A stretch of DNA of 64,000 nucleotides from Scatophagus argus (taxonomy: Eukaryota; Chordata; Actinopteri; Scatophagidae): contig NC_058504.1 in assembly GCF_020382885.2 (NCBI RefSeq), positions 10,468,519 through 10,532,518 of the forward strand, in the 5' to 3' direction. Made by a program: the position numbers and the translations under genes. Below the pieces are notes generated by a model. It did not search any database, had not been told where the DNA came from, and saw nothing but the letters and a program-made list of their open reading frames with translations. The stretch's first letter is position 1, and every line of letters begins with the position of its first letter. Positions 1 through 64,000 of the stretch are shown piece after piece.

Positions 1-1
1 C

Positions 2-2490
2 AGGAAGGAGCTGCTCAGAATGTTTCAGGAAAGCCTGGGTCCATCAAGCCCTCTATCACCCACTTCATCCTCAACATCTTGGGAGAGTTCCCCTCAACTT
101 CGTCGTGCCGCAGTACCGTTTCTGCTGCAGTTAGCTGCAATGTCCCCCTACCTCTTTGGTGCAGTGTCTGCAGAATTGGTAGAGCTGCTACGGCCTCCTG
201 TGCTTCTCCAGCTGCAGGCCTTGTTGCAGGGCCTCCCAAGAGAGGAACTGGATAACATGCTGGGACTAGCTGTCCACCTTATCAGCCAGAGCCCATCAGG
301 AGGTGCCCGGGTCCTCCGTTTTCTGGCAGACACGGCAACCCCTGCATCGGTCATCATCTCCGGCCCTACACCTGCCCCTCATGAAGGAGTCAGAGAAGGT
401 TGCGATCGCCTCCTTCAGATGCTGCTTCTGCATCTCCACAAACTGGTCTTCAACCGCTCAGATGGAGTTGAGGTCAACCCCCATCACTCTGCTTCCTCTC
501 AGCCCCAGAGAGTTATCCCCTTCTTGGAGGAGCTGCAGTCTCACATAGGTCAGCTATGTGCCGAGACACTGCGACTGGAGAGGAAGCGTCACCTGTGGCT
601 GCACCAGCTGCTCTGTCTGCTGTCTGTGTATGGAGGTCCCAGCATAGCCACTGAGGCCTTCTGCCAGCTGCTCACCCAGGCCCGTAACCCAGAGGAGTTG
701 GCTCTGGCCTGGCAGCTCCATACCATGCTTTCCTCTTGCATGGTGGGACTCATTCCTGCCGCTGTAACTCGCTGTGTGGCTCAGATACATACACACACTC
801 TGGGGCCCCGGCAGCTGAAGCAGCTGCTGCTTAACCTGGCCACAGCCATCCAGAGTCAAGATGAGGAGAAAAGAGGAACAGCAGGTGTTCAGTCCTCCAT
901 GGCCATTCAGGTGGGCTCAGCTGTGTCAGGACACCTTCATGATTTTGGCCCGCTCCTTCTCCACGGTGACCCGGCTGTATCTCATGCTGCAGTGCGTCTC
1001 CTGTCATGCAGCCCGCTCCCTCGCACCTCCTCCCCAGCACACCTGCTCCTGCTCTCCCGTGCTGCAGTCACTCACTTCTTTCTTGCGTTGCGGAAAAGAG
1101 GTGAAGGAGGGAAGGTGGGGAGAGATGGGGGACAGGCAGGCGAGGCGGTGAACTGTTCAGTCCTGCTCCTGTCCCGTTTTGCAGCGTATTCTCCACTTAC
1201 TCTCAAGGCAGTACTGCAGCAGCTGGTTGAGGGAGCGCTACATAAAGGCAATGCTGACTTGTTTGGAGGGCAGATCGCTGACATGTCTGGTGCCCCTGTG
1301 ACTTCCCCATCTGTGTCCCCTGACCTCGGAGCCTCTTTGCTGGACATCAACTGTCATTTTGGTACCACCGCCAACTTTTCTGGCAGCGTGTGGTCTGTGT
1401 TTCATGCTGGGGTGATTGGCAAGGGTTTGAAGGTCCGCACCGCAAGCAAGCTGACTGACCCTTCTGGGGTCATCCAGGTGAGGAGCACAATTGATTAAGG
1501 GCTGTAATTGAGCGTAATTTCAAGCAAAACGTGGATTGAATAAGATAACAACAGTGCGTTCCAAGATATACATAAGTTAGGCTGATTTGCCCTTTATAAA
1601 TAAGGTGAATGCACATTTAAGCAGCCTTTTCAGTTAGTTTTATTTTTAAAATACATAATGTAGACATACATCATGTAAATCTGACAGAGAAAAAAATGAC
1701 AAAAATCTGTGTGTGTGTTTTATGTCACCAAGACTAAAACTGTGTCACCTTCATTTTCTTCTGTCTGTAGAATATTCAGACTCTGCTAGCTGTCATAGTC
1801 CAGTGTTGCAGCTCCTCTGGCCTCAACGGTTCTATCAATGGCTCGCGATCACCGTCTGACCCTGACGAGCCCTCACCCATCAACGCAGAGGCAGCCAAGG
1901 TAGTTGCAGTCACATTGGTGGAAAACGTCTGTCCGGATGTTGCCAATGGCGAGCTGTCCTGGCCCCCAGAAGAGCACGCCCGCACCACAGTGGAGCGAGA
2001 CATTCACATCCGACGTTGCTTTGAAGCCCACCCGGTGATCTTCCCTCTGCTCCATGTTGTGGCAGCTGGACGTCCAGCTCTCTGCTACTGCTCAGCTGTG
2101 CTCAGAGGCCTCCTGGCCACTCTGCTTGCCCACTGGGAGGCATCACGCGGGATGTTGTCCACAGATTCCCCATGGCACCTCCAGGCATCCTGCCTCCTTG
2201 TGTCATGCATGGGAGAGGGCCAGCTGCTACCTCCTGTGCTGGCCAACGTCCACGAAACCTTCCCCCACCTCACTCCCTTTGAGGTTAGGCTGCTGCTCCT
2301 GGCTGTGTGGGAGTACATGAGAGGCAATGGGCCCATGCCCCAGAAGTTTGTTTTCAACTCAGAGAAGGGCCTGTTCTGCAGGGATTTCTCACGGGATGGT
2401 GATGTGGCAAGATATGTGGCACCGATCCACAGTGTCCTGCATAAAAACATAGATAGACTGGGACATCTGTGCTGGCGATTCCAGCTCTAA
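2..2490 (+). CDS. ints5: Integrator complex subunit 5, 5' end outside the window
   Basis: INTS5 is a helical-repeat scaffold subunit of the nuclear Integrator complex, which cleaves nascent snRNA and other Pol II transcripts. Two coding exons are visible: 2-1477 (open from the left edge) and 1771-2490, ending in TAA. The intron 1478-1770 is GT/AG and phase 0. Together they encode about 731 residues. Human INTS5 has about 1019, so roughly the first 300 residues lie upstream. Diagnostic matches to remembered INTS5 include [10 protein letters not shown] near the left edge, [51 protein letters not shown]-like [42 protein letters not shown] and [12 protein letters not shown]. The downstream neighbour is ganab, as I recall for human 11q12.3. 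Residues about 12-25 of the visible part are Ser/Pro-rich and differ from mammals. No catalytic motif is expected. Confidence 0.95.
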
Positions 2491-2839
2491 AGGGTAGTGG
2501 AAAGCAAACCGAAGAGCAGGTAACAGGGAATGAGTAGAGACTATAAAATAGATGGAGTTAAATTGCTCCAAGATTGGACTGCAAAGTTGCTTTCACTGTA
2601 CTTCAGTTTCATATAAGTACAAGCTGTGTTCATGTGTTTGTGTACGTTTTGTACTATATTTTTAGACTTGATACATTTCCAACTAGTTGTTTCTGTAGAA
2701 AAATACAACTTAACTCTGCTAAATCATTTATAGATTATTTTGTATCATTTTCAAATTGTTCATGTTCTAAAGTTGTGGCTACAAACATGCCTTGCATCTG
2801 TTGTTATATGTGCAAACTGTCGTTAATACCACTTCACAA

Positions 2840-2845
2840 AATAAA
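2840..2845 (+). terminator. ints5 polyadenylation signal (AATAAA)
   Basis: A canonical AATAAA lies 350 bases after the ints5 stop codon. It is followed within about 40 bases by a dispersed repeat, so the 3' UTR is probably short (about 2491-2865). Seen in sequence; use of this signal is inferred. Confidence 0.6.
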
Positions 2846-2891
2846 TTTGAATTTGGTCCTAGAGCCTGGAAATGAACCTCCTTGTTGATGC

Positions 2892-3160
2892 CAGTGGTTT
2901 CCAACCTGTTTGGTTTGTGATCCCTTAATACTAAGCACTAAATCACAGGAAAGTAGTTCTTCTTTCCTACAAACTGATTTTTTTTTAGGTAAAAATATAT
3001 TGTAAAAAAAACAAACAGATACTAGAAAATTGATATAAACCTATGTAAGAGTCTTTTTTTTGTTTCTTATTATTTTATATCCTTTTAATCATCTTGCGAC
3101 TCCTTCGACACGTCTACTGGTCCCTGTGGGGGCCCTGATCACCCAGGTTGTAAATTAATG
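2892..3160. mobile_element. Degenerate short DNA-transposon-like repeat (MITE)
   Basis: The left end starts CAGTGGTTTCCAACCTG. The right end, read on the minus strand, starts CATTAATTTACAACCTGGG and continues into a GGGCCCCCAC tract. This resembles the abundant fish repeat whose ends read CAGTGGTTCCCAACCTGGGG. The element is AT-rich inside and carries no coding capacity. The ends are diverged, so the copy is old. Family assignment is from memory. Confidence 0.5.
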
Positions 3161-3162
3161 AA

Positions 3163-3240
3163 CAGGGGTTGGACATAAAAATGGAGACACCTTTATATTA
3201 TATATGCATTTCATTAGCCCCCTACCCCTTTGTATTTAAG
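3163..3240. mobile_element. Fragment resembling a Tc1/mariner element end
   Basis: The stretch begins CAGGGGTTGGACATAAAAAT and continues ATGGAGACACC. I recall similar starts (CAGGGGTTGGACAA...) at the ends of a fish mariner-type transposon. Only one end is visible and there is no transposase. It abuts the preceding repeat, so this intergenic stretch is a small repeat graveyard. Confidence 0.35.
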
Positions 3241-3830
3241 GAGGACAAAATAACACTTTTTCTTTTATAATGACAAATAAAAAACAATTCAACACCAGAA
3301 ATAGTATCCTTTAAACTTACAACAGAGTCAGTCAACACGTTTTTTATTCTTTGGGTGCTTATATATATATATATACAGATACAGATACACATATGTGTTT
3401 GTCTGTGTATGTATAATATATATTTTCACGAAATTAAGATGTGTCGCAGGGCTGTTGCAATGCATTGCGTTAGATTTTACACGTGTTCAATGCGCGTACG
3501 TAGTATTGTACGTTGCACTGGTTGGAGATGAATCCAGTGCCAGTGTGTACTTTACTGACTGGGGCTCGGCGATGACGTGTAAGCGCCTGAGAGGATAAAT
3601 ATTCAAATGAAGTTCAACGACGTACTCCTTTTATCGTCAGTCTGATAAAAAAGAAAGCATTGTGGTTAAGTATAAAAACTCCATTACGGAAATGTTACGA
3701 TCAGGACAGTGCTATTCATGTTATCTTTGTTAGTTTAAAGCGATAAATATTTTAGTCAATTGAAATCTTACTTTTTAACGATCTTTGTTGCGGAGTGAAA
3801 TGGGCGGAGTCAAACTGGAGTATAATCAAG
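3241..3830 (+). promoter_or_regulatory. ganab upstream region with GC box and UPR-like element
   Basis: This is the interval before the ganab start codon. GGGCGG (a GC box) is at 3802-3807, about 25 bases before the ATG, and no TATA box is evident there. TGACGTGT at 3573-3580 is close to the TGACGTG(G/A) core bound by XBP1/ATF6. That would suit a gene for an ER glycoprotein-processing enzyme, but a single 7-mer match is weak. A short (TA)n tract lies near 3361-3375. The transcription start was not located. Confidence 0.4.
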
Positions 3831-6800
3831 ATGGCCACCTTCAGTGAGAGGTAAGACAAAGCGGGTCCGCGGTTTCATTGTGAAATTATTACTTGTTTGA
3901 GTTATCGTTAGTGTGTGGGAGGCCGAAGATTATTGCGGTGGGTGCACACTTTTGTAAGCGTGTAAACACATGTACTGTTTCAGGGTTTAACGGCCGCCAG
4001 GAAAAATCGAGATTCCCTCAATTGAATTAGCAGCTTGACAGGTTGTCTGTAGCGTTAACGTTGTCAGCAAGGTTAGCACCAAATCCTAATTAAAAGATTC
4101 GATTGACGATAACTCTACTGTCACACAGTCAGGCGTTAGTGGGTCTGTAATAGACCGATGCATTATTGTTGTCAAATTAGTAATATTCTGATGGATTTTT
4201 CCAGAATTCCGTTCAAGTGCTAGCTAACGTTAGCCCACATTAGCGGTTACGTTAGCTTCTGTAATGCTGTCTCTTGGCGTGATTTCGGCATCGACAGGAA
4301 TATGTTGTTTAGAATTCAATCTTTAGGTGACATGAAAAGCGTTTTTAAACTTTTTAAACCTGTGTACAGTAGCTGCAAGGGGATGAGGATACGGGAAATG
4401 GTTTAGCCGCCTGTTACATTTCTGGCGCTGCCTTTCACTTGCGGACACATTTTACTTCCACCGAGTGATCAAAGTCCGGATGTGTGTCTGTGCATGTTCT
4501 GTGTACGTTTGTATACTACGTGCTGTGGTTTGGCTAAGGCCCTCTCTTGGGTAATTACGGGCATTGCTCATTCAAGTGTGAGTCGGTGAATTGTAGAGAT
4601 GAATAGTAAGTAGGCTTATCCATCTTAAGTTTATGTTGCCTCCTTGATCTTTCTTTGTAGGATGGCACCTGTCTTGGTACTCTGGCTGGCTTTGTGCCTC
4701 TGTGAGACGTGGGCTGTGGACAGAGGCAACTTCAAGACCTGTGACCAGAGTGCTTTCTGCAAGTGAGTGCAATATGGAACAAAATAATGCGTTTACTGAC
4801 CTCAACTTAGTGTTAGACAAAGGAAAAACGGACAGATACTGATTTATCACTGGTGTACACTCTTGTTAAATTTTAAACAGGCGTCAGCGAGCGCTCAAGC
4901 CTGGTGAGTCTCCCTATCGAGCCCTGCTGGAGACCATGGAGCTGACAAACACAAGGCTCACTTTGCAGCTCATCAATGACAACAATAAGGTAACTTGCAT
5001 GTAGAGAAGCAGTTTTCAATGCAGAAATTATGTCTACTGGCTGCTCAACATCAAGGCTTGATAAAATTTGGCCGTACGCTAGCAGTGACTCACGTATTCT
5101 CAGCTGAACAGTGGATGTTGAAATATCCCTGCCACTTGAATTCCGGTTTCCATTCTTTGTGCTATCAAAACCAAATGCCTAAGATTGCAAACAAAATGCC
5201 GCTGGCCTCTGTTGTTGTATTTATGAGCTTGTAATGAAATTCCTCTGTACCCTCCCGTGCTCCTTCTGTATCTCCCTCTCTTCCCTGTCCTCCTGTTTGT
5301 CTCTCAGGTGCGTCTGCTGCTCGAGCTCTACCGTCTCCAGGGAAACATGACAAGGGTGAAGATTAACGAGCTGAAGCCGCTGAAGCCTCGCTATGAAGTC
5401 CCTGACGTACTTATCAGGGAGCCACCTACTGAGCCGTAAGTCTCTCTTGGGTGTTTCTTACCGACTGTGTGGTACGAGTGTAAGATTTGATATCGCGAAC
5501 CTAATATGGAAAAGAGAACAATAATGTAGGCCTTTGTCACAGCCTGTGCTTTCCACACTGTGGCAACGGCCTGTTGACTAAAAATTCATCTTAAACAAAG
5601 TGACATCTCAACCACGAAAAGCAAACCACTTACATTTTCTCCTGTGCGTTAAATACTGAGACCCATGGTGCTTAGCTCGGTTGAAACGTAGGAGGAGAGT
5701 TAGAACTGAAACTCTTCATCTCTCAACAACCTTCTCTGACTCCATTTTCATTTCAAATGTTCAACCTTGAAATTCAATTTGGCTTGACAAGGATTTAATA
5801 ACCCACAGAATTTCTTCTTAAGGTCGATGGTGAGAAGATAATAAATGAGTTCCTCAGTTTCTGTTGTCACTTTTCTTTTTCTAAACCAAAACTTCTCTTC
5901 TTCTCCCTTTCTTCTCTTTCTCTGCCTCAGCCTGTCTCTCTTGTCTCAGGACGAGAACGGGGTGGTGCTCTCCCTGGGGGCGGAGTCTCAGAGGGTCATC
6001 GTCAGCGCCCGGCCCTTCCGACTGGACATCATGGAAGGGCGAGATGTGCTGATGTCGCTGAACTCTCGCGGCCTGCTGGCCTTTGAGCACCTGAGGATGC
6101 GCAAGGACACGTGAGAAACCGTGCATGCACACACTTACAAATGCCAGCCGTCTTTTCTTTAATCCACGTCCTCACTAAGTGGATGATTTCTATTTTTGTT
6201 CCCATGAAATGGTTTGTTTTTTGAGTATTGTCTCTGACTCGTTGTTCTGTCCTCTTTTCCCTATCATCCTAGTTTCTCCTATAAAGTAACTAGCACAGTT
6301 GCTAGCGTGTGGGATAATATCAAGAGGGTTTTCTCTAGGTAAAGACCCTTAAGATTTGTAAGTGTGTATTCTGTTCGTTGTGCTAATGCTGCCAATAGTG
6401 ACCAGAAATGTAGGGACTCCCATCACATCAAGCACAGTGTTTGCCCTAAAATAAATGTGACTGAGAGTGAGAGGGGTGTGGGTGAGTGCATGCATGTCTG
6501 TGTTTAATCCGATGCTGAATTAAGGGGAAGATCCTGCTAGCATTTTGAAGGATCATTCAAACAATAGCCACTTGAGATGTTGATTTTTTATTTGTCTTAT
6601 TTCATGAAACAAAGAAAAAAAATCATCCAGATCATGAAAATAATCATCCAGATCATGAAAAAATTCCTTTCAGCAGAATGATGTGATCTCTGCTGTGTCT
6701 CGCAGTGATTTTTACTGTGCACCAGAGTTTTGTCAGATCAGTGTTCAGTTGCCTAGTACGCAGTGTCGCTGCAGCAGGTGTGATGCTGCAACTGCATGAC

Positions 6801-9800
6801 TGACTGTTTTCTGACCAGTTATGTTAACCGAAATGATTTGTCCCGCTTGCTCGGTTCATTGTCAGAGCTAACTGCAGTAGATGGAAAAATAACAAGTAGT
6901 CTGTTTCCCACCATGTAGTTTGTCTAATGTGATAATGCAGCCCAGTCCCAAACCCATCAGCAACATCTCTCTTTGTGGTTATGCTTCATTTTGTGTTCCA
7001 GTTTATAGGTGGTAATTCTCTAAATTGGGACGCTTTCCGCACCTTTTCTGGGACAGTGCTTTGTTTGAGCTCTAAAGCCAACCGTACTCTCATTATTGCG
7101 GAAAAGCAGCTTTTGTTTTGTCTTCCTCATTGTTGTGTTTTTGGTGTATTATGACAGTCCTGCACTGATATATGCAGTTTGGTTGCAATTTAAGATTGAG
7201 GCTAAATTGTTGAGTAGCGTCACTGAGTGAAACAATAACAAATCATCATCACATCGAGACCAAACTCATGACAGTTTCTGGGTGAAATGTCAGCCTCCAG
7301 ATTTTACCATGTTTGTTACAAAAACACTGCCCAGTATCTGTCTACTCACAATGTTCACACTATCGTGGGCAGTATGACTGCATATGTTTTGGGGGGAAAA
7401 TAAAAAAAAGAAGTTGTATAAAGCCTTTTGCGATTTCAGTGAGAGATACATGGCTTCAAGTAATGTCATTTTGTCAGTTGGGGCTGGAGACTACAAATTT
7501 TTAGATGTCTGTAGCCCACTCCTCACCTTTACTTGAGGCAAGCGGCTCAAGGCTACATTGTCCTCTACGTGTTTTAACTTCAGCTGAACTGTTGGTGGTC
7601 CAGTTGTATTTACTGTAATCCAGATAGAGGATTTCACAAGGTGCAGAATTTATTTTTAAAAAAAAAAAAAAGAAAGAAAAGTAAAAAAGAAACAACCTCT
7701 CTGGTTCTGCTATTTCAGTTTTGATCTCTTTTCCCTTTTTTGTTAACTGGCCATCATAAGTCTGACAAGGCTGTAACAGTGCAATGGCAAATCAGTGGAG
7801 TTTTCTTTCTGTTTACAAATTACTGGTTGCCTTTAAGTTGGCTGCACAGGCTCATCTGTGGAACGACACAGCCTTGTTTTCTGCTCTAACAGGCTTACAG
7901 AACTTCTTTTGGCTTCACTGCCTCTTGCATGTGCACTGTTGCAGATCATTTGCCACCACAGCTGTGTGTGACTACCAAAATTTGTATCAGTTCAAGGCTT
8001 GTTTGAATTGTTCTTTGGTGCATTGCCATGGTTTTGATACACCACGGTATTCAGGGGATCCACTGGGTACCAGTTGATTATGGACCCATGTCGGGGTTAG
8101 ATGCTGCAGTCTCTCGAGGTCCTCTCCCATAATGTGTAGCTTGAAATAGCCACAAGGTAGGGAGTTGCTCTGTCCCTTTTGTCATTAAATTCAAGACCAA
8201 GTAGAGTATTTGTTAGTTGTCACTTGGAAGTCGGTGGGCATTCACCAACCTCCCTGTTTGTACGTCCTTTTCCTTTTATCATAGTTTAATATTAATAAAC
8301 TTCCCATTTGTTGTTACTCATCACGAGATAGCATTACCATAGTGACACGTCTTTCTTCTGTCCTATTTCCCTTTCCTCAACCCTCCCTGCATTCTTTGTG
8401 CCATGGAGCAGTCAGGCAGACCCAGAGGCCGAGAAGAAAGAAGAGGCCGATCCGGCGAACCAGGCCGAGGTATTACACCCCAAAACACACTTCATTTCCG
8501 TTTCCTGTCTTTATTTGTCTCAGCTTCAATCTTCGCTTGCAAATTACATTTCTGTTCTCCCTGTTTGTCTGCCAGACGGCAAAAGAAGAGGAAGAGAAAG
8601 TAGAAGATGGGATGTGGGAGGAAACGTTTAAATCGCACTCGGACAGCAAACCTAATGGTAGGTCCTGCTTACTTTTTCAGTTATAGTTAATTTTGACTGA
8701 TCTGTTAATGTGCGTGTGTGTGTTAGTTTCTAATTTAATCTAACTGATCATTGGTCCTCTCACCTTACAGGTCCATCTGCTGTTAGTTTAGACTTTTCTT
8801 TACCGGGTTTTGAGCACGTTTACGGCATCCCAGAACATGCAGACACCCTCAGACTCAAAACAACAGAGTGAGTGTTAACAAGTCTTGTATTTACGCTGGG
8901 TGCCAGAAGAACAATGGTCAGTGAAGGTTCGTTGCTCTGAGTGTTTGTTCTTTTGTTTCACAGTAATGGAGATCCGTATCGGCTCTACAATCTCGATGTC
9001 TTCCAATATGAGCTGTACAACCCTATGGCCCTTTATGGCGCTGTACCGGTCATGTTGGCCCACAACACTCAGCGGACCACAGGCATTTTCTGGCTCAATG
9101 CTGCCGAGACCTGGGTAGATATCAGCTCCAACACAGCTGGAAAGGTACAATTTTTCTTTGGGGCTGTTTTGTTCAGAAATCACTAGCACTAAATGTCTGC
9201 TGCCAAAATAGCAGTTGCCTCACTCACTCGTTTTCTTCTCTCTCCAGACTGTGTTTGGGAAAATGCTGGATTATGTGCAGGGATCCAGTGAGACGCCGCA
9301 GACGGATGTGCGTTGGATCTCTGAAAGCGGCATCATTGATGTCTTCATAATGCTCGGACCAACACCCAAAGACGTCTTCTCTCAGTATGCCTCTCTCACA
9401 GGTAGGAAGATGGATTTGCATGAGCACAAAAATATATGCAGTTATGTTTTTGTCTTAAATAGATTCAGTTTGCAGAGATTCCTGTTGACTTGTTCTCTTC
9501 TGCAAAAGAACTGACATTTGAAACCGTTTTGACAGTCTTCAGTTGAAACAACCACTCACTTATGTGTAATTCTCAAAATTAAAAACTTAATGAAAAGAAA
9601 TTTTAATTTCTCAATTTAAACTTTTTTCACTTAAATGAAATTTGTAGTTATGAAAATAATTAAAATCACGAGAGCGCTGGAGTCATTCAGACCTTAAACA
9701 CAAAGGAATTCGTTCAGTTTTTAACAAGTGAATTCTCTGACAAGGAAGATAAAATCAAGATAAAATATGAAGACATTTTGCTCCCTTATATCAGTATCTG

Positions 9801-12800
9801 TGCAGCCCAGTAAAAGCTCCTCAGTCTCAGCTTCTCTCCACATCTTGTCCTTCAGGCACCCAGGCTTTCCCTCCCCTATCAGCTGTGGGCTACCATCAGT
9901 GCCGCTGGAACTACAACGACCAGGAAGACGTGCAGGCGGTGGATGCTGGCTTTGACGAGCACGATATCCCCTATGACTATATCTGGCTTGACATTGAGCA
10001 CACGGATGGCAAGCGCTACTTCACCTGGGATCCACACAAGTTTGCAACGCCAAAGGAGATGCTGCAGGGTCTTATGGACAAGAAACGCAAGGTACGACTG
10101 ATGATCCAATAATCACGTCTGTGCCTATGGACAATGTCAGGATCCATAATTGCTGCTTTCTATCTCACTTTAACTTTTTTGTTTTGTTTTTTTTTTTAAA
10201 TAGATGGTGGCCATTGTGGACCCTCATATCAAAGTAGACAGCAACTACAAGATCCATAATGAAATCCGCTCTCGTGGTTTTTATGTCAAGAATAAAGACG
10301 GTGGAGACTACGAGGGCTGGTGCTGGCCTGGTAAGAGACTGACAACTCAACGCCAAACGACATAAAATCTGTAGAAAATGAATTTGTAAATATACTTTAA
10401 AGAACTGGATCTTTGCTGAGGAAAATTATTTATAGTGGCATGTTTTTCCTTCATTAGTACAATGAATATTTCTGTCTTTTCTCTTTCTCCTCGGGATGCG
10501 TGATGGCTTTTAGGAAGTGCCAGCTATCCAGACTTCACCCGTGCAGACATGAGGGCCTGGTGGGCCAGCATGTTCGCCTATGATCAGTATGAGGTGAGTC
10601 TCGAGGGCACGTCTGTCACTAATCTGCAACTACATGTGCAAGTGAGATACTGAGGATTTGGCTTGTTGGCTCCTTGTGTCCAAGACAACACAATGATTGA
10701 GAAACACTCACACTGACAATGACAGCGGGTCATTTTTAAAATGTTGTTTAACTGGAAAATGTCAGTAACTTATTCTCACTGGGCAGCTGCTAACTACAGG
10801 CCCAATCTTCCACTGTTGGCCACTTTTAGAATCAGATTTATCAGATCTGTTCATGGATTTAAAATAGCATATTTTCCATAATATGGTTCGATTGGCATGG
10901 AGTCTTACATCCACTATCTCTGTCCACTCCAGGGTACCATGGAGAACCTGTATACGTGGAACGACATGAACGAGCCATCAGTGTTCAACGGACCAGAGGT
11001 CACTATGCATAAGGACGCAGTGCACGGAGCCTGGGAGCACCGTGATGTGCACAACCTCTATGGCCTCTATGTGGTGAGTGCACTCCGTCATCTGTGGATT
11101 TGTGTGAAGAACTGAATCTTTCTGTTAAATGTTTCCTCAAATTCTGGAGAATTTAGACATTGTTGTTAAGTTTTTATGCGTGAATGTAACTGCTATCAAG
11201 TGGGCTACTCTTATTTAAAAGGGGGGAAAATGACTGGAACTGGATTTCCCTGTTGTGTCAGTACAGAAACACAAGTCAGTTTTTTTTTTTGGCTGAATAA
11301 GATGACCTGTAGCAATAATAATTTGGCAGCTTTAGGCAAGCGAAAAGGTGGAAATCAAATGCGAGGCATTATGGTTTTAAAGTAATGTTAATGATCTGAT
11401 CATTCTGTCATGTTTTGGCAATTTGCGAGCTATGACAGGATGATCTGATCATCCTGTCAAAGCTCGCAAGTTGCCTTGAAAGAGAACCAAAATATGCTCT
11501 AAAGTTCAGATGATAGAAATAAAAAACACCTGCTCTCCACTGACGATCCTGTGTACAACCCGCAGCAAAGGGCCACAGCGGAGGGTCTGATCCAGAGGTC
11601 GGGAGGAGTTGAGCGACCGTTTGTCCTGACCAGAGCCTTCTTTGCTGGGTCCCAGCGTTACGGTAAGCCCTTTAGTTCTTCATTTAAACTACAATTCCAT
11701 GTTACACCACAGAACAGAAGCTGTTGATCTGTGACCAAAGATCCAAGTCTCTTGAGTTATATGCTAGAATACTTTTGTGTCAGGCTATTTTAGTGCAAGA
11801 ACTTTGGTGTTAAGCGTGTGTTTGTGTGTGTCTCTAGGCGCTGTTTGGACAGGAGATAACGCTGCAGAGTGGGACCATCTGAAGATCTCTATCCCCATGT
11901 GTCTGAGCCTGGGCCTGGTGGGAATCTCTTTCTGTGGTGGTGAGTATTATCAAGCAAAAAAAACAAAGTTGCTTGAAAATATACATTTTTATAACATGTG
12001 GAGCTTAGTTAATGTTGCTATGAATTTAGTGTAGCAATTCAATGATATCAAAACCCTGTTGGAAGCTTTTTTTTTTCTTTTATCCATGAGATCTTTGGAC
12101 ATATCCATCATGATCATTTTTTTCAGCTTTCAGAATATTTGATGAAATAAACCCTTTAAAAACTGAGAGATGGAAGTAGGACAGAAGCCACTGCAGACAC
12201 CCTGTAGCAACTTGCCTCATTTGCAAACAGTTACAATAAAATACCAGCAGTATTTTACAATAAAATACTAGCAGTAATATTTGTGAGTATTTAAATGACT
12301 GTTAGCAGTCGACTTGTCTGGACTGTTTTTTGAGGATTAACGTTATGGAGGATCCTTTAACGTTTTGTTGAGTGTATGCTTTAGAGCTTACATTCAACTA
12401 GAATTAGAAGGATACATTGCACATCTTTTGCTCACCACTCTAAATCATCTGCCAGAGAATCCTATACAGCTGTCAAGCAGGACTGTGGCACTTTGATGGA
12501 AGGAAATCCATTCAATAAAACCAGTATCCTGAAAATAGTTTCAGTTGCATGCAGTAAGATCAGGTGCTTAATTTGGAGCAGGAAAAGCACACATTTTATT
12601 CTCGTCCAGCTATAAGCTCACAGGTTTGTTTACAGCAAAACATTTCATTCATATCAGGCTCTGAACAACCCGGACCTAACACACTAATATTAAAACTGAA
12701 CTGTTTGCCTCGTAGCTGACGTCGGTGGTTTCTTCAAGTCCCCGAGCACTGAGCTGCTGGTGCGTTGGTATCAGACCGGTGCGTACCAGCCGTTCTTCAG

Positions 12801-15545
12801 AGCCCACGCCCACCTGGACACGCCCCGTCGCGAGCCCTGGCTGTTCGGTCCAGAGAACACTGCGCTGATCCGCGAGGCAGTGCGTCAGCGCTACACCCTC
12901 CTGCCCTACTGGTACCAGCAGTTCTACCACGCACACCAGACTGGAGAGCCCATCATGAGGTGAGGGCTGGATGGGAGACATTGTTTGTGTTTGTGTCTCT
13001 TTCATGTGCATGCATCATATACAGATATCTGTATCTGCCTGTCTTGGATGTCTGTAATTGTAGTAATTTTACTCTGGCTTTTTGCCGTACCCGCAGTACT
13101 TACTATAAATAATTGTAAACTTGATTTAACCTTTGCTAGCAAAGCATATAGAAAAAGACCAACCCCATAACAACATAATTTGTAAGCTCAAACAATGCAT
13201 CAGGCTAGTTAATTTTTCATTTTCTAATTACACATGTCAGATTTCAGTAATGCTCTTTATAATATTGTGTGTGTTTCGCTGTTGCAGACCGCTGTGGGTG
13301 GAGTATCCTCAGGATCCTGCTACTTTCGCTGTGGATGACGAGTACTTGATCGGTTAGATACAAGACACTAAAACTTAAATGTTTTTCCTCTGCCAAGTTT
13401 GAACCAGTCCATTAAGAGATGTGTTTGTGAGTTTAGTTAGAAATCTTCTTCAAAAAAAAACAAAAGCTCTCTGCTGGTAAAAGTTGCCTACGTTTAGGGA
13501 TCGAACTAATAACTGCACTGCTGTTGTTGTCGTCACATAATGATGGCAAAATGTGTTGCATGTGGATCACCTCTGTTTAGTGTGCTAACAGCCAAGGAAC
13601 AAGAGGATTAAATTGGAATGGAAAGTTGAATTTTAGTTATTAGTTATCACAGGAACTAATGTTACTGCAGAAGTGGTACTTGCAGAAGCAGTTAGAAACA
13701 GTTATTTGAAGCTGACAGTGTTTAACTGCTGCTGCAGGGAGAGACTTGTTGGTGCACCCAGTTACTGAGGAGGGAGCCAGGGGAGTCACTGCCTACCTAC
13801 CAGGCAAAGATGAGGTAAGAGGACACAGTTACTTCATCATTCTGGTGTTGACTCGTTCTTTTTATAGGACATTGTGTCAGTAACATGACAAGGTTAAGGT
13901 TTCCTCTGTCTTTTGAAGAAATCCTGTCTTTATCTGTTTTTCCTCAGGTTTGGTTTGACGTCCACACTTTCCAGAAGCACAATGGAGCCCAGAATCTTTA
14001 CATCCCCGTCACCATGAGCTCCGTAAGACACAAAAAGAAGTGTTTTAAAGGATTTGCTGATAATTTACAATTACAGATTTCTACATTTCACATCAGTTAC
14101 TATTTATCCTCCTCCTTTTACTCTCCTCTGGTTTTAACATGAACCTGACTGTCTTCTTTTCAGATCCCTGTGTTCCAGCGTGGCGGCTCTATTATTCCCA
14201 GGAAGCTTCGGGTTCGCAGATCCTCCAAATGCATGGAGCACGATCCCTACACTTTATTTGTGGCCCTTAACTTCCAGGTAACTCAGTTGTACAAACTGTT
14301 ATGATGGCTGCGAGACACAGCTATCACTCAGTGCTATTTTGACAAGTTTGCATTCCAAGTTGCAGTGTTATTGATATTCTGATCTTTGTCTGACAGAGAA
14401 CTGCAGAGGGGGTGCTCTACATAGACGACGGCCACACCTTCAACTATGAAAAGAAGGATTTCATCCACAGGAGACTGTCTTTTGCCAACAACATCCTCTC
14501 CTCTGAGTGAGTGATGAATATTCTCTGTGTTTTGTTTTAGTTCAGTATAAAATTTGCCTCTTAAAGAAAAAAAAAATGGGATAAAAGCAAAGGAAAACAG
14601 CAACACTATGAATGGGAATAAGTGCATAAGTTAAGAGGGGAAACATTTGATTTGCATCAAAGTGGTCATTTTATCATTTCAAAATTGTAAAACCTCTAAA
14701 ATATTTCATCCACAGTAACTTGGCTCCAGATGCCCAGTTTTCCACTCGCTCTTGGATCGAACGCATCGTCATATTGGGTGCCAGTAAGCCCAGCAAGGTT
14801 ACCCTTAAGACTGCTGGTGAGTGCCACATGTAATGTCTCTCTCATATTAATTCTTGCAGTTTGACTCCTCCCAATCTACAAACTGAATGCTCCTCAGCGG
14901 CATCTGTTAAATGGCCTCCAGCTGTTTCACAAGAGGCTGTTTGAACAGGTTTTATAACCCTGAATTTAAACGTACTTCAGTCTAGTGGGGAACAACCCTC
15001 CCACTAACCTTAAGTTTAATTCGTGTTAACAGAATTTTAGAAAGAGGTTGTTCCTAAGTAGTTTCTCTTTCTCTCTCAGTACCTAAGACAATGTGAAAGT
15101 GAATCTGCCCTTCTGTGTGCCAAATTTTTTAAAAGAAAATGGTTCATTGCTCATTTTGGCTTCCCAGGTGCCCTTTATTTTTAGCTGCTCATGTACCAAC
15201 ACACCAACTGCTGCCAAAACTTCCTCAGGTTTTTAATAGGGAGTGTTTTTGCTTGGTCTTGAACCATTTTTTTGTGGACAACTAAACTTTATGTGCATGT
15301 GAACTTCTTCAAACTGAGGGCTGAAGTTCTTCTTATGTGAGATCTTAGAGACCCGTGCTGGGAAGAGATTCACATGCCTTTTTTTCCCACCTCAAATGGT
15401 CTACTTTCTCCAATACTGTTTCTTCTTTGCTGTAGATGGTCAGGAGAGCCAGCTGGAGTTTGAGTTTGATGCCTCCATGTCAGTGCTGACCCTGCGTAAG
15501 CCAGGCATGAATGCAGGGGTGGACTGGACTGTTACTCTTCAGTAA
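3831..15545 (+). CDS. ganab: Neutral alpha-glucosidase AB (ER glucosidase II, alpha subunit)
   Basis: Glucosidase II alpha (GH31) trims the two inner alpha-1,3-linked glucoses from N-glycans in the ER lumen, paired with the PRKCSH beta subunit, and so feeds the calnexin cycle. Exons: 3831-3850, 4661-4762, 4881-4989, 5308-5435, 5931-6110, 6273-6338, 8412-8469, 8576-8657, 8771-8867, 8964-9144, 9248-9401, 9856-10091, 10204-10330, 10514-10593, 10933-11073, 11566-11662, 11838-11939, 12716-12959, 13288-13352, 13738-13814, 13948-14022, 14164-14277, 14397-14506, 14716-14816, 15436-15545. The sum is 2856 nt, 951 residues (human 944/966). A hydrophobic signal peptide ([18 protein letters not shown]) follows seven residues from exon 1; the second ATG at 4662 could also initiate. 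The nucleophile is Asp551 in [10 protein letters not shown] (codon 10963-10965). The acid/base is Asp626 in [11 protein letters not shown]. The ASQEx KDEL-type signal is absent, as expected, since retention is through the beta subunit. Confidence 0.97.
6273..6338 (+). other. ganab: ganab 66-nt cassette exon (exon 6)
   Basis: This 66-nt exon encodes 22 residues containing [20 protein letters not shown]. It is a multiple of three, and the flanking phases match when it is skipped: the AC of exon 5 joins the T of exon 7 to give Thr. It corresponds to the segment ([20 protein letters not shown] in my memory) that separates the two human GANAB isoforms of 944 and 966 residues. Optional splicing is therefore likely here too. 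Seen: exon, borders, phase. Inferred: alternative use. Confidence 0.75.
6339..8411 (+). other. ganab intron 6, about 2.1 kb, nothing coding seen
   Basis: This is the longest ganab intron. It contains a short tandem duplication around 6615-6660 (two copies of ATCATCCAGATCATGAAA separated by a few bases) and an A-rich run near 7660-7690. The small open frames in it have no recognisable protein content and are treated as chance. Confidence 0.6.
11417..11475. repeat. Nearly perfect 29-bp inverted repeat with 1-nt spacer
   Basis: The left arm 11417-11445 and right arm 11447-11475 are complementary at 27 of 29 positions with a single T between them, so the RNA would fold into a long hairpin and the DNA could extrude a cruciform. 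The arm ends with the palindromic tip GATGATC-T-GATCATC. A partial third copy of the tip (AATGATCTGATCATTCTGTCA) lies just upstream at about 11390-11410. It sits in ganab intron 15. No transposon end or known ncRNA motif was recognised. Confidence 0.85.
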
Positions 15546-16724
15546 CAGTGGAGTCGCAGGAGCCGGAGGAGAAGATGACTGAACTGGACTGAGCAGGAGG
15601 AGAGAACCCATAACAAGGCGCTGATACCTACAGCTAATTAAAGCAAGACAACAGGATAGCCACCATGGAAAATAAGACATAAGCACACACACACAACACA
15701 TGCTTAAACCCATGTAGACCTGTTAGTCAAACTGAGCCACATGTCTTTGCCATGTCCCTCTTCTGTTTAGTCACACTGTAATAACTGACAAAAAAGGTTA
15801 CTGCTAGATAGATCATCGTGTTTGTCACATTTTTCAGATAGATGACAACTGAACAACTTAAATCTTGTCATTGTATTGGATCATTGTGGTTGAGAAAGAC
15901 ACTTTTTTTTTCTTTTTTGTCCACTTGGTTGTCCATAAAGTCTGCCTCAGACAAAAGATCACTGTGGGGATTTTTTTGTTTGTTTTTTTCCCAATTTAAA
16001 ATGAAGGTTCACATTCAAAGCACGCGCTCCACCTGCTGGTGATTCCCCCTTATCTGTTTCTGACTTGACACCTTCAAAAATTCATTCCATCCCCCTTTTA
16101 AGCCAAGCACTTCAATCAACTAAGCACTCGACTGTCTTTATTCATGTCACATTTCATAAATTCGGGGAGGTTGTTAAACTGAGAGGGGATTTTCTGTTCT
16201 TCTGAACAAACTTGGCAATGGGAATCACTTCAGGGGGGCTGAACCACTGATGTTTGTGGATCATCCTGTCAGCGTGCTTTCTGTGTTTTATCGAGTTTGT
16301 TTTCTCAGCCTTGTTTACTAGATTATTTTTAATGCACTTGAGGAAGAGTGAGAACTTATAAGTTTAGACTTTCATGTATTACTAGATGTGAGATGAAGAC
16401 TGTCCAGGATTTCCAGCGTGTCTAATGTTTCATTAAAAAGTACCCATTTTCTATAGTTTATACAAAAGGAAATTCTAAATGCATACTGAGCAGGTGTGAA
16501 TAATCAAGTGATTCTCTGGACATCGGATTGAGTCCTGACTAGTCAAATCATCCCACCTTTTAGCAGTTTTGTCGTTCTTTGATTTTGTCTCCTTGATTGT
16601 TTTTATGATCATAAATGTCCATGTTGCTACAATTTTGTTGGTATTGGCTTGAAGTGGTGGAAATGCAAGTTTCAGCTGTCAATCAAATTTGTCAGATGTA
16701 CTCTAAAAGATGAGACCAAGTGAA

Positions 16725-16730
16725 AATAAA
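16725..16730 (+). terminator. ganab polyadenylation signal (AATAAA)
   Basis: This AATAAA lies 1.18 kb after the ganab stop, in an otherwise non-coding stretch (15546-16750) that reads as a 3' UTR. From 16751 to about 17100 I see no gene, only AT-rich intergenic sequence. Confidence 0.55.
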
Positions 16731-17110
16731 GTTGACCAAATGTAGAAGTCTGGTTTTGATTCAATTAAGAGTTTGTTCCTAACTGCACTTTCTGTTCTTA
16801 TTTAGTGAAGTCTTTGCCTAGTGGAGAACATAAAATGCTACATTTATGACCAAATATAATTACAAAAAGCTGAAAAATCATTAGATTCATGAACATTTAT
16901 GTAGCAGATAATACTTCTACAAGTTGAGCAATCTATAAAAGGTAACATTTGTGTTACTGTAATATGTAAAGTAAAACTCATGACTTCAAATTGATAAGTA
17001 TTCTAAACTTGAAGAAAATTTTACACAGCTGATCACTACATACACAGTGCCAAAACCAGTGGGGTTTTGTGTCCAAATTTCACAGTTTTTATTTCAGAGC
17101 AACTCCTTTC

Positions 17111-17158
17111 ATTGGCGTCTTGTCGCGCGTGAATGACGTCAGAGAACCGTTTTCCATC
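17111..17158 (+). promoter_or_regulatory. prpf39 core promoter with palindromic CRE
   Basis: A perfect CRE palindrome TGACGTCA lies at 17134-17141, only 18 bases before the prpf39 ATG. An inverted CCAAT box (ATTGG) is at 17111-17115 and a CGCG-rich segment lies between them. Such CRE/CCAAT pairs are typical of TATA-less housekeeping promoters. The 5' UTR must be very short if transcription starts downstream of the CRE, or the CRE lies in the leader. Confidence 0.5.
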
Positions 17159-20100
17159 ATGGCGGCGGAAGGCTGTGAGGAGCTGAGCGGCAACGGGGAG
17201 CTTTCTTCAGGTAGTTTGATGTACCTTAATGAATTTACAATACACAGTTTTGTTGTTTCGCGGTTACTGCTGTGGTTATTTTTCATCTGCAAGCATTTTG
17301 AATAAATAAACCGAGTATGCCTGTTTTAAGGGAAAGCATGAAAAGCTAAGCTAGGCTAACGTGATTTCAACACATCGCGAAACAGCACAGTGTTATGTTG
17401 AATGACTTAAACTAACTTTCCTTCCTGTGTTTAAGTAAGTGTCCTGCGGCTGCTTGTCGCTTTTCACCACAAATATATCGGAAGTTTTAAAGTCAGCGAC
17501 AACCAACCAGTGAGCTTTTTATGAATGAAACGTAGCTCTGCAGGTGTATACAGGTGGTGTTTCAAGAAAGAAAAACGATTAGATGTTTTCGTCATGTGTG
17601 CATCACCAGCCTCGGGCAATGATTAATGTACCCCCATGTTTGACTGCTCAATGTGATCTGTAAAGACTGAGTTTTTATAAAATCACTCATAGCAATTAAA
17701 AACTATTTGGATTTACTGCTACTCTGTAATTCTGATAAATGTTGCATGCGTATATGCAGATGTGTGGGTTTTTCACCCATGGCGGTTGCTGTTGTGTTAG
17801 GACCACTAGAGGTCCTTTTCCACAAAACTGTTGAGGCACAGAGGACCTTAAAACTTGAATGAATGAATGAATGAATGACATCACATTACAATCATGTGGC
17901 CAGTAGTGTATTTTTGTTGTTTTATGCATTTAGTCTGCCAACAAACTGGATGTCATGAAAATTTCCCAAACAAATGGCTAACAATATAGCAATATGTTCA
18001 GTAGTTCTTCTTGTTTTATCATTTACTAAGTAAGAGGGGAAAAAAGAAAACAGCAGCACTCAAGTGTCTGTGTTTCCTTTGCTACCGCACCCCAGAAAAT
18101 AGTCAAGTTAAGGGGATTTGGTAGGAAACGTGTTGTGAAGTTCAAGACATTTTATCATGCAGCCATGTCAGTGCAATCTGGTGAAGTTGAAGCAAGTATT
18201 AACTTCTCAGTCATTTATTTCTTAGTAGCATTAGCTGTGTTATGTTGAAATTAGTTTTTGATCCACAGGTTGGGGGTATGTTAAAATGGCTTGCTGTGAC
18301 ATTGTTGTGCTTTTGTAATGTCCCAATTAGCTTTATAAAAATCTGTCCAAAGTTAAGGCTGAAAAGTAGTAGTAAACAAGTGGGACTTGCCTGTGTAATG
18401 CTCTTCAGTTATGTCTGTGAAGATTCTCAGTCATCAGTCATGGTGTATATAAACGTTTATCTGAAGGCAGCTGGACTTGCTTGAGATTCTTGAAGATGTT
18501 TCACTTCTCATCCATGAGGCCTCTTTAATTCTGGAAGACCTGGCAGAACTCAGTGCACAACTCAAGCAAGTCCAGTTGTTTTTGCAGCAACCTTTAGCCA
18601 TTCAGTTATGTAAATGATGTGTCTTACTTAGGAATATTTTACCATCTTCCCTCTTTAGCCATGGAGACTTGTGAGAGTCCTGCATTGCCTCCAACTGACA
18701 TGACAGAAATGTCGGAAGAGAATGGTGGTGCCACTGAGGCTCATGAGGCTCATGAGGCCCATGAGGCCCATGAGGCTCACGTGGCCCTTGAGGCTCACGT
18801 GGCCCATGAGGCTCACGTAGGCCCGGACCCAGATTCCTTCTCCATGCCCCGAGCCGCAGAAGATGAGGAGGGAGAACTGCCCGCAGACTTTGAGCGTCTG
18901 TGGAAGGCTGCCCATGACAATCCTCAAGACTTCACCAGCTGGACCGACCTGCTGCAGTACTGTGAGCAAGAGGTGCGTGTACGAGCTGTCGTCCCTCAGT
19001 AATGATGCATTACCACCTTCAACTTGAAATATTGACTTCTAGCGCCCCCTTGAGGCCACAAAACGTGTTGGTCTGTAAGCTTGCTTGAGGGCTTAATTTT
19101 TCTGTCATCTGTTCAGAGTCACGTCACAGCATCACGCAGAGCACTAGAGGCTTTCCTCTCTCGATACCCGCTCTGTTACGGCTACTGGAAGAAATTTGCT
19201 GATCTGGAGCGCCGCGCTGGGTACAACAACAAAGCAGAGGAGGTAAAACCTGAGATTTTATAATTCTGTCTCTTTTCTTATCCACACCATTAAGATTAAT
19301 TTTAAGCTTGTTAAGTGTTTTTCACAAATTTTTATGAGCTAATGAATATGATTGTGGTGTGTTGTGTTAGGTGTGTGTTCAGGGTCTCCAAGTAATCCCT
19401 CTGAGTGTAGATCTGTGGATCCACTACATCAATCTGCTGCTGGGAACACTAGACATGAACCTGCCTGAGTCGCCCCAACGGATTCGCAGGTAAATTAATG
19501 TCTGTGAGTTTCAAGGCCCTGCCAGTTTACCTTCTGGAGCATTTACAGCTCAGATATACTAATAAAGTTTGAAAAAAATTAAAGGAAGAAGCAAAGACTT
19601 TTCTGTTTCTGAAAGTTGTTTTTATCGTTTTGTTTTCCGACCTCATCCCTCAGTGTGTTTGAGGATGCAATTCAGGCTGCAGGTCTGGACTTCCACTCAG
19701 ATCGGCTTTGGGATCTTTATGTTGAGTGGGAGAAGGAGCAGGGGAACATGAGGAACGCAGCAGCCGTCCTGGACAGAGTTCTCAAAGTCCCCACTCAGCT
19801 CTACAACACCCACTATGACAAGTAAGACCACACAAATATGGACCGTGTGTGTAAGTCAGTCTGCATTTCTTGAAGTAAACTTATAACAGAAAGAATATTG
19901 ATGTAAAGTGTTATTGTGTGCTGTTGTGACGATGGTGCTTTCACTCACACGGGGCTCGCCATTAAATCAACATACTGTTGTGATCTTTTAAATATCCTCA
20001 TCTTGCTCGAGCTTATTCCATTTTTCGCTCCCATTAATCTCATTTTGCATCCCGCTTCGTCTTCACTGCTGCCCTCACCGTCAGGTTCAAGGAACACCTG

Positions 20101-23100
20101 AACAGCCACGAGCCCAAAGAAGTGCTTTCCCCCGAGGAGTACGAGGAGCTCAGGTCGTTATGCCGGCAGAGTCAAAAAGCAGAGCGTGCTGAACAGGCCC
20201 AGGAGGAGGAGCAGGAGAGACCGCCGGGGGAGGAGGAGCCTGCCACACCTGAGGGCACAGACACCGTGAGTAACTTCTGACTGCCTCACACTCATCCCTA
20301 ACAGGATTTTGACAGGATGGGAAGTTGATGTATGTACTATTGAAACATAAGTTACAGTGATTATTTTTATGATTTCTGCTCTCTCTGTTCAGGAGGAATT
20401 GATGCAGAGGATCAGGGAACAAGTGCTGGTTCACAGGGACAAAGTATACCAGGACAATGAGGGAGAAGTTCGCAAGAGATGGCACTTTGAAGACGCTGTG
20501 AGCTTTTGTCTCTTTATACTCCACTTGCATGACAACAAAATCATATTCCAGTGTGACCGATTTTCCTGGTTGGTTGGAAGGTTGAATAGTATTTGTTTGA
20601 TAGTGTTTGATAGTATTTGAAGAAAACCATACTGTACTTATTTTGAGGAGTAACGACATGTTTTATGAAAACTTTTTTTTTTTTTTTAATTTGGTAAAAG
20701 AAGCCAAACTCAAATTTTTAATGTCGTCTGAAAGAATTTATTTGTACGAGAACTTTGCCTCAATCCAAATTCTTATTTAAATCAGACGAAGCTTTCCATA
20801 AGCACCGGCTGACCACCAAACAGCCGAGTACTAATGAGCCATCTCTACAACACATTGCAAACACGCACCTGTCATTGACTTATTTCTCCTGCTTTGTGTG
20901 TAGCAAAGTGAACGTTCTTAAATCATACCTACTTATTGCCCACTGGGTAGGCAAACTGAGGTTCAGTATCCAGACCTTTTTGAAAACTGAAATCCAAAGT
21001 CTCAGTGAGTCTGCCTTTGTGCTCAAGGCCGAAGACAGTGTTAATGCTTGATGTCTTTTCTTCTTAAATCGGCGTTTGCAGTTTTACAGCATGTGAATTT
21101 GATTTGATTTTCTTATTAATATTTTGTTGTTGTATTCGTTGAACTGACTACGCACTTTGTCTACTGCCTACTTCAACAACCGATGTCTCTTTTTGTGATC
21201 TGTAGATCAAACGTCCGTATTTCCACGTCAAGCCGCTTGACCGCCTCCAGCTGCGGACCTGGCACTCCTACCTGGACTGGGAGATCGCTCAGCTGAGCAT
21301 GGACACAAAAGAGTCCAACCCAGGTGACATCATAACTAAGATTTTATTTTTATATAACTAAGAGTTTTATATGCTGATACAAATTTATGTTCACACCTGA
21401 AAGTGACCACAGCTCCGATAACCATTGTCTCCGACTAGATCCAAACCAGACAGCCACAGAGGGGTCAGAGGTCGAAGCCCAGCCTCAGGAAAGATCAGAG
21501 GATGCTGCAGTTGCCCATGACGACTACAGGGTTCGCATCCTCTTTGAGCGCTGCCTGATCGCCTGTGCTCTTTATGAGGAGTTCTGGACCAGGGTAAGGA
21601 GACTGGTGTGTTTGTGTGAGCCCCATAATTTAGTGAAAGCATACTGACATTTTAGTGCATATTAATGTCTAGTGTGCATGTGTCTTGTGTATGTTGTTCA
21701 GTACGCTCAGTACCTGGAGTCGCAGAGTGTTGAGGAGGCGCGAGCTGTTTTCAAACGAGCCTGTGAAATCCACTTGACGTACAAACCCAACATCCACATG
21801 CACTGGGCCACCTTTGAGGAGAGGCACGGTACGGCAAAACATGCTGCGCAAACCCAGCTTTGTTCTCTCTCCATTTTATTGGAAATGTGACATACCCTGA
21901 AAAGTCTTGCTTTGTCCCACGTACTTTCAGGACTTGTTTAAGTAGTCTGTTTAAGTTTCTGTTTGCGTTTTCGGTTACTCAGCAGCACATGAAGTGTGAC
22001 AGAAGTCTTGAATGTATTTCCTTCCTTTGCAAGCTGATATTTTTGAACTTGCAAATAAAATGTTTAAAAATATTGCTATTTGCCATAAATCATAAGGTAC
22101 CTTTAACAGTCAACATGTTCATCTTGTAGAATCTAATACAGCAGGCTAATTTCAATAGTTGCTGAGTGTCACTGAGGTGTTTAAAGTTTGTCGCCTCTGA
22201 TGTTCTTGCATTAGAAAGGTTTATCTTCCTCCATATATTTAAAATGAGTAGAAACACTTTGTTAGAAAGCCATCTGTATTTTGTAGCCACCCCACTCATG
22301 AAACTCCTTTATGTTCGCGATCAGGTGACTTAAACGAGGCCCGACGAGTGCTGGAGGCCCTGGAGAAAACCCTACCAGGGCTGGCGGTGGTTCTTCTTCG
22401 CAGGGTTGCTTTAGAGAGACGAGCAGGCCAGCTGGACCAATCGGAGGCCTTGCTGCAGGAGGCGGTGGATAAATCCAAAGAGAAGCCTACGTTACACGCT
22501 TTCTACTCCATCAAGTTGGCTCGTCTGCTGCTGAAACTGGGCAGGAACCCCAGCCGAGCCCGCAGGGTTTTACAGGAGGCTCTGGAGATCAGTCCGGTGA
22601 GAGAAGTAACCAACACCTGCAAATATTTTAGCCACTGACGCCATGACAGACTTTTGATTTGTCTCCTCTGAGCTCATCGTGCTAAAAAATGTGAATGTAG
22701 TTCTGCTGTAAAAATCCTGCTCTATTTTCTGTGACACAATTTATCCCACAAACGACCAGATATAAAACCACGACAACAGCTCTAAAAGGTCTACATCAGA
22801 CTTTTGTTTTTCAGTCAGAAGAATAAGAATCCGGTTTATTGGCTGAGTATGTTGGTACACAAAAGGAATTTGTTTTGGCTGGTGATGTCTCTTTAGCGAT
22901 AAGGCAATATAAGCTCAATTTACACCACATGTACAATAAAAACACTGTACATGTTACAGTAGATGTGTTCTCTACTAATGAGGCAGCATGCAGAGTATGA
23001 GTGAACTGTTTAAAAGACAACCATGATGTACCAATGATGTGTCTCTGAGAAGTTGGGGGCTTGTGGTGTGTTGTTGGTACAGCAGCTGGCAGATCGGCCG

Positions 23101-25088
23101 TAGCTAGTAGCTCCTGTCAGTTGATGGAGCTCCATCCTTAAAAATCTGCAGACAAGAAGAAGACACTAGAAGTTAATTTTGCAAAAATAAAAAATAAATA
23201 AATAAAATCCTCGGATTAGTCTAATCCTGTCCACAGTCTTAAGAATCTGTTCTGGCATTTTAAAGTACATTGTAGTAAAAAGTAGACACCAGACCAGGCT
23301 TTGCAGTTAAAAGCAAAACAGGGCTTACAGTTACACACTGGCCTGCTGTGTTGCCCTGGTGATCTTCTCTGCTAAGTGTTTGGACGTCTGTTTTGTTGTG
23401 CTGGCTTTTATAGGGACAACCACCGAACCACTTGCACCAAAGAAATACTTTTGATTATAGACTGAAATATCTAAAGTGGAGGCGTCCTTCACTCCATGTT
23501 CTCACACGAGGATCACACCACAATCCTGATGGGGGGAAAAAAATAAAAAAGTGAGAAGATGCACAAAGCAAAACAGGAAAAACAGGAAACAGTCAGTAGT
23601 TAGTTCCATAACACACGCTCAGTTTGCACTTATCTTTGTTTATTCATGGCTCGACTGGGGGAAAAAAAAGACTTACCCATAGGATTATAATACCGGTAGG
23701 ATTTGGTTGGCTGTTCCATGTAATGTTATTATTCCCACCTCTTTCTTTACATCATCACATTTGCTGCATATGTGGGACACAGCAATTTAAATTCCATACA
23801 CACTTTGCGACATGCACTTTGTGTGCTACCGGCAAACTGAGGATGAACGTTCATGTTTGAAACTTGAGATGTAAAAAGCCTAAAACTTTGTCCTTAAGAT
23901 ACAGAGTAACTGACTCAATGTGTTCCCCATCAGGATAATGATAAACTGCACATGAACCTGTTGGAGCTGGAGGCATCGGGGGACCCCTGGGCCTCAGCTG
24001 AGGCAGTGCAGGAGTGTGTGACGCGAGCCCTGGCATCTCCCCTCACCCCACACACCAAGATCCTCTTCTCACAGAGAGGCCTGCAGTTCGCCGAGGACTA
24101 CAGCAACTCCATCCAGAGGTCAGAGTTCAACAGAAGCCTACTGGCAAATATTTTAAATCCAGCTGGTCATGTAAACTCTGATGGTACCCGACATATCATT
24201 CATCATCTTGTTGTTTTTTGTCTTATGCGTCCGTCCTCTGCAGTGTGCTGTCTGTGTATGAGGAGCACCAGAAACTGCTGAAAGAACTGGGTGGAACAAA
24301 GAGAGATGCAGAAAACGGGTGAGAGGGGAACAAATATCCCACTCAAGTTCAAAAGAAGGATGTCTTAACATGAAGTAGGGGGCTGCTTTTTCAGGGGTTG
24401 GGTTCAAATCCCAAAACTTTTCTCCATATAGTCTATTTGAATCTGGACAGAAATGGCTGCAAACTGTAGCCTGACTGGTATACAAACTGCTGGGCAGTAA
24501 TTCTCATTAAAGAATTTCCCTTCGGGGATAAATGAATAAAGGAATTCTGATAGTTACAGAGATAATTTGTTATTATTTGTTTTTAAGGGATGAGGACCCA
24601 GAGAAACTGAGCAAAGTTGACGACGGCTCTGCCGTTGCTGTGTCTGCACAAGGTCCACCTACCATGCCGCATGTCCCCATCACCACGCCACCTCCACCTG
24701 TGATGGGCGCCGACATGAGTGCACAGGCCGGCTACGGAGGATACAGCAGTTGGTACCAGGTAGGATATGGGATTTTTACACAATTTAAAAAAATAAAAAA
24801 GACATTTAAGTGGGCTTTAATGATTTGCAATAAAACTACAGTCCATATAAAATATATATTATGTGGCTAAAACAGGTCCACTTGGGTCTAACATCTGGGT
24901 TTAACAGCAAGCAAACAGACCCTATAGAAGGGTCAGCGTTGGGACACCACAGCACAGTACAGTTTGAGATGTTCGGTGAAGCTGATTGCCTGTTTGTTGT
25001 TGTGATTCTTTTCCAGCAACCACAGTACAGCAGCTACGGATACCAGAACACCTGGAACTACAACCAGGGCTACTATCCTCCCAGCTAA
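17159..25088 (+). CDS. prpf39: Pre-mRNA-processing factor 39
   Basis: PRPF39 is a HAT-repeat (half-a-TPR) protein that associates with U1 snRNP and influences 5' splice-site choice in the nucleus. Exons: 17159-17210, 18659-18972, 19117-19242, 19371-19489, 19654-19821, 20085-20265, 20393-20497, 21206-21323, 21439-21593, 21702-21828, 22325-22596, 23934-24118, 24244-24318, 24588-24759, 25017-25088. The sum is 2241 nt, 746 residues (human about 669). Start: ATGGCGGCGG just after the CRE. HAT-type helices include [70 protein letters not shown] and [13 protein letters not shown]. The C-terminus is Tyr/Gln/Asn-rich ([18 protein letters not shown]), as in vertebrate PRPF39. The N-terminus carries a Glu-Ala-His repeat. 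Neighbours are ganab (same strand) and ubxn1 (convergent). Confidence 0.95.
17211..18658 (+). other. prpf39 intron 1
   Basis: This 1.45-kb intron contains a GAAT tetranucleotide tract at about 17857-17879 and a dispersed repeat near its 3' end (listed separately). I see no other gene or RNA in it. Confidence 0.6.
18421..18600. repeat. Dispersed repeat fragment with internal inverted repeat
   Basis: CAGCTGGACTTGCTTGAG (18469-18486) recurs as its reverse complement CTCAAGCAAGTCCAGTTG (18563-18580). Between them is TTTCACTTCTCATCCATGAGG. I recall near-identical phrases in abundant fish retroelement (possibly Penelope-like) tails. It ends about 60 bases before prpf39 exon 2. Family assignment is uncertain. 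Confidence 0.45.
18736..18819 (+). repeat. prpf39: In-frame 9-bp repeat coding Glu-Ala-His units in prpf39
   Basis: GAGGCTCAT/GAGGCCCAT units repeat five times in a row (residues about 44-58). Degenerate units ([13 protein letters not shown]) follow to about residue 71. All are in frame with prpf39 exon 2. The synonymous GCT/GCC differences between units suggest some age, but such arrays usually vary in length between individuals. No such tract is expected in mammalian PRPF39. Confidence 0.85.
22815..23105. repeat. Probable retroelement fragment in prpf39 intron 11
   Basis: GGTTTATTGGCTGAGTATG followed by ACACAAAAGGAATTTGTTTT resembles a common fish LINE/SINE-associated segment (TTTATTGGCCAAGTATG...AAGGAATTTG). 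No reading frame is preserved. The rest of intron 11 (22597-23933) shows only A-rich tracts. Confidence 0.35.
24368..24550 (+). mobile_element. Possible tRNA-derived SINE fragment
   Basis: GGTTCAAATCCC at about 24400-24411 matches the Pol III B-box consensus (GGTTCRANNCC). About 110 bases later comes GAATTTCCCTTCGGGGATAA, a tail I associate with fish SINE/LINE 3' ends. It sits in prpf39 intron 13. The A box is not clear, so the copy is probably 5'-truncated or diverged. Confidence 0.45.
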
Positions 25089-25774
25089 AGCGGGCGACAG
25101 TGACTGTGACCCCAGAGCGGGCCACAGGAAGCACTCGGACCCCAAATGACTTCTAAGCTGAACAACAAACTGAACCGCCCAGTCCTGTCAGTCCACCTGC
25201 TAAAGTGACATCCCGCCATCCTTTCCTCGTTCCTCTGAGTTACCTCACTGTCCTGGATGCGTCTTAGCACGTCGTGTCATTTCAGTGTTTATTCTGAGGG
25301 ACAGCTGGAAAGATGATGGTAGGAAACAATGACACCCATTCACAGTACAACAGCGTCTGTGTTTTAATAAGAAATATTTTTGTAGTTGCAAACCGACCCC
25401 CATTGCTCCTGTTTTAAAGTCATGCAGTTTATCAAACTTTACAAGCAGATGTATGAATCACATTTTGTACCATTCCAGAGAGGCTATTTGTTTTTTTTTT
25501 TTGTTTTCTAATGTATTTAAAGGCGTTTTATAGTGTGTCACAAGAGGTTTTGTGTTGTGTGTCTGTTTGCTCAGACTTCCACAGTGAAGGTGAAAACAAT
25601 CAACACTTACTAACAATGACATAAAACTAACTGGTTTGTTAGGGAAGACTTGCCTCTAATTTTGTGCCAGCAGCAATTTTAAAAGAATTTCAATTCCAAA
25701 AAAATCAAGTTTGATAGTCTCATTGCCAGCAGGTGCCAGAGGCTGTACTCTTCACGTGATCAGTCTGATTATCA

Positions 25775-25780
25775 AATAAA
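25775..25780 (+). terminator. prpf39 polyadenylation signal (AATAAA)
   Basis: This AATAAA lies 690 bases past the prpf39 stop codon. The stretch 25089-25800 reads as its 3' UTR. Confidence 0.5.
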
Positions 25781-25800
25781 AAGCCAAAACAAAGGAAGGA

Positions 25801-27237
25801 ACAGGCTCTGCTGGTTCCCTTCTAGAACAATCATTTCAAATCCTTTAGGGTGCTACCGTCTAAAAGCCTTTAAATTCACATTTTTAAGTAGGTGACACAC
25901 TCAGATGTTGCTAGAGGATCACAGGCAGGAGTCCCCTTATAGACACACAGATGTTTCAGGCTCTGGTGAGATGAGTGAATTTGAATGGACTTTTGCTCCA
26001 GGCTAGCAGCACTTTGATGGAGTACAAGGGATTTACTACGAAGAAAATAAGCATGACGTGGTTCAATAAAATGTCTGAAACTAACCATGTCACTTAACTC
26101 GGGGAAAAGTCAATTATGATGACAATTCAATTTATTAGGTTACATCGGTCTTTATTAATTCCCCTTTCAAAAACAATCCTGAGTTTGTGTCATAATAATG
26201 AGAGCAGTAGCCATTAAACAGGACCTTCCCACACAACCTTGATATGCGTACTCTCGTTCAGTTATCTGTAGTCATATGTGGTGATTACATCTGTTAAAGG
26301 GCAAGCCTGCCAATATTTTAGTTTTCTTATTGTCAACACACATAACATCCAAAAAACAAAAAGCATGTCTGCCCTACAGTGCTACTTAACCCCACACCTA
26401 TAAAAATGGGTCACAAATGTGTAGTTTCATGTGTAGTCTAGTTTGTTTGTTTGGGGTTTTTTTTTAAGAGTAAAAATAATTTCCTAAAACAGCTGGTCTT
26501 TGTAGTGTCTGGACAAGAGTGGGGCTCTATGGCACATCAGATTATGGCTAAACCAACAGAATCAGTTCTTCGTTGGTTTTATTCTTTTCATGGGATTTTT
26601 TTCGACAAACAGTAAAACACAGAACATCACCTGCTTTACTTAAGAGAACGTAACATTTACGACTTGCAGAAAATCCAGTCAACCATCATAATTCTCCACT
26701 TCAGCTTTATTTGAAACCGATTCTTGGTGATTATGCAGATATTACTGTTAATGTTTTTTTAAATTTAAAAAAAAAACTGGCAAAAGTACAATGTCACAAA
26801 ATCTGGAAGGTCGTGGTAATTAGATTTAAGGCCCTTTCAGAGCCAATCGAATGGGTCTTTGTTATGTAACCATCATGTGAAAATGTAACGATTTTGTTCC
26901 GAATCATTTTTATTCTAAATGTTGAAAACCGTGAGGCAGTATCCATCAGAAGCCAGCTATCTTCACTTTGTAAAAGTCCCGGTCCACCACACTGCACACA
27001 AACCAATCAATAACAAGTGAAATCAGTCAGCCCAGAACGGCACGTGTGATGGCATTTTCAGCGCTACTTCAAACAACTTCTGAAAACACAACTTCACTTT
27101 GTCTGCATCAGCTCAGTTAGCTGGCTTACTGAATGATACTAAAAGGGTGCGGATCCGTTCCTGGATCAGATCCGGTGATTCTCGTGTTGATGTAATGAAG
27201 GTAGTGAGGTAGGCTCACAGAGCAGATGCTCCTGTTC
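25801..27237 (-). other. Convergent 3' region between prpf39 and ubxn1
   Basis: This stretch contains no supportable gene. It is probably mostly ubxn1 3' UTR. Minus-strand AATAAA signals appear as TTTATT on the plus strand, for example at 26578-26583, with others near 26705 and 26155. The two genes end tail-to-tail within about 1-2 kb. Confidence 0.5.
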
Positions 27238-30200
27238 TCACTTTTTGGTAACAACCAGCACAGCTGAAGGCACCAAACCTAAAAAGGGAAAAATGGAAAG
27301 TAGTAGAAAAAGGTCAGGTGGAGCTTCTGAATTGACTGTTTAAAGTAAACAGACCGCGGGAATATGTTAATGCTCTGTGTAAGTGCTCTACATTCACAAG
27401 TAGCTCCTAGTGCAGCGCTCACCCAGTTCTTTAAGGGGCTTCTCCATGTCCAGTTCAGTGTATACGTGACGGGGGTAGGGAGACAGCAGCGTGAAGTCCT
27501 GACCCTCAGGTGTGTTGCTGTTCACCTGCACATAGACACGCACTGCCGCCAGCGGCTCCTGGGCCTTGAACACCGTTGTGATGGTTGAGCCGTCCAGCAG
27601 ACGGACCTTTACAATAGATGAAGTAAACTTTCCATTTGACCATGCCATACCAAAAAAAGTGTAGAATTAAAATATTTTTTGGGGGATATTTTAAATATAA
27701 CCTTAATATCTAACGTTGAAAAATAAGTCTTTACCCAGCCGTTAAATGTGTCCTAATGAGCTCAGGTTTGTGACAAAACAACAGATGTGAAGCACTCGTG
27801 TTTAACATGTGCTTTGTGCTTCAGTGGTGTGAAGTGCAGCACGTGGGTGTGTGAGTGTAACTGAAGTCCCTACCTGAATCCTGGACTCATCGTACTCCTT
27901 CTTAGTGGGTGGAGGGCCGTGACTGGTGGGCGATGAGGGGCTGGGCTGGGAAGGTTGGGACGATGCGGTCGTGCTCGTTTGTCCACCGCTTCCAAACTAA
28001 ACAGGCAAAACAAAGAGCAAAGTTGTTGTTGGTTACAACAGAAGTGGTCATGATAAAAAGGAGAAAAAAAAAACAAAAATCGGACAAGTAACCAATGGCT
28101 GGGTGACCTTTTGTGCTCTCTCCTCTCTGTCTCGTGCGATCTTTTCCTTAACCCTTTGCCTGATGGGAATAAAGACAAGCAATACAATGACAGCTGTGAA
28201 GAATGTACAGCAGTTCAAAAGGATTTTCAAACTTTGATAGTCTAATTTGACTCTTTGAGGCATTTCTTGTCCTATCAGTTTCATATCTTGTACTTTGCCA
28301 CAGGATTTCCTCCTGAACCTTTGCTGCTCCCATTATTTCCACCCACTGTTTATTTTGTGGATGAAATAAACAGTGTAAGCATGATGTAAGCATGTCATTC
28401 ATCCATGTTTGTACTGTCATCTGCTACATCATTACCTGAATAAATGTGTTATAGAGAATACCTTACCTTGCCAGCTTGTCCTCCATCTTCTCTCTCCGGC
28501 GCTGCTCAGCAAGTTTTTTCATATCATCGTCCATTAGCTTTTGGCGAATCTGCTGCAGCTCTTGGCCCTGTTTCCTCCGCTGCTTCTCCCTTTCCAACTC
28601 TTCATCCTGCTCTCGCTGTCTTCTCTCCGCCTGCTTCACCCGCATCAGCTCCTCTAGCCTGAACGACAGACACCGATACAGGCATCAGCTTACCATCAGG
28701 CCAATTTTTGCTTTTGCTTACACACTGAAGTTGTTCAGTGTCTCTTAGCATGACGAGGAATGCCTAAACGGAAAAAAACTAAGTATTTCCAAATTATGTT
28801 TGGAGATAAGCATCAAACTACTGGTCACACACAGGGAAGAGATGGTGTCTGTGGTCAGTATTCTCTGACCTTTTAACTTGCTCAAGTCTCTCCTCCTCTG
28901 TCATTGGCTTCTTTGCACTGTTTTCACCACCACTGTAACTGCTCTCTCCATCTGCTGTCAGTAGAGCAAAACACAAACACACATGAGAAAATGAAAGCAA
29001 AAGAAACAGAGAAAGAGATATGCATTGTGTGGTCTTGTGGTAACCATAAATCTTAGCAAACATCACAAACTGGCGAAACAAGAATACACAGAGCAAAAGA
29101 AACAGAAAATAACCAAAAGGAGGGTAAATTAGCAGCAACTCTCAGTTTAATAATTTAGATTTTGTATGTTGTTTTTAAATGCAAGATGCAGGCTATTTAA
29201 TATGGATAAAATCCTTCATCACATGTGCAAATGTGCAATTTTATATCAATAAATGTTAATTTTTACTATTGACTATTTAACTGTTTATTGATTAAATTAC
29301 CAGATGGGAATGTCTGTTTTTCACTCATTGTGTGAACTAAATATCTGACAAATGAAGAAACGTCATACAAAAAAAACAACGTTGGATAGTCCTAATACAC
29401 TACAAAAAATGGGACGATACAATGGTACAACCCTGATTACAAAAAGGTTGGCATGCTGTGTAAAACGCAGATAAAAATAGAATGCAACGATCTGCAAATC
29501 ATTTTCAACCTATATTCAAATTAATACAATATAAGCATGAAATACTTATTGTTCAAACTGATAAATTTTACTGTTACTTGTTTATTAGGATGCGTCATAA
29601 GAGCTTTCCTTTGGAGCTTGTCTAGGCAAGTCCAATTGGGAGGAGACCTCGAAGTAGACTCAGAGGTCACTGGAGGGTTTAAATATCCCATCTGGCCTGG
29701 GAAAGCCTTGGCATTCACCAGGAGGAGCTGGAAAACACTGTGAGGCAGACGGGTGTTTTGAATACCCTGCTTGGCTTCCTGCCACCACGACTCAACCGCA
29801 GACAAATACAACAAAATGTGTCCTATAGAGAAGCGCACTGTGGAGCAGCTGCAGTCATGTAAGAAAGAACGGGAAAGAGTTTCGCTTTCAAAACTTCAAC
29901 AATTAATGTCCTCAGTTCTCAAATGCTTACTGAGAGTTATTAAAAGCAAACACGATGTCTCTCCGGTGATAAACATGCCCCTGTTCCAACTTTTTAAGAA
30001 GGTGTTGTTCAAATTCAGAATGAGTGTGTATTTATAAATAAATCAATAAAGTTTCTCAATGTGAACTTCAGTGTGACCGTCTTGTCTTTGTCCCGTATTC
30101 AGCTGAGTATAGGACGAAAATGATTTGCAAATCAGTGCATTCTGTATTGATTAACATTTCCAGAGTCCCAACTTTTTAGGAATCAGGGATGTATTCAATT

Positions 30201-30772
30201 CATTTGACAGCAGACAAATTTATATTGTTCATCCCTAGATGACCCCTAGATGATGGGGGTGTCTTGAATGCTTCCACCACAATATCATGACCCTTTCTGC
30301 CCCCAAATAGCACAACGCACCCTGATCTTCAGCGGTGTCTGCTTGTGTTGGCTGTTCGGTGGTGGACTGGCTCTCGTCTTTTCCTCCCAAGACATCTCCT
30401 ACAGGCGGCACATAGGGTTCATCGATGTCTGGGTCGTCCTCATGTTCCATTAACCTGAGGAGAGCACATCACACTTTGTTGAGTACGAGAACACAGAGGA
30501 CTGCATTCATCCAGTTAGTTCAATACTATTATGTGAATTTTGGCATGTGTCACACACTCACCAGTCCATGGCTTGTTCTATTCCCTGGTTTCCTGTGTTG
30601 GCCACTGCTTTCTCCCTTAAAACATAAGATAAAGGACAGAGTTTAACTTCTTTCAGTGAAGTTTCAAAAATTCTATTAACCATTTTGGAATTTGTGGATT
30701 TAGTGTCACTCACGCTCTGTTTCTTTCAAAGCCCATCTCCAGCAGACTCTCTAGTGTTGTTTGATCTGCCAT
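27238..30772 (-). CDS. ubxn1: UBX domain-containing protein 1 (SAKS1)
   Basis: UBXN1 is a cytosolic p97/VCP adaptor that binds ubiquitin through an N-terminal UBA domain. Mammalian UBXN1 restrains ERAD and RIG-I/NF-kB signalling. Minus-strand exons in order: 30772-30714, 30615-30562, 30454-30321, 28954-28870, 28658-28467, 28159-28108, 27996-27874, 27606-27423, 27278-27238. The sum is 924 nt, 307 residues (human 297). The UBA (residues 1-45) shows [17 protein letters not shown] and [21 protein letters not shown] long charged coiled coil (about 85-195) begins [20 protein letters not shown] Ser/Pro linker follows, then a C-terminal UBX (about 230-307) with [19 protein letters not shown] and ending [13 protein letters not shown]. 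The p97-contact loop reads YPR where FPR is usual. A splice acceptor at 30778/30779 shows that the 5' UTR is split. Confidence 0.95.
29428..30191. mobile_element. TA-flanked non-autonomous DNA transposon with nested LINE piece
   Basis: The left end CAACCCTGATTACAAAAAGG and the right end (minus strand CATCCCTGATTCCTAAAAAG) form imperfect terminal inverted repeats. Each is flanked by TA (29426-29427 and 30192-30193), the target duplication of Tc1/mariner elements. Subterminal text such as GATCTGCAAATCATTTTCAAC and GTTCAAACTGATAAATTTTA matches a very common fish MITE I recall. The middle is interrupted by a LINE 3' fragment. It lies in the 1.37-kb ubxn1 intron 30320-28955. Confidence 0.8.
29613..29808 (+). 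pseudogene. LINE reverse-transcriptase ORF, 3'-terminal fragment
   Basis: Read on the plus strand, the piece encodes [14 protein letters not shown], an in-frame TAA, then [16 protein letters not shown] and LLGFLPPRL. This is the characteristic end of a common fish LINE ORF2 (RGRPRTRWRD...LAWERLGIP.EELE...LLPPRP in my memory). It is inactive: short, stop-containing and with no RT core. It lies within the TA-flanked element listed here. The LINE clade was not determined. Confidence 0.65.
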
Positions 30773-31400
30773 TTTGACCTGAAACAAATTGTATAAGTAA
30801 CGTTACATTAACACGCGACTTTCATTTTGACACAGAGACACGCCAAGGTTACTTATTTGCTGTTAATTTAAGGTAAGTCACGATAATGGCCCCGCTTTAG
30901 CACACGTGAATTTACGTCACTATGTAGCTAAAGTCAATACAACAGCTCATCCTTTAGCTCAGTCATGTCTGAAGGAGCTAATTTACATTAACCCCGTAGC
31001 ATATTCTGCGAGAACAAATACTTAAACTTTCTAAACTAGCAGCCTGGCAAAACGTGTTTACTCATGCTCACTAGTTGTAGATATATAATGTCACAGTCAT
31101 TGTAATGCTGAGTGCTAAAATTAGCATTAATTTGGCTACATATCAAATTAGCTTCAAAACTAGCTTAGATGCCTCGCTGGTTAGCACGATTTAAAACGAT
31201 CCGAAGCGCTAATGTGCTTTCCATTACGTTAGCTATTAATGACTGTTTGTATGTTATATGTGAAGACACACACAAGTGTTATTTAATCTGCAACAGAGAT
31301 AATATCAACTAATATACTCGTGAAGACATGGGTAGTTAGCTACTCACACATCAGTCAAAGACACTTCTCGTCAACAGCGCTTCAACAGTACGGGAACCCA
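30773..31400 (-). promoter_or_regulatory. ubxn1 5' UTR intron and probable promoter
   Basis: The minus-strand acceptor before 30778 (TTTCAG|GTCAAAATGG) implies an upstream leader exon. A good donor (GATGT|GTGAGTA) with its exon edge at 31348 is the best candidate, so transcription probably starts near 31350-31400. No TATA box was seen. The intervening intron is rich in short GCTAGC/TTAGC-type palindromes but has no gene. Confidence 0.45.
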
Positions 31401-34340
31401 TATGGAACAAACTGTACAGCACGAAATAGCGATTATTTTCCACGCTCTAGCTAAAATATAAAAATGTACAAAATATGAGGTGTCCTGTGTAATGTAGAGT
31501 TTATAATATTCATATGGAATGTATTGGAGTAGATGTACAAAGCAACACAAAATGTAAATACTCTGGTAAGGTACAATAATCTGAATCTGTCTGGTGAAAC
31601 CCTCCAAAGAGGATATTAGTTGTAAGATATAAAACACATCCTTTGTAAAGCAGGAAATCTGGTGCCAGTTAAAATGGGAATCATTACCTCTGGTGTTATG
31701 ATGTACTTAATTACTTTTCTCCTCGGCCATTCCCAGTGTTTCATTATTCTTTGTGCTGCACAAACATTTCATGACGTGCTACACTGCCTTTGAAAAGAAA
31801 TGTCATTCAGTCTGCTAATGTGTCTTGATTTTACAGACTAGTGCAGCTCCCTTGGGACATTATCAGATGAAACTGGAATTCTTTCAGAAACTGGAATTCT
31901 TTCAGTTTCTTCCCGATTAGGATTTAAAAGTGTTTTTTGCTTGTAGCTGAGTTCCTGGAACTTTCTTGGTCTGGGTAATACATGAGTAGATGGTGAGAAG
32001 GATTGAAAACTAAATGAAGATAACAAGAAAAGAAAAAAATAGGTATCATAAAAGTTTCTACAGTTAAATCAGTTTTTAAGTGACCTTTAGACTAAATTAT
32101 GCGGAAATCAAACAGGCTCAACGGGTTCTTTGTTTACTCTAAAATAAGAGCAAAAGTAAACTTTGACTTGCTTCTTTGGTGCATCTGCAATTAATTGATT
32201 AATTTAGTTATTTAATTGTAATTATCTCTTTCCAATGAGGTATATCTATGGGTTTTTTTGTTTGTTTGTTTTTGGGGGGCTTTTTGTGACAGCAGAAGCA
32301 GGTACCTGAAATGGCCAGGTCTTGTGCATGTGAGGAGGCTGAAGTGCTTTGAAGCCAGATTGTGTTTCTTATTGGCTGCTCTCTATCTTGTATGATTTTA
32401 TTCCATCCTTATGTGTCAGTGGATGTTGAAACAATGCAATTTGCTGACTTTTATGGGCAGGTTGGGTCTGTTACATATTTACAGTAAGTGTAATGATTAA
32501 TTTTTTTCTCTCCCCCACACAGTCTTAAGCAGCCTTCATTCAAGAGTCCACCATTACTCAGGCACAGACTTCTGTCTCAGCCTGCTCACTTCCTCTCCTC
32601 TTTTAAAAGCTCATCCTAACCTTCCTCACACTTTTTTTGTTTGTTTGTTTTCCACTTTTCTGTCTTTTCTCACAGAGTTGTTGCCTGAAATGAGCTTCTT
32701 TTGCAGCATTTTCTTGGTGAGTATGGACTTTTTTTATATTTCATTGTGACCAATGAAAAATGAAATGAAAATCGGTTATCCCAGGAGACGTTTTATTTCA
32801 TCATATCAAACAAAATAACATCTAATTTGTAGACTATAAAGCATGCACAGGACATCTCTAGTTTGCATTCACACAATGATGATCATGTAATCTGTTTTGT
32901 ACCTTGTATTGATTAAATATTAACTACACCCATTCTACAACTTGAGCAGGTAGTTGCTCTAAGTGCATTCATTTTCTTCAATCAGTAAAAAGTCAGTCAA
33001 TGATAATCTTTTGAGCAGGTTTTTTTTTAATCTCATTTGAGGCTATAGGATAGGCTATAAAGAGAGACCCCAAATGCCTATTGAGGAAATTCATGAAATC
33101 AGTAAAAACTGAATTAAGCTCCCGATTGGCTGCTAAGCAACAAATCTGCTTTCATTCTGTAAATTGTTTGATGATTGTGTTTACCAAGACATCAATTTGC
33201 ACAGGTGTTATGGGGCTAAAATCAACATTTCTACTATCATTTCAGTAACAGACTGCAAAAAAACTTATCTGTGTTCAATCAGTCTGTAAACCACAATGAC
33301 TGTGGGAAATCTTACTACTGATATATAATATGTTCATAATAGAAAAACTCGATTTCCTGTCCCAGTATTGATCAGATTCTCTGTCCACACTTGATATAAA
33401 ATTACTTAAATGCTTTAATTCTAATTTAAGCGCTGAGATTTACAGATCCTCTGAATGCACTGATAACACTTTCACAATAGAATTATAGCTGTGTGGGCAA
33501 AGTCAAAGGAGACAATAGGAGTGAAGGTCTCTTTAGTCTAGCTTTAAATTGCTTTATGGCCTTTTTTTAAAAAAAAAAATGAAGGAGAAGGTTAAGGGTC
33601 AAAGATCAGTCGGCAAAAGTTAAGAGAGATTACGGGAAAATAAGGACACACAAGGAAATGATGCAAACTTACATTTACAACATATGTTCAAAGTCATGCC
33701 TGTGCCTGTATGTCAAAGATTAATTTCAATGGACTAAAGGCTAAATATCATTTGCTGAGATGGTAGTACATTTTGATACAATGAATAACCCTGATTTTAT
33801 TAGTGTCATAAGAGTATCGTGTTTCTTGGAAGCAGTAAAAAAAAACAAGATCAGGAGACATAAGGAATACAGTGGATGATATCTGACCATCTCTTTATTA
33901 GGTGGGCGGTATTATCACAGAGGGACTCAATTAAATGAGTGGTGAAATTATGCTATGCAGAAAGTGAGATTTGACCAAAAGAGGGCAGCATTATTTCATA
34001 GGCCTATATGTGAAACTTTTGTCACATTGGTGCTATTTAATTCAAGTATTATGAAATTCTTATATTTGCACTATTGTCAGGTTCTAGTTTAAAACCATTA
34101 TAACAATAATGCCGTGATTCTGATAATGCTGGGAACATTTTACATGCCTTATAAAATGCACATTAAAGGCATTAAAGTGCATCTTAATTGTCAAATGATT
34201 CTGATCACATCAGAGAAACACCAGAAGTAATTCCAAACACCTTCTGTCTGTTTGTACCACTGAATGATATGTCAGCAGAAAACAGTACAACCGAAATTGT
34301 GCTGAAGTGAATGCCACCACCCTGTCATGGTCTACACATG
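31401..34340. other. Gene-poor interval with one possible non-coding exon
   Basis: No protein-coding exon is supportable here. A tandem duplication (two copies of GAAACTGGAATTCTTTCA) lies around 31868-31906. One well-formed exon-like unit, 32676-32716, has a pyrimidine-rich acceptor (TCTTTTCTCACAG) and a strong donor (TTG|GTGAGTATGG). Its 41 nt have no convincing coding sense, and it may belong to a plus-strand host transcript of the downstream microRNA. Confidence 0.4.
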
Positions 34341-34344
34341 CTGT

Positions 34345-34440
34345 CAGCTGTGGGTCTCACCAGCTGTAACAGCATCTCCATATGGAAAAACTCTGGCTTC
34401 CAGTGGAGCTGCTGTTATCTGTGGAGGGACACCTCTTGTC
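34345..34440 (+). ncRNA. mir194: mir-194 precursor hairpin
   Basis: The 5p arm, 34365-34386, begins TGTAACAGCATCTCCATATG. It has the exact miR-194 seed (GTAACAG) and differs from the remembered vertebrate miR-194-5p only at nt 11 and 18. The 3p arm, 34400-34421, begins CCAGTGGAGCTGCTGTTATC and differs from human miR-194-3p at one position. The arms pair around a 13-nt loop (34387-34399), and flanking bases (GTCTCACC with GGAGGGAC) extend the stem. miR-194 marks intestinal, liver and kidney epithelium in vertebrates. The site is about 1.5 kb upstream of the ehd1 ATG on the same strand. In human, MIR194-2/MIR192 lie beside EHD1, so homology and position agree. A 100-codon open frame across it is considered chance. 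Confidence 0.9.
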
Positions 34441-34585
34441 ATCGAAAAGCTGCTGGGATTCTCCATGGACTACAGTTCACACATCTGACTTTCAAACATC
34501 ACTGTGTTGTGTACATTAATGACTTCTATTTTTTGCTTCTTCATACTGTCTGCCTTTTTTTTTTTTTTTGTTTATTTCTGTGCAG

Positions 34586-34620
34586 GATGTTATTTCCAAT
34601 AAAATTAAGTTGAGACATTA
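34586..34620 (+). other. Possible terminal exon and poly(A) signal of the mir-194 host RNA
   Basis: A polypyrimidine tract (34556-34580) and TGTGCAG acceptor are followed by a short stretch containing AATAAA at 34598-34603. This would terminate a plus-strand transcript about 165 bases past the miRNA hairpin. With exon 32676-32716 it would place mir-194 in an intron. Purely inferred from signals. An (AG)n tract lies at about 34672-34690. Confidence 0.35.
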
Positions 34621-35867
34621 AATCCTGTGTAACTCTATCTGTTTTATTGTGCAGTTGTACAGAGAACAGACAGAGAGAGAGAGAGAGAGAAAGAGCAAAC
34701 ACTTTATGCACATTTCATATATGGTAACTATCTGAAATTAAAATCAAACCTTCATACAATATGAATAGAAAGCAATATTTTGAATAAATGGTTAAAATAC
34801 ACTGCTACTTTTAATGATATGAATGAATGGGTGAATGCAGTGTGTTCAAGGGCTTTATTCTACTGACACCTACAAAACAACAGAACAAATAAAAGTCAGA
34901 CTGAAAATATTTCGGAGTCAATAAAAAAAAGGAAAAAAAGGAAAATGTAAGGAAAAAATAATACTGAAAATAATTGTATCATTATCGTTGTAACCATATC
35001 TGTGTGCAAGTAGATACAGCCATTTGAAAGTAAAATCGAAACCACGTACGAACATGAAAGCAAAATTTTCTGGTGATGATAACATGTTACTTGAAGTTGC
35101 AATGACACGATGAATGCTTTCACTTGAGAGTCAGTAAGCTGGCGGTCAAGACGCGGTATCTCATAAAGAAACTTAAAAAGACGAGACTCAGCTGATTCAC
35201 GATTATTTATAAGGCTCGACGAGAAACTCCAAAATTTGAAAGATGTGAAAATCTCTGTGTGAAAAAATCTACAGTATTACCGTAAAAATACAACTTTCAA
35301 ATGTACCACTGCGGCCCAATTTATGTGAGGGGTATTGTAAAGAAATACAATACTGATAAAACTGTATCGAATATAAAGTTTTGATCATAAACATATACCA
35401 CTGTGTCTTGGAGATTTGATTGGCTGGTATTACTGGGGCTTTTATTGTGAAAACGCATAACGTCTTCCGGTATCCGGGTACCAGCCTTCTTTGGTAAGGT
35501 TTACCAAACTGACAGCCGGTTGCTAGCGAGTTAGCCAACCGCTAAGAGGAGTTGGAACAACATCTAAACGATATCAAAGTTAGCTACCTGCAGCTAAGTA
35601 TTTATGGTGGTGTGTAGTTGGCTATCGTAGATTAGCCAACGTCAGCTGGAGAGGGAGTTCTCCCTGAATGACTGACTCGAAGTGTGTGTGGCTAGCTAGC
35701 GAAGAGGAGGGTGGGGACGAAAACTTCCAAGACCTCGCCCAGCCGTTGCTTCATTCCAGCAGGCAGCTACTCTCTTAGCGGTGTGAGAGATCCACACCAC
35801 CAAATCAGCTAATTATTCAAGTGGAGACCGGCACAGTTGTGTCAACTGAGTGCAAAAATTAGTGATC
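34621..35867 (+). promoter_or_regulatory. ehd1 upstream region and 5' leader
   Basis: 34621-35440 is AT-rich with no gene seen. From about 35460 the sequence becomes CpG-richer. CTTCCGG (an ETS-type site) sits at about 35464-35470, and there are several GCTAGC-type palindromes. The probable 5' UTR is inside about 35550-35867. No TATA box was found near a likely start. Confidence 0.4.
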
Positions 35868-38800
35868 ATGTTCAGGAAAAACTTGAAAAAAGACCCCGAG
35901 CTGTTTCAAAACGTGTCGGATGGGCTGCGGCGGCTCTATCGGACCAAACTGTTCCCCTTGGAGGACACGTATCGATTCCACGATTTCCACTCTCCTGCAC
36001 TCGAAGATGCCGACTTCGATAACAAGCCTATGGTCCTCCTGGTGGGTCAGTACTCCACCGGGAAGACCACCTTCATCCGACACCTCATGGAACAGGACTT
36101 CCCCGGTATGCGGATTGGCCCCGAGCCGACCACGGACTCTTTTATCGCCGTGATGCACGGTGAACAAGAGGGGGTGATACCGGGTAACGCTCTGGTCGTC
36201 GACCCCAAGAAGCCTTTCCGGAAACTCAACGCCTTTGGTAACGCGTTCCTCAACAGGTAAAGTCAGTGCCAAGTCCCCAGACCGCATGAAAGAGCTTACA
36301 CTGAACAATGCCATACACTAGGATTATAGGAACTGAGCCCTGCACTTATTTATTAACGTGTGAATGAAATGAACGAATGTGTGCCATGTCATTGGTATGC
36401 TTGTCTTGAAATATCATTACTTGATACAGCTGTGTGTTGAGGAAACGTGTCATAACAGTGCATCACCCGTGGTTTAAATGCCCTCCCTACAAGTTCTTAC
36501 ACGTACTGTGATATTTCAAGGTAAACTCACACTGTGGTGTTGCACAATGTTCCCAACAGTGTGTGTGTGTGTGTGTGAGAGAGAGAGTTTCCCCTCTTTC
36601 ATCATGCTGAGAGAATGCGGGTATTTAGTGTCAATAGCTATGTGGAAGAGCCACTCTGTGTGTATTACAAAGGAAAGCACAGGAAGGTGTTTTCCGACAT
36701 CTTATTCATTTGACAATGAAGTCCTTTTGCTTTGAACCAGATCATACCAGTTCACAAATGTACCTTGACCTTCTTCTGCCACTTCTTTGGAAAAGCACCT
36801 GGCAGAGTCACTGGTGACAGATCGTTTTGTCCCAATGTCATGGTGTGGCCCCTTGAGCGTAGAAATAGTTTGCTAGGCAACGAGCTGACCTTGTCCTGTC
36901 CACGGATGTCGGTGCCATAAGTTTTGCACCACCTAGTCATATAAGTGATATTTCATCAGTAGAAGCCGACAAGCTAGCTCCCTTACTCACTACCTGGGAG
37001 TAGGCCTTGTGAAATCTTATCACAGTGGGGTTAAAGGTTTTGGTGGGACTGTCTATCTTCCTCTAGTATTGTTTCATCATGTCTGCAGGTGTTTCACTAA
37101 GGTTATAGTTAGGTGTCAAGACATTCAGCTTGTTAAAGCGTGATCCACATGACCGATGATCCATAGATTGTGAGGAAACACCCAGAGCACAAGTTTAGAT
37201 CAGTTATTCAGCCTCATGTAAAAATGTTCTCAGTGCAAAAAACTCCAGAGAACTACAGTATTGTTCAGATGGAGAAAACACTTGACAAAAATACCAACAG
37301 CAAGGTAAAAGCAGAACAGAAACAAGTCCGAGCGCAAGGTGAGATGAGACAAGGCAAAGATGCTATGAGTCAGAACCAATGTGACGGTGCTCGGCGAAAA
37401 CTAACGCATCTTAATCCCATCTATTGTGTGTGGATTTGTGATGACATCACATGACTAACATCCGATTGCCAATAGCCTCACTTCCTGTAGAGGATGTGGG
37501 TATATCCCCTCTGTCCACAGAGGCCAATGTGGTGTCACACGGCAGAGCAATAGCCAGCCATACAAACAGACCAACTAATACACCAGTGACTAACTTGTTG
37601 AAGGCCTTGACTTTAATCTGTTATTAGTTTCAGATTATCAAGTAGGTTGTGGGGCCATATGCTGCATGTGTACAGACACTCAAACTGACACTTCCCCAGT
37701 TAGACCTATTTCCTATTATCCACTTGCACCCCTTCCCTCATTTATGTGGAGTGTTTGTCTTATCTTGAATGAGTGCAAGCGTCTGCCAAACAGCATCCGT
37801 CAAACTGAGTAAAATGAAGTCATGCAGCTCAGATAACACTTAAAAAGAGTTGTCGGTCTTCATATGCCTCGATTCACCTCTCTGGAGTTCATTACGGACT
37901 TGAGGGGAAACCAGATAAGATTGTGTATAAAGAAAGGCTATTGTCCAGTTGTTAAACCGTTGGACACAGTCCTGCGATACCATGAGACTTGCTGTTCTCT
38001 CTGAAGTCAGTCTGCATCTTCGTCTCAGAAGCATGCTCAGGCTTGAGGATCACACACTGGCTTAGAGAAAGTCTCACATGATCGTGCATAACAGAATATG
38101 TGTGTATGACAATAGCAGGTGGATGACCTGTTTGAATGGCTCTTTGTATGTGTAGATCTAATATATAATTAATCAGTTTTGATGACGCATATCCCCGAGC
38201 AGGCCTACAGCTGATAAAACTTCAGTCGAGAACTAGATCCAGACAAACATTTGGAACTGGGCTGTTTTTGGCTCTGACTGGGCCAGTTTTCCTCTTAGGA
38301 GGCCAAAAGTATTTGAAATGGCCATTAGCTGTTACTTGGTTAAATATGTTTTTTTGCTTCTAAACACAGATATCAAAGATCAGATTGTTATTTCAATGTA
38401 TAAGTTGGAGGAGAAAATACCATGTCATAGGGGCACACAGCACCTTGTTCAACGTGATGGCAGTTCGGCTGTGTAGCTCTTTAACCATAGTCATTCAAAC
38501 TACAGATTAGCCTTTAACTACCAGCCTCAGATAGGGCTTACCTCGGTATAATCAGTTATTTATGAAGAGAGTAAACAGAAATCATGTGACCCACACACCT
38601 ACAGTTAGCTCTTGGATTTGGCAAACCCAAAGGGTGCCAATTTTTTTTTATATTTTCCATACTATTTTCCATTATTTCTGTTCATTAGCAGCCTGGTTTC
38701 GATTTGCGTTCCATGAAATGTGCGCCGCTTAGTACTAAGACTTAAATCATACACGTTTCCCTGAAAGTAACTCCTTTTCCACTTCCAAATAAATCTGCAT

Positions 38801-39583
38801 ATTTCTTTCAAACTTCTTGTTCCCTTTAAGTTAAAATAGCACTACAGCCAGAGAGTCTGAAGTGTGTTTGTACTCTCTGTAAGCCTCAGTAAAACCATTA
38901 GTCAGCAAAGTTTAAGTTCCGCACAGGCCTGCACTGTCCTGTTCCAGTACACCGACCCTGCACTTTATTGAGAAGTTGCACATGCCAAACAAATACACAA
39001 GGACAAGGATGGATAATATATGGATAATTTACTCACTCAGTTTCTGGGAAATTTTTTAGAGGAAGCAAGTGTGGAAAAGTGACTCAAAGCTGAGACCTCC
39101 CTGCTCACATCCCCTGTGCTAACGACAGCCTTTCCTCTTCTCTATAGGAAGTTGAGGTTACCGTGCGAGGGAAGGTTATAGGTCAGGAGGTGGGACACGA
39201 GAGGGGCGAGCATGGTTTTGTCACATTCTCAACGCATAATCGGACAGCCAAGGATGTCCAATAGCTAAAGGCTCTTGGGTCACCCGTTCCTGGTGGAGTG
39301 CTCTTTTTCTAAGAATTCCAGCTTGAGTACGTTGGAGCTCTGTGTGGAAAATGCAGGGGTAGATGGTTAAATGGAAAACCTTTGCCAAAATTCCAATGAG
39401 ATATCATACACCATCATCTTTGAGAGGGAGTAGAAAATCTGCATGTTTGTTATCTTTGGCTGTCACTGTTATTGTAATGTAATACCATGCATAGGATCTC
39501 CATTCTCTCATATTTCTTTGGCTTGTTCATTGTCCTTGGATTTTTCCTTTTTCCTCCCTGCGTGAGGTATGTTAGGGTTTGCA

Positions 39584-39616
<33 letters not shown>

Positions 39617-42107
39617 TGCCCTCAGTGTGGTTCCAACAGGAATGTAAAGGCCCGGTTCTCCCAGTCTTATGACCCGGTGCCTCTGAGCTCACACTGGGAG
39701 TATCGGTTCAGTTTGAGTGAAAGGGCAGCAGAGCGAGAAGTAGTAGTCTGACCTGTGGGCTTTCTTAACAATCCTCTTCTTTGTCCTGAGTGGGACGTGG
39801 TGGGTTTATGCAAAACCACTCGTTCTCATTGCTTTATAGTCTGTGTATTTGTCAGTGTGGGTGTGTGTGATGTTCCCCTTTTGGAGGCCATTGTGTAGTC
39901 AATTATGCTGCATTAGGAATGACTCAGAGCTGCAATTCAGAACTTTTAATGTGTTGTCCTGGTGTTTCCCTAACATTGTTACACCCGCCAAACTGTTTGG
40001 GAAAACTCAAATCATTACGTAGTCTCAGTGTTTTTATTGCACGACGACTATTCCCAGGTTTTTAATCCCAAGGATTTAGTGCTTTTTGTTGAATATACTA
40101 GATTCTTATACTTCTGGTCAGACAATACGTGCATTTTGAAAATGTCACCTTGGGCTTAACTTAGGAAAGTTGCGACAGGTGTTTTTCAATATTTTCTGAC
40201 ATTTGACAGATCAAATCATTTAGCGTTATTATTATAAAAGTGATCTTCTGTTATCAATTTACTGTCTAAATATGAACAATTTGTAACTACAGTGATCTCT
40301 GAAAAAAGAATAATGGCAGCACCCTGATCCTCAAATGTTTCTTTACGACACACAGCTTCTTTGTGTTTTAGCTGTGTATCTTTCCCAGGAAAGTATTCCA
40401 CTAATGTTAATACCTGAGAACATGGAGGTTGTCACTGGAAACCTCCAGAATAATGTCTGTTTAATGTTAAGCTTATGTATAAACACCCTCACCCACCTGT
40501 TTTTTGCACCTCCCCCTCTCTGCCCACATACCCCGTCCTCTGTCTCTTTCTCTTTTACTTTCTTTTCCTCTCTTCCCCGCCCTGTACTTTCCCCTCGCTC
40601 CTCTAGGTTCATGTGTGCCCAGATGCCTAACCCCGTCCTGGAGAGCATCAGTATCATCGATACTCCTGGAATCCTGTCTGGGGAGAAACAGAGGATAAGC
40701 AGAGGTCTGTCTGACATAAACATCCACACTGTCACTCACCTATTCACTTCCACTACTGATGTGTATTAAAGCCATGTCCTCTCCACTCAAGAACCCTGAA
40801 AAACAGAGTGTTGCACAAATTCAAACCACCCACAGGAAACCACAAACTCAGATATGAAGAGGAAACACGCTTAAACAACCTACATACTCTTCCTGTCCTT
40901 AAGTATGTCTTTGGTGTTTCTATTTTATTATGCACGCTACATAATCCATGCTAACATTTTGGCTCACAGTACTGTCACACTCGTATTCAACTCACAACTC
41001 CCTCAGGTCAAAGCCTAACCAAACAGGCCATGTAAATCCGATAGAGGCCTTCACAGCTTGACAGCGGCAAGGGAAGGGTGCAAAGCACTCTGAAGTTTAG
41101 TTCCTGTCTCTGTACCTGTGGTTTTATGTGTTTCCTTTTTTTTGCGTTCTTTCCTCTTTTTATGTTTTTCTTTTTTTTGTTTTCATTTCTGTCTGTAGCA
41201 GGTTTATATTAAAATATTAGCTCAACAACAGTATACAAAAATATTTGCTTTATTAAGCAGCATGCCACCTATTTTTATTCCTATGCTGCAGCATCTTATA
41301 TCCGAGTCGTTTCCCTGCGCTTAGTGGAAATAAATCATTTCATATTTTTATCACTTTCTCCACGTGCTCCAACAGTTCTGTGACCTTGAGGGTCACATCA
41401 GATTTGCTACATACACAGTTTTACTTCTGATGACCTGACAGAATGCAGGCAGAAGATAATAGCACAGCTGAGCACAGCTTCTGCTTTTTCTACCTGACAC
41501 AAGCCCCATCAAGAGGAAGCGCACGTACAAGCAGTGGAGTTTTTATGTACTGCAGGGAAAGGATGTGAAGTAAAATGGCAAACGGAGCACAGAGATTCCC
41601 AAAACTGACCCCCTCCCACCCCCCACGTCCACCACTGCTTGTGTCATACGGAGAGCTGATAAACAGTCAGCTAATCTGTTCTTTATTATGGAAGCTGATT
41701 TCCCACGAGACACAGCAGTACAAAAAATATCAAGCAGAGTCAGTCAACAGCGGGTGGACTAAAGTGCAAATGTTTTGAATAATCTTTTAAGACAATGAAG
41801 ATGGTGTTTTTCTCAGATTTGTGCTGCTTTTCTGTTTCACGTCACTCTTAATTGAATACCTTTGAGTTTTGGACTTTTGGATGCACTAATCAAGTCATTT
41901 AAAGACATTACTCTGGGCTTTGGGAAAATTATGGCCGTTTTTTTTTTATTATTGTTTTCTGACATTTTACAGATAGTGAAAATAAGGGTTGGCTGCATCC
42001 CTAATAAGAAGCAGCAGGAGTGATGGAAACAGTATGAGTGGTTGGTACTGAAAAGGTCAAAGAAGGGACTGTAAACAGACAAGTGTAATTGATAAGAGAC
42101 CTAAGAA

Positions 42108-42143
<36 letters not shown>

Positions 42144-45100
42144 AGACTGTCTCACGTCGAAGTGACCCCATCCTAAAAGAGGAGGAGCATATGAAATCTG
42201 ATGCCTCATACCTCAGACAGTTTTGTTTCTATAGATACATACTTATACATTCTTGCTCTCTAAGACACACACACACACACTCTTTGTCTTTCACAAGCTC
42301 ACATGCACTCTCACATGCACACGTTATCCTCTTAACTGTTTCTGTATAAACACAGATACAGTACTGTACTATCCAGACATACTGTACTGACTGTGTCATA
42401 TGTAAACAGGACCGATTGGATTGTGCAGCTCAAGTGTGACAGGCATGTGTGTATATGTGGCAGTGCTCTGCGTACTGGCCCAGTCAACCAGCACGGTCTG
42501 AAGGTCTCCCACAAGCATTCAGGAAGAGTGAAATGGAGTCCCTGTTTTCATTGAATAACACTTTGATAGTGGATTCATTTTTGATGAGGTCAGCACGCAT
42601 GTCTCAGTGCCTCTTCCTCTGTGAATCATGAAGTGATGAAAACTATAATGAAACTGTGATTTTGCAGAACTGGATGGCTTCTGTCCCGTAATCACTGCTG
42701 ATGACTTGACATGAATACTGACATGTTTCACATCATTCAGCAAATTTTAGTTTAGTAAAGAAAAAAAGCTGAAATTTGTTGAATTTGAACTTGTGGCCAC
42801 AATGTAGATCCTGTAACATTGTTACAAAGAATAGTTTGACATCTTCTTAAACTTATTTGCCTTCTGGCCCACAGTTAGATGAGAAGATTAATACCATTCT
42901 GCTAGTCTGTATGCTAAATGTGAAGCTACTGTCAGAGGCGGTAGCTTTCCTTAGCTTAGCATAAAGACTAGAAACAGGGAGAAACAGCCAGCCAGCAAAC
43001 AGAAACCAAATGCTGGCGTGTGACAGGGGAGGCACATGGGACATGTCATTCAGAGGAGCCATGGCCAGCTACCTCTTCTGCTCTTCTGCTCACAGATGTT
43101 TGCCTGCCCCTGCTTCATTGTCTGGTTGTTAATTAAATTCACATTGGCACCAAAGTGCGTCGGCCCGCCGGGGAAATGCCCGGTATTCCAGATTAGCGGT
43201 GTAGTGCTGCATATGTTGGAGACACAGCAGTTGTTCAAGTTATGTGCTATAAGTAAGTCTAAGCTTGAGCAGCTGTCTCTCCGTCTGTTACCCTGACGTG
43301 TGTGTTAAAAACAGACTTAGGAGAAAACAAGCAAATCATCTCAGCTGGCTCCCACGGGGATCTTGGACTTTAAATATTCCCCTTTTATCCCCTTCTACTT
43401 TCACATGCCGTCATACGCCCAGACAGACACAAACTCCTTTCGGCCCGAAGGTGTTTTCCTGCGATCAACCTGTACGTCCATCTCTTATTACATCTTTCTT
43501 TTACTTTCCTTTTTATCCACATGCTTGTCATTCTCTCCCTTTCTCTTTCCTTTTCTTCCTCTTATTTTCATCATAGCACTTTCTCATTCTGTACAGCTCT
43601 CTGTCTACCGACTTTCTCTGTCTCTCTTTTGTATACACATGCTCAGCCAGACAAAATCTGCCCATGTTGGAATGCAAGTGCAGCAGATCTGGCAGTGATT
43701 GTGCGACAGCCGAGATGAGCTTTGAGCACAACTGCATTCTTCTCTGATCAGATGACACACGGACACTAATCAGAACCATAATTCTCTCTTCATCAATCCC
43801 TCCTCAGCTCCTCGAGGCAAAGGATAGCTCAGAAAGAAAAAGGGTTTTATGTAATTTGAGTTAGTCCCACTGTTTCCCAAATACCCAAAGGCAGTGTGTC
43901 ATACAGTGAGTTTCTGTTCTCTAGCATTGACAGAAAGTATTTGTCGCTGGACCCTTTTTGGCGTTACTGTCACTGACACTGCACAACGTTTAACCTGTGC
44001 TTTCGTATTTGCTGACTATCCTCAGTGTTTGCTCTCTTGCTTCCTTTCTTTATCTGTCATTTTTGGCCAGCTAGTTGTTTATAAAGCAGAGGTCATTTAA
44101 TGCCTGAGGCTAGTATTGTAGATTTTCAAGTCAGGACTTAGTCCAAACTTTAGCTTTAAACGCCTCGTCTGCTGTCTCAGTAAAGCTAGTTAATATGTAA
44201 CCAGGGGAGAAAGCCCTGCCTTTTAAAAAGCACTTATCTAAACATAATTGGCTCAACATGACTTGAAATATGAACAGACCCATGTTTAAACCTGCTCCAG
44301 CACACAATCTGTTGACTGATTTGTCTGCTTGAGCTCTTGTATTTCTCTGCACTAGGGTTCTTGGTGTATTATTTGTAAGATATTCGTGAGATATGCTTCC
44401 ATGCTAACATAAGTGGGAAAACGGACAATTATAATCCATTGTATGCTAGTAGGCTACCTCAGAGTGTAACATCCTCAAACGTTATGAATACCTTCCCCAA
44501 GTCATGTTTCGCTGGTGACTGTCATCTGATAGCGTAGCAGGAATTGCTCTCCTGTGCAAACAAGTTGGCACTTCACAATATGAGCCTCTTATCACACGCG
44601 AGCTTGGTACTGGATTTGTTCTAAAGTCATCTATAAAATTTCTTTCCGAACTTGCATCATCCATGTAGTGTACTGCAACTGGAAACTAATGTCGTAGTGT
44701 TATTCTGACCTTGTGTCAGTTAGTTATATCAGAGTGGGAAACAAAATCCATTAACCTGACAACAAAGACAGGTTACTGGGAAACATCATTAGAGGGCACA
44801 GCTGTGCAGCTCCCATCTTTAATCAGCCAATATCTTCTCCTATTCTCTCTCTCCAGGCTATGATTTCGCTGCAGTGCTGGAGTGGTTTGCAGAGCGCGTG
44901 GACCGTATCATCCTCCTGTTTGACGCCCACAAGCTGGACATCTCCGACGAGTTCTCCGAGGTGATCCGAGCACTGAAGAACCATGAAGACAAAATGCGTG
45001 TAGTGCTGAACAAAGCCGACCAGATCAGCACTCAGCAGCTCATGAGGGTCTATGGAGCTCTGATGTGGTCTTTGGGAAAAATCATCAACACGCCTGAGGT

Positions 45101-47899
45101 AAAGAAGCAAACAAACCTGTTTTTAATGTTTGTACTTTTGTGTAATCCACAAACGTATTTCAATGGACAACATTTCAATCCCATTCAATCGTCAGTCAGT
45201 CTGGACAGAGTTCAGATGACCCATCGTAAGGATACAGTAATAAAATAGTGACAAATTACTGCGGCTGCAGTTTGTCATTGTAATAAAAGACACAAGAAAA
45301 AATACGTGTGTTCATACTATTGTATGAATGTAACAAAAGTCAAGTTTTTAAACCATGTGTTTGAAACCCTGTATACTATCTGTTACCATGTGACCCAGCT
45401 TGTCTTGTGATTTTTCCCCTACTGTGTAGTTAATGTTTGATGCGGGGCCATATTCATAAACCGTTTCCAGAGAAACCTTTGGATCATGGAGGGAATTATT
45501 CATTGACTTTGAGAGTGCATTGTATTGTGAAGCCTGTCTACAGAATGTGAAGCACAGAACACACTTTTTCTTTAGTGTTGCTTCGCTGTCAACCTGTATC
45601 ATCCTGTATTGCATTGTCACACATCCTGTTTGTTTGTTTTGAGTATATTAAGTGTTTATCTGTCTCCTTCAAAGAATTTCTCCCATGTGGGTGTGGGCAG
45701 TGAAGTAACCTGTTGAACGGTGGAGATTAACTTGTACAAACTTTATTCCAGGTTGTGCGCGTATACATTGGATCATTCTGGGCCCAGCCCCTATTGGTCC
45801 CTGACAACAGGAAGTTGTTTGAAGCAGAGGAGCAGGACTTGTTCTTGGACATCCAGTCGTTGCCACGTAACGCAGCGCTACGCAAACTCAATGACCTCAT
45901 CAAACGAGCTCGCCTCGCCAAGGTCAGTATCATCAAAACTAGCTTTGGGCTAAAGGCTAATGTCACATGCAGATATGCTCACAATGACGATGCTAACATG
46001 CTGCTGTTTAGTAGTTATAATGTTCACCATTTTAGTTTAGGCTGTTAGCATGCAATCATTTGCTAATTACCACAAAATATATCTTAGCAAAACGTTCAGC
46101 CTAAATACAGTCTAAAAATTCCAGATTAAAAAGCTGCATCAACTCATCTTATTTTCACTCTCTCTCTTCCTCATTCTTTTACCACTACCCCCGTCCTCCA
46201 GTCCCACAAAAAGATTTAAAAAATTTGTTTTGCACAACTTTGCTCGTGTTTGGTTTCTTACTTAACCAAAGGCAGAAGTTGTTAAATTTTAAAGTTCCCC
46301 CCCCCCATGAAAACACTGCTCTTCGAATAATAAATTGTGTCCGACGTGGTTCTCCACGAAATGTTTGAAAGAATCTACTTCCTTCTGCATCATTTGAAAA
46401 ATCCAGAAGTACGCAATTAGTGAAAAATGTTGAACTACTGGATATGAGATGTCTCGTTGCTGATAAGTCCTCACTTTCAGTAAACAAACACTGGAGGTTT
46501 CACAATTCCAGATGATGCGTGTTTAAGTTGATTACTGGACCCTGATTGATCTCCAAAGTTATTGTGATGTCATGAAATTGTATGAACACGTCCTGAACTC
46601 ACTCACTTAGCACACAAAAACTTCACCCTTTGGCAGACAAATGTGAAAACAGAAGTGTCAAAGTCAGCACATACATGATTCTGCACACTCAAACTCACGG
46701 TGGAAGACACTCAGTACACTCAACTTTTACTTTTAGGAAATAACTAAAAATTCTGAAAATATAAGTAATCCCAGAGTTATCACAAGGGCACAGCTCAGTA
46801 ATAACTGAAAATGTGGTTCTGTCCTCTTTCTTTTATGATACGATATGTACAGGTTCAAGCCTACATTATCAGCTCTCTGAAAAAGGAAATGCCGAGTGTC
46901 TTTGGAAAGGACTCCAAGAAGAAGGAGTTGATAGCCAACCTGGGAGAGATCTACCATAAGATTGAGAAGGATCACCAGATCTCACCTGGAGACTTCCCCA
47001 ACCTTGCCAAGATGCAGGTGAGATAAAACAAAACAAAACAAAACAAAACAGGAAATCTAGACTACACAGTAGACTTTGATTTGCATATTTGATGAAATAA
47101 CACATCTTACATTTTGACATGTCGTATAAATCATTAGAGACAAAAGTTCAGAGTAGAATGACCTTCCAACCTTTACTCTCTTCACGTCTTTGCCCTTCTT
47201 TCCTGCCCTTGCCCTCCAGGATGGGCCAGGATGGGGATGAGATTTATTTTTCCTGGTTTGTCAGGAAATCCTGCTTCTTGTATGCTGTTCCCATTGGTAG
47301 CCATTGAAGACAGATCTATTTCTATCACCAATTCCTGTTTTCTCTTAACCACCCCATCCCTTCAGGAGCTGCTGAATGGCCAGGACTTCTCTAAGTTTTC
47401 AGCACTGAAGCCCAAGCTGCTGGAGGCGGTGGAGGACATGCTGGCCAATGACATCGCCCGTCTCATGGCCATGGTGCGTCAGGAAGAGGCCTCCATGCCC
47501 AGCCAGTCTGTCAAGGGTGGAGCCTTTGAGGGAACCATGAGTGGTCCCTTTGGTCATGGCTATGGAGAGGGCGCTAGCGAAGGCATCGACGAGCTGGAGT
47601 GGGTGGTGGGTCGTGACAAGCCTACATATGATGAGATCTTCTACACCCTCTCTCCCATCAATGGCAAAGTGTCGGGTGCCGCAGCCAAGAAGGAGATGCT
47701 AAAGTCCAAGCTGCCCAACACGGTTCTGGGAAAGATCTGGAAGCTAGCAGACGTGGATAAGGATGGCCTCCTTGATGATGAGGAGTTTGCCCTAGCCAAC
47801 CACCTGATCAAGGTGAAGCTGGAAGGCCACGAGCTCCCGCCCACGCTGCCAGATCACCTGGTGCCGCCGTCCAAACGTGGGACAGTCCAGGATGACTAG
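35868..47899 (+). CDS. ehd1: EH domain-containing protein 1
   Basis: EHD1 is a dynamin-like membrane-remodelling ATPase of recycling endosomes and ciliary vesicles. Exons: 35868-36256, 40607-40704, 44857-45098, 45752-45922, 46853-47017, 47366-47899. The sum is 1599 nt, 532 residues (human 534). P-loop: GQYSTGKTT (residues 60-68). DTPGILSG and VLNKADQ are the G3/G4 motifs. [20 protein letters not shown] is the family signature. A helical stalk follows, then the linker GPF motif at 415-417, and a C-terminal EH domain with the EF-hand [12 protein letters not shown] (484-495) and [16 protein letters not shown]. Paralogue choice: [36 protein letters not shown] and the mir-194 linkage favour EHD1 over EHD2/3/4. 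The N-terminus [14 protein letters not shown] lacks the usual MFSW start, perhaps typical of one of the two teleost ehd1 copies. The donor of exon 2 (G|GTCTGT) is weak. Confidence 0.96.
36257..40606 (+). other. ehd1 intron 1 (4.35 kb)
   Basis: No coding exon or RNA gene is supportable. A TG/GA microsatellite lies at about 36558-36587 and a (GT)15 tract at 39586-39615. The remaining open frames are short and compositionally random. Confidence 0.6.
39586..39615. repeat. (GT)n microsatellite, about 15 units
   Basis: An uninterrupted GT dinucleotide tract in ehd1 intron 1. Likely polymorphic; no function inferred. Confidence 0.9.
42110..42140. repeat. (GT)n microsatellite, about 15 units
   Basis: A GT tract in ehd1 intron 2, followed 130 bases later by a short CA tract (about 42265-42280). 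Confidence 0.9.
42828..43010. repeat. Percomorph dispersed repeat (TTAGCTTAGCATAAAGACT family), partial
   Basis: The ordered phrases AATAGTTTGACATCTTCTT, GTTAGATGAGAAGATTAATA, TAAATGTGAAGCTACTGTCA and TTAGCTTAGCATAAAGACTA, then AAACAGGGAGAAACAGC, match a repeat I recall in many spiny-rayed fish genomes. The 3' half of the consensus is missing. It is non-coding and probably a non-autonomous DNA element. Confidence 0.7.
43135..43235. repeat. Possible transposon fragment
   Basis: GGCCCGCCGGGGAAATGCCC followed by GGTATTCCAGATTAGC resembles a phrase common in fish interspersed elements (GGCCCACCGGGAAATGCCCGGTATGCCAGAT). Only about 100 bases are recognisable. Confidence 0.35.
45945..46095. repeat. 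Percomorph dispersed repeat (GTTAGCATGCTAA family), partial
   Basis: GGGCTAAAGGCTAATGTCAC, GATGCTAACATGCTGCTG, AATGTTCACCATTTTAGTTT and GCTGTTAGCATGCAATCATT, then TTTGCTAATTACCAC, follow the order of a widespread percomorph repeat I recall. It lies just inside ehd1 intron 4 and is non-coding. Confidence 0.65.
47025..47050. repeat. (AAAAC)5 pentanucleotide repeat
   Basis: Five units of AAAAC start 8 bases after the ehd1 exon 5 donor site. It is close enough to the splice site that length variants could matter, but no effect is shown. Confidence 0.85.
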
Positions 47900-48499
47900 A
47901 GGATGATGGAGCAGCCTGTGAAGACCGGCCTTGTCAATGCTTTGCATCATGTTCAGGACTCTCCAGACAATAGTCCAACCACAGGCATGAACAGCATCAT
48001 CCAGCTCCATCAAGCTGCGAGTCTCCAGGCATCCTGACACACCATGAGGAGGTATCGCTGTGATCTTTTTCACCAGAAAGAGACTGGAGGGTTTCAGGGG
48101 GTGGGAGGAAGGGAATTCCATTTTTGTGCATTAGGGGATGTTTAGAGATCTATTAGAAATAAACAGGGTGGGAGGGCGGGCGTGATTTACAAACTAACTA
48201 ATGAAAGGACTTCAGTAGTTCATGATCTGATGGGTAGTTGGAGGTTGCATGGGGTTGTTGAACACGGATTTGTGCATCCAGTGTAAAAGATGTCTTATAA
48301 GTATACAGTCCATATTATTATTATACAGTATGTTGATCCAAAGAAATATGTTTTGTTGGTTTTTTTTTTGCCATTTGGAGAGAAAAAGAGGAAATAAATC
48401 GAAACAACTGTTAGAATTGTTTTATCTCTATTTTTGTATTTCCTATTTGTTAACTTTGACTCTTTCCAAAGGCTTCCCTTTTCATTATTTTGCCAGATA

Positions 48500-48505
48500 A
48501 ATAAA
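48500..48505 (+). terminator. ehd1 polyadenylation signal (AATAAA)
   Basis: AATAAA lies 600 bases after the ehd1 stop. A second possible signal is at about 48395. The 3' UTR is therefore about 47900-48530. Confidence 0.55.
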
Positions 48506-48530
48506 AAGAAATACTGTACCATCTGACATG

Positions 48531-51256
48531 TGGTCATGTGGATTTTTTTTTATTATTCTTTTAATACTCTTCATCACGTGTCTGACTTAGAGAAGAAAGT
48601 CTCCCGAGAAGAGCCACTAAATAAAAAATTATTAACATGTTATATTGTATGATAAATCTGAACTGAATCAGAGTTGTATGCTTTTAATTTGTAAGCTTAA
48701 TTTGTATCCATTTGTCACTGAGGGTCATGTAAAGGACTGTGTCACCCAAAAAGTCATCCGGAGACTGACTTTTATTTTGAAATGCTCCCATTTTTATTTT
48801 TGTCAAGACAATCTGCTGCCCTCTACAGGATAGATGGTGCAGGACATAATACTGTATGAGGCCACGCGACACAACTAACTGCATATGACTGTGGGCAAAC
48901 TGAAAACAGAGATGGCGGCATCTTGACTTAAAAATGCCACTCTGCTGTTGTTCAGTATTTCTGAAAATTGAATCAGTCACTGAATTGAATCACTGAGTTC
49001 AGAGAACCAAACTAAGAAGCCAAGAAAAACACAATGATACATTTCTTATTCACGTTATACTCATAGTCATGCATCCCTTCCTCATAAGTGCAATCAGCCT
49101 CCATGGAGACTCACTGAAATTCTCAACACTGACTCACAGATTGTCAGTCAGCGTCCAACACAGGATGTTCACAAGATGGTTTTTTTAACCACAGTGGCAG
49201 CAGATTTCAGGTTTGATAAAGTCCAGGGGCGCTCTCTTGTGTTCTGATATGTCATTACAGATCCCGTGTTTGGATTTTGACAATTCTTACAGCATACATG
49301 GGAGTGTCTTTTCTTATGTCGCAGCTGCAGCTACTGCTGAGTGTGATTCTGTGAATAGTGGTTTCCAGTCTTTCTCATTTGTGGCCCCTTCAAAATAAAG
49401 TCTGTTTGTGAGGTCTCTCATTGCAGGTTATGTCCAAAAAAATATAGTTTAGAAACACAAGCAGCTAGAAAAGAGGCTCCTGAAATTATATGTCTAACTG
49501 AAGCATCTTACAAAGCCTTCGTTAAACACTTACAAAAGAAACACGTGTTTTTACTGTAAAAATGTGATGTATTAAGTGTTTGTTGCTACAGTGTGAATTG
49601 TATATATACCATTACATCAAAGATGCAGTGTATAAAATCAAACAGGAAAAGTCAAGTCAAGTGAAGCACTGAAGGGCAGTCAAAAATCATTTCTTTTTTT
49701 TTTCTTGGGTTTTAAACTGAAACTCCTCCTCTGAAACAGCTGATTTACATCTTGCAGTGGCTTCAGGGTTCTTCTTGTTCTGGTATGATAATATATTGAC
49801 AGAGAGCTGCTGGAATGCCCACAGTGGTGTGAAGTGAGAGGAGGCACTACTGTATGTCCCCCTGTTTCTGTACACCATGTGTTTGGATAGCTGGCTCTGT
49901 ATATCTCTCCTATACACCGTTTCCTTTTTCCTGTCTTCCTCTGTCAAGACGTCACTGTCTTCCCCCGTCTCCTTTCACCCTCTTCCCTCCCTTTCTTTCA
50001 CTGTTTATGGAGAGCAAATGTCTCCTGTTTGTCTGCTTTGGTCTCTAACCCTGCATCCCAGTGTTTGTCTCTTCTGCTGTATTTCTAAAAATAATTGCTC
50101 TAGCCTTCTGACACATTGACCCCTGCAGATAGTTAACTGGGTCAGCCTTATATAACATGGTTATGTGGAGGGAGTGCCACTTCTCAGACCCAGGTGTGGA
50201 ATGAGGCACCTGTAGGGAAATCGCTGGATTTCCAACTGGATTTCAGCTGTGGTTAATATAGTAGATACTTTTGATGTTTATGATGTTTAAACTCAAAGAT
50301 GAAGGATGAAAATGTTTTTCTTTGGTTTGACAAATCTCTTAACCACTTTGAATTCCATTCAACAACCTCAAAACATCTGGAGCCAAACTAAAAAACACAC
50401 CTGTTCATTGAAGAATTGACATATTGAAGGGATTATTTTTTTTTAAAACAGCAAGTCAGCGGGAATAAAACAATTCATACTGCACCATCTTGTTACCTTC
50501 AAAACTTTTTGTATTCATCACACATAGTCGATAAATTAACAGGACAAGAATTTATTTCTTGGTATACCAACAACTGGATACAGGACAAGTCAGAGCAGCA
50601 TTAAAATTGACATCTGTGTTTTAAGCAAGCGCCTCAAGAGTCACAATTTCACATTTTTAAAGGGAAGACGTAGATGAAGAGGCAGTCAATCAAGGGCAGA
50701 AAAGGAGGTAAGTGCTCAGAGGGAGTCTGATTTCCTGCAAGACACTGATCCTGTTTGTGCCGTGTGCTGGCGGTTTTTACACTGGACTGACATTACAGGT
50801 TTATTTGCATTGAAGCTCAGCATTTGTGCATTTCTTCACAGTCAGAATTCATATTTTTTGGATGCTCTTTATTATTTTGAAGCAACAGAGAATAATCACA
50901 ACAGTCTTCTCCTGTTGGATCTTCTTGATCATCATCAGAAGACAAAAATGTCTCCTACCAGTGATAAATCCCCCAATAAGGCAATCAAACAATCAATCAA
51001 TCAGTCTACAACAAAGACATAATCAGAGTCTCCACATAACTGAGGTGGCAGAGCACGGCAAAGGGGTGATGGAGTGACTCGCTGTGTTTCAACATCCAGT
51101 AAGCTTCATGAGGTAGGTTGATACGCACGTTTGGGATTTAAAGATCTCGACGAAACATTCTGGGTTTGGCTCAGTTTGTCCTTTTTTTTCCCCAGTTTGG
51201 CTGCATGCTGTGACCACCGTCAGTCCAGGGTTCAGTTCATTTTATCTGCACTGGGC
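48531..51256. other. Intergenic and LC3C-like 3' UTR region
   Basis: No gene is supportable. A fragment at 49355-49400 (TAGTGGTTTCCAGTCTTTCT, then GTGGCCCCTTC) looks like another copy of the repeat at 2892-3160. Minus-strand polyadenylation signals for the LC3C-like gene could be TTTATT on the plus strand at 50551-50556 or 50868-50873. The rest is AT-rich unique-looking sequence. Confidence 0.45.
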
Positions 51257-52012
51257 TCAGCAGGGCGGTGTGGCTGCGGGTTGAGGTGCTCCAAACATCT
51301 CTTGCGAGGCGTAGGTGATGTAGAGGAAGCCATCAGCGTCCCTGTAGCGGGAATAAACCTCCCCCATGCTGGAGGACATGCAGGACATGCTTTTCTCCGC
51401 TACCAGGAGGAACAGAGCCTGGGTGGAGTCCAGGGAAATCTTATTCCTAACAGTAACAGAGGCGGCGAAGAGACAGTTGGAGAGGAGGATACAACAATGG
51501 CAAATCTGACAGCAGTGAGAATGAAAAGGCTAGAACGTGTGTGATTGTACAAAGCCACAAAAGCATTTACCTGAGCAGGCACAGGAACTGACCCAAGGTG
51601 AGCTCGAAGGGAACCAGGAATTTTGTTTTGTCCAACAGGGGGAGGGTCTTTTCGCGTATGTAACGTTCAACAATCACCTGAACACAGACACACACACCTG
51701 AGCTCAGCTGCTAGAGCCATCACAGGCGAAATATAAAGACATCTGGTGACTAAAGGCATTGAATTTCAAACAACTCACAGGCAGTTTGTTGGGGAATTTA
51801 GTCCGAATGCTGCACACTTCATCTTTTCTTGTTTCTAATAAGAAATAATATACACTATTTTATACTCTATTAAAACCAGCATCCACACATTGTGAGGTTT
51901 TTAACACAAGAAGATGCAACATTCACAGCAATCAAAGAATCAACTGTGACTCACCGAGGCATTTCCTCTGCTTGAAGGGCATCATCTCTATGGATTTCTC
52001 AAAAGGAGCCAT
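51257..52012 (-). CDS. map1lc3c: LC3C-like ubiquitin-fold autophagy protein (Atg8 family)
   Basis: LC3 proteins are conjugated to phosphatidylethanolamine on autophagosomes and recruit cargo receptors. Minus-strand exons: 52012-51955, 51834-51779, 51677-51571, 51446-51257. The sum is 411 nt, 136 residues. The short N-terminal helix MAPFEKSIEMMPFKQRKCLE carries the LC3 PFKQRK motif. TKFPNKLPVIVERY, LPLLDKTKFLVP and DADGFLYITYASQEMFG are the diagnostic core. ATG4 would cut after Gly126 to remove a 10-residue tail, APQPAATPPC. The long tail and VERY/IREK text favour LC3C over LC3A/B, but the copy is diverged (for example ELTLGQFLCLLRNKIS), so 'LC3C-like' is safer. Start: this ATG gives the usual short N-terminus; the upstream in-frame extension reads as 5' UTR. 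The whole gene spans under 1 kb. Confidence 0.9.
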
Positions 52013-52161
52013 GTTAGTTCGTTGCTGGGGGCGGTTTGCAGAGACCACTGGTGATGGAGGCGGTGCAGCTGGTGCTGGCGTGGCGGTCTTGCCCGGGCTG
52101 ACAGTGAAGTCCCCTCGGGTGGAAGTCAGCAAACCCCGACGAGCTGCTCTGACCACCGCTG

Positions 52162-52168
52162 ATTTATA
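52162..52168 (-). promoter_or_regulatory. TATA-like box of the LC3C-like gene
   Basis: TATAAAT on the minus strand lies 150 bases upstream of the start codon. It would put transcription initiation near 52135 and give a 5' UTR of about 120 bases without an intron. Confidence 0.4.
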
Positions 52169-54301
52169 GGTCACAGAGCTGGGAGGAGTCAAAGTGTGTG
52201 ACACCAACAAACAAAGACACACTCCTCGTCTTGGTGGACAGTGTGTGGATGCAGGGGTTCACGATCTGTGTGTGTGTGTTTGTGATTCAAACCAGATTCA
52301 CATATACTGGTTATCTCACAGGGCCTTCTCACATCTGCTTGTCAAATTGGTGCTGCTGTCACGTACACATTCACACAGAGGGACGACAGTAGTGTAATGA
52401 GGGCAGCCCACTATGTGGAGGGCATAAATAACACATGACAGTAATGATTCAGACAAACAGGGACTCCACAGGAACCTGGACTCAAAAGTCTCACACTGAC
52501 AAAAAACAAAACAAAACACGGTGCCAGCTTTATCATAAGGCTGCTCCGAATACACACTCTGTTAACCCCTGACCTTTACCTCACTGTCTGATCGCCCTGC
52601 TGGCCACATTACAGCTGTTTATCATGCTCCACATGTTCCACTCATGTTTCAATAATGATCAATAGTAACAGTGATGTGGAGGTTCAATACGAGGATTCTT
52701 TGACGTACAGGATCTCTAAACTGGTGTGAATATCTTTCTTTTCTTGTTCTTTATGACGTATTTATGATTATTTACTGATGCTGAATTGACACATTTACTC
52801 CACTGAAAGTCACCCAGTAAGCACCGACGAGGTTTTTTGAAAATAGTTTAAAGAAGGTTGATACAAGAAAGAAATAAGCAATAAGTCAGGCTGTTGTTTG
52901 GGAGCCAGCAGCCTGTTGAAACATAACAGAGACAGACGCTCTGCTGTGAGGGAAGGTCGCCCTCTGCTGGATGAAAGGTGGCAGTGCAAAGTAAAATGCA
53001 CCTGTGTAGAGTACAAATACATGCATACATCAAACTAAATGAGTCTAGCTGATAGACCTGACCCCCACATACACACACACACACTTTTTTTTTCAAATTG
53101 AAGATTGTTGTTGAAACTGATGGTTTTTTGATGTTCATATGACTTGTATGTGTGTCTCGATGAATACAAAGGCAGGCCCCATCAAGTGTGTAAGCAGTTG
53201 GCAAATTTAGTGATAGTAATAATAATAATGATGATATTAAGCCATTAGCTTAAAGACAAACCGACAGAAAGATGCTTGCACTCACCCGTCAAAGGACCAA
53301 AGTCAAGTCAAGTCAAAAGTGTGTCAGTTAGTTTATGGACTGATTTCCAACTTTACTTGGCCCTGTGAAAATCAGAGCAGCTTGATGATGAGGAGGACGT
53401 AATGAAGAACTTGTGCTACATGTTGAGGCCATGTTGACTCGTCCCAGAAAGAAAAGCACAGCTCTGCTAGATTCAAACGCTCTCAGTAAAGTCATGGCAG
53501 TGTGACAGGGAGCTAGCATGCACCGTGCCCGGACAATGAAGCAGCTAAATGGAATTCAGCCATCATTTTACTATTTACACCTGCTTCAGTGAAAAAGTCT
53601 TATTCCCAAACAAAGGTTTGGATTCTAGGCTCCTGGTGGACACCTAAACACCACTGATCAATAAAAGACTCTATAGAGCATCACTTTGTAATCTCATCAC
53701 CTTAATGGAACTACTGAGAAATGTGAGCACTTTTCTTCTGACTTCCTGTGCAGTGGAAGTTGGACACAGAAGAGTTTTTTTTCTTTCCTCCCCACGCGTC
53801 CGTTCGAAAAACTTCACGGACCAATCCGAGCGCAGCCCTGGCGCAGTGGCTCCTCCCCCCCCGCTGCCTGCTCACACATGCAACGCTTTCACCCTCCATC
53901 CGTCTGTTGCATTGTCTCATTGGGGACGCAGCGAGCGGAGCGCAGCACCATGTTAACTCCACTGGACAGGGAAGTGTATAGGAGACATGAAAAAGGACAG
54001 TGTGAGACTGGATTAATATGAGACATGGCTGGTTGATGTTACTTCACTGTACCGGTGGATTCATTAATTCTAGTCTTGTGGCCGTCAGCGAGGCTGCGTA
54101 CAGCTGTAGGCTGCATGGCACGTTAGAGAGATGGTGAGGATTATATTGTCGTTATTGCGTTAATTCGAGGCGCTACTATGTTGCTGTCTGTCGTCTGGAC
54201 TCGCGTAGCTCCACTCGGAGCAGGAGCTTAGCCGGTACATTTCTCTCATCGATAGCGCGACGCGACAACAGAGGGGTGGTCAGCGGTGCGCCTCGACAAG
54301 G
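52169..54301. other. Divergent interval between the LC3C-like and Dact genes
   Basis: No coding exon was recognised in 52200-53700. A short (GTCAA)n-like tract (AAGTCAAGTCAAGTCAAAAG) is near 53298. From about 53780 the sequence is CpG-rich and probably contains the Dact promoter and 5' UTR. No TATA box was identified there. Confidence 0.45.
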
Positions 54302-54771
54302 ATGGCCGTCCGCCGCGGGTGCGTGAACTCGCTCTGGTCGGGCACCGAGCGCGTCCGCATCGGAGAGCGCCTCAAAGCGACGCTGGCCGGCGTGCTGGAG
54401 CTTGAGCTGCTCAGGTGCAAACACCTGGAAATGGTGGACGCCGCGCTACAGGACCGAGCCTGCGCTGCCGCCAGCGCCAAAGAACCACTGGCGGCGAAGG
54501 AGGGCAGCGGAACCACGGAGAGCGTCGCCTCGGATACCGAGCATGGCTCTGCGACATCCCGCAGGCAACAGGTCAGTCAGCCTCTACATGACGAGATTAT
54601 TAAATATGAATGCAGGGATGATGGTGATCTGCCAACAAGCCGGTCCCTCTGCGGCTCAGTAGGCAGATTTTATCGCTGCCTGGCGGCGCATGGCTGTGCC
54701 GAGAGCTTAACAAGAGTGAGATGAAGCCAGAGACCATCCAAGCATGCAGCCCGATCATTTTACACAGCACA

Positions 54772-54808
<37 letters not shown>

Positions 54809-57800
54809 CTGTGTTTGACCGCCACATGGAGTAAATGTCATTGAGGTCAGGGTACCAGGACCAGTTCCTGGCTGGATGGCTCTGTGCCCTGCCTCAAGGT
54901 TAGAAATGAGGATGTGGTGGGATACAGGCGCTAAGATCAGGTGGAGGTATTAACACACAAGAGAACAAGCAGACACTGCAGCATTCTGCCTCCAGCCGGT
55001 AAGCTCATCAGCTGTAAAGGTCACTTTGGCACCCAGTTTGCATTTAAATCACCTCGATCATTACGTGAAGGTAGACTCCATCAGTGTCCAGAGCTAAGAT
55101 ACAGTTTTGATCTTTTATTGTGAATTCCTGAATGCTCCAGTGGAGTGTGACAGAAGGTTTCGGGCGTGTGAGCTCCTCAAACACACCCACATATGAAGTA
55201 ACCCATTTTCCAACCATTTCCTGAAATGCATACGCAGGTGTTCTTATGTTGACAGTGTGAGGAATGTGGTTTGACGTGTAACACAGGAGGACAGGATGTG
55301 AACAGAGGAGACCGGACACTGTACATGAACTGAATTTGAACCCTAGAAGTCGTCGAGATGTAGACTGTTGAGAGGGACAGGATAAATGTGACTGAGTGCT
55401 GTTAACGGGATTTTATGGCTAGAAATGGGAGATGTAGAAATTAATTAATCTGAAATGGGCAATGACAAGAGAATGGGCTATTTTAAGAACAGAAGGGATA
55501 AGGAGAGCTGAAAAATTAGTCAATTAGGGGATTGACTGAAACATAAATGTCAACTATATATAAAGAATTGGTTATTTAAATCATTTTTTATAGCAAAATT
55601 GCCACCAGGTATTTTACTGTTACAACTTCTGAAATGTGAGGATTTGCCGCTTTTGTTTGCCCTTCGTAATAATAAGCTGAATTTATACACACAAAATGCC
55701 ACAGCCTTTCATGTCAGATGATGATGACCACTTTTATCAACAATAATTACACCTTTCCACCACATAGGCAGCCTTTTAATGAAATGATCCTCTTTCTAGC
55801 AATCCAGTTGCTATTTAAGACCAAAACAACAATAAATAACACCGACTGGCACCTTTCCATGGACCCGCCATTGCGTTGAAAGTGCTGCGCTATCCGTGTA
55901 AGTCGTGGATTATATGTAGATCATTTCCGGATTTAACAAAAAAGTGACATGACAGGTTCATGTTGTGTTCAGGGACAGCTGGTTCTGGGGGAACTTTTCA
56001 ACTCGGACATTAAATGGTTCATCCTTAGCTGATTTAATAATATTTTATTGTTATTCTGCGAAGTAACCTGATCCCTGGACACTTTGCACAGTGTTCTTAC
56101 ACAGCAAACATGTGTGCCTCGTATTGACAAGTCGTGTTAGTCAGCAGCTTGCAGCACATTAATACTTGTTCTGTCTAAATCAGGCCACAGCTGAGGTCAC
56201 CTTTTGCGGTGTGTTTATTTGACAAGGTAATATTAAATCAAATCTCTTACAGGGTGCGCTGCAGGGAGGAAAACAGCTCTAAATAATGAAATCCGTTTTT
56301 ATCAGTGCGGGGACAGAAATCGCAGTCCCATCTGAGCGAGGGCATCTTCATGGAAGTGTGGCTCACAATGTGCTGCCTTCCTCACCGCCCACTGACCAAC
56401 ATCTCCTCTGTTTTCCCCCTGTGGCGCTGAGATGTCCTGTGGAGAGGCCTCGCAGCATTGCTCATTCTCACCTCTGAGGGAGCTGCCAGTGTAGCAGAGC
56501 GGCTTGGCACTCTGCCCTCTGCCCAGGCCAGCCTAAGGCAACACACACACACACACATCATTTGCATAAATGGAGACAAATTGTTCTTGTTGTTGCGTAA
56601 GAGGCCATAATACTGCAGCAGCTGGAGCGAGAACAAGGAAAAGAGTGCATGGAGCACCTGCTGCTTACTGTAAAACTTTCACCCCAACACATTATATTTA
56701 TTTTACCAGTAATCCATTACCATTTGCTCTGGACAACACAGATTGTCCTGCTTTTTTTTGTAACTATTTTGTCAGCTGAGGTTTAGATGACTCACAACAT
56801 AATGCTCTCTACTTCAACACCGTTTTTTTTTTTCATTTTTTCTTTGGGAATTAAAATCTGATTCATATTTTCTGTCTTTAATAGCACAGAGAGTGCAGAG
56901 TTGATCACTGTGCAAATCCATATTTGGCAGGTCAGGATTATTACAGTTGTATGTTGTCATCTGTGATGGAACCATTCAATTTAGTGTGTAGCTGAAGCAC
57001 GCTGGTTTTTGAAAAATCAAAACCAATGCAATCTTCAGTACTGTTTGCGGAAAGAAAAGACATTTGATTCGCATGAATATGATCCAGTAGTATTAATAAT
57101 TCAGTTTTGGTCATGCAAATAGAACCAGCTTTTATTTACAAGTTAACTACTCTGCATGTATTGTACCAACTGGAAACTTTGAGTTCTCAGTGTGTCTTTT
57201 CACACTTTGCAGCATGCCTTCAGAATAGGCGTCAAGGCCAGATGGGTGAAGTACTGATTGTCGCCATTCGGTGTTCAAAGATTAAAATTTTCCTCCCTAA
57301 AGAAAGCACATGGAAGACAGGAAGTGGGAGAAGTAGATTTTATGCAGCAGCGCTTCCCTTACACGCATACATTAGAGCTGCAGAGATTAGTCAAATTCAT
57401 CAGCAACGATTTTGATCGCTGAAATGCTTTCAGACATTTTACAACCTAGTTGGTTGCCTTTTCTTAGCTTAACAGAATAGCAAACTGAATATCTACACAA
57501 AACAGCACTTGATGATATTAGTTTGGTCTTCAGGAAACTGTGATGGACCAAATGACTAATCAGTTAATTGAAAAAATAATCAACAGATGATACGATCATC
57601 AGAATAATTGTTAGTTGCAGCCAAAGCATTTACACTATATAGACAAAAGTATACAGACAGACCTCTTTATGGGGCATTAAGCATACAGAGACATTTTGGA
57701 CAATGTTATGCTTCCAACTTTGTGGCAACAGTTTGAGGAAGGACCTTTTCTGTTCTGACTGTGCCCCAGTGCATAAAGCAAAGTCCATAAAGACATGGTT

Positions 57801-60800
57801 GGATGAGTTTGGTGTGGAAGAACTTGACTGGCCCACACAAAGTCCTGACCTCAACCCCATCTAACACCTTTGGGGTGAACTGGAATATAGATTGCGAGCC
57901 AGACCTTTTGGTCCAACATCAGTGCCTGACCTCACAAATGCTCTCCTGCGTGAATGGACAGAAATTTCCCACAGAAACACAACAAAATCTTGAGCAAAGC
58001 CTTCCCAGAAGAGTGGAAGCTGTTAGAGCCGAAAAAGCTATGTATTTAGAATGAGATGTCATTAAAGTCCCTGTCAGTGTAATGGTCGGGTGGCCCAGTA
58101 TTTTTGTCTCTGTAGTGTATATGCATGCGTCTCTTCACCATCTGCAGTGCTGTCTGTGCTTTTACTAAAGGCACCCTGAAATTAGGTTTAGTGTTGGAAA
58201 GCATCATCTTACAAGGAGAGCCATTATCCTGACTTGTGGAGTGAGAGAGCTTTTGTCTCTCATTCTTGGCCTCGGGATCCTTCTGAGCTCCCTGAGAGAA
58301 AAAAAAAATAGAGGAAGTCTGTAACGTTGACACATTTATGTGCAACCAAAGAATCACCTGAGTGTTTCACAAAAGCTGGAGCACATCACTCCACTCCGCT
58401 GGTGAAAATGAACATGCTCCGCGTGGGCCGTCTTTAAACTTCAACGCATTAATAATGCATGGAACAAACATTTGCAACAATGCAATAATGTCCCCTGAAG
58501 AACTAACAAGCACTTCTCACCAAACACTCGCTCCGTCCTACACTGTTTGACCAAATTATCCAGCCTCAACATGGCAACCGCTGCAATTTGTCTCGCTGTA
58601 ATTACATAAGGCACTTATCAAGACGAGGTGTGTTGCTTGTGCAGTTTGTGCACCGTAGCATCATCGTCCAATTGATCCATACGTTGTATTCATATTGTTC
58701 CAGAGAGGCTGCTCCCTCTCATGAAGGAATATCACATTACAGCCCCCCGCCCTCTTGTCTGCCAGCCTCCTATGATTTGATCATGCACTGGTCTCCGTGT
58801 AACAATATATCCTATAATGTGCAATGCATTATGTTACAATATGAAGGACGAGAGGTTTGTGTGAGAAGAGACAGATGGAGGTATTTTAAGGGGTTCATAT
58901 TAAAGAGACAGAATTAGAGAAGGGTTGAAGTTGAGTTGAAGATCTTTCCAAATGCAGAACATACATGCGAGCAAGAGCCACAACAAGACTGGATCGTGTG
59001 TGTGTGTTAAGGCTGAGGATGAGTTAAATATTTCGCCGGGCCTGTTGTGATGTTGTGGTTCTGTGTGGGAGGAGAGAAGAGCGAGAGTTAGACGGCGAGC
59101 AGCTGTAGCTATGGTGAGTACGGGGCGGCTGGCTGGCTCGAAGGATATTACAGAAGTGTAGGAGGTGGGGGGGGGTACTTGTCAGGAGAGGGGGGGTGGG
59201 GTCCTTCAAGATGCCCTTCTCTCTCACCCGGCAACCGCTTGCCCCCCCCCTCACCCTCCTTTCACCGCCCTCACTCGCATGGTGACTCACTCTCTTATTT
59301 CTCAGTCTCTGTCTCTTTTTTTGTCCCTCTCACTCATATGTTGGTCTCCCACTCAGCCACGACTCACTGTAGATTCACCATGGGAAAAACAAAAAGAAAA
59401 GAAAAGAAAAAAGAAAAGCAGGGGACAGAAGTGAGTCTGTAAGCTGTAAGGCGGGAGATAAGCCTAAGACAGGTCAAAGTCTGTTACTCTTTCTCCCTTT
59501 TCTTTTCCTTCCTTCCCCCCTTCTCCCCTCAGTGCACCCCTCCACCCCCCTTCCTTCTGCTGCTCTTTGTTACGTCATCTGTCTTCTCCTATTATTTACT
59601 GGACCCCCCCCCATACACACACACAACCCGGCCCTCCTGGTGCCCCAGCGGTGAGTCACTACCTGTTTTGTTTCCTCAGTAACAAGAGGATTGATCAGTG
59701 CCACTCACAGTGCTTCTGTTGTCTGGGCTCGATCAGTCTAATGCCGGGGCTTCTCTGTGTTGCTGTCCTGGAGGGGTGTGTAGGGGATTTGAAGGATAAC
59801 TGGAGGAGGGGCGTTACTCTACCTACTAATCTAGGAAATGGAGACACTTGGCTAACTTGACAGGGCGATTGTTATTGTTGCTGTTGTCCGCGGGGACCTC
59901 AATACTGGCTGTTCTGGTAAGCGGCGTGACGTCATCTGAACGCATTTCTGGTAAATGACATCACGCACGTTACAAGGCCACACGTCTTTGCACAACTGTT
60001 TCCCTGCTCTCACAAAGACATGTAATGTCCAAGGGGTTGCGTGTTTAAAGCAGTGACGTTATTGTTTGTTTTGGTGCCTTTATTTAAGTAAATGATGATC
60101 ATGGATGGACACCACAACCAGAAACAACAATAAAATAAAACGGGGAATCAGGAGTTTGGTCTCTGGTTCATGCGTGACAGTAGAACAAAGTTTGTAGTTT
60201 GATTATTTCATTCATCGTGTGTTAGGTTTGAAGGTTCATTCTTGATATTGAAAACACAAGTTTGACAAAAGATGATCATGCCAAGTTCCATTTTCTTAAT
60301 GTCCTAAGCAGAAGGAATTAATCGTCATCATGGTGATGATTTAGTTTGTCATCAGGTGAATTTATTACGTAATTTTGGTCAAATGGTAACAAGTAGTTGT
60401 ACAAGAGGGAGAAGGTAACCAGTGCCACAGCTCAAAGATGGGCTCCTTAACCTTCCTCTGGTTGTTAGGTGTATGACTTTACTTTTATATGGCATTTTGC
60501 ACACATTTCCCATATCATGGGCATTACTGATATAAGGAAATATACAGCTGTCAGTAATGGCACCCTCTGAAAACAGGTGGGCTATTCCAGAAGAAGTACT
60601 GACTGGAAACAGAAAACAAAACAATGAGAGCTTCAGTGAAAGCCCAGTCTTAATGTGAGCATACAATCATATGTTGCAAAATAAAAAAAAAAACCCAACA
60701 AAAAAACCCAAAACAAATGAAAGCAGAGTAACAATTCAAAATAAACTGTAAGGTGATACTAAAATTAACTACTACACATGCAAGGGGTTTGTGAACCCCC

Positions 60801-63800
60801 TTAAAATGGTTGATTTTTTTTTTCCAGACAAATACTGTATCCTGTATGCGCCTATAGTCAGAGACACAGTATTCAAATATTTTGGTCAAAGATTGATCAT
60901 AGTATTTGATTTTGTTAGCATTGCTCAGGCCTTAGCAGTCACATGTTTTGTCTTTTTTTCAGGCTCCGTCTCCCTCGGATATAGTGATATTGCCCTGTCA
61001 GAGCAGCCCAGAGGACTGTGGCAGTAATGCAGGGGATGGGACGGTCCACTCCTCATCTGGCAGGGGAGGTAACTCACGCTGGTCAACTCTGTCCTGGGAT
61101 GCCCCCTCTGACCTGCTCTCTCCCCCAACACCGGACTCTAGTGGTACTGTCCCTCTGGATAGTGACTCCAGACCTAGTTCAGGTAAACACCCCCCCTCCC
61201 ACACACACACCCACACAGCTTAACAGTTGTGTTCAGTGGTAAACAGTGTGTGGTCCATTGCACTGACCAACACAGTTTGTCACCTTCTGCTCTGACTACA
61301 GCTCACCTTGTGTAAGAAGTCTCATTAAACATTAACTATACTCTTTTTTACTTTTGTTTACCTGCACTGTGTCACAGACTCGTTTCTCCCTGTGTCAACT
61401 TTGTTGTCAAACTCTTATCCGCTCTCATAACTGTGGTCTCTGTATCTGTACACCCAGCTCAGGCATTCCTCTCCCTGCTATGCACTCATATGTGCTTTCT
61501 TCTATACTGTTCTTTACTTTGGCGTAGAGGCTGAACACTTAACAAGTAATTCAACTCAAACCTAAAAACCTAAAGGAATCTTTTTGTTTTTTTACATTTT
61601 AAGCCTGAATAACTTTTATAGAATTTATAGTCTTGCTGATCCTTGAATTTTTGTAGTTCCTATAAGTATTTATACACTTGTTAAACAGTGAATCCAGCAT
61701 TGTCACACCTTCCACCAGAATTTATACTAATAACATTAGAGTTTCCATAGGAGTTGTTTTTATGCTGTTTTATTTCTGTTTATATACACCCAAGGTAAAA
61801 CTAACTAAACAAATTAAAGGAAAGGAAAACAGAATTTCTTTCACCAGGCAAAGAGTGCAAGGAACAGCAAGTAACACAGATCCATGTGTATAAAATTGCT
61901 GGATGTTTTTGTCACTGTTTTTCAATTAAAGTTAACAATTGAAGTAGTGACCAAAAGTAAAAACATCTAGTCAGCAAAAAAACCTGCAAAAAACAGAAAT
62001 AGGCAACGAAAACAACTATAATCCCTAATTTAGACATTTAATAATAATAGCATATTTAATTAAATGGACTGTATATTACATCACAAGCAAAGAGGTCAGG
62101 ACTCTAGATGGCCATAATTCCTATGTCATCAGAGCCCCCCAATTATTATAAAATAATTGTTGGATATTGTCGCTTAGATGTTAGCATAAGACATAGGAAT
62201 GTACTGAATTATTATCCTCCTCTTGTCAAGGTTTTTATTCGGTGAGTGGGAGCTCTCTTTCGGACTCTTGCTACTCTGTGTCCAGTGAAGTTGCTCAGGG
62301 AGGATCGGCGCCACTGACCAGACCCCTGAAGCTGTGGGAGCAGGTTCCTCTGTCTGTTGACAACACTGACATCCTGTGGTCAGAAGGTGTAGTGCAGCAG
62401 CCTGCACTGCAGAACAGACAGGAAGAGGGTGAACCAACAGAAGAGACACCAGTGTCAGGTGGGCAGATCCATGTCATGTAAACCTATCCATCTAAAATGT
62501 TTTCATAGCTGTCAGTTCAAAGCTGCATTCTGGCTTTAAATGTCAGGGAAAATTAATAAGGAATGATAATCTGAAACTGAAACGTCTTAAACTCTTCTCT
62601 TGTCTTTTTTACAGTCCAAAGTGACCTTGAAGCAACTGGGCTGAACTTTCTGTCTGACCTCTGCTCTGGACTCAATGACTCCCTGATTTCTGCACTGCTC
62701 CTGCTTCTTGACCCCACTTCCTCTTCCTCCACCTCCTCCCTTCATCCAAATCCTCAGCTAGAGCCTCGCTACTGCACAGACCTGGTGTCCCGTCGGACCA
62801 AAGAGGTGTATTCCTACCCCAGCCCGTTGCATGCCGTTGCCCTCCAGAGCCCCCTCTTCACCTCCCAGAGCCAGGAGCACTCAACCTCTCCAAGCCCTGA
62901 ATCGGTCCAACTAGATGAACCACCAGAGTCCAACGCTGATCCAACTCTGTCTCTCCGGTCTCAAGAGCCTGCTGCCCTGGCTTCCTTCACCCAGCTAGAG
63001 CAGTACATCACTCGACTGGCTCGCAGGTATCACAGTCGAGTAATGTCCTCTGCCTCCGATCTCAATGTAGCTGCCACACCTGGTCCAATCATGAAGAGAG
63101 GCCTTTGTACCCCCGGCAAAAGTCATGGTTCCACCCAGTCCCTTTCTGCCTTTGAAAATCGCAATACTCTTAGCATCACCCCCTGCAAGTCACTACTGGG
63201 AAACTCAGCCAGAGTCAGCCTTAGCACTACTGGGAAAAAAGCCACGAGGAATTCAATCAACCTGGGTAATCTTCCTTCAGCAACTGGAGAGGATTTGAAT
63301 ATAAATCTGCATCTGAATCTCAACTTGAACCTGACACCTGGTTTAAATTCTAGCCAGGGACTGGCTGACAATCCCAAAAATGGCAGTTGTGGAGCTTTGA
63401 GGAGCGATTTTGCTGCTGCTTCTGCTACATCATTCTCCTCTGCTATACCCACCCCAGCACTTAGGACTCGTCCCCGCATTTCAACATGTCCAAGCAACCT
63501 CAGCCACCGCAGTTCCCTGGAGGTCACCTCAGGGTCTGGACCCAGTTCTGGATTTGGGTCATCTGCTTTCTGTCGCTCATTAGACTGGAGCAGCGGTCCT
63601 CCACCTGAGACTGCACCGTCAGTGTTAGGTGCAAATTCTGGATCGGCTCCTAGTTCTCAGCGCAGCAGCTTGATCCAAGAGTCGAGCTCCAGTCCCAAGT
63701 TAAGCGAAGATTCCCCCATGGTGGGGGAGATCTCCCGCCTCTCTGGCCTCTCTAGGGCTGTTGTGGTTGGACTGATGGAACAAGGTGTGGAGTTAGATAT

Positions 63801-64000
63801 TGACTGCTTCCAAACAGATACAGCAGGGGAGGTGAGGGGTCATAGTAAAGCTCACCTGACAGCCCAGACTGATCAATCACGTGACTGTACTAGAATAACT
63901 GACCTGACTCCCCAGAGACCAATCCAGCTGTCTCTCAGTGTCACCCATTCTCCACAGTCTCAGACCAGCCTTACCCCTCCTCTTTCACACTCCAACAGCC
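54302..64000 (+). CDS. Dapper/Dact-family protein (Dact4- or Dact3-like), 3' end outside the window
   Basis: Dapper proteins bind Dishevelled and modulate Wnt and TGF-beta signalling. Exons: 54302-54571, 60963-61182, 62231-62458, 62615-beyond 64000 (open to the edge). About 701 codons are visible and all phases agree. Exon 1 has RIGERLKATLAGVLELELLR, like the Dact N-terminal RxRxEATLAGLxELxxLR helix. The exon 2/3 junction rebuilds SDSRPSSGFYSVS, matching Dact TDSRPSSGFYELS at an intron position I believe is conserved. Exon 4 starts with a Leu-rich stretch and carries YCTDLVSRRTKEVYSYPS followed by PLHAVALQSPLF, a Dact signature ([21 protein letters not shown] in DACT1). The Dact leucine zipper is not seen: exon 2 is instead Ser/Pro/Gly-rich. 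The rest is low-complexity Ser-rich. The C-terminal PDZ ligand (MTTV) is off the window. Linkage to ehd1 mirrors DACT3 near EHD2, suggesting the Dact4 group. Confidence 0.8.
54774..54803. repeat. (GT)n microsatellite, about 15 units
   Basis: A GT tract ending in GCGCGC, 200 bases into intron 1 of the Dact-like gene. Confidence 0.9.
57633..58117 (+). mobile_element. Tc1-type deletion derivative with transposase remnant
   Basis: The left end CACTATATAGACAAAAGTAT and the right end (minus strand CACTACAGAGACAAAAATAC) are inverted repeats, each bounded by TA (57631-57632, 58118-58119). Only 485 bp remain. Inside, the plus strand encodes DEFGVEELDWPTQSPDLNPI and HLWGEL separated by a stop, the catalytic C-terminal part of a Tc1 transposase. 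The stop TAA at 57862-57864 occupies the place of the third catalytic acidic residue (the Glu of PIEHLW). The copy is non-autonomous and dead. Confidence 0.85.
59024..59113 (+). promoter_or_regulatory. Possible alternative promoter and first exon of the Dact-like gene
   Basis: A TTAAATA box (59024-59030) precedes a GA-rich stretch that ends GTAGCTATG|GTGAGTACGG, a strong donor directly after an ATG (59111-59113). Spliced to exon 2 (phase 0) this gives Met followed by APSPSDIVILP in frame. It would be an isoform lacking the N-terminal Dact helix. Inferred only. Confidence 0.35.

Follow-up and report, generated by a model that had tools for sequence, protein, structure and literature searches.

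The 64-kb window analysed here, by which we mean the whole stretch of 64,000 nucleotides, contains a short hairpin upstream of an ehd1-like gene, and this locus raises the question whether the hairpin is a genuine mir-194 gene in the place of mammalian MIR194-2 and, if so, what has become of the microRNA with which that gene is usually clustered. In mouse, mir-192 is clustered with mir-194-2 (PMC3940925, excerpt), and in sheep EHD1 and ATG2A flank the mir-192/mir-194 pair (PMC4958965, excerpt). An earlier note on this DNA had described the hairpin as a miR-194 precursor preserved next to ehd1. Our analysis makes it very probable that the hairpin is indeed a genuine mir-194 gene at the MIR194-2 place, upstream of ehd1 and on the same strand, with the standard mode of action being the likeliest. 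The hairpin and its parts are as follows:

34352-34431, plus strand: mir-194 precursor hairpin, matched by the full RF00257 model (cmscan, 73.1 bits); fold of 34340-34445, -40.9 kcal/mol
34351-34352, plus strand: basal UG at -14/-13 from the predicted 5p Drosha cut, read from the sequence
34365-34386, plus strand: predicted mature miR-194-5p, two mismatches to the consensus, seed GTAACAG intact
34387-34399, plus strand: inter-arm stretch of 13 nt; unpaired terminal loop of the fold at 34388-34397 (10 nt)
34400-34421, plus strand: predicted mature miR-194-3p, 1 of 22 positions off the printed miR-194-3p

Scanning the window with 4227 Rfam families returned mir-194 as the sole family at or above the gathering score. 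The match on the plus strand covers positions 1-82 of the 82 positions of RF00257 and reaches E 1.7e-15 for 64 kb, at 73.1 bits as compared to a gathering cut-off of 52 bits. The same hairpin was also recovered by a search of the whole genome. With this above-cut-off full-model score, the 5p seed GUAACAG and one stable two-arm duplex hairpin, the locus belongs to RF00257, which confirms the proposed miR-194 precursor. The antisense strand of the hairpin likewise matches the model, albeit at 41.9 bits and below the cut-off, which is expected because the hairpin is a near-palindrome.

Both arms are present, as had been claimed. The 5p arm, TGTAACAGCATCTCCATATGGA, differs from the consensus at 2 of 22 positions, namely A to T at position 11 (34375) and G to A at position 18 (34382). 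These are the very changes described before as lying outside the seed, which is intact at 34366-34372. Both changed bases are unpaired in the Rfam structure as well as in the fold, and the stem is therefore untouched. A 5p-like match occurs once in the 64-kb window, and none of 100 shuffles contained a match at up to three mismatches. The 3p arm, CCAGTGGAGCTGCTGTTATCTG, was rightly called near-identical: it deviates at a single position of 22 (position 8) from baboon miR-194-3p, whose sequence is printed in PMC6420018 (excerpt) and was used as the 3p reference. When 34365 is set opposite 34419, the 3p strand protrudes at its 3' end by 2 nt (34420-34421); the 5p overhang in the predicted duplex is 1 nt, not 2. 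The printed miR-194-3p form is one that we take to be the MIR194-2 product, and the window 3p arm, 1 of 22 positions off it, is thus of the MIR194-2 type. The loop of 13 nt given earlier corresponds to the distance between the arms, and the unpaired loop of the fold measures 10 nt. The UG at the base of the stem is a motif of microRNA hairpins. Scanning the window 5p sequence against viral contigs gave 0 matches. The first 17 letters of the variant, in either spelling, had no match in the main texts of the papers searched, which may simply not list it.

Folding of 34340-34445 yields one hairpin of -40.9 kcal/mol (z -3.12; 1 of 200 shuffles equally stable), in agreement with the hairpin proposed before. 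The duplex region of its stem has one internal mismatch and one bulge and is otherwise essentially closed. Three chosen stem pairs, 34370-34414, 34378-34406 and 34383-34402, keep a probability of at least 0.962 with 50, 100, 200 and 400 nt of flank. By itself, fold stability does not set the mir-194 hairpin apart; its energy ranks second among 220 windows of 106 nt on the plus strand of 29-40 kb, the most stable of which starts at 36101, within the first ehd1 exon.

The place of the hairpin is defined by its two neighbours:

35868-47899, plus strand: ehd1-like gene with six coding exons joined at GT-AG borders, 532 aa; Pfam EHD_N, Dynamin_N and EH
35868-36256, 40607-40704, 44857-45098, 45752-45922, 46853-47017 and 47366-47899, plus strand: coding exons of the ehd1-like gene, with GT-AG borders
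27397-30772, minus strand: UBX-domain gene, read as ubxn1; Pfam UBX on 27397-27666, start codon near 30772 from minus-strand frames

The three Pfam domains of the ehd1-like gene were matched by scanning its exons one by one. Its ATG at 35868 follows the hairpin end by 1436 bp on the same strand, for which the figure of 1.5 kb upstream was a fair rounding. Compared with solved chains, among those listed of which EHD3 is absent, the C-terminal part of the protein is closest to EHD1 (261.1 bits, versus 222.5 for EHD4 and 164.4 for EHD2). At full length EHD4 ranks first (899.3 bits), since the solved chains include no more of EHD1 than its C-terminal domain. The hairpin thus adjoins an ehd gene that in its C-terminal part is closest to EHD1, so that the parallel drawn earlier with MIR194-2 and EHD1 holds. 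Mammalian mir-194 presumably also shares its strand with EHD1. Side and strand of the window copy agree with those of the sheep pair between EHD1 and ATG2A (PMC4958965, excerpt).

The mammalian cluster also includes mir-192 downstream of MIR194-2, and this partner was not found in the window. Across the window, the Rfam mir-192 model found nothing that passed its cut-off, and relaxed searches of 29-40 kb (E limit 5) and of 34.0-35.9 kb (E limit 10) were also empty. Likewise, an 18-mer of mir-192 had no match in the window with up to three mismatches allowed. Local alignment of the genome's own mir-192 hairpin to 30-36 kb scored 23, a value reached by 16 of 100 controls made by plain letter shuffling. 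A diverged mir-192 in the window was rejected on the basis of the Rfam scans, the 18-mer search and the local alignment. Hence, the word "preserved" in the earlier note applies to the hairpin and not to the cluster. The locus, with a mir-194 in the position of MIR194-2 but no cluster partner, is a gene of a known kind. It is mildly unusual in that the usual partner, miR-192, is missing at ehd1 and present by a second miR-194 on another chromosome.

This second copy emerged when the whole genome (570.7 Mb, 48 contigs) was searched for mir-194 and mir-192. Among the best 56 of 89817 candidates scored, two mir-194 loci above the cut-off were found, that is the window copy (contig C12) and another at C14:6532821-6532901 (minus strand), the latter with 76.1 bits as compared to 73.1 bits. 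A single mir-192 above the cut-off was found among the best 61 of 142109 candidates scored, at C14:6532638-6532712 (minus strand, 80.5 bits). It lies 108 bp past the C14 mir-194 on the same strand, with mir-194 coming first, which we take to be the order of the human cluster as well. The 5p arm of the C14 copy has the unchanged consensus form, and its 3p arm differs from that of the window copy at positions 9, 10 and 19. From 5p start to 3p end, 43 of 57 positions are identical between the two hairpins. Projected onto the C14 copy, 31 of the 37 pairs of the window fold are kept (23 unchanged, five changed on one side, three changed on both sides) and six are broken, including 34376-34408 in the upper stem. 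Local alignment of the two loci scores 60 with the hairpin and 29 with the hairpin masked, both values being without shuffle control.

Around the C14 cluster, an adenylosuccinate synthetase gene closest to isozyme 2 lies 1.9 kb beyond mir-192, an oestrogen-related receptor gene 39 kb away and a peroxiredoxin-5 gene 48 kb away. The DNA-binding piece of the receptor matches an unnamed chain with 81.1 bits, ESRRA with 79.3, ERR2 with 71.8 and ERR gamma with 70.9; the corresponding values for its ligand-binding piece are 107.9 bits for ERR2, 103.6 for ERR1 and 103.1 for ERR gamma. None of the 43 ehd matches in the genome falls on C14, and the best value in 110 kb of C14 is E 3.3; a further ehd gene next to that cluster was accordingly rejected. 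Isoleucyl-tRNA synthetase matched C3 and C15 only, with no match on C12 or C14 among the best 6 of 37 candidates scored, and the idea that the C14 cluster sits in an IARS2 intron was rejected for its lack on C14. Comparison of 806 window frames of at least 40 aa with the 110 kb of C14 revealed no ordinary coding neighbour in common. Of the 14 frame matches, ten fall at 57.6-58.0 kb and three at 29.4-29.5 kb of the window, both repeat-like, and one is the hairpin itself. At 57608-58051 the window carries transposase-like fragments, possibly Tc1/mariner-like judging from their sequence, which recur on C14 near 6528.2-6528.7 kb with 62-75% identity over the longer pieces. The short stretch at 29366-29521 recurs at two places in C14 and is probably an interspersed repeat.

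How do the two copies relate? We lean towards the C12 and C14 loci being copies of MIR194-2 that arose in the teleost duplication. Human PRDX5 and ESRRA, which we take to lie on 11q13 near EHD1, have likely relatives in the peroxiredoxin-5 and oestrogen-related receptor genes within 50 kb of the C14 cluster, and if these are true counterparts, C12 and C14 would represent the two products of the teleost duplication. These two neighbours argue against the somewhat less probable, though by no means far-fetched, reading that C14 mir-194/mir-192 descends from MIR194-1/MIR215 and the window copy from MIR194-2, both being old vertebrate paralogues, and that the ehd1 locus lost mir-192. Several observations point to such older paralogues: the C14 3p arm is 4 of 22 positions off the printed primate miR-194-3p, as compared to 1 of 22 for the window 3p arm; relative to the medaka 3p as printed, C14 differs at 2 and the window copy at 3 of 22 positions; the gene next to the C14 cluster encodes an adenylosuccinate synthetase that most resembles isozyme 2; and C14 has neither an ehd match nor, within the 110 kb compared with the 806 frames, an ordinary coding neighbour in common with the window. 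Human ADSS2 and MIR194-1/MIR215 are presumably both on 1q. The window copy is of the same seed family as MIR194-1/MIR215, but unlike that system its 3p arm ends in TTATCTG, as compared to TTACTT in the Rfam consensus. However, human MIR215/194-1 reside in an intron of IARS2 (PMC7369991, excerpt), whereas C14 and C12 are both without an isoleucyl-tRNA synthetase match among the best 6 of 37 candidates scored, which speaks against this descent.

For the window hairpin itself, two further explanations compete with a genuine gene. It could be a decaying copy that is still recognisable and no longer functional, the C14 copy together with mir-192 having taken over. Such decay would account for two changes in the normally almost invariant 5p arm, which is unchanged on C14, for the partner mir-192 not being found at the window locus and for the slightly higher score of the C14 copy (76.1 versus 73.1 bits). 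However, the seed is intact, both 5p changes fall on unpaired positions, and the stem is essentially closed but for one internal mismatch and one bulge in the duplex region. Moreover, the hairpin alone aligns between C14 and the window while the flanks do not, as expected under selection on the hairpin. We therefore consider decay improbable. The other explanation, a chance hairpin or one of another kind such as a repeat or a structured exon that merely resembles mir-194, could invoke the energy rank of only second among 220 windows of 106 nt and the antisense match to the model, which at 41.9 bits stays below the cut-off. It is rejected by the full-length RF00257 match at E 1.7e-15 and by the 5p shuffle control (0 of 100 with a match at up to three mismatches), and the place by ehd1, the same as in sheep (PMC4958965, excerpt), likewise contradicts it; we regard its probability as negligible.

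A genuine mir-194 gene, in turn, is supported by the Rfam match, the stable fold, the 2-nt 3p overhang, the basal UG, the intact seed and the unpaired state of the 5p changes, as well as by the pairs of the hairpin that are kept relative to C14 while the flanks do not align. What speaks against it are the 1-nt 5p overhang, the two 5p changes, the one upper-stem pair (34376-34408) that is broken, albeit by the C14 copy, and the HNF1- and HNF4-like sites being at chance level. Acting in the standard manner, such a gene would be transcribed by RNA polymerase II from the plus strand into a primary transcript, from which Drosha-DGCR8 would cut out the hairpin; Dicer would then take off the loop, and the 5p strand would be loaded into Argonaute. 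Loading of 5p would be favoured by its 5' end, at which the duplex is looser, and by its initial U. In Argonaute, the seed GUAACAG would find CUGUUAC sites in 3' UTRs. Expression of the gene would be expected in gut, liver or kidney. In Atlantic salmon, miR-194a/b-5p are enriched in intestine (PMC6356880, excerpt), and in pikeperch mir-194a/b-5p are enriched in larvae (PMC10778745, excerpt), which makes expression of the window mir-194 plausible.

A candidate end of the primary transcript is located downstream of the hairpin:

34586-34603, plus strand: stretch that follows a splice-acceptor-like sequence ending at 34585, from the acceptor-like listing, with AATAAA at 34598

Speculatively, 34586-34603 may represent the last exon and the poly(A) signal of the primary transcript. 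Upstream, one full splice-donor match is listed, at 30873, in a CpG-rich stretch by the start of the UBX-domain gene. One may speculate from these signals that mir-194 has a transcript of its own, with the donor at 30873, the acceptor before 34586 and AATAAA at 34598. The CpG-rich stretch occupies 30801-31400, just outside the UBX-domain gene at its start, and its observed/expected ratio is 0.99 in one 300-bp window and 0.93 in the other. Possibly it acts as a bidirectional promoter from which mir-194 is transcribed as well. The promoter of the mammalian cluster has an HNF1/HNF4 signature (PMC3940925, excerpt). In the window, five HNF1-like sites were found as compared to 3.05 expected, a number reached by 20 of 100 shuffles, and the one exact HNF4-like match is at 57779; both kinds of site are at chance level, so that the search did not recover the promoter signature of mammals.

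Set beside known systems, the locus resembles the mammalian MIR194-2/mir-192 cluster (MIR194-2HG, beside EHD1) in that mir-194 lies upstream of ehd1 with a 3p arm 1 of 22 positions off the printed form. It differs in having no detected mir-192, in the 5p changes at 11 and 18 and in its upstream neighbour, an opposite-strand UBX-domain gene that is not recognisably ATG2A. The presence of two mir-194 genes, one of them with mir-192, resembles the mir-194a/mir-194b pair of teleosts such as zebrafish, Atlantic salmon, pikeperch and medaka. In pikeperch, mir-192-5p and mir-194b-5p are clustered and mir-194a-5p exists besides, so that two mir-194 copies, one of them clustered with mir-192, are already in print for fish (PMC10778745, excerpt). 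In the literature on the order of fish mir-194 genes, we found no statement on ehd1 in fish. The 5p sequences printed for medaka and sea bass miR-194a and for tilapia are the unchanged form and match the C14 copy, not the window copy.

The genome annotation gains one reliably placed microRNA gene, and the window and C14 loci offer a clean natural comparison, within one genome, between a clustered and a lone microRNA. Possibly, though we rate this as rather unlikely, the two copies divided their work after duplication, C14 keeping mir-192 and the ancestral 5p arm, and the ehd1 copy, having lost mir-192 and being separately controlled, making the variant 5p with T at 11 and A at 18. If true, miR-194 activity in some tissue or at some stage would no longer be coupled to miR-192.

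More distant genes of the window, as identified by Pfam, encode INTS5, a glycosyl hydrolase family 31 protein and a PRP39-like protein. An 18-bp tandem repeat of 4.9 copies at 18735-18824 encodes a Glu-Ala-His run and sits in the open frame 18598-19002, which matches the N-terminal HAT repeat of PRP39. Finally, a Dapper-like (dact) N-terminal frame at 54209-54721 narrowly misses its Pfam cut-off, with 26.7 bits as compared to 27.
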